DNA of 64,000 nucleotides from Sphingopyxis sp. TUF1 (GTDB lineage Bacteria; Pseudomonadota; Alphaproteobacteria; Sphingomonadales; Sphingomonadaceae). Shown here in pieces: positions 1 through 64,000 of the stretch. The notes under the pieces are model-generated. The model ran no database searches. It was not told where the DNA came from and saw only the letters and a program-made list of their open reading frames with translations. Where the stretch lies: contig NZ_CP144683.1 of assembly GCF_036687315.1 (NCBI RefSeq), positions 434,001 through 498,000 of the forward strand. The letters run 5' to 3'. Made by a program: the position numbers and the translations under genes. Position 1 is the stretch's first letter, and each line of letters begins with the position of its first letter.

Positions 1-495
1 GAGCATTCGCGCCTCGCGCTTGTGCACCCAATGCAGCGGCTGGCGTTTGTCCTGTTCGGCATAGGTCGCGAATTTGGCCGAATCGACGTCGACGAAATCC
101 ATCAGCACCGGCCCGTCGAACCGGGCGGGCAGATATTGCGCCATCTGCCCCGAAAAGGCGACAATATGGCTGATGCGGCCCTGCCCGATCAGCGCGTCGA
201 CATGGCCCGCCAGCGCCTTGCTCCGAAACAGATGGTTCGAGACCGGCTCGCCGCGCAGCACTGCCTCTGCCAGCGCGCGCGGCCGCGACACCTTGCGCAC
301 TTCGATCATCAGGCTTTTGCAAAACGGGGCCATTTTAGCGCGGGCGCTTTCGACATCGGCATCATTGTCCGCCAGCGCCGCGACATGCACCGGCGCCAGC
401 TTCGCCAGCGCCTCGAACATATGCCAGCTGCGGATACGGTCGCCGCGGTCGGGCGGCCACGGCGCGCGGTGAACGAGGAACAGGATTTCGGGCAT
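1..495 (-). CDS. XrtA/PEP-CTERM system glycosyltransferase (TIGR03087-like), partial
   Basis: N-terminal 165 residues of a GT4-type glycosyltransferase; the 3' end lies beyond the left edge. The protein opens with MPEILFLVHRAPWPPDRGD, the N-terminal beta strand and Pro/Asp/Arg-Gly loop typical of the exosortase-A-associated glycosyltransferase, followed by RIRSWHMFEALA. It should add a sugar during assembly of the exopolysaccharide encoded by this locus, at the cytoplasmic face of the inner membrane. It starts 9 bases after the stop of the FemAB-like gene on the same strand, so it is probably the next gene of the same operon. The family call comes from position in the locus plus this N-terminus; the C-terminal nucleotide-sugar-binding half cannot be seen. 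Confidence 0.82.
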   Translation of the reverse strand, partial: MPEILFLVHRAPWPPDRGDRIRSWHMFEALAKLAPVHVAALADNDADVESARAKMAPFCKSLMIEVRKVSRPRALAEAVLRGEPVSNHLFRSKALAGHVDALIGQGRISHIVAFSGQMAQYLPARFDGPVLMDFVDVDSAKFATYAEQDKRQPLHWVHKREARML

Positions 496-504
496 TACCC
501 GCGT

Positions 505-1587
505 CTACCCCAATCCGCGCGCGATCAGCGGCCCGATGCGGTTCGCCGCCCACAGCGGCAGCCGTTTCCACAGGTCGACCTGCATTCGGTATTTGGCGCT
601 GTTCGGATTGGTGTCGCGCGGAGCCTCGCCCGGCGCGAGCCAGCGCGCATAGACGAGCGGCTGCGGTGCGAAACCCCAGTTTTTCTTGTAGGCGAACGGC
701 CCCGTACCGAGCTTCGACCGCCCGAAGTCGAAGCGCGTGCAACCGCGCGCGCGCGCATGGCGCATCAGCGCGAAATACATGAGCTCGTTCGCGCGCAGCC
801 GCCGCGCCTCGGCAAGTCCGCCGCCCCAGTAAGGCATCACCGTGCCGCGCCAGTAAAGGCTGAGCACGCTCGCCACCGGACGGCCGCCCTCGCGCACTGT
901 CAAAATGTCGGCATCCTCGCCAAAGGCATCGAGCACCGCGTCGAACAGGCTTTTCGGAAAGACCGGCGTGCCGAGATTGCGGACGCTCGTCGCATAAATG
1001 CGGTAATGATCGCGCCGTTCGGCGGTATCGCGCCCCGTGGTTACCGTCAGCGCGCTGTCGAGTACCTTGCGCACCTCGGCGCGCTGCTTGCGCGGGATCG
1101 CGAGCAGTTCGGCGTCGTCGTCGTGGGCAAGATCGCGCGCGAACCCAGCGTAAACGCCCTCCTCGCGCGCCCAGCTCTCGCCGTCGGGGAGCGGGCCGCC
1201 ACGAAGCTCAACCGACGATACGCCCAGCGCCTGCGCCATCTCCGCCGCGCCCTGCGCCAGCGTTGCGGCAACCCCCGGATCGTCCGCCAAAATGCCGCCG
1301 CCGACGGCAAAGCCGCTGCCGACCAGCGCCTGCCCAAACAGCGGCGAGCGAATGTGATGAAGCGGCACCAGGCCGGTCAGCGCGCCGCTTGCGTCGCGCG
1401 CGGTGACGAGGTGGCAGCGATGCCCCGTCGCCCGCGTAACCGCCTCGCACCAGGCGCGGCTGTGAAAGGGCGTCGCATCATCGTGCGCCGCGACATAGGC
1501 GTCCCATTCGGCCGCGTCGGACAGCGGCGCGCCAGAAAACGCGCGCATCTTCGGATCGGCGGGCGCGTTCACGCCGCGGCTTGCCAT
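505..1587 (-). CDS. FemAB-family XrtA/PEP-CTERM system-associated protein
   Basis: A 360-residue double-GNAT-fold (FemAB/BioF2-like) acyl- or aminoacyltransferase. The first half contains CHLVTARDASGALTGLVPL and the second half the signature RFDFGRSKLGTGPFAYKKNWG near residues 290-310, which is characteristic of FemAB proteins found beside exosortase A. Its substrate is unknown; by position it should decorate the exported polysaccharide or a precursor. The start at an ATG 19 bases inside the 3' end of the deacetylase gene fits translational coupling; an open frame continues upstream but only through the deacetylase region. A second GNAT-like transferase lies at the other end of the locus (11713). 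Confidence 0.87.
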   Translation of the reverse strand: MASRGVNAPADPKMRAFSGAPLSDAAEWDAYVAAHDDATPFHSRAWCEAVTRATGHRCHLVTARDASGALTGLVPLHHIRSPLFGQALVGSGFAVGGGILADDPGVAATLAQGAAEMAQALGVSSVELRGGPLPDGESWAREEGVYAGFARDLAHDDDAELLAIPRKQRAEVRKVLDSALTVTTGRDTAERRDHYRIYATSVRNLGTPVFPKSLFDAVLDAFGEDADILTVREGGRPVASVLSLYWRGTVMPYWGGGLAEARRLRANELMYFALMRHARARGCTRFDFGRSKLGTGPFAYKKNWGFAPQPLVYARWLAPGEAPRDTNPNSAKYRMQVDLWKRLPLWAANRIGPLIARGLG

Positions 1588-2429
1588 GGCGCCGCGCGCC
1601 GCTGCTGCGCGGGAAGCAGCGCGTCGGCGCGCGTCCATTCGAAATCGGCGAGAAGCTTTTGAAGTTTGCCAGCCATCGCTGACAAGCCGCTGTAATGGCG
1701 GATTTTCGATTTGATGGGTGCATGGGCAACGCGCGGCTGGCCGGGATCGATTTCCCATGGATGAAAATAAAGGATCGCCGGATGCCCTTCGGCATTCATT
1801 CCCGCGATTGCCCAGCGCGTGAAGCCATAGGGCAATAGGCGCATGAAACCGCCGCCGCCCGCCGCCAAGGTCCGCCCGGCAAAGCGCGCGGTCGTCACCG
1901 GCCATTCGACCAGTTCGCTGTCGGGGAGCGGTCGCCACGCATGGCGCGGACTTTGCGGCCAGCCATAATGATCGTGCACCACCGGCGCGACGCTCGACGA
2001 ATAGGCGTAGCCCTGTTCGGCGAGCACCATATGCGCCCACGGGGTGCGTGCATCGACCGAAAAGCTCGGCGCGCGATAGCCGCGGACCGCGACGCCGCCG
2101 GTGTCTTCAAGGATCGCGCGCGTTTTCAGGAGGTCGGCGACAAATTCGTCGGCGGTCATGTTGAACACGCGCTGGTGGTCATAACCGTGGCTGGCAAGCT
2201 CGTGTCCCGCCGCGACGATGCGCCGTATCAAGGCAGGATAGCGTTCAGCAACCCAGCCGAGTGTGAAGAAGGTGCCCTTCGCACCTGCCTCATCGAAAAT
2301 CTGCAGCACCGCGTCGCAATTCGCCTCGACGCGGCATTCGAGCGTCGGCCAGTCGGCGCGGTCGATCGTGCGCTCAAAGGCGCCGACCTGGAACCAATCC
2401 TCGACATCGACCGACAGGCCGTTCTGCAT
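1569..2429 (-). CDS. XrtA system polysaccharide deacetylase (NodB/DUF3473 type)
   Basis: A 286-residue carbohydrate esterase 4 (NodB) deacetylase. Motif 1 is SVDVEDWFQ (residues 6-14, giving the Asp pair), motif 2 is SHGYDH near residue 80 (the two metal-binding His), and RGYRAPSFS near residue 117 is motif 3. The C-terminal YFHPWEIDPGQPR region matches the DUF3473 tail found in exosortase-linked deacetylases. It should remove N-acetyl groups from the exopolysaccharide. No signal peptide is evident. It lies between the ATPase and FemAB genes in the standard order of the XrtA locus. Confidence 0.92.
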   Translation of the reverse strand: MQNGLSVDVEDWFQVGAFERTIDRADWPTLECRVEANCDAVLQIFDEAGAKGTFFTLGWVAERYPALIRRIVAAGHELASHGYDHQRVFNMTADEFVADLLKTRAILEDTGGVAVRGYRAPSFSVDARTPWAHMVLAEQGYAYSSSVAPVVHDHYGWPQSPRHAWRPLPDSELVEWPVTTARFAGRTLAAGGGGFMRLLPYGFTRWAIAGMNAEGHPAILYFHPWEIDPGQPRVAHAPIKSKIRHYSGLSAMAGKLQKLLADFEWTRADALLPAQQRRAAPWQAAA

Positions 2430-2476
2430 CTTCCCTCACCTTCGTGGGATCCGAATAGCCGGTTTTGGCCTGGCTG

Positions 2477-3637
2477 TCAGGCGGCCCAGGTCTGCGACTT
2501 CGCCGGATTGGGCGCATTTTCGGGATCGCGCTCGACCCATTCGATGAGCAGGTCGAGCACACGGCGCAGCGCCTCATCCTGTTCGACGAGCCGCGCTTCG
2601 AGCGAGGCGATCTGCTGTTCCAACGCCGCGAGATGTTCGGGATCGACCGCCGGAGCCGCGGGCGCGGCAACGGGCGCAACCGCTTCGGCCGCGCGGCGCG
2701 GCCATTCAGGGGCAGCTTCGTTCGCGGCGGGCTGAGCAAAGGGCGCCGGCGTCGGTGCAGCGACCGTAGCGGCGGCCGCGACGACTTCCTCGACCGGCAG
2801 CGGCGCCAGCGTCGCGGCGTCGATGCCGCGATCGGCCTCGATCTCGGCGACGACCGAGCGGACATTCTGCGCGGTGATGCGGGTCATCTGTTCGACCGCG
2901 CCGTAGAGCAGCAGGCGGCTGACGAGAACGTTGAGCTTGCGCGGAACGCCCTCGCTGTAATCAAAGATTTCCTCGAAGGCGTCGGGGCTAAAGCTGGGGT
3001 TGCCGGTCCAGCCAACCTTGCCGAGGCGGTGGAGGATATAGGGCTCGACCTCCTCGGGCTCCATCGGATCAAGGTGGTGCGTCGCAATCACACGCTGGCG
3101 CAATTGCTCCAGCGTCGGCGAGTGAAACAGGGTCTGACGGAACTCGGGCTGGCCGAGCAGGAAGATTTGCAGCAGCGAATGGCCCCCGAGCTGGAAGTTC
3201 GACAGCATCCGCAGCTCTTCGAGCGCCGAGATTGCAAGGTTCTGCCCCTCGTCGACAATCAGGAGGGTGCGTTTGCCCGCGCGCGCCTGTTCGCGCAGAT
3301 ATTGCTCCATCGACCGCAACAGCTCGGCCTTGCTTTCGCCTTCCCACTCGATGCCGAATTGTTCGGCGACGAGGCGCAGCAGATCGTCACCCTCGACCTG
3401 CGTCGACACCAGCTTGACCGCGGTCAGCCGGCTGGGGTCGATCGTGTTCATCAGATGGCCAACCAGCGTCGTCTTGCCTGCGCCGACGTCGCCCGTAATG
3501 ACGATGAAGCCCTCGCCCTGCGCCAGCCCATAGCCCAGATAGGACATCGCCTTGCGGTGCGTCCCGCTCTCGAAATAGAAATGCGGGTCGGGTGTCAGCT
3601 GAAACGGACGTCCGGTGAAACCGTAAAATTGATCGTA
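2477..3637 (-). CDS. XrtA-associated AAA ATPase (TIGR03015-like, ExeA/GspA type)
   Basis: A 386-residue P-loop ATPase related to general secretion ATPase ExeA. MYDQFYGFTGRPFQLTPDP is the family N-terminus; Walker A is GDVGAGKTT and Walker B LLIVDEGQNL. A C-terminal Ala/Pro-rich linker is followed by a short helix with QQIASLEARL, probably a coiled coil. I chose the ATG at 3637 rather than the in-frame ATG at 3673 because the conserved family start is MYDQFYGF. The ATPase is thought to serve secretion or assembly in the exosortase/polysaccharide locus. The next gene upstream in the operon is the outer membrane protein. Confidence 0.9.
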   Translation of the reverse strand, partial: YDQFYGFTGRPFQLTPDPHFYFESGTHRKAMSYLGYGLAQGEGFIVITGDVGAGKTTLVGHLMNTIDPSRLTAVKLVSTQVEGDDLLRLVAEQFGIEWEGESKAELLRSMEQYLREQARAGKRTLLIVDEGQNLAISALEELRMLSNFQLGGHSLLQIFLLGQPEFRQTLFHSPTLEQLRQRVIATHHLDPMEPEEVEPYILHRLGKVGWTGNPSFSPDAFEEIFDYSEGVPRKLNVLVSRLLLYGAVEQMTRITAQNVRSVVAEIEADRGIDAATLAPLPVEEVVAAAATVAAPTPAPFAQPAANEAAPEWPRRAAEAVAPVAAPAAPAVDPEHLAALEQQIASLEARLVEQDEALRRVLDLLIEWVERDPENAPNPAKSQTWAA

Positions 3638-3674
3638 CATCGCAAAAATCCCATTGCCCAAAAGGGTCCACACG

Positions 3675-5384
3675 TCAGAAGTTGTAACGCAGTCCCACCA
3701 AAGCTGAACCTATGAGCTGGCTGTTGAAACCGTCCTGATCGAAGGCGTTGAGGCTGGCCGCCGCCGTTCCCGTCAGCCCGCGCCAGAAGCGCCGCGAATA
3801 GGCCGCCGACAACCCCGCCGACTGAACATCGCTGGCACCCGGCGCGCCATTGTCGAAATAATTGACATAGCCCGACAGGCTGAGGTCGGAATCGGCATCG
3901 AGCTGGCGCCCCGCCGAAACGAAGAGATACCAGCTTTCGTCCTTGATCCCGTCGAGGTCGGCGATCGGCGACAGCTGCGGCGCGAGCAGCCTGCGCTGGT
4001 CATATCCGATGCCGACGCCATAGGCCCAGCGGCCATAGCGCGACGACATCGTCGCCTGCACCCCGCGGCTGCGATATTGCGCCGCGGTGGCGTTGCCGAG
4101 CTGGTTGTTCAAACAGCCGCCGCCCTGCCCGCCGAACACGCAGGGATTGATGTCGCCGTCGATCGGATTGCGCGTCGGGTCGAACTGCGTCGGCAGCGCC
4201 GCCAGCCCGCCCGACAGCCCGCGGCCCAGGCTCGACAGCCCGTCATAGACGCCGACCTGCACCGTCGTCGCATGATCGGCGCGATAGGCAAAGCTGCCCG
4301 TATAGATGGCGTCGCCATAGCGGCGCCCAACGCGGGCGGTGAGCGAGGTGCGGCGGCTCGGCCGCCACATCACCCCGGCGTCCCAGATCAGCCCGTCGGT
4401 ATCGAACGACAGGCGGCGCGGAGACGATTTGTCGGTGACGAAACGGCCGTTCGCATCGCGCACGGGAACGCCATTGGCGTCGAGTACGGGGTCGCGCTGG
4501 CCGATTTCGATGTCCTCATAACCGACACCGCCCAGCAGTGCGACCGTCGGCCCGATCGGCACGGTCACGTCGGCGCGCGCATATTTGCCCTCGAACCTTT
4601 GGTCGAGCTGGCTTGCATCCTCGCGCTCATAACCGCCCGACACCTGCCAGCCGAACGGCAGGTCGCCCGGCCGCGCGCCCACGCTCGCCCAGGCGATGTG
4701 GTTGGTCGAGCTCTCGAAAATATCCTGCGGCTGGCTGCCAGGCGACAGGATCGCGGGCGTATCAACATCGACCTTGGTGTAGCCGAAGCGATAGCCGGCA
4801 CCGACGTCGAGCCCGGCGATCCGCCGCGCAAACGTCGGCCCGGCGTAAATCGAATAAAGGTTCGCGACATTGCTGGCATCGCCGATGAACAGCCCGCTGT
4901 CGGCGCCCTGTCCGTCGGCGCGCGTGCGCGTCGCAAGCGCGCCGGCTTCGAGGTTCAGGCCACGCGCGGCCTCGATCCGGCCGCGGGCAAGGCCGCTGAT
5001 CGTGTCCGAATCGCCCAGGTCGCCGTTCCAGCCGAAGCGGTGTTCATAGCGCAGCGTCGCCGCGACTTCGGCGCGGCGCGAGACGATCGCGGCATCGATT
5101 CCCGCGGCGACGGTCGTATAAGTGAGCACGTCGCCGCCGTTTTTCAGGTCGGCGGTGAGCACCTGCCCGATTTCGAGATAGGGGCTGACGTCGACGGTTT
5201 TCTGTGTCCGGCGGCCCTCGGCGCGCGATGCGGCGCGGCCGGATTCGGCCTGGGGTGCGCTCGTCGGCGCATCGCTGGCGCCGGGATCGCCCGAAAACTG
5301 CGCGTGCGCGCCGGTCGCGGTTCCCGCGAGCAGCAGCGCCGCCAGCGTCCCCGCGCCACGCAAGGCAAGACGCGATTCCATCAC
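3675..5384 (-). CDS. XrtA/PEP-CTERM system-associated outer membrane protein (TIGR03016-like)
   Basis: A 569-residue predicted outer membrane beta-barrel. An N-terminal signal peptide ends at AHAQ (about residue 29). The mature chain has many alternating-hydrophobic strands, Tyr/Gly-rich turns, and ends with LVGLRYNF, the C-terminal aromatic typical of barrel proteins. By family and position it is the outer-membrane component of the XrtA exopolysaccharide export locus. The start overlaps the end of the autokinase gene by 4 bases, so translation is probably coupled. The length agrees with the family. Confidence 0.85.
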   Translation of the reverse strand: MMESRLALRGAGTLAALLLAGTATGAHAQFSGDPGASDAPTSAPQAESGRAASRAEGRRTQKTVDVSPYLEIGQVLTADLKNGGDVLTYTTVAAGIDAAIVSRRAEVAATLRYEHRFGWNGDLGDSDTISGLARGRIEAARGLNLEAGALATRTRADGQGADSGLFIGDASNVANLYSIYAGPTFARRIAGLDVGAGYRFGYTKVDVDTPAILSPGSQPQDIFESSTNHIAWASVGARPGDLPFGWQVSGGYEREDASQLDQRFEGKYARADVTVPIGPTVALLGGVGYEDIEIGQRDPVLDANGVPVRDANGRFVTDKSSPRRLSFDTDGLIWDAGVMWRPSRRTSLTARVGRRYGDAIYTGSFAYRADHATTVQVGVYDGLSSLGRGLSGGLAALPTQFDPTRNPIDGDINPCVFGGQGGGCLNNQLGNATAAQYRSRGVQATMSSRYGRWAYGVGIGYDQRRLLAPQLSPIADLDGIKDESWYLFVSAGRQLDADSDLSLSGYVNYFDNGAPGASDVQSAGLSAAYSRRFWRGLTGTAAASLNAFDQDGFNSQLIGSALVGLRYNF

Positions 5385-6385
5385 GCGCCTCCCTGCCCAT
5401 AATAGGTGCCGAAGCGGCGTCCGCCGGGCGAGAATTTGGTCCCGTTGAGCAAGAGCTGGATCTGCGGGCAGGCGCCCATCAGCCCGATCGCGTCGCGTAG
5501 CGCGCTTTCCAGCGTCTGGTCGGCGCGCACGACCATGATCGTCTGCCCGACATGCCCGGCGAGCACCGCGGCGGGCGACGCCGCCAGCACCGGCGGCGAA
5601 TCGAGGATCAGGATGCGTCCCGGCGCCCCCGCTTCGAGCTGCGCCAGCAGCGCCTCGGTCCGCGCCGAAGCGAGCAGTTCGGTGTCGTGCATATGGTGCG
5701 CGCCCGCGGGCATGACTTTCAGCCCCGGAATGTCGGTCTGGATCAGGCAGTCGCCAACCGCCAGATGCGGGTCGGCTAGCGCGTCCATCAGCCCCGGACC
5801 ATTTTCCAGCCCCAGCGTGTCCAGCACGCTCGGCTTGGCGATGTCGGCATCAATCAGCAGCACGTCGTGATCGGCCTCGACCGCCAGGCTCAGCGCCAGA
5901 TTCACAGCCGAAAAGGTCTTGCCCTCGCCCGGATTGGCCGATGCGATCAGCACGCGATGGCCGCGCGGCAGCACCGGGCGATTGCCCGCGCCGCCGAAGT
6001 TGCGGATCAGTTCGCGCTTCACGATGCGATATTCTTCAGAAATGCCCGTGACTGGCGTGCCCGGTACGATCATGCCGCGCGCCGCAAGGCGGTCGCGGTC
6101 GATGGTCCCTTGCCGCGTCGGCACGATTGCGGGCGCAGCCTTGGCGATCTCCTTGCGCGGCGCAGGCCGCGGCGACGGTGCAGTTTCGACGACGGGTTCG
6201 GCGCTTTCGGCGACCGGCGCCTCGGCGACAGGCTCCGCCTTGGCCTTCTTCGCCTTTTTTGCAGGCTCGGGCGGCAGGCTCGATACATCGATCGTCGGCG
6301 CGTTTCCGGCCGGATCGAGCCCGAACATGTCGGCGGCGCGTTCGAGCAGCGAGGGCGGACGCTTGACTTTGCGTTGGTCGTTCAT
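5381..6385 (-). CDS. XrtA-associated tyrosine autokinase (TIGR03018-like)
   Basis: A 334-residue cytoplasmic BY-kinase domain without the fused transmembrane adaptor. A Pro/Ala/Lys-rich N-terminus leads to Walker A ASANPGEGKTFSA, Walker A' LLIDADIAKP and a later ILDSPPVL Walker B. The C-terminus ends TYYGQGGA, a small tyrosine cluster that may be the autophosphorylation site. It should work with the chain-length protein encoded upstream to control polymer length. A GTG at 6403 in frame overlaps the previous stop, but the ATG at 6385 is preceded by GGAGGG at a good distance, so I use 6385. Confidence 0.88.
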   Translation of the reverse strand: MNDQRKVKRPPSLLERAADMFGLDPAGNAPTIDVSSLPPEPAKKAKKAKAEPVAEAPVAESAEPVVETAPSPRPAPRKEIAKAAPAIVPTRQGTIDRDRLAARGMIVPGTPVTGISEEYRIVKRELIRNFGGAGNRPVLPRGHRVLIASANPGEGKTFSAVNLALSLAVEADHDVLLIDADIAKPSVLDTLGLENGPGLMDALADPHLAVGDCLIQTDIPGLKVMPAGAHHMHDTELLASARTEALLAQLEAGAPGRILILDSPPVLAASPAAVLAGHVGQTIMVVRADQTLESALRDAIGLMGACPQIQLLLNGTKFSPGGRRFGTYYGQGGA

Positions 6386-6399
6386 GTCATCGCCCTCCG

Positions 6400-7929
6400 T
6401 CACGCAACCATGCCGCGCTGGATGAATTCGGCGACCAGCAGCAATGCATAGAGGCCGACGAGCGCGCCCCCTCCTCCCGCCAGCCAGACGAGCTTCTTGC
6501 GCCGGTCGAGCTGGCGCTCGGGCGTCACGACTTCGGTGATCGACCCGATGACCGGCAGCCCGCTCGCGCGCTCGAGCCGCGCTGCGGTTGCATAGCTGGT
6601 GCGCACCTGCGACAGGCCAAACGCCGCCCCGACGCCGCCACCAATGCCCGCGAGCAGGACCAGTGTCAGAAACAGCGGCCGGTTGGGCGCCGCAGGGCTC
6701 GTCGGCTTCGAGGGCGGGTCGAGCAGTTCGATGCGGATGGCGTCGGTCTCGGTCTGCACCTCGCCGCGCATCCGCACCTGTTCGCGCTGCGCGAGCAGCT
6801 TGTCATATTGCGCCTTGAACGCCGTATATTCGCCGTTGATCCGGTCATATTCGGCGGCAATGCCGGGGTTCTGGATCTGCTGCGCGGTGATCCGCGCGAT
6901 GTCGCCCATCAGCTGGCTCTTGCGCGCCGTTAGCGCGCTCACCGTCGCCTGCCGCTCGGCGCGCATCGCCGCGAGCGAGGCATAGGCGGGGTTCTGCATC
7001 CCGCCGCCGCCGCCCGACCCTTCACGATCGGCTTGGGCTTTCAAGGAGGCGATCTGGCTCTTCAGGGCAATCACATCGGGATGTGCGTCGGTCAACCCGC
7101 GCGATCGCATCGCCGACAGTTCGTTCTGCGCGCCCGCCAGCTGCTGCCGCGCAACGCCGCCGCCGACACCGCCGACGCCGGGGATGGTCGCCGGAGTCGA
7201 GGCAAGCTGGCCGTTCGCCGCCGCCAGCTGCGCCTGTGCGGCGACAAGCTGCGAATCGATCTGGCCAAGCTCGGCGCGTGCCGCCTCGACGCGCTGCGCG
7301 GGCGACCCCGCGCCACCGGGGACCAGCCCGATATTCTGTGCCTCGAACGCCGCGCGCCGCGCTTCGACCTCGCGCAGCGCCTTTTCGCGGTCGGCGATCT
7401 GCGCGTCGAGGAATTTCAGCCCCTCGCGCGCATTCATCCGCCCGCCGCGCAGCTGATCGTCGCGAAATACGGTGATCAGACTGTCGAGGACGCCCGAAGC
7501 CAGCTTCGCATTGTCGGCGTCCGACAGGCTGCCGACGGCGATGCTGGAAGTGATTTCAAAGATATTGTCCTGCTGCGGCACGACCTTGATATTTTTCTGC
7601 AGCATCGCGACGACGTTCGCCTTGTCGCGCTCGCTGGCGCCCGCGGGCAGCAGGCCCGTCGTCGCGGCGACCTTTTCCATGTTGCGCGCGCTGGTCAGCG
7701 TCTCGCGAATCTGGTCGATCTGCGCCCGGCTGCCGCCCATCTGCGCCTCGTCGGGCAGGATTTCGTTGACGTCGACGAGCAGGCGCGCGCGGCTGTCATA
7801 GCGGTTGGGGATCGACGCGATTGCCAGCCAGCCGAGGATGCAGATTCCCCACGCGACCGCAAGGACAAGCCACCGGCGCGTCCAGACGCTGTGCAGCGCC
7901 ACCCGGAATTCGTCGTAAAGGCTGTTCAT
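6400..7929 (-). CDS. XrtA system polysaccharide chain-length determinant (Wzz/GNVR type, TIGR03007-like)
   Basis: A 509-residue inner-membrane polysaccharide co-polymerase. One transmembrane helix lies near residues 19-37 and another near 425-445 (LFLTLVLLAGIGGGVGAAFG), with a third hydrophobic segment near the C-terminus. Between them is a long periplasmic coiled-coil region, starting with REKALREVEARRAAFEAQN, and Gly-rich loops. The GNVR-like core includes IRIELLDPPSKPTSPAAPNR. It should set polymer length together with the autokinase. It starts 45 bases after the export lipoprotein gene and its stop overlaps the possible GTG of the kinase. Confidence 0.9.
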   Translation of the reverse strand: MNSLYDEFRVALHSVWTRRWLVLAVAWGICILGWLAIASIPNRYDSRARLLVDVNEILPDEAQMGGSRAQIDQIRETLTSARNMEKVAATTGLLPAGASERDKANVVAMLQKNIKVVPQQDNIFEITSSIAVGSLSDADNAKLASGVLDSLITVFRDDQLRGGRMNAREGLKFLDAQIADREKALREVEARRAAFEAQNIGLVPGGAGSPAQRVEAARAELGQIDSQLVAAQAQLAAANGQLASTPATIPGVGGVGGGVARQQLAGAQNELSAMRSRGLTDAHPDVIALKSQIASLKAQADREGSGGGGGMQNPAYASLAAMRAERQATVSALTARKSQLMGDIARITAQQIQNPGIAAEYDRINGEYTAFKAQYDKLLAQREQVRMRGEVQTETDAIRIELLDPPSKPTSPAAPNRPLFLTLVLLAGIGGGVGAAFGLSQVRTSYATAARLERASGLPVIGSITEVVTPERQLDRRKKLVWLAGGGGALVGLYALLLVAEFIQRGMVA

Positions 7930-7974
7930 CGCGGTAAGTCGATCCTTGGATGAGGTTGGTGCGTCGCGCCCGCG

Positions 7975-8631
7975 TCAGAACATGCTTTCGGGGATGATGA
8001 TGACGTCACCCGGCTGCAACCGCACATTCGCCTTGATGTCGCCGCGCTTGATCAAATCGTTCAAACGCAGCGCAAATTCCTGCTGCTTGCCCGTTCCCTT
8101 GTCGAAGCGGACGAGGCGCGCCTTGTTGCCGGCCGCATATTCGCCGAGCCCGCCCACCGCAATCATCGCGTCGAGCACGGTCATGTTCGCGCGGAACGGG
8201 ATCGACGCTGGCTTTTCGGTCGCACCGACGACGCGCACCTGCTGCGAAAAGGTGCTGTTGAAGGTGGTGACGATGACGCTGACGATCGGATCGGTGATAT
8301 ATTGGCTGAGCTGAAGCTTGATGTCCTGTTGCAGCATCGTCGGCGTCTTGCCGACCGCGGGCATGTCGGTGATCAGCGGGGTCGTGATCCGGCCGTCGGG
8401 GCGCACCTGCACCTTGCCGCCGAGTTCGGGGTTGCGCCACACGAAGATCTGCAATTCGTCGAGCGGGCCGATGATATATTCCTCGCCCGGCCCTTCCTGG
8501 TTCTGGACGAAGTTCGCGCTGGGAAGCTGCGGCGCGCTGCCGCCTGCACCCATGCACCCCGTCAAAGCCGTCGCGGCGATGCCCGATACGAGCGCGGCGC
8601 GCATGACATGGAGCGAGGGGAACGCAGTCAT
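7975..8631 (-). CDS. XrtA/PEP-CTERM polysaccharide export lipoprotein (Wza-like, TIGR03027-like)
   Basis: A 218-residue outer-membrane export protein. It has an N-terminal lipoprotein signal with lipobox LTGC, then a Poly_export domain starting near YIIGPLDELQIFVWRNPEL and a SLBB-like region VRVVGATEKPASIPFRANM, ending NVRLQPGDVIIIPESMF. It should form the outer membrane channel or collar for the exopolysaccharide. Two ATGs lie close together; I chose the second (8631) because AAAGG sits 9 bases before it. It is the first gene of the minus-strand run towards the glycosyltransferase. Confidence 0.9.
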   Translation of the reverse strand: MTAFPSLHVMRAALVSGIAATALTGCMGAGGSAPQLPSANFVQNQEGPGEEYIIGPLDELQIFVWRNPELGGKVQVRPDGRITTPLITDMPAVGKTPTMLQQDIKLQLSQYITDPIVSVIVTTFNSTFSQQVRVVGATEKPASIPFRANMTVLDAMIAVGGLGEYAAGNKARLVRFDKGTGKQQEFALRLNDLIKRGDIKANVRLQPGDVIIIPESMF

Positions 8632-8742
8632 AATCATCAACCTTTCACGCCGTCGGGGGGAGCCGCGGTCCGAAAGGCGCGGCGACAGCCATTGAGTCAG
8701 CCTCCGCCATTGCGCGAAAAGGGTGAACATAATGTTAGTATT

Positions 8743-8790
8743 GGCATAAGTTTGGCCCGCGGGCTTTCGGATTTGTCCCGATAGGGGACA
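8743..8790 (-). promoter_or_regulatory. Candidate sigma-54-like promoter with upstream palindrome
   Basis: In the gap before the export lipoprotein gene, the minus strand carries TGTCCC-N5-GGGACA (8774-8790), a perfect 6-base inverted repeat, and 16 bases further downstream a GG-N10-GC pair (GG at 8757-8756, GC at 8745-8744). The GG-N10-GC spacing is that of a sigma-54 promoter, but the surrounding bases match the TGGCAC/TTGCA consensus only partly. The palindrome could be an activator or repressor site. This is a reading of two short signals, not a firm call. Confidence 0.3.
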
Positions 8791-8800
8791 GATTGGGGGC

Positions 8801-10030
8801 CTACACAAGCATCTCGCGCGCTGGCCCCTGCCCCAGAAACGCCGCCGGGCTCGCGCTCGCGCCATAGGCCCCGGCCTGAAAGATCGCGATGAGGTCGCCG
8901 ACGTCCGCACGCGGCAAAGCGACCTGGTCGCCCAGCCGGTCGAGCGGGGTACAGAGGCAGCCGACCACCGAGACGGTCTCGACGGCTTCGCGGCCGAACG
9001 CGCTGGCCACCGCGATCGGATAATTGCGGCGGATAACGGTGCCGAAATTGCCGCTCGCGGCCAGCTGGTGATGCAGCCCACCATCGGTGACAAGGAAGGT
9101 TTCGCCATGACTGACCTTCCGGTCGACGATGCGCGTCAGATAGACGCCCGCCTCGGCGACGAGCCAACGGCCAAGCTCCATCGCGAACCGGCTGTCCGCC
9201 AACGCGGCGCCGCGCGCGGCGAGCGTTTCGCCCAGCGCGTCGCCTACCGCCGCCGCATCGACCGCCGTGTCGCCGGGGAAATAGGGCACCCCCATCCCTC
9301 CGCCCAGATTGACGAGCGGCGGCATCGCGCCGATCGCGTCCGCCAGCCGCGCCGCGAGCGCGACCGTCTGCGCCTGCGTATCGGCGATGGCGGGGGCATC
9401 AAGTGCCTGCGATCCCGCGAAAATATGAAAGCCCCGCCAGTCGGCACCCGCGTCGATCAGCCGGCGGACAAGCGCCGGAACCGCGGCGGCATCGACCCCG
9501 AAAGGCTTGGCACCGCCGCCCATCTTCATTCCCGATCCCTTGAGGTCGAAATCGGGATTGACGCGCACCGCCAGCCGCGGGGTCACGCCGAGATGGTCGG
9601 CGATCGCCAGCGCGCGCTCGGTCTCGCCCGCCGATTCAAGGTTCAGCGTCGCGCCCGCGGCGATCGCGGCTTCCAGCTCGCGGTCGCGCTTGCCCGGCCC
9701 GGCAAAGCTGATGTGCGCCGCCGCCATCCCGCTCGCCAGCGCCGCCTTGAGCTCGCCGCCCGATGCCACGTCGAACCCGTCGACCAGCCCCGCCATGAAG
9801 GCGAGGAGTGGCGGATAGGGATTGGCTTTCATCGCGTAATGAAGCTGGACCTCAGCGGGCATCGCCGCGCGCCATTCGGCGGCGCGCGCGGACAGCATCG
9901 CGCTGTCATAGACGAAAAGCGGCGTGTCACCCGCCGCGTCGGCAAGCGATTCGACGCGGTCGCCGCCGATCAGCAGCATCCCGTCGGGATCGGCCCGGAA
10001 ACCGGGCGGGATCGGGCCGTGCGGCTTCAT
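8801..10030 (-). CDS. PLP-dependent decarboxylase, exosortase A system-associated (TIGR03099-like)
   Basis: A 409-residue fold-type III PLP decarboxylase related to diaminopimelate and ornithine decarboxylases. The PLP lysine lies in YAMKANPYPP near residue 65, the phosphate-binding glycines in NLGGGMGVPYF near residue 243, and the C-terminal active-site Cys in VVGCLCTPLDRLG near residue 355. HIFAGSQ is the conserved His/Ser strand. It should decarboxylate an amino acid whose identity is unknown. Its gene lies next to the AMP-ligase and upstream of the export operon; an 82-base inverted repeat separates it from the ligase. Confidence 0.9.
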   Translation of the reverse strand: MKPHGPIPPGFRADPDGMLLIGGDRVESLADAAGDTPLFVYDSAMLSARAAEWRAAMPAEVQLHYAMKANPYPPLLAFMAGLVDGFDVASGGELKAALASGMAAAHISFAGPGKRDRELEAAIAAGATLNLESAGETERALAIADHLGVTPRLAVRVNPDFDLKGSGMKMGGGAKPFGVDAAAVPALVRRLIDAGADWRGFHIFAGSQALDAPAIADTQAQTVALAARLADAIGAMPPLVNLGGGMGVPYFPGDTAVDAAAVGDALGETLAARGAALADSRFAMELGRWLVAEAGVYLTRIVDRKVSHGETFLVTDGGLHHQLAASGNFGTVIRRNYPIAVASAFGREAVETVSVVGCLCTPLDRLGDQVALPRADVGDLIAIFQAGAYGASASPAAFLGQGPAREMLV

Positions 10031-10072
10031 GCCGCCACCTTCGATGTTGGTAGCAAAATTCGCTCCCCCAAT

Positions 10073-10154
10073 CCGTTCGTGTCGAGCGAAGTCGAGACAC
10101 CCATCGGGGCAGTGCCCGGTCGATGGGCATCTCGACTTCGCTCGATGCGAACGG
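10073..10154. repeat. Dispersed 82-bp double-hairpin element, copy A
   Basis: Two inverted arms share the core TCGAGCGAAGTCGA. The left arm is bounded by GTGTC/GACAC and the right arm by GCATC/GATGC, each able to form its own small hairpin. The outer ends are CCGTTCG and CGAACGG. Further copies lie at 22777 and 28312. It fills most of the gap between the decarboxylase and ligase genes. Confidence 0.85.
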
Positions 10155-10159
10155 AGAGT

Positions 10160-11695
10160 TTAAACATCGCGCCGCTCATGCGCCCCATCGGCGGCAATCG
10201 CCACGCGGTCGAGCTTGCCGTTGGGATTGCGCGGCAGTTCCGAACGCCATTCAATCGCCTGTGGCTGCATGAAATTGGGCAGGGTCTGGCGAAGATGGGC
10301 GGCGAGCGCATCCCTGTCGACGTGGTCATTCTTGCCGCGCACGATCAGCACAATCGCCGCGCCCAGCCGCGCATCGGGAATACCGAACGCCACCGCTTCG
10401 TAAATCAGCCCCGATGCGACCGCGGAATCCTCGATCTCGGTCGGACTGACCCGATTGCCCGCGGTCTTGATCATCGCATCGTCGCGGCCGACGAAATAGA
10501 GAAGGCCGTTCGCGTCGCGCCGCACCGTATCGCCCGACCAGACCGCGGTGCCGCCATAATGCGACGCCGGGGGTGCCGGGCGGAACCGCTCGGCCGTGCG
10601 CGCTGCATCGCGCCAATAGCCCCTGGCGACGAGCGGCCCGCAATGCACCAGCTCGCCCGGTTCCTCGTCGGCGGTGATCGTGCCGTCGCCGCGGCAGACG
10701 AGGATTTCGGCGTGCGGGATTGCGCGCCCCATCGAGGTCGGATGGTCGGCAACGAATTTGGGGTCGAGCCAGGTCGAGCGGAACGCTTCGGTCAGCCCGT
10801 ACATCGGATAGATGTCGGCGGCGGGAAAGACATTCCGCATCGCGTCGATCAGCGACGGGGTCAGCGCGCCACCGCTGTTGGTGAGGCGTTTCAGCGAAGC
10901 GGCGGTTTCGAGGGGCCAGTCGGCTTCGACGAGTTGCACCCACAAGGGCGGCACCCCGGCGAGGGTCGTGATCGCGTGCCGCGCGACCGCTTTCACGACG
11001 TCACGCGCAGTGAGGTAGTCGAGCGGCGCGACCGCAGCGCCCGCATACCAGCTCGACAGCAGCTGGTTCTGTCCATAGTCGAAACTCAAGGGCAGCACGC
11101 CGAGTATGCGGTCTGTAGACGCCAGTTTCAGATAGGTGGCGACGCTTTCGGCGCCAAGCCACAGATTGGCATGACTCAGCATCACGCCCTTGGGCCGTCC
11201 GGTCGATCCGCTGGTGTAGAGAATAGCGGCAAGATCTTCGGAATCAGCCTTAGAGGGCGGCAACGCCTCGCTTTCCGAATCAATGGCTTCCTCGGCGATC
11301 TTCAGATCGTGCAGCGCGCAGTTGGCGGGCAGCCCTTCTCCCAGCGCCGCCGCGCGTGCGGCGTTGGTGACGAGCAGCTTCGCCCCGCTGTCGGACAGGA
11401 TATGCTCGGCCTGCGGCCCTTTGAGCAGCGGATTGATCGGCACATGGATCAGCCCCGCGCGCGCCGCCGCGAGCGGCATCAGGCATGCGAGCCGCGTCTT
11501 GGCGCTCCAGCTCGCGACGCGCTCGCCGGGACCACCCGCCACTTCAAGCAGCCACGCCGCGAGCCGCCCGACCCCGGCGTCGAACTCGCCATAGGTGATG
11601 ACCCGCTCACCGATCAGCAGCGCAGGCGCATCCGCGGCGCCGCGGCGGGCGAGATGATCGATCGGGTGCGACACAGGATTTTCGGCTTTGGTCAT
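10160..11695 (-). CDS. Acyl-CoA ligase (AMP-forming), exosortase A system-associated (TIGR03098-like)
   Basis: A 511-residue member of the ANL superfamily. The P-loop-like motif is LYTSGSTGRPKGVMLSH near residue 158, the A5 motif YGLTEAF, the hinge YFVGRDDAMIKTAGNR near residue 405, and the A10 lysine in NPNGKLDR. It should adenylate a carboxylic acid or amino acid and pass it to CoA or, more likely here, to the carrier protein encoded just across the divergent gap. The N-terminal HPIDHLARRGAADAPALL is the usual opening. It starts only 17 bases from the divergent acyltransferase ATG, leaving almost no room for separate promoters. Confidence 0.9.
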   Translation of the reverse strand: MTKAENPVSHPIDHLARRGAADAPALLIGERVITYGEFDAGVGRLAAWLLEVAGGPGERVASWSAKTRLACLMPLAAARAGLIHVPINPLLKGPQAEHILSDSGAKLLVTNAARAAALGEGLPANCALHDLKIAEEAIDSESEALPPSKADSEDLAAILYTSGSTGRPKGVMLSHANLWLGAESVATYLKLASTDRILGVLPLSFDYGQNQLLSSWYAGAAVAPLDYLTARDVVKAVARHAITTLAGVPPLWVQLVEADWPLETAASLKRLTNSGGALTPSLIDAMRNVFPAADIYPMYGLTEAFRSTWLDPKFVADHPTSMGRAIPHAEILVCRGDGTITADEEPGELVHCGPLVARGYWRDAARTAERFRPAPPASHYGGTAVWSGDTVRRDANGLLYFVGRDDAMIKTAGNRVSPTEIEDSAVASGLIYEAVAFGIPDARLGAAIVLIVRGKNDHVDRDALAAHLRQTLPNFMQPQAIEWRSELPRNPNGKLDRVAIAADGAHERRDV

Positions 11696-11712
11696 CGGCT
11701 GTTAGGAGTGAG

Positions 11713-12720
11713 ATGATAGAGGGCGACACCATGCAAGGGAACGGTGAAGATCAGGCTAACGATAACGCGGCGCGCACCGCCGCCTTTGCCTCGCCCTTTG
11801 ACCGCACCGAATGGTTCGACCTTCTCGAAGCGCATGGTTTTGCAGGACTGGGCCGCGTCGATGCGCAGGGATCAAGCGCCACCGCCGCGGCCCTGCTGCC
11901 GCTGCGACGCGAATCGGGCGGACATCTCGCTGCCCTTACCAACTGGTACAGCTTTGCAATCCGGCCGATTTTCAGCGGGGCGCAGGGCCGTTCGGCGGCG
12001 CTCCGCGATCTATTCAAGCGCCTGCGCGGACAGGCCGCCAGCCTGTCGCTCTATCCGGTGCTCGATGAGGAGCAGGGCGCAATAGCGTCCGCGTTGCGCG
12101 CCGCGGGCTGGTGGATACGCGCCATCCCCGCCGGCGATCGCCACTGGCTCGACCTTGGCGACATGGACCACGAACGCTGGTGGGCGAGCCGCCCCGGCGC
12201 GCTGCGCTCCACCGTTCAGCGCAAGGCCAGGAAGGGCATCGTTGATATTCAGCTGCTGACCGAATTCGATCCGGGAAGCTGGGCAGCCTACGAACAAATC
12301 TATGCCGCCAGCTGGAAACCCGAAGAGGGGCATCCCGCCCTGCTTCGCGCCTTTGCCGAAATGGAGGGCGCGCGCGGCACATTCCGCATGGGGATTGCGC
12401 GCATCGACCATAATCCCGTTGCCGCGCAGTTCTGGACGGTCGAGGGCGGCACCGCCTTCATCCACAAGCTCGCACATGTCGAGGACAGTTTGAAAGCATC
12501 GCCCGGCACCTTGCTGTCGGCCGCCTTGTTCCGCCATGTCATCGAAGTCGATGGCGTCCGGCGCGTCGATTTCGGCACCGGTAACGACGCCTACAAGCGC
12601 GATTGGATGAACCGCCACGATCCCTTGTGGCGCATCGAGGCTTTCAATCCGACGCGCGCCGCGGCATGGGGACCGGCGTTGCAGGCTTTTGCCCGTTCGC
12701 TGCTGAGGAAAAACAAGTGA
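11713..12720 (+). CDS. GNAT / BioF2-like acyltransferase of the XrtA locus
   Basis: A 335-residue protein with an N-terminal variable region and a C-terminal Acetyltransf_6 (BioF2-like) domain. The segment GALRSTVQRKARKG near residue 160 and VRRVDFGTGNDAYKRDWM near residue 280 resemble the donor-binding and closing motifs of FemAB-like GNAT proteins. It probably transfers an acyl or aminoacyl group from the carrier protein that follows. The stop overlaps the GTG of that carrier protein gene by 3 bases. Two starts have ribosome-binding sites: 11713 (AGGAG, 4-base gap) and 11731 (AGAGGG, 7-base gap); I list the longer. Confidence 0.8.
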   Translation: MIEGDTMQGNGEDQANDNAARTAAFASPFDRTEWFDLLEAHGFAGLGRVDAQGSSATAAALLPLRRESGGHLAALTNWYSFAIRPIFSGAQGRSAALRDLFKRLRGQAASLSLYPVLDEEQGAIASALRAAGWWIRAIPAGDRHWLDLGDMDHERWWASRPGALRSTVQRKARKGIVDIQLLTEFDPGSWAAYEQIYAASWKPEEGHPALLRAFAEMEGARGTFRMGIARIDHNPVAAQFWTVEGGTAFIHKLAHVEDSLKASPGTLLSAALFRHVIEVDGVRRVDFGTGNDAYKRDWMNRHDPLWRIEAFNPTRAAAWGPALQAFARSLLRKNK

Positions 12721-12995
12721 CCAATTCCGCCTCCGAAACATCGGGCGTCGACGCCGCCCTCCGCGCCCTGCTCGCCGACGTGCTCGGTCTCGGCGCCGAC
12801 CGCGCGGCCGCGCTGACCGAAGATAGCGGACTGTTCGGCGCGCTGCCCGAATTTGATTCGATGGCGGTCGCGACGGTGCTGACTGAGATGGAAGACCGGC
12901 TTGGCATCCTCATCGATGATGACGAGATCGATGGCGAAATTTTTGAAACCTATGGAAATTTGCTCGCCTTCGCGACGCGCAAGGTGACGGGTTGA
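12717..12995 (+). CDS. Acyl carrier protein of the XrtA locus
   Basis: A 92-residue carrier protein. The phosphopantetheine attachment serine is Ser48 in the motif PEFDSMAVATVL, and the rest forms the usual four-helix pattern with an acidic loop DDDEIDG. It starts with GTG overlapping the acyltransferase stop, with GAGGAA upstream, so the two are translationally coupled. With the ligase across the divergent gap it forms a minimal activation-and-carrier pair. It is separate from the housekeeping AcpP of fatty acid synthesis, which is not in the window. Confidence 0.88.
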   Translation: MTNSASETSGVDAALRALLADVLGLGADRAAALTEDSGLFGALPEFDSMAVATVLTEMEDRLGILIDDDEIDGEIFETYGNLLAFATRKVTG

Positions 12996-13018
12996 TAGAG
13001 TCAGGTCCGTCCCTCCAC

Positions 13019-13094
13019 CGTCATCCCGGCGAAGGCCGGGATCTCGCCGTAGCTGAGAAAGCAACGGCGCGATCCCGGCCTTCGCCGGGATGAT
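13019..13094. repeat. Inverted repeat of the CCCGGC-GAAG-GCCGGG type
   Basis: Two oppositely oriented arms, TCATCCCGGCGAAGGCCGGG at 13021-13040 and its reverse complement at 13074-13093, flank a 30-base spacer. Each arm is itself a small hairpin, CCCGGC-GAAG-GCCGGG. A variant copy lies at 27376. It separates the carrier protein gene from the hydrolase pair. Confidence 0.85.
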
Positions 13095-13110
13095 GATCGG
13101 AGTGAGGACG

Positions 13111-13791
13111 ATGGCACGGCACGCCCCCGAACATCAGTTCCGCATCGACCCCGTCGGTCCGCCGCGCGCCACCATCGTCGTTGTCCCGCCACTATTCGAG
13201 GAATCCAATCGCACCCGCCGCACGCTGGTGCTGGCGATGCGCGCGCTTGCGGCGGACGGTTTCGTGGCGCTGCTCCCCGACCTGCCCGGACAGAATGAAA
13301 GCCTTGTCCCGCTCGCCAACGTAGATCTCGACCAGTGGCAGGCAGCGCTCGCCGCGGTTACCGCGGCGATCGATGGCCCCGCCATGGTGGCGTCGGTTCG
13401 CGGCGGCGCGCTCATCGACCATCGCGCAAAAGCCGCCGCCTGGTGGCGTCTTGCCCCCGTCGGCGGCGCCTCCCTGCTCCGCACCCTGATGCGCGCACGG
13501 GTCAGTGCCGACCGCGAGGCCGGTATCGCCTCTTCGCTCGAAAGCCTCCAAGCGGAGGCACAATCGGCACCACTTCTGCTGGCAGGCAACGCCCTCTCGC
13601 CCGCGATGATCGCCGGGCTCGGCGCGGCCGAGGTGCAACCCGTCGAACCGGTGCGCAGCAATCCGCTCGGCGGAGGCGGGATCGTCGGAACCCCGCTCTG
13701 GCTGCGCGCCGAGCCGGGCGAAGACGCCGCAATGGCCCGCGCGATCGCCGCCGACATCGTCGCATGGAGCAAGACATGCGGCATCAGCTGA
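13111..13791 (+). CDS. Alpha/beta-hydrolase-fold protein, 'hydrolase 2' of the XrtA system (TIGR03101-like)
   Basis: A 226-residue alpha/beta-hydrolase-fold protein. The early strand TIVVVPPLFEESNRTRR and the LLPDLPGQNES loop match the family. At the expected nucleophile elbow the sequence is ASVRGG (residues 94-99), so the usual Ser or Cys is replaced by Arg97. The protein may therefore bind rather than hydrolyse, or use another residue. I chose ATG 13111, preceded by GGAGTGAGG, over an upstream ATG that lies in the repeat. It overlaps the hydrolase 1 gene by 16 bases. Confidence 0.83.
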   Translation: MARHAPEHQFRIDPVGPPRATIVVVPPLFEESNRTRRTLVLAMRALAADGFVALLPDLPGQNESLVPLANVDLDQWQAALAAVTAAIDGPAMVASVRGGALIDHRAKAAAWWRLAPVGGASLLRTLMRARVSADREAGIASSLESLQAEAQSAPLLLAGNALSPAMIAGLGAAEVQPVEPVRSNPLGGGGIVGTPLWLRAEPGEDAAMARAIAADIVAWSKTCGIS

Positions 13792-14573
13792 ACTTTATCT
13801 GTGAAGGCGCCGCGCTCGCCGCCACGCTCGACGAGGCGCCCGGAGCCACCGGCCTGCTGATCGTCTCGGGCGGCAACGAAATCCGCTGCGGCGCGCATCG
13901 CGGCATGGCCAATCTCGCCGCGCGCATCGCCGCTGCGGGGCACCCGGTGTTCCGCTTCGACCGCCGCGGCATCGGCGACAGCGAGGGTGAAAATTCGGGC
14001 TTTACCGGCAGCGCGCCCGACATCGCCGCCGCGATCGACGCCTTCCGCGCCGCCGCCCCGCACGTTGAGCGCATCGCCGCTTTCGGCAATTGTGACGCAG
14101 CAAGCGCGCTTTTGCTCCACCAGCCGCTGCCGATCGACACGCTCATCCTCGCCAATCCCTGGACCTATGAGGCCGAGGCGGAGACCGACAACGAACCCGC
14201 GCTGCCCCCCGCCGCGGCAATCCGCGCGCGTTACCTGTCGCGTCTCACCGATCCTAAAAGCCTGCTGCGCCTCGTGCGCGGCGAGGTTGACCTTGCGAAG
14301 CTGCGCCGTGGCCTGTCGGCGCTTCGCCATCGAACCGCCGCCGCGTCGCCAGGCAGCCTCGCCGCGCGCATCGAGGACGCAATTGCCCGGCTGACCACGC
14401 CAGCAACCATCCTGCTCGCCACCGGCGACCGCACCGCGCAGGCCTTTGCCGCTAATTGCCCCGCCGCGCTGGATCGCCTGCACGTCCTGCGCCTCGCCAG
14501 CGGGTCGCATAGCTTCGCCGGTGCCGATGCGGATTGGCTGGTGGAACGGATATTGGTGATTCTGGAACGCTGA
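13776..14573 (+). CDS. Alpha/beta-hydrolase-fold protein, 'hydrolase 1' of the XrtA system (TIGR03100-like)
   Basis: A 265-residue alpha/beta hydrolase. The oxyanion region is LIVSGGNEIRCGAHRG, FDRRGIGDSEG follows, and the nucleophile elbow is GNCDAAS (residues 104-110), placing Cys106 at the catalytic position as in dienelactone-hydrolase-like enzymes. SGSHSFAG near the C-terminus supplies a candidate catalytic His. It should hydrolyse an ester, thioester or amide linked to the small-molecule branch of the locus. GGAG is 6 bases before the chosen ATG; a second in-frame ATG lies 12 bases upstream. Confidence 0.88.
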   Translation: MRHQLNFICEGAALAATLDEAPGATGLLIVSGGNEIRCGAHRGMANLAARIAAAGHPVFRFDRRGIGDSEGENSGFTGSAPDIAAAIDAFRAAAPHVERIAAFGNCDAASALLLHQPLPIDTLILANPWTYEAEAETDNEPALPPAAAIRARYLSRLTDPKSLLRLVRGEVDLAKLRRGLSALRHRTAAASPGSLAARIEDAIARLTTPATILLATGDRTAQAFAANCPAALDRLHVLRLASGSHSFAGADADWLVERILVILER

Positions 14574-14631
14574 TGCGCGTCTCGGCCACCCTCGAAGCGG
14601 ATCGCGCCTCTGGCATCAGCCCGACCTACTC

Positions 14632-15303
14632 CTAACCCCGGCGCGCAAACCAGATGACGTGCTGCGCGCCCTTCCCGCCTGCGCGCGCGCGAACCCGCAC
14701 CTCGTCCACCGCGAACCCCGCCGCCGCCAGTCGCCGTGCAAAGCGCGCGTCGGGCGCCGCCGACCAGATCGCCAGAATGCCGCCGGGTCGCAGCGCCACC
14801 TTCGCAGCGGCAAGACCCGCGGCCGAATAAAGGCCGTCGTTCGCCGCGCGCGTAAGCCCGTCGGGTCCGTTGTCGACGTCGAGCAGGATCGCGTCATAGC
14901 GGCCGCGTCCATCGGCAATCGCGGCGCCCACGTCCCCTATGACCAGCGAAACGCGCGGATCGTCGAGACATTCTGCCGTCAGTGCCGCCATCGGCCCGCG
15001 CGCCCAGTCGATGATCGCGGGAACCAGTTCGGCCACCGTAACCTTGGCATTCGGTCCCAGCTCGGCCAGCGCGGCGCGCAGCGTAAAGCCCATGCCATAA
15101 CCGCCGACCAGCAGATGCGCCTGCTCGGCGCCACGCAGACGTTCGCAGCTCATCACCGCCAGCGCTTCTTCGGACCCGCTCATCCGGCTGCTCATCAGCT
15201 CATTGCCACCGATTGCGATGATAAATTCGTCGCCGCGCCGGAACAGGCGAAGCTCCTCGCCGCCCGGCACCTCTGCCGTGTCGATCAGCTCACGTATCTG
15301 CAA
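14632..15303 (-). CDS. Spermidine-synthase-like SAM-binding protein
   Basis: A 223-residue Rossmann-fold protein resembling spermidine synthases and related methyltransferases. HLLVGGYGMGFTLRAAL is the glycine-rich cofactor loop, TVAELVPAIIDWARG the acidic strand 2, and DAILLDVDNGPDGL the strand-4 region; the chain is shorter than true SpeE. Function is unassigned. It follows astB by 6 bases and reads as the last gene of the arginine catabolic run. The start is TTG at 15303 with a poor ribosome-binding site, suggesting coupling to astB translation; no good ATG is available near the N-terminus. Confidence 0.75.
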   Translation of the reverse strand: MQIRELIDTAEVPGGEELRLFRRGDEFIIAIGGNELMSSRMSGSEEALAVMSCERLRGAEQAHLLVGGYGMGFTLRAALAELGPNAKVTVAELVPAIIDWARGPMAALTAECLDDPRVSLVIGDVGAAIADGRGRYDAILLDVDNGPDGLTRAANDGLYSAAGLAAAKVALRPGGILAIWSAAPDARFARRLAAAGFAVDEVRVRARAGGKGAQHVIWFARRG

Positions 15304-15309
15304 GCGACG

Positions 15310-16557
15310 TCAGCCAAGCTCGCCAAGGTCGAGCGCGTCGAGTAACGCCGCGCGCGCCTTGCGCACATCGGCAACCAGCGTGGGTGACGCGAGATCGGCG
15401 GGCGCAATTACCTCTGGCCAATGCGCCGCGACCACCGCGGTGACCCGGTCGAGCTTCGCCTCGTCGGCCAAGAAGCGCGGATCGACCGTCGCGGGATCGG
15501 CGACAACGCGCAGTCGCAGGCACGCCGGACCGCCGCCGTTGGCCATCGATTGCCGCACGTCGACCGGCAGGAGGCGGCGGATCGGGCCGTTGCCGGCAAC
15601 CATATCCTCCAGCCAGCTCCACACTGCCGGCGTTTCGCGCGCCTCGGTCGGTAACACCAGCCCCATGCCCCCTTCGGGCAGGCTGACGAGCTGCGCGTTG
15701 AACAGATAGGATTTGATGGCATCGGGCAGGCTTACCGCGCCCGCGGGCACCTCGACGATCTCGACCATCGGGAACGCCCCGCGAATTTCGGCGTGCGCGC
15801 CTTCGCGATCCTCGAACGCGGTTTCATGGGTGAACAGCACATGCTCGTTCGCGACCGCTACGACATCGTTGTGAAAGGCGCCGCCCTGGATCGCCGTGTC
15901 CGACTGGCGGATGAAGAGCGTGCGCGCCGGATCGAGCCGGTGATGCCGCGCAATGGCTTTCGACGCGTCGAGATGCTGACGTGCGGGAAAGCGACCGCCG
16001 CCTAACCCATAGACGAATATTTCGACCCCCGCGTCCGAATGGCCGCTGCACAGCCGCATATGGTTCGCCGCGCCTTCGTCGCCGAAGGGTGCGGGCACCG
16101 GCACGTGCACGGCAAAGGCGGGGTGCGCAAAGGCGAGGCGGAGCTGCGCGAGCGTCCCCGGCCATTCGTGGCTGCGATGCGGCATGGTAACAAGGTTGGC
16201 GACCGTCAGATGGCATTTGCCGTCGGCGCTGTCGGGTGCGGGCGAAACGGTTGCGGCGTTCGCAGCCCACATCGACGAAGCGGACCAGGCCTGCGCGCAC
16301 AAATGCCCCTCGGCAGTTTCGACCGTCGTGCCAAGCGCCGCAAGCCACGGCGCATCCGGCCGGTCGAGCGGCACAAAAAAGCCCTGCGGCAGGCCGAGCG
16401 CGAGATTGTGGCGCATCTTCTCGACGCCCTGCAACGCCGCGGCGCGCGGCTGCGACACGTCGCCCGCGTGGCTTGCCGAGGCGATATTGCCGCGGCTGAG
16501 TCCCGCATAATTATGCGTCGGGCCGATGATCCCGTCGAAATTGATCTCGGTAAGCAT
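15310..16557 (-). CDS. astB: N-succinylarginine dihydrolase
   Basis: A 415-residue enzyme that converts N2-succinylarginine to N2-succinylornithine with release of ammonia and CO2, the second step of the arginine succinyltransferase pathway. It begins with MLTEINFDGIIGPTHNYAGL, the conserved opening, and contains GGAFHNDVVAVANE (catalytic His region) and a C-terminal GGGPACLRLRV that holds the catalytic Cys. It lies one base after the astA stop on the same strand, which supports the start at 16557 over an upstream in-frame ATG. Slightly shorter than the E. coli enzyme. Confidence 0.95.
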   Translation of the reverse strand: MLTEINFDGIIGPTHNYAGLSRGNIASASHAGDVSQPRAAALQGVEKMRHNLALGLPQGFFVPLDRPDAPWLAALGTTVETAEGHLCAQAWSASSMWAANAATVSPAPDSADGKCHLTVANLVTMPHRSHEWPGTLAQLRLAFAHPAFAVHVPVPAPFGDEGAANHMRLCSGHSDAGVEIFVYGLGGGRFPARQHLDASKAIARHHRLDPARTLFIRQSDTAIQGGAFHNDVVAVANEHVLFTHETAFEDREGAHAEIRGAFPMVEIVEVPAGAVSLPDAIKSYLFNAQLVSLPEGGMGLVLPTEARETPAVWSWLEDMVAGNGPIRRLLPVDVRQSMANGGGPACLRLRVVADPATVDPRFLADEAKLDRVTAVVAAHWPEVIAPADLASPTLVADVRKARAALLDALDLGELG

Positions 16558-16558
16558 C

Positions 16559-17560
16559 CTATCGCCCGATCCAGCTGATCGCATCGCCCTTGCCGACATT
16601 CAATATCCGAGCAGCGTCGGCGTCGATCCGTCCCTCGGCATCGACCTTTCCGAAACAGCAGCGGAAATCCGCCAGCCGTCCCGTTGCAATCAAAGCGTCC
16701 TCGCCACCTTCGGCGATTCCGGACACCTCGACATGCTTTGCGTCGCGAACGCTCGCCACCTGATCGGTGCGCGCGGTCATCGTCGGGCCGCCATCGAAAA
16801 TGTCGATGTAATTTTCAAAGGCAAAACCCTCATTCTCCAGCATCCGCATCGCGGCGCGCCCCGTGGGGTGCGGAACGCCAATCACTGCGCGCGCGGTTTC
16901 GGGCAGCATCGCGATATAGACGGGATGTTTGGGCATCAGGTCGGCGATGAACTGGTTGCCGTGGACCGCGTTGAACTGGTCGGCTTCCTGAAAACTCATC
17001 CCGAAAAACTTTCCCGCGACGCCGTCCCAGAAGGGTGAGCCGCCGGCCTCGTCGATCACCCCTCGCAATTCGGCCAGGATACGGTCGGCGAAGCGCGCCC
17101 GGTGGCGGGCGATGAACAGATAGCGCGAGCGTGCGAGCAGCAGCCCCAGCCCGCCCGCGCGGGCCGCGGGGTGGAGGAAAAGCCCGCCAACCTCGCTCGC
17201 GCCGTTGAGGTCGTTGCTCAGCATCAGCACCTGCGCATGAAAGGTGCGGCCCAGCTGTTCGCTGTGCTTGCTGTCGGTGCCGATGCGGTAGCTATAAAAG
17301 GGCCAGCGCTGGCCGACCTGCCCGAAAATCTGGCAGGTGCCGCGCACCTCGCCGCTATCGAGATCCTCGAGCACCATCAGATACAGCTCGTCGGCGGGAT
17401 ATTCCTTTTCCGATGCAAAGCCCGCTTCGGCGCGATCCAGCTTGGCGCGCAGCGCCTTTTTGTCGGGAGGCAGGTTGGTAAAGCCGCCGCCCGTCAATTT
17501 TGCCATTTCGTAAATGCTTTGCAGATCGCCCGGTTTGGCCGCCCGGATCACATAATTCAC
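16559..17560 (-). CDS. astA: Arginine N-succinyltransferase
   Basis: A 333-residue enzyme that transfers succinate from succinyl-CoA to arginine, opening the AST pathway. The N-terminus YVIRAAKPGDLQSIYEMA and the core GEVRGTCQIFG, followed by PFYSYRIG, fit the family, and FLHPAARAGGLGLLLARSRY is the acyl-CoA-binding GNAT loop. The start is GTG at 17560, overlapping the upstream gene's stop by 4 bases, with GGGGGA before it. An open frame continues upstream, but only as antisense-like sequence. Most AST operons use one such AstA subunit in alphaproteobacteria. Confidence 0.94.
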   Translation of the reverse strand: MNYVIRAAKPGDLQSIYEMAKLTGGGFTNLPPDKKALRAKLDRAEAGFASEKEYPADELYLMVLEDLDSGEVRGTCQIFGQVGQRWPFYSYRIGTDSKHSEQLGRTFHAQVLMLSNDLNGASEVGGLFLHPAARAGGLGLLLARSRYLFIARHRARFADRILAELRGVIDEAGGSPFWDGVAGKFFGMSFQEADQFNAVHGNQFIADLMPKHPVYIAMLPETARAVIGVPHPTGRAAMRMLENEGFAFENYIDIFDGGPTMTARTDQVASVRDAKHVEVSGIAEGGEDALIATGRLADFRCCFGKVDAEGRIDADAARILNVGKGDAISWIGR

Positions 17561-18768
17561 ACCGTCCCCCGTTCCGCTATTCTCATCATGATCAGTGCCG
17601 ACAGTTGTGCACGTTCGGCAAGGCTGTCGGTAATCAGAAATTCGTCCGCCGAATGGATCGCGCCGCCGCGCGGCCCCATGGTGTCGACCACGGGGATGCC
17701 GCACGCAGCGATATTGTTGCCGTCGCACACGCCGCCCGTGGCGTTCCAGGCGATCGGCGGCAGTCCCAGCGCGGCGCCGCAGTCACGGACCAGCTCGAAC
17801 AGCCGCGTCGCGGCGGAGTCGAGCGGTTTGGGCGGGCGGTTGAAACCGCCATGAATGTGGCAATGCACATCATGCTCGCGCGATACCGCGGCAACCGCCG
17901 CGCGAAGCGCGGTTTCGGCTTCAACCATCGCCTCCGGGGTCGATGGCCGCATGTTGACGCGCAGGATCGCGCTGTCGGGGACGACATTATTGGGACCACC
18001 GCCGTCAATCTTCGCGGGGTTGACCTTGAGCGACGGCGATTTGAGCTTCGCGAGCCGCAGCGCGAGATCGGCCGCCGCCAGCAGCGCATTGCGGCCGTCG
18101 TCGGGATTGCGACCGGCGTGCGCCGCAAGGCCGTGGACGATCACCGAAAAATTGCCGCTGCCGGGCCGCGCGCCGGCAAGCGTGCCATCGGGAAGCGCGG
18201 GTTCGTAGGTGAGCGCGGCGGTCTTCCCGCGGGCAAGTTCGGCGATCAGCGCCGCCGAAGCGTGGCTGCCCGTTTCCTCGTCGCTGTTGATCATCACGTC
18301 GTACCCGACGCGAGCGGCGAGCGGCGAGCTTTCGAGCGCCGTCAGCGCCGCGAGAATCACCGCGATCCCGCCCTTCATGTCGGCGGTGCCGGGCCCGTTC
18401 AGCACCCCATCCTCCAGCCAGGTCAGCGTCTGGAACGGATGATCGGCGGCGAACACGGTGTCCATATGGCCGGTCAGCAGCAATTGCACCGGCGCATCGG
18501 GCCGTACGCGAAGGTGGAGGTGATCGCCGCGCTGGATGATGTTGACCCGCCCCGCGGCATCGACGCTCTCGACCGGATCGGGCGCAACCAGCCGCACCTC
18601 GCCGGGCAAGGCGGCAAAGGCATCCGCTAGCTGGCCGGCGATCTCCTTCAAGCCCGCGAGATTACCGGTGCCACTGTTGGTCGCTGCCCATTGTTCGACC
18701 TGCGCGAGCATCGGCGCATCGGCCGCGCGATCAAGCGTCGCCTGTTCGGTTGCGGTTACACTGGTCAT
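17557..18768 (-). CDS. M20-family metallo-hydrolase (acyl-amino-acid deacylase type)
   Basis: A 403-residue M20 peptidase/deacylase similar to carboxypeptidase G2 and ArgE/DapE. LLLTGHMDTVF supplies the first metal His and catalytic Asp, GPGTADMKGG the bridging Asp, and MINSDEETGSHAS the general-base Glu pair; the lid domain starts near HGLAAHAGRNPDDGRNA and the last metal His is in MGPRGGAIHSADEF. It is the first gene of the arginine run and is translationally coupled to astA (4-base overlap). No astE is visible, so it may deacylate a succinylated intermediate; that is inference. ATG 18768 fits the conserved N-terminus better than the longer frame. Confidence 0.85.
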   Translation of the reverse strand: MTSVTATEQATLDRAADAPMLAQVEQWAATNSGTGNLAGLKEIAGQLADAFAALPGEVRLVAPDPVESVDAAGRVNIIQRGDHLHLRVRPDAPVQLLLTGHMDTVFAADHPFQTLTWLEDGVLNGPGTADMKGGIAVILAALTALESSPLAARVGYDVMINSDEETGSHASAALIAELARGKTAALTYEPALPDGTLAGARPGSGNFSVIVHGLAAHAGRNPDDGRNALLAAADLALRLAKLKSPSLKVNPAKIDGGGPNNVVPDSAILRVNMRPSTPEAMVEAETALRAAVAAVSREHDVHCHIHGGFNRPPKPLDSAATRLFELVRDCGAALGLPPIAWNATGGVCDGNNIAACGIPVVDTMGPRGGAIHSADEFLITDSLAERAQLSALIMMRIAERGTV

Positions 18769-18960
18769 TATGCGGCTATAGCGAGCGACACTCTGCTTTG
18801 GCACCCCCACGCACCATTTTGTCGTCATGATACGGTAAGTCACTGATTTCCGATGAGCACGGCCTTACAGCGGCGCGCGTAAACTATGCAGATTCGCCGC
18901 ACGTTAACCGAACCTTGGGAGGCGACAGTTAGCTTGGCCTGAAACCTTCTGAGTGAGTCC

Positions 18961-20139
18961 ATGTCCACCGTTTTCGTCCTTGGCATCAACATGTCCGTTG
19001 CGGGCATTTTTGCGCTTGCCTTCGCTATCATCGCGGCGACGAACCGTATGGCGCGGGGCGCTTGGTGGCTGGCGCTGGGTTATGGCATGGGTATTATCTA
19101 TGTTGGGCTTGAGTTCCTGCTGACGAAGCAGGTCGATCCAACTCCGGTCGGGATCGGTATTTTTCTGGTCTTCCTGATGGCGTTGAGCTTCGCGCTGGTC
19201 GGCGGTGTGTTGCATTACCGCGTTGCGCCACCGTGGATCGCGATGGCGGCAATCTGGGTGCTGACGATCCTGGCCGTGCCGGTGATCTTCAGCCTGCCCT
19301 ATGGATCGCCATTACGGCTGACGCTGTATCAGATGCCTTATTTCGCGATGCAGGCGCTCTTTGCCCTTGTCATCGTGCGATCCGGGCGGCGGCAGGCCCT
19401 CGACCTGCTGCTGATTGCGCTGCAAATCGTCGCGGCGCTGATCTACCTCGCGAAACCACTCATCGCGGCGGCGGTCGGCACCGCCAGCGCACCGCAAGGC
19501 TATATGGCGACAACCTATGCCGCCATTTCACAAAGCGGCAGCGTTGTCGCGCTGATGGCGATCGCGCTCGTCCTGCTGCTGGTGATGATGCGCGACACGA
19601 CCGCCGAAATCGTCGCGCGGTCCGAAACCGATCCGCTGTCTAGCGTGCTCAACCGGCGCGGCTTCGAGCAGCACGCCGGGATGGCGCTGCTGCGCGGCGA
19701 CCAGACGGCCGTGCTGGTCGCCGCCGATCTCGATAATTTCAAGGCGATCAACGACAGTTTCGGCCATGCCGCGGGCGACGGTGTCATCGCGCATTTCGCG
19801 GCGATGATGGTCGAAGCCGCGCCCGCCGACGCCATCGTTGGCCGAATCGGCGGTGAGGAATTTGCGGTGCTGCTGCCCGACGCGATGCTGTCCGACGGTC
19901 GCATCTATGCCGAAGCGGTGCGCACTGCCTTTGCTGCGGCGCGTTTGCCAGTGCTGGGAATCGACCGCGGCTTTACCGCCTCGTTCGGCGTCGCGCAGCG
20001 CGGACCGAAGGATTCGCTGTTCGATCTGCTGCGCCGCGCCGATGCCGCGCTCTATCGGGCGAAGGCGGGGGGGCGGAACCAGGTTCGCGTCGCGCTGGGC
20101 GAAATGCCGGCGTCGGCTTCGGCAGCTGGCGCAGCGTAG
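18961..20139 (+). CDS. Membrane diguanylate cyclase (GGDEF)
   Basis: A 392-residue protein with six or more hydrophobic helices in residues 1-210 followed by a C-terminal GGDEF domain. The active-site signature is GRIGGEEFAVLLP and the earlier strand is ADLDNFKAINDSFGHAAGD, both intact, so it should make cyclic di-GMP at the inner membrane. The inhibitory RxxD site normally five residues before the signature is absent in any register (APAD), suggesting less product inhibition. It is transcribed divergently from the arginine genes. Its link to the nearby exopolysaccharide locus is only suggestive. Confidence 0.93.
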   Translation: MSTVFVLGINMSVAGIFALAFAIIAATNRMARGAWWLALGYGMGIIYVGLEFLLTKQVDPTPVGIGIFLVFLMALSFALVGGVLHYRVAPPWIAMAAIWVLTILAVPVIFSLPYGSPLRLTLYQMPYFAMQALFALVIVRSGRRQALDLLLIALQIVAALIYLAKPLIAAAVGTASAPQGYMATTYAAISQSGSVVALMAIALVLLLVMMRDTTAEIVARSETDPLSSVLNRRGFEQHAGMALLRGDQTAVLVAADLDNFKAINDSFGHAAGDGVIAHFAAMMVEAAPADAIVGRIGGEEFAVLLPDAMLSDGRIYAEAVRTAFAAARLPVLGIDRGFTASFGVAQRGPKDSLFDLLRRADAALYRAKAGGRNQVRVALGEMPASASAAGAA

Positions 20140-20169
20140 CGGCAAATCCGGCAGGGGCGCTGGCCGCCG

Positions 20170-20469
20170 CTAAACCCCCAGTAGCGGCGTGTCGGCCTCG
20201 TGCGGCGGCGCGGCGTCGAAGCCGGGCAGCGGATCGAAGCCGTCCTCGCTCAGCGCGATTTCCGCCAGCCCGCCAAGCTTGAAATGGCCGAGCCGCGGTT
20301 CTTCGTCGGACCGCCAGCTCTTGTTCAGATTGAGCGCACTGATGAACAGGTCGCCGCGCCGCTCGAACAACAGGTGCGGTGCCAGCGTCAGCGTCTGGCC
20401 ATTATATTGGGCCGTCACCAGTTTTTTGCGGGCGATGGCTTCCATCAATTTCAGTCGTGTGTCGTCCAT
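20170..20469 (-). CDS. Small protein, possibly WYL-like fold, unknown function
   Basis: A 99-residue soluble protein. The sequence has paired strands such as LVTAQYNGQTLTLAPHLLFERR and DLFISALNLNK, then a short helix, and an acidic, Pro-rich tail. The strand pattern recalls the WYL ligand-binding domain, but the signature residues are not clear and there is no DNA-binding region. ATG 20469 is preferred over an upstream in-frame start because the upstream part is short and polar and not conserved in pattern. It is convergent with the diguanylate cyclase gene. Confidence 0.55.
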   Translation of the reverse strand: MDDTRLKLMEAIARKKLVTAQYNGQTLTLAPHLLFERRGDLFISALNLNKSWRSDEEPRLGHFKLGGLAEIALSEDGFDPLPGFDAAPPHEADTPLLGV

Positions 20470-20637
20470 GATTCCGGTCGTTTGGGGAGATGTCTTTTTC
20501 GTTGTGCAGTGCAACCTAACCTACGCCGTCGGGCTTGAAAAGCGCCCATTGCCAATCGAAACCAATCGCGGCATAGGGCGCTGGCCCTTTCCTCCCCGGG
20601 TCCACGGGCGCAGCCGCGCCGACCAAAGGGTGTTTGC

Positions 20638-22731
20638 ATGACCGAATTTCTCGACCGCTCCGGCCTGTCAGTCGATTCGCGGCTGGTCGATTTTATCGAG
20701 CAGCGCGCGCTGCCGGGAACCGGGCTGGACGCTGCGCGCTTCTGGGCCGATTTCGCCGCTCTGCTCGCCAAATTCGCGCCCGAGAATGCGGCCTTGCTGG
20801 CAAAGCGCGAGGATTTGCAGGCGCAGATCGACGCTTGGCACCGGACCCGAGAGGGCCAGTCGCACAATGCCGCGGACTATCAGGCGTTCCTGACCGAGAT
20901 CGGCTATCTCGTCCCCGAACCCGCGCCCTTTCAGGTCGGCACGGTGAATGTCGATCCCGAAATCGCAACGATGGCGGGGCCGCAGCTGGTCGTCCCCGCA
21001 CTCAACGCGCGCTTCGCGCTGAATGCCGCCAATGCGCGCTGGGGCAGCCTGTATGACGCGCTTTACGGCACCGACGCGCTCGATGCGCCGTCGGCACGGC
21101 CCGGTGGCTACGATCCCGAACGCGGCGCCGCGGTGATCGCGCGCGCCAAGGCGTTCCTCGACGAAGCGGTGCCGCTGGCGTCGGGCAGCTGGGCCGACTG
21201 GCAGGGCGGGCCGCTGACGCTCGCCGATCCGGCCCAATGGGTCGGCAGCAAGCCCAGCGGCATATTGCTCCGTCAAAACGGCCTGCACATCGAACTCGTG
21301 ATCGATCCCGACAGCGCGATAGGTGGCGACGATCCGGCGGGGATCGCCGATGTCGTCCTCGAAGCCGCGCTGACGACGATCATCGACCTCGAGGACAGCG
21401 TCGCAGCGGTCGATGGCGAGGACAAGACGCTCGGCTACACCAATTGGCTGGGACTGATGCGCGGCGACCTGACCGAAAGCTTCGACAAGGGCGGCAAGAC
21501 CGTCACCCGCGCGATGGCCGCCGATCGCGACTGGACGTCGCCGTCGGGCGAGGCCTTCACGCTCCACGGCCGCAGCGTGATGTTCGTGCGCAATGTCGGC
21601 CATCTGATGACGACGCCGATGATCCGGCTGCCCGGTGGCGCCGAAGCGCCCGAGGGGCTGTGCGACGCGGTCATCACCAGCCTGTGCTCGCTCCACGATC
21701 TCAAAGGTCTCGGCACCCTCAGGAACAGCCGCGCGGGCAGCATCTATATCGTCAAGCCCAAGCAGCACGGGCCCGAGGAATGCGCCTTCACCGACCGGCT
21801 GTTGGACGCGGTCGAGGATATGCTGGGTCTCGCGAGCCACACGATCAAGGTCGGCGTGATGGACGAGGAGCGGCGGACGTCGGCCAATCTCGCCGCGTGC
21901 ATTCACGCGGTGAAGGACCGTATCGTCTTCATCAACACCGGATTTCTCGACCGCACCGGCGACGAGATCCACACGTCGATGCGCGCGGGGCCGATGATCC
22001 CGAAAGGCGAGATGAAGGCGTCGGACTGGATCGCCGCCTATGAGGACCGCAACGTCCGCATCGGCCTTGCGTGCGGGCTGTCGGGCAAGGCGCAGATCGG
22101 CAAGGGCATGTGGGCAATGCCCGACCTGATGCGCGCGATGCTTGACGCCAAGATCGGCCATCCCAAATCGGGCGCGAACACCGCATGGGTGCCATCGCCC
22201 ACCGCCGCGACGCTGCACGCGCTACATTATCATATGGTCGATGTGTTCGCGCGGCAACGCGAGATCGCGGGCGAAGCGGTGCCGTCGCTGGACCGCTTGC
22301 TGAACATTCCCGTCGCGTCGGGACGCAACTGGAGCGAGGCCGAAATCGCGCGCGAGCTCGACAATAATTGCCAGGGCATATTGGGCTATGTCGTGCGCTG
22401 GATCGATCAGGGCGTCGGCTGTTCCAAGGTTCCCGACATCGACGACGTCGGCTTGATGGAAGACCGCGCGACCCTGCGCATTTCCAGCCAGGCGCTCGCC
22501 AACTGGCTGCTCCACGGCGTGTGCACGCCCGAACAGGTCGACGCCGCGCTGGCGCGGATGGCGGCAAAGGTCGATGCGCAGAACGCGGGCGATCCGCTAT
22601 ATGAAAAGCTGACCCCCGACGGCATCGCCTGGGCGGCGGCGCGCGCGCTGATCTTCGAAGGCGTGACGCAGCCCTCGGGCTATACCGAACCCCTGCTGCA
22701 CAAATATCGCCAGATGAAGAAGGCGGGCTGA
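20638..22731 (+). CDS. glcB: Malate synthase G
   Basis: A 697-residue single-chain malate synthase that condenses glyoxylate with acetyl-CoA to malate. Family motifs are present: [18 protein letters not shown] (Mg-binding acidic loop), [32 protein letters not shown], and [20 protein letters not shown]. The length is close to the usual 720. It is a lone gene; isocitrate lyase is not seen in the window. The 120-base gap before it should hold its promoter. No frameshift is seen. Confidence 0.96.
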
Positions 22732-22776
22732 ACAAGGGGCGGGTTTCGGCCGAAAGCAGTCGCTGCCTAGACCATC

Positions 22777-22859
22777 CCGTTCGCATCGAGCGAAGTCGAG
22801 ATGCCCCTCAGGTTCGACTTGACGCCGATGGGTGTCTCGACTTCGCTCGACACAAACGG
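22777..22859. repeat. Dispersed 83-bp double-hairpin element, copy B (inverted)
   Basis: Same architecture as the copy at 10073, but in the opposite orientation: the GCATC/GATGC arm comes first and the GTGTC/GACAC arm second. Both arms keep the core TCGAGCGAAGTCGA or its complement, and the outer ends are CCGTTCG and AAACGG. It lies between glcB and a small membrane protein gene. Confidence 0.85.
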
Positions 22860-22995
22860 AAAGAAGGGGTCGGCTCCCGCTCTCCGAAACCACTCTCCCC
22901 TTGCCCCGACTGTCGGGTTAATTTACAATTTACCATATGCCCGACACCGAAAATCCCGCATTCGCGCCACTGGCACGGCGTTTGCTTTGACATTG

Positions 22996-23241
22996 ATGAT
23001 GTTGAAGAAAATCGGTCGCCTGTTCATCATCAAGACCCGGCTCGAGGCGTGTCTCATCATTTATGCGCTCGCCGTCGGGGCAATGGCGCGGGGTTCCGCC
23101 TACATCCACGAATATCCCGGGGTTGGCGGCAAGCTGCTGTTGCTCGCCTGCACCGGCTCGGTTTTCCTCGCGGGCGCCAAGATTTTCGATTGCCTGCGCT
23201 ACGAACAGGCGGCGGCTGCCGTAGCGGAGGACCGCGCCTGA
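22996..23241 (+). CDS. Small two-helix membrane protein, unknown function
   Basis: An 81-residue protein with two hydrophobic segments, LEACLIIYALAVGAMARG and LLLLACTGSVFLAGAKIF, separated by a short YIHEYPGVGG loop. The N-terminus is Lys-rich (MMLKKIGRLFIIK) and the C-terminus acidic. It looks like a short inner-membrane protein of the kind frequently annotated as hypothetical in sphingomonads. The start is at the ATG pair 22996/22999. It lies 37 bases before the alpha/beta hydrolase on the same strand. Confidence 0.6.
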   Translation: MMLKKIGRLFIIKTRLEACLIIYALAVGAMARGSAYIHEYPGVGGKLLLLACTGSVFLAGAKIFDCLRYEQAAAAVAEDRA

Positions 23242-23278
23242 CTTTCCTGCGTCGCCGACTTATGCCAAGACACATTGC

Positions 23279-24031
23279 ATGAGCAGGATCAGCGGCCGCC
23301 CGGTCATCAGCACCCAGCATGTCTATGGCCTGACGCTGCGCATCGCGCGCTGGCGCGAGGGGGCGCCGGCGACGCCGCTGGTATTTCTGAACGGCATCGG
23401 TGCCGACATCGCCGCTGCCGCGCCGCTGCTCGCGCAGATTCACGGGCGCGAAGTGTGGACGCTCGACATGCCGGGTGTCGGCGGATCGCCTGACGCGATG
23501 CTGCCCTATGCCGCGCCGACGATGGCGGCAGTGGTGATGGAGATTGCCAAGCGACTGGGCCACAACACGCTCGACGTCGCCGGATTCAGCTGGGGCGGCG
23601 CGCTGGCGCAGCAGGTCGCGATCCAGTTTCCGGGGCGCGTCCGCCGGCTGGTGTTGATGGCGACGACGCCCAGCGTCGGCGCGCCGGGGATCGGCTGGGC
23701 CGCGTTGCTCGACGACGACATGCTGGCCAGCGGGCTCAAGCTGCCCACGGCGACCCCGCTCGGCCTCGCCTATCAGTCGATGGCGATGGCGGGATGGACG
23801 AGCGCGCCAATGCTGCCGCGGCTGAAGGATGTGCCGGTGCTGGTGCTGATGGGCGAGCGCGACGGCGTCGTGCCCGCCTGCCACGGCCAGGTGATCGCCG
23901 ACCTGATCGACGGCGCGGTGCTGGAAGTGGTGCCGGGCTCGCACCTGTTCCCCTTCACCCACGCCGCGGCGATTGCGTCGCGGATCACCGCGTTTCTGGA
24001 TCAGCCGCCCGCACTGCAAGCCGTCGCTTGA
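23279..24031 (+). CDS. Alpha/beta hydrolase (poly(3-hydroxyalkanoate) depolymerase-like)
   Basis: A 250-residue alpha/beta hydrolase. The nucleophile elbow is AGFSWGGALAQ (Ser104), the oxyanion region PLVFLNGIGAD, the acid in LMGERDGVVPA and the His in PGSHLFPF. The overall layout resembles intracellular medium-chain polyhydroxyalkanoate depolymerases, but the substrate is not proven by sequence. No signal peptide is seen. Its 3' end overlaps the convergent hydrolase gene by 47 bases. Confidence 0.8.
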   Translation: MSRISGRPVISTQHVYGLTLRIARWREGAPATPLVFLNGIGADIAAAAPLLAQIHGREVWTLDMPGVGGSPDAMLPYAAPTMAAVVMEIAKRLGHNTLDVAGFSWGGALAQQVAIQFPGRVRRLVLMATTPSVGAPGIGWAALLDDDMLASGLKLPTATPLGLAYQSMAMAGWTSAPMLPRLKDVPVLVLMGERDGVVPACHGQVIADLIDGAVLEVVPGSHLFPFTHAAAIASRITAFLDQPPALQAVA

Positions 24032-25028
24032 GGAAATCGGTGATCGCCGCGGCGACCTGATCGGGCGCCTCCTCCATCGGCAAATGACCGATGCCGGGAA
24101 ACAATACGACCTCTGACCCCGAAATGCGTTCGTTGAAGGTCTTGGCCGCGCTCGGGTTGATGATCCGGTCCCGGTCGCCGAACAGGATCAGCGTCGGCGC
24201 CCTAATCTCCCCCAGCCGCGCCGCCGTTTCGGGTTCGCGGCTGGTCCGCGTGCGCAACACCGTCGCCTCGCGATTGCCGGGGAAACGCAGCAATTCCCAA
24301 TAGCGGTCGATCATCGCCTCATCGACGACCTCCTGCTTCTCCACCGAACCGCGCAGCGACTGTTCGACAAGCATTCGCGGCGTGATGCGCATCATGAGCC
24401 AGCGTCCGAACGGATATTGGAGCAGGCGAAAGCCAACGTTTGATTCGGGCGATTTCTCGCCCCTGCGGATCGGCATCCCGGCGGCGTCGATCAACAGCAA
24501 CCCATCGACGCGCGCCGGACGTTCGAGCGCATAGCGCCACGCGACCCAGCCGCCCATCGAGTTGCCGCCAAGGACAAAATGGTCAAGCCCCAGCTTTGCC
24601 GCGACGACATCGACCGCCTCGATCATCGCCGACGCGCTATAGTCGCGGCTGGGGATCGCGCCGGTCAGCCCGTGCCCCGGCAGGTCGAGTGTGACGATCC
24701 GGTAATCGGCGCCGAGCCTTTCAACCAGCGGCTCCCACGTATGCAGGCTGGCGTTCGATCCGTGGAGCAGCACGATCGCGGGACCGTCGCGGCGCCCCTG
24801 ATCGCGATAGTGAATACGCTGCCCCGCCGGTCCAGCGGCGAAGGCGGCGTCCGGCCCGCCATATTTGGCGATCATCGCCGCGCGATTGGTGTCGGGCGTC
24901 AGAAGCAGCAAGAAGCCGACAACGAGCGCCGCCAGCACGGCAAGCGTAATCAGGACGCGCTTGCGCCGGAAAAAGGGTCGCCGCGGCGGTGGCGGCGGAT
25001 CGAAATCCAGATCGTCGTCGGCTATCAT
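23985..25028 (-). CDS. Membrane-anchored alpha/beta hydrolase
   Basis: A 347-residue protein with an acidic, Pro-rich N-terminus, an anchor helix VLITLAVLAALVVGFLLLL near residues 28-46, and a periplasmic or cytoplasmic alpha/beta hydrolase domain. The nucleophile elbow is GGNSMGGWVAW, the oxyanion strand VLLHGSNASLHTWEP, and the acid and His sit in LFGDRDRIINP and PGIGHLPMEEAP. The start at 25028 is preceded by a G-rich site. The substrate is unknown. The 3' end overlaps the previous hydrolase gene on the other strand. Confidence 0.82.
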   Translation of the reverse strand: MIADDDLDFDPPPPPRRPFFRRKRVLITLAVLAALVVGFLLLLTPDTNRAAMIAKYGGPDAAFAAGPAGQRIHYRDQGRRDGPAIVLLHGSNASLHTWEPLVERLGADYRIVTLDLPGHGLTGAIPSRDYSASAMIEAVDVVAAKLGLDHFVLGGNSMGGWVAWRYALERPARVDGLLLIDAAGMPIRRGEKSPESNVGFRLLQYPFGRWLMMRITPRMLVEQSLRGSVEKQEVVDEAMIDRYWELLRFPGNREATVLRTRTSREPETAARLGEIRAPTLILFGDRDRIINPSAAKTFNERISGSEVVLFPGIGHLPMEEAPDQVAAAITDFLKRRLAVRAADPETR

Positions 25029-25185
25029 CGCGCCCCCCTCAAGGCCAAGCCAACCTAGCGCGCAGGCGCCCGGCGTCAATGCGCGCTATGGATGGATCGA
25101 TCGGCGAAAGGTTTCAGGCATGAAGCCGCCGAACCAGCCGTTGCCGATAAGACGAGACAGCGGCGAGCGCGATCGACCGACCCAA

Positions 25186-25929
25186 TCAGGACAGCATGGC
25201 CATCCCACCGTTTACATGCAATGTCTGTCCGGTGACATAGCCCGCTTCCTTCGAGGCAAGATAGACGACCGCGGCGGCGATGTCGCTGCCCTCACCCATC
25301 CGGCCCGCAGGGATACGCTGGTTCAGCGCTTCTTTTTGGGCATCGGGCAGGTCGTCGGTCATCGCCGTGGCGATAAAGCCCGGCGCGACGCAATTGGCGG
25401 TCACGCCGCGGCTCGCCAGTTCTTGCGCCAGCGCCTTGGTCATGCCGGTCACGCCCGCCTTCGACGCGGCGTAATTCGCCTGCCCCGGGTTGCCGGTGGC
25501 ACCGACGACGCTGGTTATCGAGATGATCCGCCCGAAGCGCGCCTTCATCATCGGCTTTGCAGCGGCGCGGCACAGGCGGAAATTCGCCTCCAGATTGATG
25601 CGGATGACATCCATCCACTCCTCATCCTTCATCCGCATGATCAAATTGTCGCGCGTCACGCCGGCATTGTTGACAAGAATGTCGAGCTTGCCTCCCAACG
25701 CTTCAACCGCCGCCGGAACGAGCGCATCGACCGCCGCCGCATCGCCGAGATTGCACGGCAAGGCGACATGATCGCCGCCCAGCGTATCGCAGAAGGCATT
25801 GAGCTTGTCGGCATTGGAGCCCGACACCGCCAGCCGCGCCCCCTGCGCGCTAAGCGCCTGCGCAATCGCCGAACCGATGCCGCCCGAAGCGCCCGTAACA
25901 AGCGCCGTCATGCCGGTGAGATCGAACAT
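25186..25929 (-). CDS. fabG: 3-oxoacyl-ACP reductase
   Basis: A 247-residue short-chain dehydrogenase. TGASGGIGSAIA is the NADPH loop, VNNAGVTRDN is conserved, and the catalytic triad is the Ser in ISITSVVG with Tyr and Lys in NYAASKAG. It reduces 3-oxoacyl-ACP in fatty acid synthesis. fabD lies upstream on the same strand with a GxxExxY gene between them, an unusual interruption. AGGAG is 6 bases before the ATG. Confidence 0.95.
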   Translation of the reverse strand: MFDLTGMTALVTGASGGIGSAIAQALSAQGARLAVSGSNADKLNAFCDTLGGDHVALPCNLGDAAAVDALVPAAVEALGGKLDILVNNAGVTRDNLIMRMKDEEWMDVIRINLEANFRLCRAAAKPMMKARFGRIISITSVVGATGNPGQANYAASKAGVTGMTKALAQELASRGVTANCVAPGFIATAMTDDLPDAQKEALNQRIPAGRMGEGSDIAAAVVYLASKEAGYVTGQTLHVNGGMAMLS

Positions 25930-25945
25930 TCTTATGCTCCTGAAA

Positions 25946-26362
25946 TTACCGGTTCACGCGGAGACGCGGAGACGCGGAGGGTTTATGATCGTTAACAATG
26001 CGACGGACGCCCTCCTTGAGCGTCGCTCCGCCGAAATTGATGAGCAGTCCGACGGATTGGCCGGTCAAGCGAAGATAGGTCAACAGCTGTTTGCCATGTG
26101 CCGGGTTCAGCTGTTCGACCGATTTGATCTCCACCAGCAAACGGTTATCGACGAGCAAATCGATACGAAAGGCCGCGTCGAAGCGAGACCCTTCGAAACA
26201 TATATCGATCGGCATTTGCCGATCGACCCGATATCCGAGCGCAACCAGTTTTCCGGCAAGCACGGTCTCGTATACGCTTTCCAGCAGGCCCGGTCCCAAA
26301 TCGCGGTGCAAGCGGAGGGACAAATCAAGCACATCGCCGCTTATGACATCTATGTCCCGCAC
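25946..26362 (-). CDS. GxxExxY family protein
   Basis: A 138-residue protein of the GxxExxY family, related in fold to PD-(D/E)XK nucleases. The signature is GLLESVYETVL near residues 24-34; IDLLVDNRLLVEIKSVE contains the D-(x)n-ExK-like catalytic residues. The start is GTG at 26362, and the GGAGGG in front of it belongs to a repeat arm. The C-terminal SASPRLRVNR is encoded inside the other repeat arm. The gene therefore sits as a cassette between fabD and fabG. Its role is not known; it is likely a passenger. Confidence 0.88.
   Translation of the reverse strand: MRDIDVISGDVLDLSLRLHRDLGPGLLESVYETVLAGKLVALGYRVDRQMPIDICFEGSRFDAAFRIDLLVDNRLLVEIKSVEQLNPAHGKQLLTYLRLTGQSVGLLINFGGATLKEGVRRIVNDHKPSASPRLRVNR
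25953..25981. repeat. Arm of inverted repeat bracketing the GxxExxY gene (3' side)
   Basis: This arm consists of TTCACGCGGAGACGCGGA followed by GACGCGGAGGG, about three GGAGACGC-like units. Its inverse lies at 26366-26386 with one unit fewer. The arm encodes the last ten residues of the GxxExxY protein. Confidence 0.85.
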
Positions 26363-26365
26363 AAT

Positions 26366-26386
26366 CCCTCCGCGTCTCCGCGTGAA
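26366..26386. repeat. Arm of inverted repeat bracketing the GxxExxY gene (5' side)
   Basis: On the minus strand this is TTCACGCGGAGACGCGGAGG plus G, the same sequence as the other arm less one 8-base unit, in inverted orientation. It supplies the ribosome-binding GGAGGG three bases before the GTG start. Confidence 0.85.
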
Positions 26387-26423
26387 CTTCTTCGTCGCTG
26401 CCCCTGCGCCCCGCGTCTATTCT

Positions 26424-27362
26424 TCAGAAGGTTTTCAGCAGTGCTTCGATGTCGTCCATCGAAATGACGCTCGCCGTTTCGACCTCGCCCAACGCGCTAC
26501 GTTTTACCATCGGCGACAACACTTTGCCGCCGAATTCGACGAACTGCGTCACCCCGATGCCTTCCATCGCCCCGACGCTCTCGCGCCAGCGAACGCGGCC
26601 TGTGACTTGCTGGACCAGCACATCGCGGATCGTGTCGGCGTCGCTGACCGGGCTGGCGGTGACATTGGCCACAACAGGCACTAGCGGCGCCGCGGGTGCA
26701 TTCACGCCCAGCGCCTCGGCCATCGCGTCGGCGGCGGGCTGCATCAGCGGGCAATGGAAGGGCGCCGAGACGGGCAGCAGCACGCCGCGCTTGATCCCAT
26801 AATCCTTGACCAGCGCCACCGCGCGTTCCACCGCGCCCTTGTGGCCCGAAATCACAACCTGCGACGGATCATTGTCGTTCGCGACGGTGCAGACCTCGCC
26901 CTCGGCCGCCGCATCGGCCAGCTTCTGCGCGGTATCGATGTCTGCACCGAGCAGCGCCGCCATCGCGCCGACCCCGACGGGCACCGCCGCCTGCATCGCC
27001 TGTCCGCGTGTCTTCAAAAGCCGCGCCGTCGTTGCGAGGTCGAACGCCCCCGCGGCACAGAGCGCGCTATATTCGCCAAGGCTGTGCCCCGCGACATAAG
27101 CGGCCTTGGCCGACAGCGTCACCCCGCCTTCCTTTTCGAGCACGCGCAAGGTCGCGATCGCATTCGCCATGATCGCGGGCTGCGCGTTTTCGGTGAGGGT
27201 CAGCTGATCCTCGGGGCCTTCGGTCATCAACTGGAACAGCTTCTGCCCCAGCGCGTCGTCGACCTCCTGAAACACTTCACGCGCCGCAGGTGACGCGTCT
27301 GCAAGCGCCTTGCCCATGCCAACCGACTGGCTGCCCTGACCCGGAAAAATGAATGCGCGCAT
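26424..27362 (-). CDS. fabD: Malonyl-CoA-ACP transacylase
   Basis: A 312-residue malonyltransferase that loads malonate onto ACP for fatty acid synthesis. FPGQGSQSVGMG is the N-terminal motif, and the nucleophile elbow is GHSLGEYSAL with Ser near residue 92; VSAPFHCPLMQPA gives the catalytic His. The ORF is full length. It is followed on the same strand by the GxxExxY gene and fabG. An inverted repeat lies just upstream of the start, so the promoter must lie in or beyond that repeat. Confidence 0.95.
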   Translation of the reverse strand: MRAFIFPGQGSQSVGMGKALADASPAAREVFQEVDDALGQKLFQLMTEGPEDQLTLTENAQPAIMANAIATLRVLEKEGGVTLSAKAAYVAGHSLGEYSALCAAGAFDLATTARLLKTRGQAMQAAVPVGVGAMAALLGADIDTAQKLADAAAEGEVCTVANDNDPSQVVISGHKGAVERAVALVKDYGIKRGVLLPVSAPFHCPLMQPAADAMAEALGVNAPAAPLVPVVANVTASPVSDADTIRDVLVQQVTGRVRWRESVGAMEGIGVTQFVEFGGKVLSPMVKRSALGEVETASVISMDDIEALLKTF

Positions 27363-27375
27363 GAAAATTCCTACT

Positions 27376-27446
27376 CGTCATCCCAGCGAAAGCTGGGATC
27401 GGTTGCATTTTTACTCCAGCGATCCCAGCTTTCGCTGGGATGACGG
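27376..27446. repeat. Inverted repeat of the CCCAGC-GAAA-GCTGGG type
   Basis: Two arms, CGTCATCCCAGCGAAAGCTG and its reverse complement, surround a 20-base T-rich spacer. Each arm is a small hairpin CCCAGC-GAAA-GCTGGG. It is the same element family as at 13019, with matching changes on both sides of each stem. It separates fabD from the LD-carboxypeptidase gene. Confidence 0.85.
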
Positions 27447-27467
27447 AAAGGCCTCGCGCCTATTCCT

Positions 27468-28295
27468 TCACCCCGCGCGATGCAAGCCGAAGGGGACGAC
27501 CCTGTTCGCCGCATCATGGCCAATGTCGGCGCGGCCCAGCCAAGGGATGCCGGCGCGCGCGCACCAGCCTTGCGCAATTTCCTCGGCCTCCATGCCGAAC
27601 GGCCGGTCGTTGTCGGGAATGTCGCTGACCCGCCCCAGCCGCAGCCCGGCAAGCCCCCGCGGAGCCAGATAGCTCGTCACATGAAACAGCGCGCGGTCGA
27701 AGGCATAGAGATATTCGCTCACCTCCTCGACCAGCAGGACATGTCCCGTCAGATCGGGCTCGAGCGGGGTGCCAAGCAGCATCGAAAGCGTCATCAGGTT
27801 GAATGCCGCGTGGCGCGCCCCATGCTCCAGCCCAGGCTCGCACGCCGCGGGATCGCGCGCCACGAGCCAGTCGAGCGCGCGCAGCACCGCCGCTTCGCCA
27901 TCCTCGCGGCGAATGTCGGCGACCATCGGCCCATGCGCGACATGGTCGAACCCGTCGCGATAGAGCGCCGCCAGCAGATTGCCTTGGTCCGAGTAACCGA
28001 GGAACGCCTTGCCCCGCGCCGCGTCGGTCATCGCCGCAACCGCCTCCTCGGCGATGCGGCATGCGCCATAGCCACCCCGCGCGAACCATACCGCATCGAT
28101 GTCGGCACGGTTCGCCATCTCCACCAGCGCGGCAAAGCGGTGCCCGTCCTCGCCCGCAAAATGGCCGTGAGTGGCGAAACATTGCGGATCGAACACCAGT
28201 TCGACCTCCGGATAACCGAGGCTGGCAATCGCGCGCACCGCCTCGGCATCGTCGGGCAAAATGGGGGTCGAGGGGGCGACGATGCCAATGCGCAT
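27468..28295 (-). CDS. LD-carboxypeptidase (S66 family, LdcA-like)
   Basis: A 275-residue serine peptidase of family S66, which removes the terminal D-Ala from tetrapeptides during murein recycling. GIVAPSTPILPDDA is the N-terminus, VWFARGGYGACRI holds the oxyanion Gly-Gly, and GYSDQGNLLAALY contains the nucleophile Ser (GYSD). VLLVEEVSEYLYAFDRAL supplies the catalytic Glu and GRVSDIPDNDRPFG follows. It is divergent from a Mur ligase and both share a repeat-containing gap, which fits a common recycling function. The start at 28295 is the last ATG before the conserved N-terminus. Confidence 0.86.
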   Translation of the reverse strand: MRIGIVAPSTPILPDDAEAVRAIASLGYPEVELVFDPQCFATHGHFAGEDGHRFAALVEMANRADIDAVWFARGGYGACRIAEEAVAAMTDAARGKAFLGYSDQGNLLAALYRDGFDHVAHGPMVADIRREDGEAAVLRALDWLVARDPAACEPGLEHGARHAAFNLMTLSMLLGTPLEPDLTGHVLLVEEVSEYLYAFDRALFHVTSYLAPRGLAGLRLGRVSDIPDNDRPFGMEAEEIAQGWCARAGIPWLGRADIGHDAANRVVPFGLHRAG

Positions 28296-28311
28296 GAACC
28301 GGCCTTTATTT

Positions 28312-28393
28312 CCGTTCGTGTCGAGCGAAGTCGAGACACCCCGAAGGCAAACGCCAAGCCGAGGGGCATCTCGACTTCGCTCGATGCGAACGG
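28312..28393. repeat. Dispersed 82-bp double-hairpin element, copy C
   Basis: Same orientation as the copy at 10073: a GTGTC/GACAC arm first, then a GCATC/GATGC arm, with ends CCGTTCG and CGAACGG. It occupies the divergent gap between the LD-carboxypeptidase and Mur ligase genes, so it may lie within their promoters. Confidence 0.85.
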
Positions 28394-28448
28394 GAAAGGG
28401 CACGCCGCTCTGGTTGCAAACCCTCCACCAAAGCCATAACGCCGCGCC

Positions 28449-29837
28449 ATGGCCGAAAACAAATCCTATTTCTTCTGCGGCATCGGCGGGTCGGGCATGT
28501 TGCCGCTGGCGATGATCGTCGCGGCGCGCGGCGCCAAGGTTTCGGGGTCGGACCGCAGCCGCGATCAGGGCCGGTCGCCGGACAAGTTCGGCTGGATCGA
28601 AAGCCGCGACATCGCTCTCTTCCCGCAGGACGGCAGCGGCGTCGCCGCGGGTCAGACGCTCGTCGCCTCGGCGGCGGTGGAGGACAGTGTGCCCGACGTC
28701 GCCGCCGCCAATGCGCTCGGCCTTCCCCGGATGACGCGCGCCGACCTCAACGCCGCGCTGTTCAACGCCGCGGACAAGGGCGTCGGCGTCGGCGGCACCA
28801 GCGGCAAGTCGACCGTCACCGGGATGATCGGCTGGATACTCGACCGCGCGGGCCGCAAGCCCACCGTGATGAACGGCGCGGTGATGCGCAATTTTGCGTC
28901 GCGTGACACGCCCTTCGCCAGCGCGCTGGTCGGCGGCGACGCCATCTATGTCAGCGAAGTCGATGAAAGCGACGGGTCGATCGCGCTCTACGACCCCGAT
29001 GTCGCGGTGGTTACCAACATCAGCCTCGACCACAAAAGCCTCGACGAACTGCACCGTCTGTTCGGCGATTTCGCCGCAAAGGCGCGCATCGCGGTCGTCA
29101 ATGCCGACGACCCCGAATCTACGCCGCTGCTTGCGGGCGCGAATGGCCTGCGCTTCGGTTTTGGTGACGATGCCGCGATCCGCGGCAGCAATTTTCAGCC
29201 GCTGCCCGACGGCTGCCGCTTCACGGTCCATGCCGCCGCCGACAGCCATGATGTGCGCTTGAAGATGCCCGGCCGCCATAATGCCGCCAACGCCCTCGCC
29301 GCCATCGCCGCAGCGCACGCGCTCGACATTCCCGTCGCCGCCTCGGTCGCGGCACTCGCCGATTTTGCCGGCCTCGCGCGGCGCTACGAGGTGCTTGGGC
29401 AGGTCGGCGGAGTCACCGCCATCGACGACTTCGCGCACAACCCCGATAAAGTCGCCGCGACGCTGGCCGCCGTCGCCGAACTGCCCGGCCGCGCGCTGCT
29501 GTTCTTCCAGCCGCACGGCTATGGCCCCCTGCGCCAGATGGGCCAGGAACTGGCGGCAAGCTTCGCGGCGGGAATGCGCCACGGCGATAAGCTTTATGTC
29601 TGCGATCCCGTTTATTTCGGCGGCACCGTCGACCGCAGCATCGGCAGCGAGGCGCTGGTTGCGGGTATCGTTGCAGGCGGCGCCGACGCCGTCCATCTGA
29701 CGACACGCGCGAAATGCGGCGCGGCGATCCTCGACGAAGCGAAGCCGGGTGACCGCATCCTGATCCTCGGCGCGCGCGACGACACCCTCACCGAATTCGG
29801 GCGAGAACTCTTGGAAAAGCTCGACCGCCACGCTTGA
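28449..29837 (+). CDS. Mur ligase family protein (MurC/Mpl-like)
   Basis: A 462-residue Mur ligase. The N-terminal FCGIGGSGMLPLAMI resembles the UDP-binding loop of MurC and Mpl, with the ATP P-loop GTSGKSTVTGMI near residue 118 instead of the usual GTHGKTTT. Middle-domain DESDGSIALYDPDVAVVTNI and C-terminal AIDDFAHNPDKV are conserved. It probably attaches a peptide or alanine to UDP-MurNAc. The pairing with LdcA suggests Mpl-like reuse of the released tripeptide, but the variant P-loop and absence of neighbours such as mraY or murG mean this is inference. Confidence 0.8.
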   Translation: MAENKSYFFCGIGGSGMLPLAMIVAARGAKVSGSDRSRDQGRSPDKFGWIESRDIALFPQDGSGVAAGQTLVASAAVEDSVPDVAAANALGLPRMTRADLNAALFNAADKGVGVGGTSGKSTVTGMIGWILDRAGRKPTVMNGAVMRNFASRDTPFASALVGGDAIYVSEVDESDGSIALYDPDVAVVTNISLDHKSLDELHRLFGDFAAKARIAVVNADDPESTPLLAGANGLRFGFGDDAAIRGSNFQPLPDGCRFTVHAAADSHDVRLKMPGRHNAANALAAIAAAHALDIPVAASVAALADFAGLARRYEVLGQVGGVTAIDDFAHNPDKVAATLAAVAELPGRALLFFQPHGYGPLRQMGQELAASFAAGMRHGDKLYVCDPVYFGGTVDRSIGSEALVAGIVAGGADAVHLTTRAKCGAAILDEAKPGDRILILGARDDTLTEFGRELLEKLDRHA

Positions 29838-29995
29838 TTCTTTCGGGCGAATCTGTATAGGCGCGCTCATTCGGGGCGAGGCCACGTTGCCATCGCCCCG
29901 TTTGCTTTGCACGAATACGCAAGGCCGGACGACAGCCGGAGGGGTTTTGCGATTGGCGCGAAACCAGCGATCGGCCAAATCGAAGGAAGCGCATC

Positions 29996-30364
29996 ATGCC
30001 GTTTTACGAGCATGTTTTTATCGCGCGTCAGGATCTGAGCCAGGCTCAGGTCGACGCGCTGGCGGAAACCGTCACCAACGTCATCGGCGAATATAAGGGC
30101 ACGGTCCACAAGACCGAGACCTGGGGCCTGAAGCAGCTCGCCTACAAGATCCAGAAGAACCGCAAGGGTCATTATGTGATGCTGTCGGCCGAAGTGTCGG
30201 GCGAAGCCATCGCCGAGATCGAGCGTCAGGCTGCGATCAACGAAGACATCATTCGCTGGATGACCATCAAAGTCGATGAACTCGAAAAGGGTCCGTCGGT
30301 GATGATGCGCAAGCAGGAACGCGGCGGCCGTGGCCGCGGCCGTGACCGCGACGGCGAAGAATAA
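29996..30364 (+). CDS. rpsF: 30S ribosomal protein S6
   Basis: A 122-residue S6, beginning [19 protein letters not shown] and carrying the conserved [13 protein letters not shown]. The C-terminal tail is a run of Arg/Gly ([12 protein letters not shown]) that is longer than in E. coli. It binds 16S rRNA with S18 on the small-subunit platform. The three-gene unit rpsF-rpsR-rplI has short spacings of 11 and 13 bases. A short CCGG-N7-CCGG hairpin in the leader near 29931 could be part of an S6:S18 autoregulatory site; I cannot verify that. Confidence 0.97.
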
Positions 30365-30375
30365 GGAACAGCAAT

Positions 30376-30600
30376 ATGGCACGACCCTTTTTCCGCCGCC
30401 GCAAGACCTGCCCCTTCAGCGCGAAGGACGCACCGGTCATCGATTACAAGGACGTCCGCCTGCTCCAGGGTTACCTGTCGGAGCGCGGCAAGATCGTCCC
30501 GTCGCGGATCACCGCGGTGTCCACCAAGAAGCAGCGCGAGCTGGCCAAGGCGATCAAGCGCGCCCGCCACATCGGCCTGCTCCCCTACATTGTGAAGTAA
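30376..30600 (+). CDS. rpsR: 30S ribosomal protein S18
   Basis: A 74-residue S18 with the conserved [11 protein letters not shown]-terminal segment and [17 protein letters not shown], then [20 protein letters not shown] near the C-terminus. It pairs with S6 on the 30S platform. Middle gene of the three-gene ribosomal unit, 11 bases after rpsF. Confidence 0.98.
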
Positions 30601-30613
30601 GGAGGGCAGCGTC

Positions 30614-31243
30614 ATGGAAATCATCCTGCTCGAACGTATCGAGAAACTGGGCGGCATCGGCGACGTCGTTACCGTCAAGAATGGCTTTGCGCGCAACTAT
30701 CTGCTCCCGAACAACAAGGCGCTTCGTGCGAACGACGCCAACCGCAAGCTGTTCGAAGCCAACCGCTCGAAGATCGAGGCCGACAACGCCGAACGTCGCA
30801 CCGACGCCGAAGGCCGCGCCAAGGACATCGACGGCAAGCAGATCGTCCTGATCCGCCAGGCGTCCAACACCGGACAGCTTTATGGTTCGGTCGCGGTCCG
30901 CGACATCGTCGACGCGCTTGCCGAAGACGGCGTCCAGGGCGTGACCAAGTCGATGGTCGAGCTTGAACGCCCGATCAAGTCGCTCGGTCTCGTCGACGTC
31001 AAGGTCAAGCTGCACCCCGAAGTCATCGTGACCGTCGCCGTCAACGTCGCGCGTTCGCCCGACGAAGCCGAAATGCAGAAGCAGGGCATCGACGTCATCG
31101 CCGCGATGTTCGAAGAAGAACAGGCCGAAGCCGCCGCTGCGGCGCTCGAGCCCGACAGCGAAGACGAGTTCGAAGACGCCACACCGCCTTCGGAACGCGC
31201 TGCCGACGAAGACACGGCTACGGACGAAGCCGAAGAAGCCTGA
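30614..31243 (+). CDS. rplI: 50S ribosomal protein L9
   Basis: A 209-residue L9. The N-terminal domain is MEIILLERIEKLGGIGDVV, then GFARNYLLPNNKALRAN and the long linker helix, and the C-terminal domain ends with VTVAVNVARS. About 50 further residues form an acidic tail rich in Glu/Ala (from FEEEQAEAAAA onwards), beyond the usual 150 residues; tails like this occur in other alphaproteobacteria. It is the last gene of the ribosomal unit and is followed by a strong terminator. Confidence 0.97.
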   Translation: MEIILLERIEKLGGIGDVVTVKNGFARNYLLPNNKALRANDANRKLFEANRSKIEADNAERRTDAEGRAKDIDGKQIVLIRQASNTGQLYGSVAVRDIVDALAEDGVQGVTKSMVELERPIKSLGLVDVKVKLHPEVIVTVAVNVARSPDEAEMQKQGIDVIAAMFEEEQAEAAAAALEPDSEDEFEDATPPSERAADEDTATDEAEEA

Positions 31244-31266
31244 GCTTCTTCTGCCTGAGCCTTTTG

Positions 31267-31304
31267 AAAAGGGCCGCGTTTCCGATGGAAGCGCGGCCCT
31301 TTTT
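31267..31304 (+). terminator. Rho-independent terminator after rplI
   Basis: The stem AAAAGGGCCGCG pairs with CGCGGCCCTTTT around a 13-base loop, and the T run extends past the stem. It lies just after the rplI stop, in the correct orientation. Confidence 0.9.
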
Positions 31305-31357
31305 CTGTGCGGAGCGCTCGTCGGGAAGGTCTGGAAGCGACTGATTTTGGCCATAAA

Positions 31358-31492
31358 ATCCCCCCTGCCGCGAAGCGGTGGGGAGGGGGACCGCGCCCGC
31401 AGGGCGTGGTGGAGGGGCCGCGACGGTAGCGCCAAAGCCCCTCCGTCAGCGCTTGGCGCTGCCACCTCCCCATGGCTTCGCCACAGGGAGGA
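31358..31492. repeat. Dispersed ~135-bp element, copy 1 (CCTCCCxx type)
   Basis: A GC-rich element with complementary ends (ATCCCCCCTGCCGCGAAGCG on the left, GGGAGGAT on the right) and a central GGGCGTGGTGGAGGGGC...GCCCCTCCGTCAGCGCT hairpin. A related copy lies at 60073-60211. The two copies share the middle and differ in the arms. No ORF of its own is plausible. Confidence 0.8.
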
Positions 31493-31527
31493 TCGTAACT
31501 GGCAAAGCTTGGAGACGACCGAAACTG

Positions 31528-31620
31528 CCGTCGCCCCCCGCGAAGGCGGGGGCCGCTGTCGGTTTACGCAGCGACGCGGGGAAAGGCCGACGGCGGCCCC
31601 CGCCTTCGCGGGGGCGACGG
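31528..31620. repeat. 93-bp inverted repeat of the CCGTCGCCCC type
   Basis: Arms of about 34 bases, CCGTCGCCCCCCGCGAAGGC... and its near-exact reverse complement, flank a 24-base spacer. Each arm is also a small CCCCGCGAAGGCGGGG hairpin. It lies directly after the previous repeat and resembles the repeat type found at 13019 and 27376 in its two-hairpin design. Confidence 0.85.
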
Positions 31621-31848
31621 TCAATTGAAACGCCCGCTCACCACCCCATACCGGACACCAAAAAACCGCTGTCCTACATGCGTCGGCTGTGTCAGCGTCA
31701 CCCCCAGCTCTTTCACATGTAAACAACACAGCCGCTTCCCGACCCACCGGAACGGGGCGCTACAAATGGAACGCGCGCAAGGCTGACCTTTCTTGACCTT
31801 TGGAAGAATCAGGCGGTAATCGCCACACTCCATCCTATTCTCACGAAG
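31621..31848. other. Gap without a recognised gene
   Basis: Between the repeat pair and the 3' end of the ampR-like gene I see no convincing reading frame; the ORFs here are short and composition-driven. No tRNA, terminator or clear promoter was identified. Confidence 0.5.
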
Positions 31849-32724
31849 TCACGCGTCGCGCGCGCCTTCGGCGAGCAGCCACGCGCGAAAGCTCTGCATC
31901 GCATCGTTTTCGGGCCGCGACATCAGGCGGGTGAGCCAGTAACGGCCGGCATCGATCGCCATCTCGAACGGCTGGACGAGCAGCTCGGCCGCGAGTTCGC
32001 GCGCGAACATCGATGGCGGCGCGAGCGCGACCCCCTGCCCTGCCGCCGCCGCGCTGGCCATCAGCGCCGAGCTGTCGAACATCGGGCCGCGAAGGACCGG
32101 GACGGGCACACCCGCGGCACCGAACCAGGCCGCCCACTCGTCGGCACGATACGACCGCAGCAGGCGCTCGGACACCAGATCGGCCGGTTCGCGGAGGCGC
32201 GCGGCGATCACGGGGGCACAGATCGGTGCCAATGGTGCGGCGAGCAATGGCTCGGCATGGGTGCCGTGCCAGGCGCCATCACCAAAACGGATCGCATAAT
32301 CGATCGCCTCGCCTGCCAGATCGACGCGATTGTTGTTCGTCGCGATGCGCAGGTCGATCGACGGATGCGCGCGGGCGAAACGGTCGAGCCGCGGCAACAG
32401 CCAACCGGTCGCAAAGGTGCCGACCACCCCGACCTTCAACGCTTCGCGAAACCGTCCGTCGGCATATTGGTCAAGCGTCGCCGCAACGCGGTCGAACGCC
32501 TCCGACACCACGGGTACGAGCGCATGACCTTCGTCGGTCAAGGCCAGCCCGCGCGGCAGCCGATGGAACAGGCGCGTGCCGAGACGCTTTTCGAGTTCGG
32601 CGACCTGATGGCTCACCGCCCCTTGGCTCACGCACAGTTCAAGCCCCGCGCGCGTGAAGTTCAGGTGGCGTGCTGCGGCCTCGAAGGCGCGGAGGGCGTT
32701 GAGGGGAAGCTGGGCGCGGTCCAT
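31849..32724 (-). CDS. ampR: LysR-family regulator, AmpR-type
   Basis: A 291-residue LysR-type regulator closely resembling AmpR. The helix-turn-helix region opens LPLNALRAFEAAARHLNFT, and the effector domain holds KVGVVGTFATG (G102, T103), NNNRVD (D135) and AIRFGDGAWHGT; these match AmpR in both sequence and residue number. The C-terminal YWLTRLMSRPENDAM also fits. AmpR proteins sense cell-wall recycling fragments and control a beta-lactamase gene. It is divergent from the adjacent metallo-beta-lactamase across 95 bases that contain a LysR-type site. The symbol is given on motif and context, not on a search. Confidence 0.87.
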   Translation of the reverse strand: MDRAQLPLNALRAFEAAARHLNFTRAGLELCVSQGAVSHQVAELEKRLGTRLFHRLPRGLALTDEGHALVPVVSEAFDRVAATLDQYADGRFREALKVGVVGTFATGWLLPRLDRFARAHPSIDLRIATNNNRVDLAGEAIDYAIRFGDGAWHGTHAEPLLAAPLAPICAPVIAARLREPADLVSERLLRSYRADEWAAWFGAAGVPVPVLRGPMFDSSALMASAAAAGQGVALAPPSMFARELAAELLVQPFEMAIDAGRYWLTRLMSRPENDAMQSFRAWLLAEGARDA

Positions 32725-32740
32725 GCCGTACCATCAAATA

Positions 32741-32761
32741 TTCTCATGTCTTTGTCGAGAA
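32741..32761. promoter_or_regulatory. Candidate AmpR/LysR operator (TTCTC-N11-GAGAA)
   Basis: The inverted repeat TTCTC (32741-32745) and GAGAA (32757-32761) is separated by exactly 11 bases, the T-N11-A layout of LysR-type binding sites. It lies between the divergent regulator and beta-lactamase genes, 17 bases before the regulator start and 58 before the beta-lactamase start. Confidence 0.6.
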
Positions 32762-32819
32762 ATCATGCTTTGCCGCCCGCACGCACGCTTGGCATTTTCG
32801 GTTGCGAAGGGAGAATAGA

Positions 32820-33689
32820 ATGATCGAAACAATCGGAATATTGGCCTGGCTCGCGAGCGCAGTCGGCGCCCCCGCCCCGGCGATCGATCCGCTGACGCAA
32901 CCGATCGTCACGTCCCGAACGGCGGCATGGCTCGCCCCCGCGGAACCGACGAAAATCGCCGACAACACCTATCTCGTCGGCTTTGCGGGGCTTAGCGTCG
33001 CGCTGATCGATACCGGCGAAGGACTGGTGCTGGTCGACGGCGCGCTGCCGCAAGCCGCACCCGCGATCCTCGCCAATGTCCGCAAGCTCGGTTTCGACCC
33101 CAAAGACATCAAATTTATTCTGAGCACCGAACCGCATTTCGATCATGCCGGCGGCATCGCCGCACTTGCGCGCGACACCGGCGCGACGGTGGTCGCAAGC
33201 GAGCGCGGTGCCGAGGGGCTGCGCACCGGCCGCCACGCCGCCGACGACCCGCAGCTCGCCTATGGCGGCAGCTGGCCTGCGGTGGCGAACGTCCGCACGA
33301 TGCAGGACGGCGAAGTGCTGTGGCTGGGCAAGACCGCGATCACCGCGGTCGCGACGCCGGGGCACACGATGGGCAGCATGAGCTGGACCTGGCAGGCGTG
33401 CGAGGGCGGCAACTGCAAGGCGGTCGTCTTTGCATCGAGCCTCAATCCCGTGTCGGCCGACGATTATCGCTACACGGCGAGCGCAAGCGCGCCGATCGTC
33501 AAGGGATTCGAGCAAAGCTATCGCAGGATGGACGCACTCGCGTGCGACATATTAATCTCGGCGCATCCCGACAATGCGGGCGACGGGCGCTATAGCGCCA
33601 AACCCCGCGCCTGCCGTGCCTATGCGGATCGTTCGCGTCAAACGCTGGCAAGGCGGCTGGCCCGGGAGCGCGCCGAATCGCCGAAATAG
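32820..33689 (+). CDS. Subclass B3 metallo-beta-lactamase with Glu in place of the first zinc His
   Basis: A 289-residue metallo-beta-lactamase-fold protein with a short N-terminal signal-like segment. The zinc motif, normally HxHxDH, reads EPHFDH (residues 104-109), so the first ligand (standard position 116) is Glu104. H106, D108 and H109 remain, H182 lies in TPGHTMGS and H249 in SAHPDN; Ser206/207 match the B3 Ser221 position (ASSLNPVS). B3 enzymes with Glu116 have been described from sphingomonads (SIE-1). It should hydrolyse beta-lactams, probably in the periplasm. The ATG at 32820 has GGGAG nearby. Activity is inferred, not shown. Confidence 0.88.
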   Translation: MIETIGILAWLASAVGAPAPAIDPLTQPIVTSRTAAWLAPAEPTKIADNTYLVGFAGLSVALIDTGEGLVLVDGALPQAAPAILANVRKLGFDPKDIKFILSTEPHFDHAGGIAALARDTGATVVASERGAEGLRTGRHAADDPQLAYGGSWPAVANVRTMQDGEVLWLGKTAITAVATPGHTMGSMSWTWQACEGGNCKAVVFASSLNPVSADDYRYTASASAPIVKGFEQSYRRMDALACDILISAHPDNAGDGRYSAKPRACRAYADRSRQTLARRLARERAESPK

Positions 33690-33731
33690 CGGGCCAGGTT
33701 TTCCTTTCAGGAGCAGCGCCGCAAAGACGGC

Positions 33732-34904
33732 CTATTTGTCGACCACCAAGCAGGCCTGACCATCCTTGCGGAGCGACGTGCAGAAGCTCTCGGCCTCGCT
33801 CTTGTTAGCAAAACCACCGGCCTGCAGGCGGGTAAGCTTGCCGCTCTTGACCAGATGCCGCTGGCGCCCCGCGACAGCAGGGTTCTTCTTGGCGAGCGCG
33901 GCCCACAGGCCGCGAGCATTGGCTTCGACCCCGAAAGCACCGAGCTGCGCGCGCCAAGGGCTTGCGATTGCATTTTGGACGGCGGCCGGTGCGGGAACGG
34001 CCTTGCCCGGAACGGGCGTGGCGGACGTCGGCACTTTGTTTTCGGGCGGCGGCGTATAGGTCGTGCCCGGCTGCCGCGTCGCGGCTACTGCCGCAGCGGT
34101 CGCTTCGGCGGCAGCGGCTGCGGCCGCTGTAGCTACAGGCCAGGACGTCGTGGCAGGCTTGTCGGCTGCGAGGGCGGGCGTTGGTTTCGGCGCAGGAATG
34201 ACCGGCGGCGCCGAATAGCTGGTACCTGGCGCCGAAGCGGGCAGGCTCGCGGCCTTGATCGGCGAGGATCGCGCAGGTTCCGGTGCGGACGGTGCCCCCG
34301 CGCTGACCGCGGCCAGCCGCTCACGTTGTTCGCTGCGCTCCATGTCGGGGATCATTGCAAGACCACGCTGCCGCTGGTCGAGCGGGATCAGACTGTCGAG
34401 CTGGACAAGCCGCGCCGAGGCGACCGAAAGCCCGGCGTCACTCGCGCGCTTGGTCAGCGCATAGGCGCGCGACCAGTCGCGCTCTGCCAAGTCGCCGTTG
34501 AAATGCGCGGTGCCGAGGACATATTGCGCGCGCGGCTCGCCCCGCGCCGCCGACTTGACGATATGGGGCATCGCTTCTTCGCGCCGGTTCGCGGTGAACA
34601 GCACGAGGCCGAGATTATCCTCCGCCTGCAAATGCCCCTGCTTCGCGGCACGGCGATACCAAGCCTCGGCCTGCGCCAGATCGGCGGGGACGCCGCGGCC
34701 GAGCTTGTACGCCTGCCCCAAGTTGAACTGCGCATCGGCGTCGCCCGCAATCGCCAGCGGGCGCCATTCGGCCACGGCCGCCGGATAATTGCCCGCCTGC
34801 CACGCATCGACCCCCGCCTTGACGTCGGCGCGCGCGGGAACCGCAAATGTCGACAGCGCGAGCAGCGGCAAGGCAAGCAAGGCGGCGGAGCGGAATAAAC
34901 GCAT
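33732..34904 (-). CDS. Exported SEL1/TPR protein with C-terminal SPOR domain
   Basis: A 390-residue secreted protein. The signal peptide ends ARAD. SEL1-like repeats (GDADAQFNLGQAYKLGRGV, KQGHLQAEDNLGLVL, GEPRAQYVLGTAHFNGDL) span residues 40-150. A Pro/Ala-rich linker of about 100 residues precedes the SPOR domain, which starts at WRAQLGAFGVEANARG and should bind denuded septal glycan strands. Its gene diverges from the ParA-led run, whose last gene encodes another SPOR protein. The start at 34904 is preceded by GGAGAATAAG. Confidence 0.85.
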   Translation of the reverse strand: MRLFRSAALLALPLLALSTFAVPARADVKAGVDAWQAGNYPAAVAEWRPLAIAGDADAQFNLGQAYKLGRGVPADLAQAEAWYRRAAKQGHLQAEDNLGLVLFTANRREEAMPHIVKSAARGEPRAQYVLGTAHFNGDLAERDWSRAYALTKRASDAGLSVASARLVQLDSLIPLDQRQRGLAMIPDMERSEQRERLAAVSAGAPSAPEPARSSPIKAASLPASAPGTSYSAPPVIPAPKPTPALAADKPATTSWPVATAAAAAAAEATAAAVAATRQPGTTYTPPPENKVPTSATPVPGKAVPAPAAVQNAIASPWRAQLGAFGVEANARGLWAALAKKNPAVAGRQRHLVKSGKLTRLQAGGFANKSEAESFCTSLRKDGQACLVVDK

Positions 34905-35162
34905 CTTATTCTCCAATGACTTGCGTCGCATTCGGGCGACCTAAGTCCACGAGCATCGTCATAGCGCAAAATGGCTAACACGGCGTTAGCGGTAAATGGC
35001 AGCGCGACGAAGTCGGACCATATTGGGATAAGTCCAGCTTAGAGCCTTCTTTACCACGATTGCGAACCCCTCGTTCACCCTCTTTTTGTCATCGTTAACT
35101 CAATTTTAGCGCCCCGCATGGCATCCCTTCGCCGATTATTGGATTTCCGAGGGGGTAACGCA

Positions 35163-35885
35163 GTGCGCGTATTGGCATTGGCTTCACAGAAGGGCGGGTC
35201 GGGCAAGACGACGCTTTCGGGACACCTCGCGGTGCAGGCGCAGCTTGCCGGCGCCGGTCCCGTCGTGCTCATCGACATCGATCCGCAGGGTTCGCTCGCC
35301 GACTGGTGGAACGAACGCGAAACCGACCTTCCCGCCTTTGCGCAGACCACCGTCGCGCGGCTCGCTTCCGATCTTGAAATCCTGCGCCAGCAGGGTTTCA
35401 AGCTCGCGGTCATCGACACCCCGCCCGCGATCACCATGGCAATCCAGAGCGTCATCTCGGTAGCAGAACTGATCGTCGTGCCGACGCGCCCCAGCCCGCA
35501 CGACCTGCGCGCCGTCGGCGCCACCGTCGATCTTTGCGAACGCGCGGGCAAACCGCTGGTGTTCGTCGTCAACGCCGCGACGCCTAAGGCCAAGATCACC
35601 AGCGAAGCCGCGGTTGCACTGTCGCAGCACGGCACCGTCGCCCCCGTCACGCTGCACCACCGCACCGACTATGCCGCGTCGATGATCGACGGCCGCACGG
35701 TGATGGAGGTCGATCCCAACGGCCGCTCGGCCGACGAGATCCGCCAGTTGTGGACCTATATGAACGATCGCCTCGAAAAGAATTTCCGCCGGACTGTCTT
35801 CGCAGCGCCATTGCCGACGCAGGGCAATTATGGCGCGGTCCGCCCGATGGGTGGTGGCTTCGGCCGCCGCGTCGCTGGTCAGTGA
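35163..35885 (+). CDS. ParA/MinD-family ATPase (orphan)
   Basis: A 240-residue ParA-like ATPase. The deviant Walker A motif is QKGGSGKTTL, Walker A' follows in LIDIDPQGSLADWW and Walker B in LAVIDTPPAI; the C-terminal helices lack any DNA-binding domain. It should act in positioning of a cargo through ATP-driven dimerisation. It is not next to parB, gidB or trmE, so it is not the chromosome segregation ParA. I prefer the GTG at 35163, which directly precedes the core RVLALASQ and has GAGGGGG upstream; an ATG at 35118 in frame is the alternative. Confidence 0.85.
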   Translation: MRVLALASQKGGSGKTTLSGHLAVQAQLAGAGPVVLIDIDPQGSLADWWNERETDLPAFAQTTVARLASDLEILRQQGFKLAVIDTPPAITMAIQSVISVAELIVVPTRPSPHDLRAVGATVDLCERAGKPLVFVVNAATPKAKITSEAAVALSQHGTVAPVTLHHRTDYAASMIDGRTVMEVDPNGRSADEIRQLWTYMNDRLEKNFRRTVFAAPLPTQGNYGAVRPMGGGFGRRVAGQ

Positions 35886-35902
35886 CGGAAGGAACGGGAA
35901 CC

Positions 35903-36565
35903 ATGGGCGAACCGAAACCCCTCGCATCGCTGAGCGCCGGCCTCCTGGCTCGCAAGGGCGGCGCGCGTCCCGCGATGCGCCGCCAGCCGCTCGGCAGCGG
36001 CCCCGCGCCGATGAACAGCATGGGTTATGATGACCTTGGCTGGAACGACATGGGCTATGACGTCGATCCCGACCAGTCGGGCGAACCCGCGCGGATGCTC
36101 GACCTGAAGCCGCTGCTGACCGGTTCGGTGCTTGCGCACAATGTCGAAGCCGAACATGCGGTCGACGCGAGCGAAGGCCACGAACTCATCGCCGGATCGC
36201 TCGATGTCGATCATGGCGCAGAGCCCCTTGCGGACCACCAACCGGAGGTGCCCGAAGTCGTGCGTCAGCAGGAATCGCTAATCGAACGCGTCGCCGCGGT
36301 GGCGCGCAAGGTCGAGGCGCGTCCCGAACCGGCGCCGAAGAAGGAAAAGGCCCCGCGTGCGCTGCGTGCTCGCGAGAAGGCGGCCTTTACCCTGCGCCTC
36401 GATGCCGAGCGCCACCTTCGCCTGCGCCTCGCCAGTGCCGTCACGAACCGGTCGTCGCAGGTTATCCTGACCGACCTGCTCGACGAATATCTCGCCTCGC
36501 TGCCCGAAATCGACGCGATGGCGAGCCGCCTGCCCGCGGCACGCCCGGTGCGCGGCCAGCGCTGA
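35903..36565 (+). CDS. ParA-linked protein with C-terminal ribbon-helix-helix-like region
   Basis: A 220-residue protein of unknown function. The first 100 residues are low in complexity and Met/Asp-rich (MNSMGYDDLGWNDMGYDVDP). A charged coiled-coil-like stretch runs from VVRQQESLIERVAAVARKVEA to KKEKAPRALRAREK. The C-terminal 50 residues, AAFTLRLDAERHLRLRLASA onwards, read like a ribbon-helix-helix domain, with a strand TLRLD followed by two helices. It starts 17 bases after the ParA stop and probably is its partner or cargo adaptor. I recognise no named family. Confidence 0.75.
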   Translation: MGEPKPLASLSAGLLARKGGARPAMRRQPLGSGPAPMNSMGYDDLGWNDMGYDVDPDQSGEPARMLDLKPLLTGSVLAHNVEAEHAVDASEGHELIAGSLDVDHGAEPLADHQPEVPEVVRQQESLIERVAAVARKVEARPEPAPKKEKAPRALRAREKAAFTLRLDAERHLRLRLASAVTNRSSQVILTDLLDEYLASLPEIDAMASRLPAARPVRGQR

Positions 36566-36587
36566 CGATCTGAAGGGGATCCCGACC

Positions 36588-37991
36588 ATGAACCGCAAGA
36601 TGCTGATGAACCTCGCTGTTTCGGGCTTCGTGCTCGGCGTGGCGACAGGGTGCAGCGGCATGGGCGCGATGGCCGATGCGCCGTCGCGTGCCGCCGGTAC
36701 GCCCGCGGTTGCCGCCAAATCGGCCGACAAGGCGCGCGTCGCACTCGAATCCGGCAAGGCCGGCAAGGCTGTCGGCCTTGCCGAAGCAGCGGTCGCGGGA
36801 AGCCCGCGCGACGCAGGCTATCGCACCCTGCTGGGTCAGGCCTATCTGGGCGACGGCCGCTTCGCTTCAGCTGCTACTGCGCTGACCGAAGCGATGGAAC
36901 TCGGCGCGCGGGACAGCAACACGATCCTCTCGCTCGCGCTCGCCGAAATTGCACAGGACCGCAACGGCGAAGCCGTCGCGCTGCTCACCCGCCACCGCGA
37001 CGCTGTGCCGGCGTCCGACCTCGGCCTCGCCCTTGCGCTCGCCGGTGATAGCGAAGGCTCGCTCTATGTGCTCGGCGAAGCCGCGCGCGCCGAAGGCGCT
37101 GACGCGCGGACGCGCCAGAACCTGGCTCTTGCGCTAGCCCTTTCGGGCCGCTGGGCCCAGGCGCGCATCGTCGCGTCGCAGGATCTCTCGCTCGCCAAGC
37201 TCGAAGGGCGGATGGCTGAATGGTCGAAGCTTGCCGAGCAGCCAAACGCGCAAGTGCGCGTCGCCAGCCTGATCGGCACCAGCGCGCAGCCCGACGCCGG
37301 GATGCCCGTGCGCCTTGCACTCAGCAATTTCGCCGATACCCAAATGGCCGTTGCCGAACCCGCGAGCGAAACGCCGGTCCAGCTCGCCAGTGCAGATCCG
37401 GCGCCGGTCGCTGATTATGCACCGCCGCCGCCCGCACTTGCCGGCGCCGGAAGCACGATTCGCAGCGTCGAACTGCCGATGCCCGAACGCACCGCCGATG
37501 GCGTCGTGCCGGTCACCGAACTGCCGCAGCCTGCGGCCGCCGCCGAAATCATCCTCGCTGATGCCAATTCGTATCGCCGCGCGCCGCGCACCGCGGGTGA
37601 AGGCCATATCCGCCCCGCACAGCAACAGGCGCTCGAACTCGCGACCGTCATGGTGCCCAAAGCGATGGGTTTCGACGCCAAAAAGCCCAACGGCTGGGCC
37701 GTGCAACTCGGCGCCTATGACAGCCTGGCCATTGCCAAGGAAAAATGGGGCACGCTCAAGAAGCGTAATGGCGTTCTCGGTCGTTTCCCTGCGTCCAGCC
37801 ATGCCGCCGCCGTCAACGGCCGCACCTTCTACCGCCTGACAGTCAACGGCCTCGCCTCGCGCGCCGATGCCTCCAGCCTTTGCAATCAGCTCAAGGCACA
37901 GGGCCAGACCTGTTTCATCCGCGCAATGGGCGGCAGCGAAAACATCCAGTGGGCCGCCAATGCCAGCCCGATGCGGCTCGCCTCGCGCTAA
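36588..37991 (+). CDS. TPR lipoprotein with C-terminal SPOR domain
   Basis: A 467-residue predicted lipoprotein. The signal ends in the lipobox VATGC. Three to four TPR repeats cover residues 45-180 (RDAGYRTLLGQAYLGDGRF, DSNTILSLALAEIAQDRNGE). A Pro-rich linker leads to a SPOR domain near residues 365-450 (NGWAVQLGAYDSLAIAKEKW). It should be anchored in the outer or inner membrane and reach septal peptidoglycan. It is third in the ParA run, 22 bases after the second gene, so it may be the cargo that ParA places. Confidence 0.87.
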   Translation: MNRKMLMNLAVSGFVLGVATGCSGMGAMADAPSRAAGTPAVAAKSADKARVALESGKAGKAVGLAEAAVAGSPRDAGYRTLLGQAYLGDGRFASAATALTEAMELGARDSNTILSLALAEIAQDRNGEAVALLTRHRDAVPASDLGLALALAGDSEGSLYVLGEAARAEGADARTRQNLALALALSGRWAQARIVASQDLSLAKLEGRMAEWSKLAEQPNAQVRVASLIGTSAQPDAGMPVRLALSNFADTQMAVAEPASETPVQLASADPAPVADYAPPPPALAGAGSTIRSVELPMPERTADGVVPVTELPQPAAAAEIILADANSYRRAPRTAGEGHIRPAQQQALELATVMVPKAMGFDAKKPNGWAVQLGAYDSLAIAKEKWGTLKKRNGVLGRFPASSHAAAVNGRTFYRLTVNGLASRADASSLCNQLKAQGQTCFIRAMGGSENIQWAANASPMRLASR

Positions 37992-38014
37992 AATCGGTTT
38001 CCCGGCTAAGGGGG

Positions 38015-38044
38015 GAGGGGCGTGGCCGCGAGGCCGCGCCTCTC
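38015..38044 (+). terminator. Strong hairpin between convergent genes, likely terminator
   Basis: A 13-pair stem (GAGGGGCGTGGCC with GGCCGCGCCTCTC, two G-T pairs) closes on a GCGA tetraloop and is followed by TGTTGTTC. It lies between the SPOR lipoprotein gene and the convergent folE, so it could act for both strands. The T run is weak. Confidence 0.5.
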
Positions 38045-38066
38045 TGTTGTTCGGGCCAGCGAAGGA

Positions 38067-38669
38067 TCAATAGCCCATCAGGCCCAGCACTTCCTTGCGG
38101 CTGCGCTGATCCTCGAGGAAACAGCCGAGCAGGCGGCTCGTCACCATGCCGACGCCAGGGGTACGGACGCCGCGGCCGGTCATGCAGCCATGCTGCGCAT
38201 CGATCACGACCGCGACGCCGTGCGGCTGCAAATTGTCCCAAATGCACTGCGCGACCTCGGCGGTCAGCCGCTCCTGCACCTGCAGCCGCCGCGCATAGCC
38301 GTTGAGTACGCGCGCGAGCTTGGAAATGCCGACGACGCGATCCTTGGGCAGATAGGCGATCGACGCCTTCCCCGTGATCGGTGCCATATGATGTTCACAA
38401 TGCGACTGGAACGGAATGTCGCGCAGCAGCACGACCTCGTCATAGCCGCCGACCTCTTCGAAGGTGCGCGACAGGTGGACCGAGGGATCCTCGCCATAGC
38501 CCGAGCAATATTCCCTCCACGCGCGCGCAACGCGGCGCGGCGTGTCGCGCAGCCCTTCGCGCGCAGGATCGTCGCCGGCCCATTCGATCAGCGTGCGAAC
38601 CGCGTCCGCAACATGCTGCGGAACGACCACCTTGCCGTCTGGCCCCAACTCCTGTCCCAAATTGCTCAT
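38067..38669 (-). CDS. folE: GTP cyclohydrolase I
   Basis: A 200-residue type I GTP cyclohydrolase that converts GTP to dihydroneopterin triphosphate for folate synthesis. The zinc site is [32 protein letters not shown] and a late [12 protein letters not shown] with the second Cys ligand are intact. The start at 38669 is the last ATG before the conserved [22 protein letters not shown] region, with a GGGG-type site before it. It is convergent with the ParA run and has a long upstream gap toward the first TonB-dependent receptor. Confidence 0.95.
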
Positions 38670-39104
38670 TGCCCCGCTTTCACTGTTGCCATCATGTCGC
38701 ACATTTCGGCGCGACCGGGCCGATAAGCAAGGCCTGCGCGCCAAGATTTTATGGCCCGCGGGCAAGTTGACGTTGCGGAATCTTAGCTTTTTATGGATTT
38801 CAACAGGCGCAGTTTCGCGTCCTTTTTTGGGCCAAACAAGCCACTTGACGCTTTCGTCAAGTGAGCGCACCCTTAGGCAATACAGAACTCGCTCAAGCGG
38901 GTCGTATTCCGGAGAGGCCGTGCGTTTTCCCCGACGCCGGCGGGAGAGGACGATGACCAGCACAGCTGGCAGGTGGGAATTTCAAGGGCACATGGCCACA
39001 TTGGCCGGGTGCCCTTTGCCATGTCTGGTCGTTTCCCCTCCCCTTACCACAATTTGATGTTGGGCGGCCCCGCACCTCGCGGGGTTGAAAAAGGGAGGCT
39101 GTAA
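38670..39104. other. Divergent gap between folE and a TonB-dependent receptor, with three hairpins
   Basis: No gene is seen. Three perfect inverted repeats stand out: 38842-38863 (CACTTGACG-CTTT-CGTCAAGTG), 38984-39016 (AAGGGCAC...GTGCCCTT with an inner GGCC pair), and 39068-39084 (CCCCGC-ACCTC-GCGGGG). The last ends 9 bases before the GGGAGG ribosome-binding site of the receptor gene, so it could affect its translation. Promoters for both genes must lie here. Confidence 0.6.
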
Positions 39105-42089
<2,985 letters not shown>

Positions 42090-42111
42090 CGTCATCTGCA
42101 GTCAAGCAGGA

Positions 42112-42149
42112 AACCCCGGCCTCTCAATCGAGCGGCCGGGGTTATTTTT
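42112..42149 (+). terminator. Rho-independent terminator after first TonB-dependent receptor
   Basis: The stem AACCCCGGCC pairs with GGCCGGGGTT around a 12-base loop, followed by ATTTTTC. It lies 22 bases after the receptor stop. Confidence 0.92.
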
Positions 42150-42159
42150 CAGTGCCGGT

Positions 42160-42198
42160 AAAAGAAAAGGGCCGGGCCATCACACGATGGCCCGGCCC
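42160..42198 (-). terminator. Rho-independent terminator for the second TonB-dependent receptor
   Basis: The stem GGGCCGGGCCAT pairs with ATGGCCCGGCCC around CACACG, and on the minus strand the stem is followed by TTTTCTTTT. It lies 32 bases after the stop of the minus-strand receptor. Confidence 0.9.
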
Positions 42199-42230
42199 GT
42201 TCTTTGATCCCGAAGGATCAGCACGTCACA

Positions 42231-44819
42231 TCAGAACTTCGCGCGCAGCTTCACTCCATAGAGACGCGGCGGGGCCGGATAGACGGCGAAGCTCGCGCTC
42301 TGTTCGGGGATCGGGAAGGACGTGATGTTGTAATATTTATTGAATAGGTTCTCGACATAGAATTCGACCGCATAATTCTGGTCGGGTCCGAAATTCAGCC
42401 CCGCCCGCGCGTTGACGATCGAATAGCCGTCGTTGGTCGTGAACGGCACCGCGATCGGATCGTTGATCGTGTTCGCGTCGCTGTTCATGCGCCAGTCGAC
42501 ATGCACCAGCCCGCCGACATTGCTGCTGATCTGCGGCGTCCAGGTGACGGCCCCCGTGACGACATGCTTGGGCGAGTTGGTGAGCGGCAGGCCATTGTCG
42601 GTGCCGGCCGCGACGTCCTTCACCTCGGTATCGACATAGGAATAGCCGAGCATAATGTTGAGGTTCGGCGCCGGACGGATGACCGATTCCAGCTCGACAC
42701 CCTGCGCCACGACCTTGTCGAAATTCTGGACGACGAAGTTGTTCCCCTCGAACGCCAGGTTCTGATAGCCCTTCAGCTCGGTGTAAAAGACGTTGGCGTT
42801 GAACTGAAACGCGTTGCTGAAATCGGTTTTCACGCCGAATTCAAACGAATCGACATCCTCGTTCCCGAATTCGAGATCCGATGCCTGCGCGCCGTTGCCG
42901 CCGAGGAACGCGGTGTCGAAGGAACCGCGATCGAGGTTGTAGCCGCCCGACTTGTAGCCGCGGTCATAGCCGCCATAGATCATTACGCGCTCGTCGAGCT
43001 TGATCGAAAGCTTCGCGGTACCCGTCAGCTTGCTCTCGCTGCGCTTATCGCGATAGATGCCGTTGAATTCCGGGTTGACCACCGGGTTGCAGACGAGGTT
43101 GAAGATCGCGCTGCCAAGACCCGACGGCAGCCCCTGCAGCGCCTGGCGATAGAGCGCGTAACGGGGGCCCTGCAACGTCGCGCAGCCCGGCAAGTTCGAC
43201 TGCAGGTCAGCATTCAGCTTCTTCGATTCATGATTGTAGCGCAGACCAAGGGTCAGCGAGATATTGTCGTTGAAGTCGATGATATTATGCGTGAACAAAG
43301 CAAAGGCTTCGGTATCGACGCGATAGCTGTCGGCGATCTGGCCCTGGCCCGCCTGCGGCGCGGGAAGCGGCGTCAGGAAGGTGTCGAGCACGCCCGCCTG
43401 CGCGGCCGCGGCTGCCAGCTGCGGGTTCGATGCCAGCAGCACCTGACCGACCAGCGGCGCGTTCGGGATCGACTGGAAAATCTGGAAACCGGTCGGTCCG
43501 GGCACCGATGCGTCGGTCAGCGCATTGATAAACGCGTCGACATATTGCGCGCCCTGCGTCCCGAAGCGGGTACGCTCGGTGTATTTCAGCTTTTCGTTGA
43601 GATAGAAGCCGCCGATCAGCCAGTCGACATGATCGTCGAACGCCGTGCCCTTCAGGCGAATTTCCTGCGTGAAATCGCGCATCCCGATCGGCATGTTTTC
43701 GCGATAGGCGCGGTCGATGCCGGAGAAGTCGACATCCATGCCGCGGGTCGCTTTCCAGTCGCGCCACGCAGTGATCGACGTCAGCTCGACGCCGCCCAGA
43801 TCCCAGTCGAGCTGACCCGAAACGCCCCATTCGCGCATCTTTTCGGTGAGGTCACGGTCGGGCGAATAGGCGACTTCGCGATCCTTGGGATTAAAGGGCG
43901 TCACGATGCCCGTCAGGCCGTTGGCGGCGGCCAGCTGCTGAATGACTGCGCTCGCGGCAAAGGCCGGCGTGCCCGGCTGCGCAAAGCCCGAGTTGGTGTT
44001 GAGCGCACCGCAGCATTGCTCGTCGGTCTTCGCGTAATCGGCGATCAGGCGGAACGACACATCGTCCTTTTCGAACAGGGCCTGCCCGCGTACCGACCAG
44101 CGATCGAGATTGTTGAAACGGCGGTCGCTGTTGACGTCTTTGATATAGCCGTCGCGCTTGTGATAGCCGCCATCGAGCCGCACCGCGAGCGTTTCGGACA
44201 CCGGCCCCGTCACCCCGGCCTTCAGTTCGATCTCGTCCAGATTGCCATAGCTCGCCTCGGCATAGCCGCCGAGGTTGAAGCTGGGCTTTTGCGTGACGAT
44301 GTTTAGCGCGCCGGCGGAGGTGTTGCGGCCGAACAGCGTGCCCTGCGGCCCGCGCAGCACTTCGACGCGATCGATCGGCGGCAGGTCGGCCAGCGCAAGG
44401 CCGGCACGCGCGCGGAAAACGCCGTCGACAAAAACGCCGACCGACGGTTCGAAGCCGGGGTTGTCACCCGCGGTACCAATGCCGCGGATACGCAGGACGA
44501 CGCCCGTCGCCGTCGACTGGCCGGTCGTCGCCTGGAAGCTGGGCGCGATCTGGCGGAGCCCGCGAATATCGCTGATGCCGGCGTTTTCGAGCTGCTCGCC
44601 GCCGACCACATTGACCGCGATCGGAATATCTTGCGAACGCTGCGCGCGGCCGGTGGCGGTGACGATGATGTCGTTGCCATAATCGGTATCGTCGAACGTC
44701 TCCGCGCTTTCATCGGTGGCCGCCGGCGCAGCAGGTGCCGCGTCCTGGGCAAAAGCGATGGCGGGGCTGGTCGCGGCGCACAACATGGTGGCGCCCAACA
44801 AAATGTTGCGCAAAGTCAT
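42231..44819 (-). CDS. TonB-dependent receptor
   Basis: An 862-residue outer membrane receptor. The signal peptide ends FAQD, then TDYGNDIIVTATGRAQRSQD starts the TonB box/plug; PPIDRVEVLRGPQGTLFGRN closes the plug loop, and the barrel ends PRLYGVKLRAKF with a terminal Phe. It resembles sphingomonad receptors of the 'VTATGRAQRSQDIP' group. The substrate is unknown. ATG 44819 with GGAGAGAGAG before it is preferred over the longer frame. It is convergent with the other receptor and upstream of a MacAB-like operon, divided by 287 bases. Confidence 0.93.
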   Translation of the reverse strand: MTLRNILLGATMLCAATSPAIAFAQDAAPAAPAATDESAETFDDTDYGNDIIVTATGRAQRSQDIPIAVNVVGGEQLENAGISDIRGLRQIAPSFQATTGQSTATGVVLRIRGIGTAGDNPGFEPSVGVFVDGVFRARAGLALADLPPIDRVEVLRGPQGTLFGRNTSAGALNIVTQKPSFNLGGYAEASYGNLDEIELKAGVTGPVSETLAVRLDGGYHKRDGYIKDVNSDRRFNNLDRWSVRGQALFEKDDVSFRLIADYAKTDEQCCGALNTNSGFAQPGTPAFAASAVIQQLAAANGLTGIVTPFNPKDREVAYSPDRDLTEKMREWGVSGQLDWDLGGVELTSITAWRDWKATRGMDVDFSGIDRAYRENMPIGMRDFTQEIRLKGTAFDDHVDWLIGGFYLNEKLKYTERTRFGTQGAQYVDAFINALTDASVPGPTGFQIFQSIPNAPLVGQVLLASNPQLAAAAAQAGVLDTFLTPLPAPQAGQGQIADSYRVDTEAFALFTHNIIDFNDNISLTLGLRYNHESKKLNADLQSNLPGCATLQGPRYALYRQALQGLPSGLGSAIFNLVCNPVVNPEFNGIYRDKRSESKLTGTAKLSIKLDERVMIYGGYDRGYKSGGYNLDRGSFDTAFLGGNGAQASDLEFGNEDVDSFEFGVKTDFSNAFQFNANVFYTELKGYQNLAFEGNNFVVQNFDKVVAQGVELESVIRPAPNLNIMLGYSYVDTEVKDVAAGTDNGLPLTNSPKHVVTGAVTWTPQISSNVGGLVHVDWRMNSDANTINDPIAVPFTTNDGYSIVNARAGLNFGPDQNYAVEFYVENLFNKYYNITSFPIPEQSASFAVYPAPPRLYGVKLRAKF

Positions 44820-45106
44820 GATTAGGTCTCTCTCTCCAAACCACCGTGGCGCAGCCAAAGGCTTATCGGGAGATGCCCGGCGGTAATCTGCTGATCTAGC
44901 ACCCCTTCCGCGGGCGTCAACGCGCTGCGCGCGAGCGACGTCGGCTTTTCTGTCGATTAGTGACACAATGGCAACAGTTTACGCTACGGAAGCGAAAACT
45001 TACATATGTTCGGTGCGAAACGCTTTTGATCTTTGGGTTTGCCAAATCGAACAAGCAACGAATGCGCGGGTCGGTAACGCTGCCTCCGTCCCATCCGACC
45101 GGGTTC

Positions 45107-46357
45107 TCACTCGCTACGCAATGCTTCGATCGGCGAAAGCCGCGAGGCGCGGATGGCAGGCCAGCCTCCAAAAGCGAGGCCGATGACGGCAGAAAACAGG
45201 ATCGCCCCCACCGCGACCCCGACGCCGATCGGCGCGGGAAAGTCGGCGTAGGCAACGAACGCCAGCGCCGCAACCTTTGCCAGCACCAGCCCGATGCCGC
45301 CGCCAATAACGCACAGAACTGCCGCTTCGACCAGAAATTGATTGCGGATGTCGGCGCGCCTGGCGCCGAGCGCCATGCGGAGGCCGATCTCCCGGGTGCG
45401 TTCGGTCACGCTGACCAGCATGATATTCATGATGCCGATGCCGCCGACAAGCAATGAGATGGAAGCAATTGCAACCAGCAGTGCCTGAAATATCTCTGTT
45501 GCCTGCCCGGTCACCTCCGCAATTTCGGTGGTCGTCCGCACCGTGAACGGATTGATCTTGCCCTCCGCCACACGGTATCGCTCGCGCAGCATCTTCTTGA
45601 TCGCCCGTTGACCGGCCTCGAGCGACTGTTCATCCTCAAACCCGACGAACGCGATATGAATGTCGTCCGGTCCTTGCGCCCGCGTATCGAGCAGGCGCTG
45701 GCGCAGCGTTCCCAGCGGGACGATAACCAGATCGTCATTGTCGTTGCCGAAGCTGCTACCCTTGCTTTCAAGCAGGCCAACCACTTTGAACGGGACACGG
45801 TTGATACGCACCATCTCGCCTATCGGGCTATAAATACCGAACAATTTGGTCGCGACAGTCTGACCGATGACCGCCACGCGCGAGGAGGCATTGAGGTCGC
45901 TCTGCTCGATAAAACGGCCCTCGTCGGTATTGACGTTGCTGACCACCGCATAGTCCGGCGTCACGCCGATAACCTCGGTCGTGGCATTTCGACCGGCCGC
46001 CACCAGCTGCACCCTGGTGCGAAGTTGCGGTGCGGTGGCGACGACACCCGGGACCTGCTTGGCAATCGCCTTAATATCGCGCTCGGTGAGGCGGCCGCGA
46101 TCGGTCGTCTGGCGGGGGCCGTCGCTGTCGGGCTGCGGCACCACGATGGCCATGTTTGCGCCGAGCGCGCCGATCGATTCGGTTACCGACTCTTGCGCGC
46201 CTGCACCAATGGCGACTGCCAATATGACCGAAAACACGCCGATCATGACGCCGAGCGTCGTCAGGATCGAGCGCATGAGATTGACGCGCAGCGCGGTCAG
46301 CGCGATCGCGACATTGATGCCCCAGCCCGCGAGATTTCGCCAGACGCGCTCAATCAC
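45107..46357 (-). CDS. MacB-like ABC transporter permease
   Basis: A 416-residue permease of the MacB/FtsX type. The first transmembrane helix is near residues 26-50 (SILTTLGVMIGVFSVILAVAIGAGA has the typical GA-rich run), followed by a periplasmic MacB_PCD domain and three C-terminal helices. LLVGGIGIMNIMLVSVTERT begins the FtsX core, with REIGLRMALGA the conserved loop. It should export a substrate such as a peptide or lipid with the ATP-binding and adaptor proteins below. It overlaps the ATPase gene by 4 bases. Confidence 0.92.
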   Translation of the reverse strand: MIERVWRNLAGWGINVAIALTALRVNLMRSILTTLGVMIGVFSVILAVAIGAGAQESVTESIGALGANMAIVVPQPDSDGPRQTTDRGRLTERDIKAIAKQVPGVVATAPQLRTRVQLVAAGRNATTEVIGVTPDYAVVSNVNTDEGRFIEQSDLNASSRVAVIGQTVATKLFGIYSPIGEMVRINRVPFKVVGLLESKGSSFGNDNDDLVIVPLGTLRQRLLDTRAQGPDDIHIAFVGFEDEQSLEAGQRAIKKMLRERYRVAEGKINPFTVRTTTEIAEVTGQATEIFQALLVAIASISLLVGGIGIMNIMLVSVTERTREIGLRMALGARRADIRNQFLVEAAVLCVIGGGIGLVLAKVAALAFVAYADFPAPIGVGVAVGAILFSAVIGLAFGGWPAIRASRLSPIEALRSE

Positions 46358-47061
46358 GGCGCGGCGCTCCGTCGCTTTGCCACCGGTGCATCTTCGATCA
46401 CTTTTCCGTCACGAAACAGAATCCGGCGTTTGGCATATTCGGCAATATCGGGTTCGTGCGTCACCAAAATGATCGTGATTCCCTGGCCGTTGAGCGCCTG
46501 AAAAATTCCCATGATATCGTTCGACGTCTGGGTATCCAGTGCACCGGTGGGCTCGTCGGCCAGCAGCATCAGCGGCTCCGTGACGAGCGCGCGCGCGATC
46601 GCAACGCGCTGTTGCTGCCCGCCCGACAACTTGGCAGGACTGTTTGTCAGCCGATCGCCAAGCCCCATCGCATCGAGCTTCGCCTTCGCCCGCCGTCCGC
46701 GTTCGGCCCGGTCGAGACCGGCATAGATCAGCGGCACGGCGACATTGTCTAGCGCGCTGGTGCGCGGTAGCAGATTGAACTGCTGAAAAACGAACCCAAT
46801 TTTACGGTTGCGGATCTCGGCCAGCTCGTCGCTCGACAGGCTCTTGGTGTCGATACCGTCGAGCAGCAGGGTTCCCGATGTCGGCGTGTCGAGGCAGCCG
46901 ATCATGTTCATGAAGGTCGATTTGCCACTGCCGCTCGCCCCCATGATCGCGACAAATTCACCGCGCTGGATCGTAAGCGACACTCCGTTGACGGCGTGGA
47001 GCACCTCGCCGCCGATGACGTAATCCTTGATCAGCGCATGCGTCTCAATAAGCGGAGTCAT
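46354..47061 (-). CDS. ABC transporter ATP-binding protein, MacB-like
   Basis: A 235-residue ABC ATPase. Walker A is GASGSGKSTFMNMIG, the Q loop VFQQFNLLPR, the ABC signature LSGGQQQRVAIARAL and Walker B LMLLADEPTGALD, followed by the His switch VTHEP. It is separate from the permease chain, unlike MacB where both are fused. I use the ATG at 47061 with GAGGAC upstream rather than 47076. It overlaps the adaptor gene by 17 bases at its start. Confidence 0.93.
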   Translation of the reverse strand: MTPLIETHALIKDYVIGGEVLHAVNGVSLTIQRGEFVAIMGASGSGKSTFMNMIGCLDTPTSGTLLLDGIDTKSLSSDELAEIRNRKIGFVFQQFNLLPRTSALDNVAVPLIYAGLDRAERGRRAKAKLDAMGLGDRLTNSPAKLSGGQQQRVAIARALVTEPLMLLADEPTGALDTQTSNDIMGIFQALNGQGITIILVTHEPDIAEYAKRRILFRDGKVIEDAPVAKRRSAAP

Positions 47062-48331
47062 CAGCGCCGTCCTCATCCCCGGACTCTTCCTGATCCTCTT
47101 TTGGCTTCAGCGACTTGCTGCGAACGAGTATCTTCTCACCGGGTCTGAGGCCGCTGAGAATCTCAGTATAGTCGTCCCCTTCGACGCCGATGGCGACCTT
47201 GCGTAACGCTGGACGATAGGGATTATCCGTGGCGATAAAGATCGTGTGCCCGCGCTCGGCCTTCTTGTCGGATGCCCTTTTCTCGCTGTCGCGCGCCTCA
47301 TTCGGCAAGTCAGCAGTTCGCGGACGGAAGCGGAGCGCGCTTGACGGAACCCGAATAACCCTCGGCCGTGAACCGGTAATGATATCCACGTTGGCGGTCA
47401 TGCCGGGGAGCAGCTTGCCGTGGGGATTGGGAACGTCGGCGATAACGAGATAGCTTACGACATTCTGGTTCTCGACCGCCGCCTGCCGCACCTGCCGCAC
47501 CGCGGCCCGGAAGATCGTGTCGGGATAGCTGTCGACCGAGAAATTCACGGGCTGGCCCACCTTGACCTGGCCGATGTCAGCTTCATCGACCGAAGCCTCG
47601 ATCTGCATCTGGGTGATGTCGGTCGCAATCTCGAACAGATTGGGCGTCTGGAAACCCGCGGTGACGGTCGATCCGGGCTCGACCAGCTTGTTGATGATCA
47701 CGCCGCTCGAGGGGGCGATGATGCGCGTGCGCGACAGATCGAGCTGCGCCGACGACAATTCTGCGCTCGCCTGGCTGATCTGCGCGCGCGCACTCGACAC
47801 CTGAGCCCGGTTAACGCTCGCCGCCGCCAGCGCGGCGCTAAGCTGCGCGTCGGCAGCCTCAAGATCAGCCTTCGATACAAAGCCTTTGCCAGCAAGAGAC
47901 TTGCGCCGCGCATAATTGCGCTGCTGGATCAGCAAGTCATTATCCGCCTTGGCTACATTGGCTTGGGCCTGCAGCAGTCCAGCGCGCGCAAGCGCCAGCT
48001 GCGCCTGACTTTGCTGCACGCGCGCTTCAACACGCGTCGGGTCGATCAGCGCGAGCAGTTGCCCCTTTTTCACCAGCGAGTTGAAATCGACAAAGACCTG
48101 CGTGACCTGGCCCGACACTTCGGCGCCCACGTTGATCGTGTTGAGCGCGCGAACCTTACCGCTCGCTGACACCACACGGTTCACATCACCGCGTTCGACC
48201 GTCTCGAGGATATATTCATAGTCATGGGAGGCGGGGGACAGAATTTTATAGAGCAGGAAACTTGCCGCCAGGGCAATCGCGATCGACCAGAACCGATGCC
48301 GGCCAATCCAACTCCGCGCTCGTTGCAGCAT
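47045..48331 (-). CDS. MacA-like periplasmic adaptor (HlyD/RND type)
   Basis: A 428-residue membrane-fusion protein. One N-terminal transmembrane helix (residues 15-30, WSIAIALAASFLLYKIL) is followed by the lipoyl-like domain VGAEVSGQVTQVFVDFNSLVKKG, a coiled-coil hairpin of about 100 residues (QAQLALARAGLLQAQANVAK), and a beta-barrel domain. The acidic C-terminus overlaps the next gene. With the two ABC genes it forms a MacAB-type export system; no TolC homologue is present locally. The start at 48331 fits the conserved helix better than the longer frame. Confidence 0.92.
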   Translation of the reverse strand: MLQRARSWIGRHRFWSIAIALAASFLLYKILSPASHDYEYILETVERGDVNRVVSASGKVRALNTINVGAEVSGQVTQVFVDFNSLVKKGQLLALIDPTRVEARVQQSQAQLALARAGLLQAQANVAKADNDLLIQQRNYARRKSLAGKGFVSKADLEAADAQLSAALAAASVNRAQVSSARAQISQASAELSSAQLDLSRTRIIAPSSGVIINKLVEPGSTVTAGFQTPNLFEIATDITQMQIEASVDEADIGQVKVGQPVNFSVDSYPDTIFRAAVRQVRQAAVENQNVVSYLVIADVPNPHGKLLPGMTANVDIITGSRPRVIRVPSSALRFRPRTADLPNEARDSEKRASDKKAERGHTIFIATDNPYRPALRKVAIGVEGDDYTEILSGLRPGEKILVRSKSLKPKEDQEESGDEDGADDSAY

Positions 48332-48703
48332 ATGCTCTACTCTCTCAGTTCGTTCGAATCGCCGTTCCTCAACGAAAACAACGTCCTTGGCTGCGCACCA
48401 ATGGCATGCCCGTCCGATTTTGCGAACGGGCAATAACTGGCGTTTTGGCACTTATCGCCGCGTGCCGAAATCTACGGAAGCCGAACGCAGAACGCCTTCC
48501 GGCCCGGCAGTTCCGCCGTGCGCGGTGGCGAAGCATATTCTGAGCTAGCCTCGGTTTGCCTTGGCCGTGCGGAATTATTGGAAAGTGCGATCCATCATCC
48601 GGCATACCAATATTCGCCTGGATGGCGCCCGGTACCGCGGAATCAGATTCTGCGCGACGATGCTTGTCTTCACCCAGACACGCTGATAGAGGCGCCCATC
48701 GTT
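48332..48703. other. Gap before tRNA-Thr, no recognised gene
   Basis: No protein frame with recognisable features was found here; the short ORFs are composition-driven. It must contain the promoters for the export operon on one strand and for the tRNA on the other. Confidence 0.5.
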
Positions 48704-48779
48704 GCCGCTTTAGCTCAGTTGGTAGAGCACATCATTCGTAATGATGGGGTCACAGGTTCGAGTCCTGTAAGCGGCACCA
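48704..48779 (+). tRNA. tRNA-Thr (anticodon CGT)
   Basis: A 76-base cloverleaf with CCA encoded. The acceptor stem is GCCGCTT with AAGCGGC, the D arm GCTCAGTTGGTAGAGC, the anticodon stem CATCA/TGATG with loop TTCGTAA (anticodon CGT), and the T arm ACAGG-TTCGAGT-CCTGT. It lies beside the integrase-containing segment. Confidence 0.97.
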
Positions 48780-48858
48780 TCGACCCCATAATTCAATGAC
48801 TTAGGCCGGATACATCTTTCCGGGAGCCGTAGTTTGCGGTCGTTTGGCGCCGTCTGAC

Positions 48859-49224
48859 TCAGGACGATGCCCTCCTCGTCTCCACATAGGAGAGTAGCTC
48901 GCTCAAGCCGCGTTCTGTCCGGATAAGATCGATCGGCCGTCCTCCCAGATCCATATTCTCTGTTTGAAGCCAGGCCATGACGGACCGGTCATCGCCAATC
49001 AGTACAGCCAGTTTCTGAAACAGCCGCACGAGATATTGACCGGCCCGGAAGGCTGGGTCTGGTCGAGCAAGTCGGAATGTCCCGTTACGCAGATCCGCTG
49101 CGCGATTGCCCGCGATGCCGAGTATCTCTCCAAGCATGTCGTCACCGATGCTCCAGAGCGCAGCAACGCGCGCCACAGCCTCGGACAGCACGCGGCTCTG
49201 CGCTTCAGACGATGTCTCCATCAT
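48859..49224 (-). CDS. MbcA/ParS/Xre-type antitoxin, orphan
   Basis: A 121-residue protein. The C-terminal 50 residues, DDRSVMAWLQTENMDLGGRP and IDLIRTERGLSELLSYVE, match the MbcA/ParS/Xre antitoxin toxin-binding domain, whose usual partner is a RES-domain ADP-ribosyltransferase toxin. The N-terminal part fits the helical region that precedes this domain. No RES toxin gene follows; only about 80 bases separate it from tRNA-Thr. It starts 20 bases after the integrase stop. The ATG pair at 49224/49221 has AGGGAAAG before it. Confidence 0.83.
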   Translation of the reverse strand: MMETSSEAQSRVLSEAVARVAALWSIGDDMLGEILGIAGNRAADLRNGTFRLARPDPAFRAGQYLVRLFQKLAVLIGDDRSVMAWLQTENMDLGGRPIDLIRTERGLSELLSYVETRRASS

Positions 49225-49244
49225 CTCGTCTTTCCCTACCACGG

Positions 49245-50462
49245 TCAGTCCTCCAGCAAGGCAGAGATCGCAGCTTCGTCATCGCTGCGCAGCGCATCCA
49301 GATAGTCACTCCACCATTGGTGCATCCGTACCCGCTCATCCCAATAGGGCGTCCGGTTATAGATGCGGCGGATCTGATTGTTGTCGGCGTGCGCGAGCGA
49401 CCGTTCGATCGCATCGGGGTTCCACTTGCCGCACTGGTTGAGAAGCGATGAGGCGGTCGCGCGAAATCCGTGGGACGTCAAATCCCGCGGCCCATAGCCC
49501 ATGCGGCGGTAGGCGGCGTTCATCGTATTCTCGCTGAGCGGTCGCTTCCACGTGTGGAACGCGGGAAAGACATAATCCTCGCCGCCAACATAAGGCCGAA
49601 GCTCTTCCAACAGAGCGATCACCTGCCGCGACAACGGGACATAATGGGGCCGCCGCATCTTCATGCGCTCCGGGGGGACCGTCCAGACGGCCTTCTCGAA
49701 ATCGAACTCGGCCCAGCGCGCAAGCCGCAACTCGCCCGGTCTCGCCATGACGTGCGGCAATATCTTGCAGGCGAGCAAGGTGATCGGATAGCCCGAGTAT
49801 CCGTCCAGCGCGCGCAGGAACCCACCGACCTCTTCCGGCTCGACGAGCGCAGCGTGGTGCTTCGGCCTCGGCGCAATCAGCGCGCCGCGCAGAAGCGTTG
49901 TCGGATCGGCGTCCGCGCGCCCCGACGCCGCAGCATAGCGAAACACACGGCTCGCAAAGGAACGGCAGCGACGCGCCGTCTCGAAATGCCCTTGCGCCTC
50001 GATCTTCTTGAGCACAGCGAAGAGATCGACGGCCTGCAGGTCCGCAATGGGCGTGCCGGCGATAGGCCGAAGCTTTTCGAGAAGCCACTTCGTCTTCTCA
50101 ATCGTCGCTTCGCTCCGGCCTTCCTTGGTGACCATCTCGATATATTCCTCGGCGAGATCGCCGAAACAATTCGAGGCCTTGAACTTGCTGACGAGCTTAT
50201 GACGCTTCCGCTCCGCGAGCGGATCGGTGCCCTCATGGATTTTCAGCTTGGCCTCGTCGCGCTTGCGCCGGGCTTCGGCGAGGCCGACATCTGGATAGGC
50301 GCCAAGCGCAATGCGCTTCTGCTTTCCATGCATGGTGTATTTGAACCGCCACAGGCGCGCACCGGTCGGATGCACCTCGATGTAGAGGCTGTGGGCATCG
50401 GAGACTTTGTAGACGCGATCCCGAGGCTTGAGGGACCTGATTTGAACATCGCTAAGAGGCAC
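49245..50462 (-). CDS. int: Tyrosine-type site-specific integrase (P4-like, DUF4102)
   Basis: A 405-residue integrase. The N-terminal arm-binding domain (residues 1-90) has the DUF4102 LKPRDRVYKVSDAHSLYIEV pattern. The catalytic domain keeps all residues: R241 in VMARPGELR, H331xxR334 in HGFRAT, H358 in SLAHADN and Y368 in RRIYNR. It should integrate and excise DNA at a tRNA gene. It lies 222 bases from the 3' end of tRNA-Leu on the same strand, the usual arrangement for that target. The element around it is very small, so it is probably a remnant. Confidence 0.93.
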   Translation of the reverse strand: MPLSDVQIRSLKPRDRVYKVSDAHSLYIEVHPTGARLWRFKYTMHGKQKRIALGAYPDVGLAEARRKRDEAKLKIHEGTDPLAERKRHKLVSKFKASNCFGDLAEEYIEMVTKEGRSEATIEKTKWLLEKLRPIAGTPIADLQAVDLFAVLKKIEAQGHFETARRCRSFASRVFRYAAASGRADADPTTLLRGALIAPRPKHHAALVEPEEVGGFLRALDGYSGYPITLLACKILPHVMARPGELRLARWAEFDFEKAVWTVPPERMKMRRPHYVPLSRQVIALLEELRPYVGGEDYVFPAFHTWKRPLSENTMNAAYRRMGYGPRDLTSHGFRATASSLLNQCGKWNPDAIERSLAHADNNQIRRIYNRTPYWDERVRMHQWWSDYLDALRSDDEAAISALLED

Positions 50463-50542
50463 GGCTCAACTCCTTTAAAAGGGTTAGGACCGGCACCAAT
50501 CACATCGCTCGAGGCGGACGGGCCATCGAGCAAAACTCACTC

Positions 50543-50581
50543 AAAAAAAGACGGGCCATTATGGCTTTTCTGATGGCCCGT
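50543..50581 (-). terminator. Rho-independent terminator downstream of tRNA-Leu
   Basis: The minus-strand stem ACGGGCCAT pairs with ATGGCCCGT around a 13-base loop, followed by CTTTTTTT. It lies about 104 bases after the tRNA-Leu 3' end, between it and the integrase gene. A further copy of ACGGGCCAT lies at 50518. Confidence 0.7.
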
Positions 50582-50684
50582 TTCGAGGTGAGATTTTGTG
50601 AGACACCCTCGGACAATTCGGAACAAAACCCACGGAAAAGTAACAGATTTCCGGGATTTTGTCGATTGCCCTGAGAAGGGTAAA

Positions 50685-50771
50685 TGGTGCCCAGAAGAGG
50701 ACTCGAACCTCCACGACCTTGCGATCGCCAGCACCTGAAGCTGGTGCGTCTACCAATTCCGCCATCTGGGC
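50685..50771 (-). tRNA. tRNA-Leu (anticodon CAG)
   Basis: An 87-base tRNA with a long variable arm and encoded CCA. The acceptor stem is GCCCAGA with TCTGGGC, the anticodon stem-loop CCAGC-TTCAGGT-GCTGG (anticodon CAG), and the T arm carries GGTTCGAGTCC. The long variable arm fits leucine. Its 3' end points to the integrase gene. Confidence 0.97.
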
Positions 50772-50972
50772 ACGGGGTAGGAGCGGGCGCTTAGCGGGGC
50801 GGCCATCGGCTTGTCAACCGCGCTCCCGCCGCGGCCGCGCTTTTTATTGCAAAGCGGGCCGATTTGCGTTGCAAAGCGGCCTTCTCCCTTGCCCGCTTCG
50901 CCGCTTCGCGGCATGGGGATAGCCATTCGGCGCGCCCCGCGTCCTTTGAGAGAATCGATACAGGCGGACCCC

Positions 50973-51911
50973 ATGCAGACTTTCGACGGGCAATTGATCA
51001 CGGTGCTGGGCGGTGGCGGCTTCCTCGGCCGCTATGTCGTGCAGCGGCTCCTGGCGCGCGGCGCGCGCGTTCGCGTTGCGCAGCGCGACCCGCGCGCCGC
51101 AACCTTCCTGAAGCCGCTCGGCGGGCTTGGCCAGACGCAGTTTGTCGCCGCCGACGTTCGCGATGCGGCGAGCGTCGCGCGCGCGGCGCACGGCAGCGAT
51201 GCGGTGATCAACCTGGTCGGCGCGTTCGACGACATGCACGCCGTGCAAGCCGATGGCGCGGGCCATGTCGCGGCGGCAGCGAAGGCGGCGGGCGCCGGCG
51301 TGCTGGTGCATGTCTCGGCGATCGGCGCCGACCGCGAAAGCGCGTCGGCCTATGGCCGCAGCAAGGGCGACGGCGAAGCCGCGGTGCGCGCGGCCTTTGC
51401 CGAGGCCGTCATCCTGCGCCCCTCGATCATCTTTGGCCGCGAAGATCAGTTCATCAATCGTTTTGCGGGAATGATGCGCGCCCTGCCCGTCATCCCAGTG
51501 ATCGCGCCGCAAGCGAAGTTTCAGCCCGTCTATGTCGGCGATGTCGCCGATGCGGTCGTCGCCGCGCTGGATCGCAAGGCCGCGGGCCAGCTGTTCGAGC
51601 TTGGCGGGCCGCAGGTGCTGACGATGCGCGAACTGCTGCGCTGGATCGCCGATGCGACCGGACGCTCGCCGCTGTTCGTCGAGGTGCCCGATTTTGTCGC
51701 CGCGGCGCTCGCGTCCGGCTTGGGCTGGGCGCCCGGCGCACCGATCACCAAGGACCAGTGGCTGATGCTGCAAAGTGACAATGTCGTGGCGGGCGGCGCC
51801 GCGGGCCTCGCCGATCTTGGCATCACGCCCACGTCGCTGGCATCGGTTGCCGACGGCTGGCTGGTGCAATATCGCCGCCATGGCCGCTTCGCAGTCGAAA
51901 CCCCCGCCTGA
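50973..51911 (+). CDS. NAD(P)-binding protein, complex I NDUFA9-like
   Basis: A 312-residue extended-SDR protein. The NAD-binding loop is VLGGGGFLGRYVVQRLL, followed by VINLVGAFDD and VLVHVSAIGAD, then SAYGRSKGDGE where Tyr and Lys occupy the active-site positions. The overall pattern and length match the complex I NDUFA9 subunit family of alphaproteobacteria. Function is most likely electron transport or quinone biosynthesis. uppP follows on the same strand after 57 bases. Confidence 0.88.
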   Translation: MQTFDGQLITVLGGGGFLGRYVVQRLLARGARVRVAQRDPRAATFLKPLGGLGQTQFVAADVRDAASVARAAHGSDAVINLVGAFDDMHAVQADGAGHVAAAAKAAGAGVLVHVSAIGADRESASAYGRSKGDGEAAVRAAFAEAVILRPSIIFGREDQFINRFAGMMRALPVIPVIAPQAKFQPVYVGDVADAVVAALDRKAAGQLFELGGPQVLTMRELLRWIADATGRSPLFVEVPDFVAAALASGLGWAPGAPITKDQWLMLQSDNVVAGGAAGLADLGITPTSLASVADGWLVQYRRHGRFAVETPA

Positions 51912-51968
51912 CGGCGCTCCGCCCCGGCGGTCGCGCGATGATTGCCGGGGTGTTTCCCAGGACATTTC

Positions 51969-52769
51969 ATGCACGATCTTGCCACCATCATCCTGCTCGG
52001 CATCATCGAGGGGCTGACCGAGTTCCTTCCGGTCTCTTCGACGGGGCATCTGATCTTGGCGAGCGAGTTGCTGGGCTTTACCGGCGAAGGATCGGCGGCG
52101 TTCAAGATCGCGATCCAGCTCGGCGCGATCCTCGCGGTGCTCGTCGCCTATCGCGCGCGCTTCTGGGCGGTCGGCATGGGCCTGTTGCGCGCCGAGCCTT
52201 CCGCGGTTGCCTTCACGCGCAACATATTGATCGGCTTTCTGCCCGCCATGCTCGTCGGCGCCGTCGCTTATGAAGGGATTCGCGCGCTGCTCGAATCGCC
52301 TGCGACGGTCGCGGCCGCGCTGCTCGTCGGCGGCGTCGCGATTCTCGCGATCGAGCGGATGGTCAAGGAAGTGAAGGTCGAAAGCGTCGAGGCGATGCCG
52401 GTGCGCACCGCGATCGCGATCGGCGTGATGCAGTGCATCGCGATGATCCCCGGCGTCAGCCGGTCGGGCGCGACGATCATGGGCGCGCTGCTGATGGGCG
52501 TCGAGCGCAAGACGGCGGCCGAGTTCAGCTTTTTCCTCGCGGTGCCTACAATGATGGGCGCGACGGCCTATTCATTGTGGAAGGATCGCGCGATCCTGAC
52601 CTTCGACGATATGAACGCAATTGCGATCGGCCTCTTCGTCGCCTTTCTGGTCGCGCTGGTCGTAGTGAAGGCGTTTGTCGCGATCGTCGGCCGCTTTGGT
52701 TTTGCACCCTTCGCCTGGTACCGGATCGTCGTCGGTGCAGGGGCGCTGATTTGGCTCGCATTGAGATAG
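51969..52769 (+). CDS. uppP: Undecaprenyl-diphosphatase
   Basis: A 266-residue inner-membrane phosphatase that recycles undecaprenyl pyrophosphate for peptidoglycan and polysaccharide synthesis. The first motif is IIEGLTEFLPVSSTGHLIL with the conserved Glu residues, and the second is PGVSRSGATIMGALLMG. About seven transmembrane helices are visible. The start at 51969 fits the conserved N-terminus; an in-frame ATG nine residues upstream is less likely. Overexpression is known to give bacitracin resistance in other species. Confidence 0.95.
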   Translation: MHDLATIILLGIIEGLTEFLPVSSTGHLILASELLGFTGEGSAAFKIAIQLGAILAVLVAYRARFWAVGMGLLRAEPSAVAFTRNILIGFLPAMLVGAVAYEGIRALLESPATVAAALLVGGVAILAIERMVKEVKVESVEAMPVRTAIAIGVMQCIAMIPGVSRSGATIMGALLMGVERKTAAEFSFFLAVPTMMGATAYSLWKDRAILTFDDMNAIAIGLFVAFLVALVVVKAFVAIVGRFGFAPFAWYRIVVGAGALIWLALR

Positions 52770-52926
52770 GCCCAAAGTGGTACTAATTTGCGAAACATTA
52801 TTGCGTGGCCTTCAAACTGAAAAAATCTTTGCCGATTTTGGGGTAGTAATGCTGTCTTAAATAGCATTTCCGCCGTGACAGTGCACGTCGGCTTATGCAA
52901 CTCCCCCACAACGAAGGGGATATTGC

Positions 52927-54369
52927 ATGGCTTCCGATCACATGCTCCAGTTTGTGGAGCGTGAACAATCCTATCCGGACAAGCGCTCACCCGCGGAGCG
53001 CGCGCGCGACTTTCGCGAGATCGCCGAACGTTACGCGGCGCCCGACGCCGACGCACAGGCCGCGCGCTGCTCGCAATGCGGCGTCCCGTATTGTTCGGTC
53101 CATTGTCCGCTGCACAATCATATCCCCGACTGGCTGCGCCTGACCGCCGAGGGGCGGCTGCGCGAGGCCTATGAGTTGAGCAACGCGACCTCGACGATGC
53201 CAGAGATATGCGGGCGCATCTGCCCGCAGGATCGCCTGTGCGAAGGCAATTGCGTGATCGAATTTTCGGGCCACGGCGCGGTGACGATCGGCAGCGTCGA
53301 AAAGTACATCACCGATACCGCCTGGGCCGAGGGCTGGGTCGAGCCGCTGCACGTTGGCGCCGCGACCGGCCAGTCGGTCGGGGTGATCGGTGCGGGGCCC
53401 GCGGGGCTGACCGCAGCCGAATATCTGCGCGCCGCGGGGCATGAGGTCCATGTCTATGACCGCCACGACCGCGCGGGCGGACTGCTCACCTATGGCATCC
53501 CCGGCTTCAAGCTGGAGAAGGATGTGGTGATGCGCCGCATCGACAGGCTCGAACAAGGCGGCATCCACTTCCACCTCGGCTTTGCGGTCGGCGAAGACGC
53601 GACGTTGGACCAGCTCCGCCAGAAGCATGACGCGATCCTGATCGCCACTGGCGTTTACAAGGCGCGCGAGATCAACGTCCCTGGCAATGCGGCCGACGGC
53701 GTGATCGCCGCGCTCGACTATCTGATTGCGTCGAACCGCAAGAGCTTTGGCGACCCGGTGCCCGCGTTCGACGACGGCCGCCTCGACGCCAGGGGCAAGC
53801 ATGTCGTCGTCATCGGCGGCGGCGACACCGCGATGGATTGCGTTCGCACCGCGGTACGGCAGGGCGCCAAGTCGGTAAAATGCCTCTATCGCCGCGACCG
53901 CGAAAATATGCCGGGGTCGCAGCGCGAGGTCGCCAATGCCGAGGAGGAAGGCGTCGAGTTCGTCTGGCTGTCGGCCCCGGAAAGCTTCACTGCCGACAAG
54001 CATGTGAAAGAAGTCGCGGTCGCGGGAATGCGCCTCGGTGCCCCCGATGCGAGCGGCCGCCGCAGCCCCGAAGTCGATCCGGGCCGCAAGTTCGACGTCC
54101 CCGCCGACATGGTCATCAAGGCGCTGGGCTTCGATCCCGAGGAATTGCCGCACCTGTTCGGCGCCCCGGACCTCAGCGTCACGCGCTGGGGCACGCTGCG
54201 CGTCGATCACCAGACGATGATGACCAGCCTGCCCGGCGTGTTCGCGGCCGGAGACATCGTGCGCGGCGCCAGCCTGGTCGTATGGGGTATCCGCGACGGC
54301 CGCGACGTCAGCGACCAGATGGCAAAATGGTTGAAGGCGAAGGCGAAAAGCGAAAAGAAGGCGGCATGA
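52927..54369 (+). CDS. gltD: Glutamate synthase small subunit
   Basis: A 480-residue NAD(P)H-dependent subunit. Four-Cys iron-sulfur ligation is seen in RCSQCGVPYCSVHCPLHNH and ICGRICPQDRLCEGNC. FAD binding uses VGVIGAGPAGLTAAEYL and NADPH binding VVVIGGGDTAMDCVR; the end is VFAAGDIVRGASLVVWGI. It passes electrons to the large subunit for glutamate synthesis. Unlike the usual adjacent gltB-gltD pair, another gene lies between them. A gap of about 157 bases precedes it. Confidence 0.95.
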   Translation: MASDHMLQFVEREQSYPDKRSPAERARDFREIAERYAAPDADAQAARCSQCGVPYCSVHCPLHNHIPDWLRLTAEGRLREAYELSNATSTMPEICGRICPQDRLCEGNCVIEFSGHGAVTIGSVEKYITDTAWAEGWVEPLHVGAATGQSVGVIGAGPAGLTAAEYLRAAGHEVHVYDRHDRAGGLLTYGIPGFKLEKDVVMRRIDRLEQGGIHFHLGFAVGEDATLDQLRQKHDAILIATGVYKAREINVPGNAADGVIAALDYLIASNRKSFGDPVPAFDDGRLDARGKHVVVIGGGDTAMDCVRTAVRQGAKSVKCLYRRDRENMPGSQREVANAEEEGVEFVWLSAPESFTADKHVKEVAVAGMRLGAPDASGRRSPEVDPGRKFDVPADMVIKALGFDPEELPHLFGAPDLSVTRWGTLRVDHQTMMTSLPGVFAAGDIVRGASLVVWGIRDGRDVSDQMAKWLKAKAKSEKKAA

Positions 54370-54392
54370 CCAACAGGGGGAGGAAGTTCACG

Positions 54393-55511
54393 ATGTCGAC
54401 CTGGAAATATATGCTGCTCGCGGGTGCTGCGGCGCTGGCGCCGCCCGCCGCCCTGGCCGCGCCGACCGAAGCGCCGTTGGCGGAACTCGTCGCCGTGCCG
54501 GCAGAAGATGAGGAGGCGGCTCCGTTTGACAGCGAAGCCGCGGCCGAAGAGGCCAAGGCGAAGATGCAAAAGGAAATGGACGAGGCGATCGCCCTCGTCG
54601 AAAAAATGTTCGACACGAAAAGCCTGCCGCCGATCGACCCCGCGCGGCTGGCGAGTGCCGAACAGACGACGGCCGCGCTGATCCCCGCCGGAAGCATCGA
54701 AAAGATGCTCGACAATATGTACGGCCGGATGTTCCGCACGTTGATGGGCGAGTTCAGCGGCCAGTCGGACCTGATGCTGTCGATCAAGACCGGCGTCGAA
54801 AGCGATCAGATCGCCGCGCTCGACGACGCCACCAAGGCGCAGATTGCCGACCTGTTCGACCCCCATCGCAAGGAGCGCGGCGATCAGATCGAGCGCATCG
54901 CAATGCCGCTGATCCGCGAGGCGCTCGCCGATATGGAACCGCCGATGCGCGCGGGGCTGGCGAAGGCCTATGCGCGCAAGTTCAGCGGCGCGCAGCTGGC
55001 CGACGTCAACGCCTTCCTCGCGACGCCGACCGGCCAGCTCTACGCCAGCGAATGGATGGCGTTGCAGGCCGACCCCGAGGTCATGGTCGCGGTGGTCAGG
55101 GCCGTGCCCCCGCTGCTGACCAAATTCATGGACCGCGCGCCAGAAATCGAAAAGGATTTCAAGGAACTGCCGAAGGAAAGGCAGCTCGCCGATTTCGACG
55201 ACAAGGAGCTGGCGAAGCTCGCCAAGCTGATGAAAGTCGATGTGAGCGTGCTCAAGGAGCAGCGCGACATGTGGAATGCCGATAGCATGGAGGCGACCGA
55301 AGCCGCGGCCTCTGATGATTATGCCGCCGATGCAGCCGCCGACGCTGCGGATGCCGCCGCGATGGCGGTGGAAAACAGCGAATATGACCGCAGCAACTGG
55401 TCCGATGCCGACCGCCAGCGCGTCGCGGAACTCGAGGCCGCCTATATGGAAGCCGAAGCCGCGGCGGTCGAAAAGGCGCGCGAACGGCTCGGCCGAACCC
55501 CTTCAGACTAG
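54393..55511 (+). CDS. Exported DUF2059-like protein
   Basis: A 372-residue protein with a signal peptide (LLAGAAALAPPAALAAP). The central region around MRAGLAKAYARKFSGAQLAD and FLATPTGQLYASEWMAL follows the DUF2059 pattern. The C-terminus holds a charged helix and an Ala/Asp-rich stretch (DDYAADAAADAADAAAMA), then ELEAAYMEAEAAAVEKARER, probably a coiled coil. The role is unknown. It lies between gltD and gltB with 23- and 27-base gaps, so it is likely co-transcribed with them. I prefer ATG 54393, which has GGGGGAGG before it. Confidence 0.75.
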   Translation: MSTWKYMLLAGAAALAPPAALAAPTEAPLAELVAVPAEDEEAAPFDSEAAAEEAKAKMQKEMDEAIALVEKMFDTKSLPPIDPARLASAEQTTAALIPAGSIEKMLDNMYGRMFRTLMGEFSGQSDLMLSIKTGVESDQIAALDDATKAQIADLFDPHRKERGDQIERIAMPLIREALADMEPPMRAGLAKAYARKFSGAQLADVNAFLATPTGQLYASEWMALQADPEVMVAVVRAVPPLLTKFMDRAPEIEKDFKELPKERQLADFDDKELAKLAKLMKVDVSVLKEQRDMWNADSMEATEAAASDDYAADAAADAADAAAMAVENSEYDRSNWSDADRQRVAELEAAYMEAEAAAVEKARERLGRTPSD

Positions 55512-55538
55512 GCGCTCGCCTATCCCGTCAGGACGACA

Positions 55539-58500
55539 ATGATGACCCACTACCCCACCCCCGACCATGCGCGCCTCGCGGCCGAAGGCATGTATCGCCC
55601 CGACCTCGAATCCGATGCCTGCGGCGTCGGCATGGTCGCGGCGACCGATGGCAAGCCGTCGCGCCGCGTCGTCGAGGCGGCGATCGAGGCGCTGCGCGCC
55701 GTCTGGCACCGCGGCGCCGTCGATGCCGACGGCATGACCGGGGATGGGGCGGGCATTCACGTCGACCTGCCCGAACGCTTTTTCGACGATGCGATTGCGG
55801 CGTCGGGGCACAAGGTGCGCCCGAACCGCCTCGCCGTCGGCATGGTTTTCCTGCCGCGCACCGACCTCGGCGCGCAGGAGGAATGCCGCACGATCGTCGA
55901 GGCCGAGATCATCGACGCGGGATTCACCATCTACGGCTGGCGACAGGTGCCCGTCGATGTGTCGGTGATCGGCGACAAGGCGCAGCGCACGCGCCCCGAG
56001 ATCGAACAGATCATGATCGCGGGCCCGCTGCCCGAAGAGCAATCGATCGACGAGTTCGAAAAGCAGCTCTACCTCGTCCGCCGCCGCATCGAGAAAAAGG
56101 TGATCGCAGCGCAGATTGCCGATTTCTACATCTGCAGCCTGTCGGCGCGCTCGATCATCTACAAGGGATTGTTCCTCGCCGAGAGCCTGGCCGATTTCTA
56201 TCCCGACCTCACCAGCAAGCTGTTCGAAAGCCGCGTCGCGATCTTTCACCAGCGCTATTCGACCAACACTTTCCCTCAATGGTGGCTGGCTCAGCCGTTC
56301 CGTACGCTCGCGCATAATGGCGAGATCAACACGATCCGCGGCAACAAGAACTGGATGAAGAGCCACGAGATCAAGATGGCGAGTCTCGCATTCGGCGAGC
56401 ATTCGGAGGACATCAAGCCGGTGATCCCGGCGGGCGCGAGCGATACCGCCGCGCTCGACGCGGTGTTCGAGACTTTGTGCCGCGCCGGCCGCGACGCGCC
56501 GACCGCCAAGCTGATCCTGGTGCCCGAGGCGTGGGTCAACGAGCCTGAAATGCCCGACGCCCACCGCGCGATGTATAATTATCTCGCCAGCGTGATGGAG
56601 CCGTGGGACGGTCCTGCCGCGCTGGCGATGACCGACGGCCGCTGGGCGGTCGCGGGGATGGACCGCAACGCGCTGCGCCCGCTGCGCTATACGCTCACCG
56701 CCGACAATCTGCTCGTCGTCGGCTCCGAAAGCGGCATGGTGCTGCTGCCCGAGGCGAGCGTGCGCAAGAAGGGTCGGCTCGGCCCGGGCCAGATGATCGC
56801 CGTCGATCTCGACAAGGGCACGCTTTACGAAGACCGCGCGATCAAGGACAAGATCGCGGGCGGCGCCGACTATGCCGCGCGCGTCAAGGGTTTCCGCACG
56901 ATGGCCGACCTGCCCAGAGGCGGCCGGGCGAGCCTTGCGGCATGGGACCGCAGCGAACTGCTCCGCCGTCAGGTCGCCGCGGGACTCACGATGGAGGATA
57001 TGGAGCTGATCCTCGCGCCGATGGTCGAGGATGCGAAGGAAGCCGTGGGGTCGATGGGCGACGACACGCCGCTCGCGGTGATTTCGGACAAGCCGCGCCA
57101 CGTCGCGCAGTTTTTCCGCCAGAATTTCAGCCAGGTCACGAACCCGCCGATCGACAGTCTGCGCGAACGCCATGTGATGAGCCTGAAAACCCGCTTTGCC
57201 AACCTCGCCAACATCCTCGACGAGAAAGGCCAGAGCGACCATGTCCTTGTCATCGACTCGCCCGTGCTCGTCGGCGACGACTGGGATCGGTTGCGCGCCT
57301 ATTTCGGCGATGCGGTCGCCGACATCGACTGCACCTTCCCCGTCGGCGGCGACGCCTCGACGCTGCGCGATGCGATCGCGCGGGTGCGGCGCGAGGCCGA
57401 GGATGCGGTGCGCGCCGGGCGCAGCGAGCTGTTCCTGACCGACCAGAGCATCGGCGAAAATCGCGTCGGCATGGCGATGGTGCTCGCCGCCGCGGCGGTC
57501 CACACGCATCTCGTGCGCAAAGGTCTGCGCAGCTATGCCTCGATCAACGTCCGCTCGGCCGAAGTGCTCGACACCCACGCCTTTGCCGTGCTGATCGGCG
57601 TCGGCGCGACGACGGTCCACGCCTATCTGGCCGAAGCGACGATCGCCGACCGCCACGCGCGCGGGCTGTTCGGCAGCGAACTGACGCTCGACGACTGCCG
57701 CCTTCGGTTCCGCAAGGCGATTGACGACGGGCTATTGAAAATCCTCGCCAAGATGGGGATCGCAGTGATCTCCTCCTATCGCGGCGGCTATAATTTCGAA
57801 GCGGTGGGATTGAGCCGCGCGCTCGTCAAGGACCTGTTCCCCGGGATGCCCGCGAAGATTTCGGGCGAAGGCTATCAGTCGCTGTTCATCAACGCGACTG
57901 AGAAGCACACGGCGGCTTTCGATCGGCGCGTCACCACGCTGCCCATCGGCGGCTTCTATCGGCAGCGCGCAGGGGGCGAGGCGCACGCCTATTCGGCGCA
58001 GTTGATGCACCTGCTCCAGACCGCGGTCGCAACCGACAGCTATTCGACCTATCTGCAATTTTCGCGCGGGGTCGCCGACCTGCCGCCGATTTACCTCCGC
58101 GATCTGATGGAGTTCAACTATCCCGCGCAGGGTGTCGCGCTCGACAGCGTCGAGGCGATCACCGAAATCCGCAAGCGCTTCGTCACCCCCGGCATGTCGC
58201 TCGGCGCGCTGTCGCCCGAAGCGCACGAGACGCTGGCGATCGCCATGAACCGCATCGGTGCCAAGGCGGTGTCGGGCGAAGGCGGCGAGGCGAGCGAACG
58301 CTACAGACCCTATGCCAACGGCGACAACGCGAACAGCAACATCAAACAGATCGCGAGCGGACGTTTCGGCGTTACCGCCGAATATCTGGGCGCGTGCGAC
58401 GAAATAGAGATCAAGGTGGCGCAGGGCGCCAAGCCTGGCGAGGGCGGCCAGCTTCCGGGCTTCAAGGTCACCGAATTCATCGCGCGCCTGCGCCATGCGA

Positions 58501-60071
58501 CGCCGGGGGTGACGCTGATTTCGCCGCCACCGCACCATGACATTTATTCGATCGAGGATCTGGCGCAGCTCATCTACGACCTGAAGCAGATCAATCCGAA
58601 AGCGCGCGTCTGCGTGAAGCTCGTCAGTTCGGCGGGCATCGGCACCGTCGCTGCGGGGGTCGCGAAAGCCCATGCGGATGTCATCCTCGTCGCAGGCAAC
58701 ACTGGCGGCACCGGCGCCAGCCCGCAGACCAGCGTCAAATATGCCGGCACGCCCTGGGAAATGGGCCTGTCCGAAGTCAATCAGGTGCTCACGCTCAACG
58801 GCCTGCGCCACCGCATCCGCCTGCGCACCGACGGCGGGCTCAAGACCGGCCGCGACATTGTGATCGCCGCGATCCTCGGCGCCGAGGAGTTCGGCATCGG
58901 CACGCTCAGCCTCGTCGCGATGGGTTGCATCATGGTGCGTCAGTGCCATTCGAACACCTGCCCGGTCGGCGTCTGCACACAGGACGAGAAGCTCCGTCAG
59001 AAGTTCACGGGGTCGCCCGAGAAAGTCATCAATTTGATGACCTTCATCGCCGAGGAAGTGCGCGAAATCCTCGCCAAACTGGGCTGCCGCAGCCTCGACG
59101 AGGTGATCGGCCGCACCGAGCTGTTGCGTCAGGTCAGCCGCGGCGCCGAACATCTCGACGACCTCGACCTCAACCCTATTCTGGCCAAAGTCGACGCCCC
59201 CGACGAGCAGCGCCGCTCACAGGGGCCACACTTCCGCAATCCGGTGCCCGACAGCCTCGACGCGCAGATCTTGAACGATGCGAAGCCGCTGTTCGATCGC
59301 GGCGAGCGGATGCAGCTGACCTATAATGTCCGCAACACGCACCGCGCTGTCGGCACGCGCCTGTCGGCCGAGGTCACGGCACGCTTCGGCATGAAGGGGC
59401 TCGCCGACAATCATGTGCAGGTACGGCTGCGCGGCACCGCGGGGCAATCGCTCGGCGCTTTTCTGTGCCAGGGCATCACGCTCGAAGTGTTCGGCGACGC
59501 CAATGACTATGTCGGCAAGGGACTGTCGGGCGGCCGCATCATCGTGCGTCCGACCGTTTCGAGCCCGCTCGTCAGCCAGCACAACAGCATCGTCGGCAAC
59601 ACCGTGCTTTACGGCGCAACCGCGGGCACCCTGCTCGCCGCGGGTCAGGCGGGCGAGCGCTTCGCGGTGCGTAACTCGGGCGCGAACGTCGTGATCGAGG
59701 GCTGCGGCGCGAATGGCTGTGAATATATGACCGGCGGCACCGCCGTCATCCTCGGCCCCGTCGGGTCGAATTTCGGCGCGGGGATGACCGGCGGCATGGC
59801 GTTTGTGCTCGACACCGACGACCGGTTCGAACGCCGCGCCAACGGCGAATCGATCGTCTGGCAGCGGCTTGCGAGCAGCCACTGGGAAGGCGTGCTCAAG
59901 GAACTGGTCGAGGATCACGCCAAGGCCACGGGCAGCAAATGGTCGGCCGAAATCCTCGCCGACTGGGACCGCTGGCGCCAGCGTTTCTGGCAGGTGTGCC
60001 CGAAGGAGATGCTGAGCCGCCTGACGCATTCGCTGAACGAGGAAGCGGTCGAGGTTGTGGCGGCGGAGTAA
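55539..60071 (+). CDS. gltB: Glutamate synthase large subunit
   Basis: A 1510-residue ferredoxin/NADPH-linked glutamate synthase alpha subunit. The N-terminal amidotransferase domain opens after a 27-residue propeptide at Cys28 (SDACGVGMVA), followed by HQRYSTNTFPQW. The central and FMN-binding synthase domains include GEGGEASERY, GQLPGFKVTE and STEP-like GNTGGTGASPQTSVKYAG; the 3Fe-4S ligands are in CHSNTCPVGVCTQD. The C-terminal GXGXG domain follows near GLSGGRIIVRP. Full length, no frameshift. It completes glutamate synthase with gltD. Confidence 0.97.
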   Translation: MMTHYPTPDHARLAAEGMYRPDLESDACGVGMVAATDGKPSRRVVEAAIEALRAVWHRGAVDADGMTGDGAGIHVDLPERFFDDAIAASGHKVRPNRLAVGMVFLPRTDLGAQEECRTIVEAEIIDAGFTIYGWRQVPVDVSVIGDKAQRTRPEIEQIMIAGPLPEEQSIDEFEKQLYLVRRRIEKKVIAAQIADFYICSLSARSIIYKGLFLAESLADFYPDLTSKLFESRVAIFHQRYSTNTFPQWWLAQPFRTLAHNGEINTIRGNKNWMKSHEIKMASLAFGEHSEDIKPVIPAGASDTAALDAVFETLCRAGRDAPTAKLILVPEAWVNEPEMPDAHRAMYNYLASVMEPWDGPAALAMTDGRWAVAGMDRNALRPLRYTLTADNLLVVGSESGMVLLPEASVRKKGRLGPGQMIAVDLDKGTLYEDRAIKDKIAGGADYAARVKGFRTMADLPRGGRASLAAWDRSELLRRQVAAGLTMEDMELILAPMVEDAKEAVGSMGDDTPLAVISDKPRHVAQFFRQNFSQVTNPPIDSLRERHVMSLKTRFANLANILDEKGQSDHVLVIDSPVLVGDDWDRLRAYFGDAVADIDCTFPVGGDASTLRDAIARVRREAEDAVRAGRSELFLTDQSIGENRVGMAMVLAAAAVHTHLVRKGLRSYASINVRSAEVLDTHAFAVLIGVGATTVHAYLAEATIADRHARGLFGSELTLDDCRLRFRKAIDDGLLKILAKMGIAVISSYRGGYNFEAVGLSRALVKDLFPGMPAKISGEGYQSLFINATEKHTAAFDRRVTTLPIGGFYRQRAGGEAHAYSAQLMHLLQTAVATDSYSTYLQFSRGVADLPPIYLRDLMEFNYPAQGVALDSVEAITEIRKRFVTPGMSLGALSPEAHETLAIAMNRIGAKAVSGEGGEASERYRPYANGDNANSNIKQIASGRFGVTAEYLGACDEIEIKVAQGAKPGEGGQLPGFKVTEFIARLRHATPGVTLISPPPHHDIYSIEDLAQLIYDLKQINPKARVCVKLVSSAGIGTVAAGVAKAHADVILVAGNTGGTGASPQTSVKYAGTPWEMGLSEVNQVLTLNGLRHRIRLRTDGGLKTGRDIVIAAILGAEEFGIGTLSLVAMGCIMVRQCHSNTCPVGVCTQDEKLRQKFTGSPEKVINLMTFIAEEVREILAKLGCRSLDEVIGRTELLRQVSRGAEHLDDLDLNPILAKVDAPDEQRRSQGPHFRNPVPDSLDAQILNDAKPLFDRGERMQLTYNVRNTHRAVGTRLSAEVTARFGMKGLADNHVQVRLRGTAGQSLGAFLCQGITLEVFGDANDYVGKGLSGGRIIVRPTVSSPLVSQHNSIVGNTVLYGATAGTLLAAGQAGERFAVRNSGANVVIEGCGANGCEYMTGGTAVILGPVGSNFGAGMTGGMAFVLDTDDRFERRANGESIVWQRLASSHWEGVLKELVEDHAKATGSKWSAEILADWDRWRQRFWQVCPKEMLSRLTHSLNEEAVEVVAAE

Positions 60072-60072
60072 G

Positions 60073-60211
60073 TGAATCCTCCCTGTGGCGAAGCCATGGG
60101 GAGAGGACGCGCGCGAAGGGCGTGGTGGAGGGGCGGCGACGCTGGCGCCATGGCCCCTCCGTCAGCGCTTCGCGCTGCCACCTCCCCATCGCTGCGCGAC
60201 AGGGAGGATTG
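60073..60211. repeat. Dispersed ~139-bp element, copy 2 (CCTCCCxx type)
   Basis: Related to the copy at 31358. The left end is CCTCCCTGTGGCGAAGCCAT, the middle is GGGCGTGGTGGAGGGGC and GCCCCTCCGTCAGCGCTTCG, and the right end is CAGGGAGGATT. The end arms are complementary. It lies between gltB and a hypothetical gene. Confidence 0.8.
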
Positions 60212-60327
60212 GTGATCGCAGCGGTGGTGCAATCCGTCGCATCGTCCCCGGCGTTCACCTGAGCGAAAGCGTCTTTCCTTTATGGACGCCCAACGCTGAC
60301 TCCCTCGTCCCCCGAAAGGATCGAGCC

Positions 60328-60753
60328 ATGACCCGCCTCGCCGTACTTGCCGTCCCCCTCGCCGCGCTCATGGCGCCGCTCCCTGCGGCTGCCGGCGAAA
60401 CGAACGACACCGTTGCCGTTCTCAACGATCCCGCGATGCAGGATCGGATGGCTGATACGATCAGCGCGATCGTCGGCGCGCTGATGCAGATGCCCGTCGG
60501 CCCGCTCGCCGAAGCGGTCGCGCGCGTCGATCCCGAATCCGACGCCGCCTATCTTCCCCCCGACGCAACGCTCGGCGAGCTGGCGGGGCGCGATCCCGAT
60601 TATGCCGACCGCATGGGCGACGACGTCCGCGCCAGCGCCCGGATGGCCGGACACGCCGCGTCGGCAATGGCGGCTTATGCCCCCGTCCTCAAGGACATGG
60701 CACGCGACCTCGCTGCGCAATGGGAACGCGAGCGCGGCGCTTCGCGTCGGTAA
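60328..60753 (+). CDS. Exported protein of unknown function
   Basis: A 141-residue protein with a signal peptide (LAVLAVPLAALMAPLPAAAG) and a predominantly helical mature part rich in Asp, Ala and Met (MQDRMADTISAIVGALMQMP, DPESDAAYLPP). No family is recognised. The start is the ATG at 60328. It lies between two repeats, in the region after gltB. Confidence 0.65.
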   Translation: MTRLAVLAVPLAALMAPLPAAAGETNDTVAVLNDPAMQDRMADTISAIVGALMQMPVGPLAEAVARVDPESDAAYLPPDATLGELAGRDPDYADRMGDDVRASARMAGHAASAMAAYAPVLKDMARDLAAQWERERGASRR

Positions 60754-60770
60754 GCAGCCCTTTCCCCTCA

Positions 60771-60857
60771 CCGTTCGCCCTGAGCTTGTCGAAGCGCCGT
60801 TCTTCCTCTTCGCACCGTCGAAAAAAGAACGGTGCTTCGACAAGCTCAGCACGAGCG
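60771..60857. repeat. Dispersed inverted repeat of the CTGAGCTTGTCGAAG type, copy 1
   Basis: Two inverse arms contain CGCCCTGAGCTTGTCGAAGC and CGACAAGCTCAGCACGAGCG around a T/C-rich centre. A second copy lies at 61630, and the two bracket the glutathione S-transferase gene. Confidence 0.85.
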
Positions 60858-60936
60858 CTTTAGAAATCGCCCACGGCATAGTCTCGGCGCGCCATAGCCG
60901 TTGCACCCCCTGCCCCGCTGCCGCTATGCCGGGATC

Positions 60937-61608
60937 ATGTGGCAACTCTATCAATTCCCGCTCTGTCCCTTTTCGCGCAAGGTCCGGCTGCTGCTCGGCG
61001 AAAAGGGCGTTGGTTACGAGCTGGTGCGCGAGTCGCCGTGGGAGCGCCGCGACGAATTCATCGACCTCAATCCCGCCGGCCGCACCCCGGTGATGGTCGA
61101 TCAGGCGCGCGGACAGGTGCTGATCGACAGCATGGCGATCACCGAATATTTCGAGGAAACGGTCGAGGGCAAGGCGATGATCAACGGCACCGCCGCCAAC
61201 CGCGCCGAAATCCGCCGCCTGACCGCATGGTTCGACCAGGATTTCTATTATGAAGTCACCGGACCTTTGCTGTTCGAACGGATGCAGAAGCGTATCGTCC
61301 ACCGCCAGCCGCCCGACAGCGGTGCGCTGCGCGAGGCGATGAAGGCCGCGAACAACCATCTCGATTATGTCGATTATCTGATCGATCACCGCACCTGGCT
61401 CGCCGGCGCGACGATGAGCCTCGCGGACCTGGCCGCTGCGGCGCATATTTCGGTCGCCGACTATCTGGGCGGCATCGATTGGACCGGGCACGAACAGACG
61501 AAGGGCTGGTATTCGGGACTGAAGTCGCGGCCGAGCTTCCGGCCGCTGCTGGCCGAGCGGATGGAGATTGTGACGCCGCCAAAATATTATGAGGATGTCG
61601 ATTTCTAG
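60937..61608 (+). CDS. Glutathione S-transferase family protein
   Basis: A 223-residue GST. The thioredoxin-fold N-terminus begins QFPLCPFSRKVRLLLGEKG with the catalytic CPFS motif, and DSMAITEYFEE is the gamma-glutamate-binding Ser/Glu loop. The C-terminal helical domain ends with SFRPLLAERMEIV. It should conjugate or reduce glutathione-linked substrates; the exact substrate is unknown. The chosen ATG 60937 removes an unlikely upstream segment. It is flanked by two copies of one inverted repeat. Confidence 0.9.
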   Translation: MWQLYQFPLCPFSRKVRLLLGEKGVGYELVRESPWERRDEFIDLNPAGRTPVMVDQARGQVLIDSMAITEYFEETVEGKAMINGTAANRAEIRRLTAWFDQDFYYEVTGPLLFERMQKRIVHRQPPDSGALREAMKAANNHLDYVDYLIDHRTWLAGATMSLADLAAAAHISVADYLGGIDWTGHEQTKGWYSGLKSRPSFRPLLAERMEIVTPPKYYEDVDF

Positions 61609-61629
61609 AGCGATGAGCCATAAATAGAC

Positions 61630-61717
61630 CGCTTGCCCTGAGCTTGTCGAAGGGCCGTTCTTTCTTTCGGGCGCCGTAAGAAGAAGGTCGGTGCTTCGAC
61701 AAGCTCAGCACGAACGG
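61630..61717. repeat. Dispersed inverted repeat of the CTGAGCTTGTCGAAG type, copy 2
   Basis: Same arms as the copy at 60771, GCCCTGAGCTTGTCGAAGGG and TCGACAAGCTCAGCACGAAC, around a GC-rich centre with GCGCCG. It lies just after the glutathione S-transferase gene. Confidence 0.85.
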
Positions 61718-61773
61718 ATTTTGGGGTGATGCTGACTAAACGCGCGCCGCTCTAACCGGGGGCGACGGTGGCT

Positions 61774-62502
61774 TTATCTATCCGCCCAGCTCGCGGTCAT
61801 CAGATAGTTAAGCGCCTCGCTCCCGCCGAGCTTGAAACCCCGCGCCGCCGACGGTGCCAGCCCGGTGCGATCGACAACCTCCAGCCCGGTGCCCTCTAGC
61901 AGTCCGGCCAGTTCATCGGGTTTCAGAAACTGATCCCAATCGTGCGTCCCGCGCGGCACCGCGCCGACGCGTTCGGCAGCCTCGACGAGCAGCAGCTTCG
62001 AGGCGATCGTGCGGTTCGGGGTCGAGAGGATCATCAGGCCGCCGGGCGCAAGACGCGCCGCGAGTTCGGCAACGAACGCCGCGGGATCGGCGACATGTTC
62101 GATGACCTCCATCGACGTCACCAGATCGAAGGTCGCCGGCGGCAGCGCGGCCAGTTCACCGGCATGATAGGTAATCGCCAGCCCCTGCCCCGTCGCGTGA
62201 TCCTTCGCCACGGCAATATTCTCCGCCGCCGCATCGACGCCGGTGACGGCGGCGCCCATCCGCGCGAGAGGTTCGCACAGCAATCCCGCACCGCAGCCGA
62301 CGTCGAGCGCGCGCTTACCCGCGAGTGGATGGCGTTCGCGCGCATCGACGTGCCAATGCCCATCGATCTGTTCGCGAATATATGCGAGCCGCACCGGGTT
62401 CAGTCGATGCAGCATCGCCGACGATCCGCGCGGATCCCACCAGTCGGCGGCCAGCGCCCCGAAATGCGCGGCTTCGTGCGGATTGATCGTTGCGGCGTTC
62501 AT
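61774..62502 (-). CDS. ubiG: Ubiquinone biosynthesis O-methyltransferase
   Basis: A 242-residue SAM-dependent methyltransferase. The binding motif is ALDVGCGAGLLCEPLARMG, the acidic strand VTGVDAAAENIAVAKDH, and TPNRTIASKLLL plus GTHDWDQFLKP match UbiG. It carries out both O-methylations of ubiquinone synthesis. The start at 62502 fits the conserved N-terminal NPHEAAHFGALAADWWDPRG. It is divergent from lysC. Confidence 0.94.
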   Translation of the reverse strand: MNAATINPHEAAHFGALAADWWDPRGSSAMLHRLNPVRLAYIREQIDGHWHVDARERHPLAGKRALDVGCGAGLLCEPLARMGAAVTGVDAAAENIAVAKDHATGQGLAITYHAGELAALPPATFDLVTSMEVIEHVADPAAFVAELAARLAPGGLMILSTPNRTIASKLLLVEAAERVGAVPRGTHDWDQFLKPDELAGLLEGTGLEVVDRTGLAPSAARGFKLGGSEALNYLMTASWADR

Positions 62503-62721
62503 GTATCGCGATGTGGCATCACTGCCCTGCGCACGCAAGAAAATTACCGCTCTGGATCAAAGATCGACCCAAAACCTTGTTTAGGTTGCCTGTCACCAAG
62601 AAAATATATCCTGACCGGATAATCGCTGCCTTGCCATCGCCCTTTGCCTTCCGTAACGACGCGAGCGCCGCAGAAATGCTTGGAAAGTTGCGGCCGAAAC
62701 CATATCAGAAAGCGGGGCGAG

Positions 62722-63969
62722 ATGGCGCGGATCGTGATGAAATTCGGGGGCACGTCGATGGCGGGCACCGAGCGGATTCGCACCGTGGCGAAGCTCGTCG
62801 CGCGCGAAGTCGCCAATGGCAACGAGGTCGCCGTCATCGTCTCCGCAATGGCGGGCGAAACCGACCGGCTCGTCAATTTCTGCCGCGAGGCCAACCCGCG
62901 CTTCGATCCCGCCGAATATGACGTCGTCGTCGCCAGCGGCGAACAGGTAACATCGGGCCTGCTCGCTCTCACGCTTCAGGCGATGGGCGTCCCCGCGCGC
63001 AGCTGGCTCGGCTGGCAACTGCCGATCCGTACCGAGGAAGCGCACGCCCGCGCGCGGATCATCGACATTGACACGGGCGCGCTGACCGCCGCGATGGCAA
63101 GGGGCGAGGTCGCGGTAATTCCCGGATTCCAGGGCATGATGGACGACGGCCGCATCGCCACGCTGGGCCGCGGCGGATCGGACACCAGCGCCGTCGCCGT
63201 CGCCGCGGCGGTCAAGGCCGACCGCTGCGACATCTATACCGACGTCGACGGCGTCTACACCACCGATCCGCGCATCGTCGCGCGCGCGCGCAAGCTCGAC
63301 TATGTCACCTATGAGGAAATGCTCGAACTCGCGAGCGTCGGCGCCAAGGTACTCCAGACGCGCTCGGTCGGGCTCGCGATGAAGATGGGCGTGCGCGTGC
63401 AGGTCCTGTCCAGCTTTGTCGAGGGCGACGAAGCTCCCAAAAAAGGCACGATGATCGTCAGCGACGAGGAAATAGAGGAACATCAGATGGAACGGCAGCT
63501 GATCACCGGCATCGCCCACGACAAGAATGAAGCGAAGATCATCGTCACGCGCGTGCCCGACAAGCCCGGCGGCGTCGCCAACATTTTTGGCCCGCTCGCC
63601 GCCGCGGGGATCAACGTCGACATGATCATCCAGAATGTCGGCCGCGAAAAGGGCGAGACCGACGTGACCTTCACCGTGCCGGGCACCGACCTCCTCCGCT
63701 CGATCGACCTGCTCGACGACGCGAAGGACAAGATCGGTTTCAACCGCATCATCAGCGACGACAAGGTTGCCAAGATCAGCGTCGTCGGCGTCGGCATGAA
63801 AAGCCATGCGGGCGTCGCAAGCACGATGTTCCGCGCACTGGCCGACCGCGGCATCAACATCCAGGCGATCTCGACCAGCGAGATCAAGGTCAGCGTGCTG
63901 ATCGACGAGGATGAGACCGAACTCGCGGTGCGCGTGCTGCACACCGCTTACGGGCTCGACGCCGAGTAG
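62722..63969 (+). CDS. lysC: Aspartate kinase
   Basis: A 415-residue aspartokinase that phosphorylates aspartate, the first step to lysine, threonine, methionine and diaminopimelate. The kinase domain begins VMKFGGTSMAGTERI and holds GFQGMMDDGRIATLGRGGSD (ATP and substrate binding). Two ACT domains follow near residues 270-400 (VTRVPDKPGGVANIFGPLAA, ISVVGVGMKSHAGVASTMF), with the feedback-inhibition sites. The ATG at 62722, preceded by GGGGCGAG, is the conserved start. Its distance to the window edge is 31 bases. Confidence 0.96.
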   Translation: MARIVMKFGGTSMAGTERIRTVAKLVAREVANGNEVAVIVSAMAGETDRLVNFCREANPRFDPAEYDVVVASGEQVTSGLLALTLQAMGVPARSWLGWQLPIRTEEAHARARIIDIDTGALTAAMARGEVAVIPGFQGMMDDGRIATLGRGGSDTSAVAVAAAVKADRCDIYTDVDGVYTTDPRIVARARKLDYVTYEEMLELASVGAKVLQTRSVGLAMKMGVRVQVLSSFVEGDEAPKKGTMIVSDEEIEEHQMERQLITGIAHDKNEAKIIVTRVPDKPGGVANIFGPLAAAGINVDMIIQNVGREKGETDVTFTVPGTDLLRSIDLLDDAKDKIGFNRIISDDKVAKISVVGVGMKSHAGVASTMFRALADRGINIQAISTSEIKVSVLIDEDETELAVRVLHTAYGLDAE

Positions 63970-63972
63970 ACA

Positions 63973-64000
63973 CCGTCATTGCGAGCGCAGCGAAGCAATC
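63973..64000. repeat. Start of another dispersed repeat, cut by the window edge
   Basis: The last bases read CGTCATTGCGAGCGCAGCGA followed by AGCAATC, a sequence found as a common dispersed repeat in many bacterial genomes. Its inverted partner would lie to the right of the window. Confidence 0.5.

Follow-up and report, generated by a model that had tools for sequence, protein, structure and literature searches.

An AmpR-type regulator divergent from a Glu116 subclass B3 metallo-beta-lactamase in Sphingopyxis sp. TUF1: a predicted inducible module and its putative operator

A gene for a subclass B3 metallo-beta-lactamase with glutamate at the first zinc position (the B3-E variant) lies back to back with a gene for an AmpR-type regulator in Sphingopyxis sp. 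TUF1, and comparison with related sequences makes it very probable that the two form an inducible beta-lactamase module. The pair was found in a window of 64,000 nucleotides, positions 434001-498000 in a host genome of 3.47 Mb. Both genes are present and divergent where a preliminary description of the window had placed them, and are 95 bp apart (Table 1). The further proposal of that description, that a cell-wall-sensing regulator drives a metallo-beta-lactamase here, is supported by several comparisons: the divergent arrangement recurs, a candidate operator accompanies it, regulator and operator are kept or missing together, enzyme and regulator distances are correlated, and AmpG, NagZ-like and Amidase_2 proteins are encoded in the genome.

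Table 1. Features of the module and of its possible neighbours, in window coordinates
Feature	Position	Strand	Basis
Peptidase S66 gene (LdcA-like, family level), possible recycling neighbour	27468..28295	-	below curated LdcA cut-off
Mur ligase-like gene (MurC/Mpl type), possible recycling neighbour	28449..29837	+	below MurC and Mpl cut-offs
ampR-type LysR regulator gene, 291 aa	31849..32724	-	LysR domains, solved relatives, identities
Predicted AmpR operator, 44-bp conserved block, T-N11-A at 32734 and 32746	32732..32775	+	conservation
GCAT, with conserved CA at 32793-32794; likely part of the bla promoter	32792..32795	+	two columns of 1.8 bits
AAGGGAG, likely bla ribosome-binding site	32807..32813	+	sequence; SD-like pattern in relatives
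B3-E metallo-beta-lactamase gene, 289 aa, start ATG at 32820	32820..33689	+	ORF, B3 model match, alignment to SIE-1
EPHFDH codons (BBL E116, H118, D120, H121)	33129..33146	+	sequence, alignment

The enzyme and its divergent regulator

The enzyme scores 271.8 bits against the NCBIfam subclass B3 model NF033105, above its cut-off of 240, and its best solved relative is 7LUU, with 75% identity over 265 residues. Residues E104-P-H106-F-D108-H109, H182, H249 and S207 align with those of SIE-1, the protein in that structure, and so correspond to E116, H118, D120, H121, H196, H263 and S221 in BBL numbering, some of these labels being presumed. The alignment bears out the motif EPHFDH, the two later histidines and the serine at 221 as first described, and places the glutamate at 116. 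The canonical B3 ligand set comprises His116-His118-His196 for Zn1 and Asp120-His121-His263 for Zn2; five of the six are present here, and with Glu116 alongside HH/DHH the enzyme is assigned from its residues to the B3-E variant rather than to canonical B3. All seven positions from E104 to H249 are invariant among 30 aligned Glu116 enzymes, and the pattern ST-E-P/S-H-x-D-H occurs in 118 of the best 120 of 1588 database proteins, the other two of the 120 not matching it.

SIE-1 comes from Sphingobium indicum and is reported to act on all major beta-lactam classes (PMC10318434). It resembles the present enzyme in Glu116 and the remaining ligands and is its closest solved relative, which upholds the earlier statement that Glu116 enzymes are known from sphingomonads. 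SIE and SIQ of Sphingobium indicum and SSE of a Sphingopyxis sp. are listed in PMC10740994, so this kind of enzyme is already known; SSE, to judge from its naming, is probably a B3-E enzyme too. The N-terminus, MIETIGILAWLASAVGAPAPA (window 32820-32880), has a glutamate at position 3 and, unlike several relatives, no lysine or arginine ahead of its hydrophobic stretch, so that export of the enzyme is likely but not certain.

The regulator contains the helix-turn-helix and substrate domains of the LysR family and is closest in sequence to AmpR, its nearest solved relatives being AmpR effector domains (5mmh, 3kos). It shares 57% identity with the AmpR of the DHA plasmid, 56% with the regulator beside SFO-1, 49% with ImiR and 39% with a plasmid GcvA. 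Three pocket columns that differ between chains 3kot and 3kos are conserved in it as T103, S219 and Y262, the last two presumably being S221 and Y264 of AmpR. The preliminary description had taken G102, T103 and D135 as a match to AmpR, and all three are indeed found at identical numbering in the alignment. The column of D135 is Asp in GcvA also, however, and does not separate the two families; G102-T103 does, being P-S in the solved GcvA chain and S-G in the plasmid GcvA homologue. Constitutive AmpR forms have been reported from changes at 102 and 135 (PMC5549177).

The regulator is not assigned to AmpR, PenR or GcvA by any NCBIfam model at its cut-off: it reaches 393 bits against 625 for PenR (NF041130) and 282 against 288 for GcvA (NF008352). 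The narrow shortfall against the GcvA model is one point in favour of a divergent LysR protein that is a GcvA-like or CARR-like repressor of bla and senses no muropeptides. Another is CARR of Phytobacter, a repressor encoded divergently from its target, the B3 gene blaCAR-2; neither piperacillin nor ampicillin lifted its repression (PMC12434095). Such a repressor is nevertheless improbable here, given that CARR, by its published description, shows poor conservation with AmpR (PMC12434095), that the closest solved relatives and the identities to the DHA and SFO-1 regulators lie on the AmpR side, and that G102-T103 and the pocket residues are kept.

The gene set for AmpR signalling (AmpG, NagZ, AmpD-type) is present in the genome. 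AmpG scores 413 bits against a cut-off of 350, with a second relative below it; a NagZ-like protein with KHIPGHG is recognised at the level of family and motif, and a single Amidase_2 protein at the level of its domain only. LdcA and Mur-ligase recycling genes had also been claimed for the window. Members of both families do occur there, but they remain below the curated cut-offs for the named enzymes, and their nearness to the module is kept in only one of three other Sphingopyxis-type loci examined, which makes it weak evidence for a recycling link.

Distribution of the module and residue 116

A search of 397 Sphingomonadaceae genomes for B3 genes (E <= 1e-30) gave 206 matches in 201 genomes, and 204 genes were examined. 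A divergent AmpR accompanies 27 of the 34 Glu116 genes (one ampR interrupted), and an AmpR is adjacent at all four Gln116 loci and at two of the 166 His116 loci; a third His116 gene with AmpR, in split frames (G328), falls below the census threshold. The Gln116 genes are L180, L182, L183 and L186, in one of which ampR is divergent and in three directly downstream on the same strand. In a named set of Glu116 enzymes, the best 80 of 300, gathered with a scan pattern that itself demands STEPH and from genomes overlapping with the census, a divergent AmpR is found at 69 of 80 loci, again with one ampR interrupted. These pairs include Caulobacter radicis, C. endophyticus and Caulobacter sp. 602-2, and one of the 11 loci lacking AmpR (L228) ends at a contig edge. 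The interrupted gene belongs to Novosphingobium sp. Chol11 (G372; L012 / L251), where an in-frame stop breaks ampR beside the B3-E gene, the same organism being present in both sets.

Searched in the opposite direction (E <= 1e-60, six best candidates scored per genome), a close AmpR is found in 47 of the 397 genomes, one of them with a partial second copy that stands outside the partner counts. In all but one of the 47 the neighbour is a beta-lactamase gene (that of G328 is in split frames), the partners being 27 B3-E, 12 class A, 4 B3-Q and 3 His116 B3 genes and 1 esterase-like gene. The latter, at L191 (G043; 1974-2936, 3009-3899), encodes an alpha/beta hydrolase and is divergent from a close AmpR with the operator (59.2 bits); it is a possible new AmpR target. 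At L185 (4008-4907) a class A-like gene stands beside AmpR, in which the SDN motif was searched for and not found. The record titled Arthrobacter sp. TPD3018 (L273) carries a module of sphingomonad type under the name of an actinobacterium, and is therefore probably misnamed.

Residues 116-117 were masked for a FastTree phylogeny of the 204 B3 genes. All 34 Glu116 enzymes fall into a single clade there (support 99), next to a clade with 132 His116 enzymes, and the four Gln116 enzymes make up a second, distant group. Residue 116 changes twice in this tree, both times with AmpR, and the AmpR label needs 8 changes. In a FastTree phylogeny of 108 AmpR sequences, the B3-E-linked regulators, except L021, form a single clade with the esterase-linked one (support 99). 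Its nearest group consists of four class-A-linked AmpRs (support 57), which suggests that the B3-E lineage captured its regulator from a class-A-linked type. The B3-Q-linked AmpRs group with the SFO/IMI regulators (support 86) and two His116-linked ones with DHA (support 58). With B3-linked AmpRs in separate parts of the tree, AmpR probably joined B3 genes several times, the deeper branches being weakly supported. Enzyme and AmpR distances are correlated (Mantel r 0.83, none of 2000 permutations being as high), although species descent could give such a correlation by itself, and the value does not tell it apart from co-inheritance of the module.

An exclusive tie between AmpR and Glu116 was considered, a partial count having shown no His116 gene with AmpR; lower-scoring matches then added the Gln116 and two His116 genes, and the claim was reduced. 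A statistical tie between residue 116 and AmpR was likewise rejected, as there are only two independent pairs and the sign test (p 0.5 at the median) is not significant. Since Glu116 arose once in the tree, its functional tie to AmpR is unproven. It is rather unlikely that loss of His116 and capture of AmpR are functionally linked, such that residue 116 would predict regulation. If they were, an enzyme made only in bursts could afford, or might need, a different Zn1 site, which would explain why both departures from His116, to Glu and to Gln, go with AmpRs from different parts of the AmpR tree.

Wider searches at E <= 1e-35 gave B3 matches in 9 of 385 genomes of the class and 29 of 398 of the phylum, and AmpR was found in the flanks of none of the 29 loci added by the two (L367-L395, a series that contains some repeats and some members of the family). 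Among these, L367 (G409) is a Glu116 enzyme (EVHYDH) from another family of the class with neither AmpR nor operator in the flanks examined, and L368 (G633) is a B3 relative with HPHFDY, in which Tyr replaces the Zn2 ligand His121.

The predicted operator

The conserved block between the two genes lies 7 bp from the ampR start codon and 44 bp before that of bla. It is present in 82 of 83 non-redundant ampR/B3-E pairs (78 distinct sequences), in Sphingomonadaceae and in Caulobacter, and reads cATgAa.tattcTCATGgCT.TGTCGAGaaAtgATGCTTTGTcg across the 82 pairs. Mean conservation is 1.42 bits per column in the block and 0.52 in the 30 columns that follow; the T of T-N11-A is kept in all 82 and the A in 81. 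In 70 of the 82 the distance between the ampR start codon and the start of the block is 7-9 bp, a spacing that would fit autoregulation. The conserved CA keeps a fixed spacing, at bases 18 and 19 past the operator, and a loose SD-like pattern is found in 81 of the 83 intergenic regions. L021, a B3-E gene whose divergent regulator belongs to another branch, is the pair that lacks the operator.

The operator at 32732 scores 74.6 bits on the full matrix (others 47-83) and the next best site -16.9; with a matrix built from 36 distant sites the values are 60.3 and -9.6 bits. None of the 164 His116 loci without AmpR scores better than -3.4 when scanned in full, or than -23.2 within 400 bases upstream, and at the 12 class-A-linked AmpR loci the best scores range from -22.9 to 33.2. 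The spacer between ampR and ampC of DHA scores -4.7, which is weak yet the best match of its locus, and this also speaks against the GcvA-like or CARR-like repressor; the same scan gave no operator match in the spacer at the SFO and IMI loci. A regulon beyond bla was considered and set aside, as the operator core has a single copy in the genome within three mismatches, so that no wider regulon is claimed. Rfam gave no match in window 24000-42000, and scans for sigma-70 promoters and terminators yielded nothing firm.

Eight plasmid records contain a B3 match, and in three of them (L362, L397, L398) the relative exceeds 60% identity, with a LysR gene divergent from the B3 gene and operators of 70.4, 68.2 and 65.2 bits respectively. 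On pTomMM15b of Sphingobium sp. TomMM15 (L397), a plasmid typed as conjugative, the ampR/B3 module and its operator lie roughly 1.7 kb away from the gene of a conjugative relaxase.

For 17 genomes with a Glu116 gene that lacks an adjacent AmpR, the regulator was sought genome-wide and the operator upstream of bla. Operator and AmpR are kept or missing together across these genomes: seven have an AmpR elsewhere and an operator-like site upstream of bla (19 to 78 bits), and ten have no close AmpR anywhere and a best upstream score of -36.9. With unlinked AmpR the operator reaches 78.4 bits at L224 and 76.2 bits at L228, whose gene is at the contig edge; it is partial (29.7-33.6 bits) at L281 and L285-L287, and G328 has a weak operator-like site of 19.2 bits. 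The genome of L224, with its intact operator and unlinked AmpR, is a point against the inducible module, as is L021. In Caulobacter sp. Root655 (L281, L401) the distant AmpR is beside a class A gene and the partial operator is at a B3-E gene elsewhere. The AmpR genes L402-L404, from the genomes of L285-L287, show neither a B3 nor a class A match within the flanks examined, and the B3-E genes of these genomes have partial operators.

Decay is a reading that these losses bring to mind: AmpR would be non-functional and bla expressed constitutively at a fixed level, like BlaA of C. crescentus, which reportedly responds neither to ampicillin nor to a loss of recycling (PMC13046382). Seven of the 34 Glu116 loci are without AmpR, and ampR is interrupted in the relative G372. 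This is very improbable for the window, where ampR is uninterrupted and retains its pocket residues, and where the operator scores within the range of the others; moreover, the genomes without any close AmpR are also without the operator. An inducible module remains the reading favoured here.

Known systems, proposed mechanism and meaning

SmuR/SMB-1 is a known pair of a LysR regulator and a B3 enzyme. The present module resembles the AmpR-ampC systems of Citrobacter, Pseudomonas and the DHA plasmid in having an AmpR-type gene divergent from a beta-lactamase gene, an operator between them and recycling genes, and differs in having a metallo-enzyme as its predicted target and, as operator, a 44-bp sequence of its own, which the DHA spacer matches weakly. 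The preliminary description had seen a departure from class C control, and AmpR does stand beside a B3-E gene here; the arrangement is less unusual than supposed, given the following precedents. The B3 enzyme L1 of Stenotrophomonas maltophilia is regarded as an AmpR target: ampR is linked there to the class A gene of L2 and assumed to act on the unlinked L1 (PMC4667094), whereas here ampR is beside the B3 gene itself; the L1/L2 layout is resembled by Caulobacter sp. Root655. VarR/VarG of Vibrio cholerae (PMC5595328) and CARR/CAR-2 (PMC12434095) likewise have a LysR gene divergent from a metallo-beta-lactamase gene, the regulators being compared by description, and CAR-2 has His at all Zn1 positions in contrast to the Glu116 of the present enzyme.

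Control of a B3 enzyme by AmpR, Glu116 enzymes and LysR/metallo-beta-lactamase pairs are thus already in print. The word AmpR is absent from the SIE-1 review (PMC10318434), and neither a role of AmpR in beta-lactam resistance of Sphingopyxis nor AmpR with Glu116 enzymes was found in the open-licence literature. As far as these searches tell, the operator, the gene censuses and the account of regulator capture are new within that literature.

In the proposed mechanism, AmpR would sit on the operator and repress its own gene, and when bound to UDP-MurNAc-pentapeptide it would hold bla low. Beta-lactams would disturb the wall, such that anhydro-muropeptides enter via AmpG, pass NagZ and displace the co-repressor, which would make AmpR activate bla; the signal would be ended by the Amidase_2 enzyme. 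The enzyme would hydrolyse beta-lactams with a two-zinc site that has Glu116 in place of His116, as in SIE-1. The trees suggest that the B3-E lineage took up a class-A-type AmpR and mostly kept it, and that several lineages later lost the adjacent regulator, and most of these the operator too. It is very improbable that the enzyme is instead a metallo-beta-lactamase-fold hydrolase of some other substrate, coupled to AmpR for wall maintenance rather than drug resistance, for although Glu116 is unusual and a close AmpR that shares the operator stands beside the esterase-like gene, the B3 model match is above its cut-off, SIE-1 hydrolyses beta-lactams (PMC10318434), and the other 46 close AmpRs adjoin beta-lactamase genes.

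As an inducible module under AmpR-type control, the pair would give a little-studied B3-E variant its regulatory context. The Glu116 enzymes of sphingomonads and some Caulobacter are predicted to be inducible by wall damage, whereas nearly all the His116 relatives examined are without an adjacent AmpR. The exact predicted operator is available as an object for tests, and a natural contrast is offered by Caulobacter radicis, with AmpR, and C. crescentus, whose BlaA is reported as unregulated (PMC13046382). More broadly, the module would be a case of one regulator type common to unrelated beta-lactamase folds.
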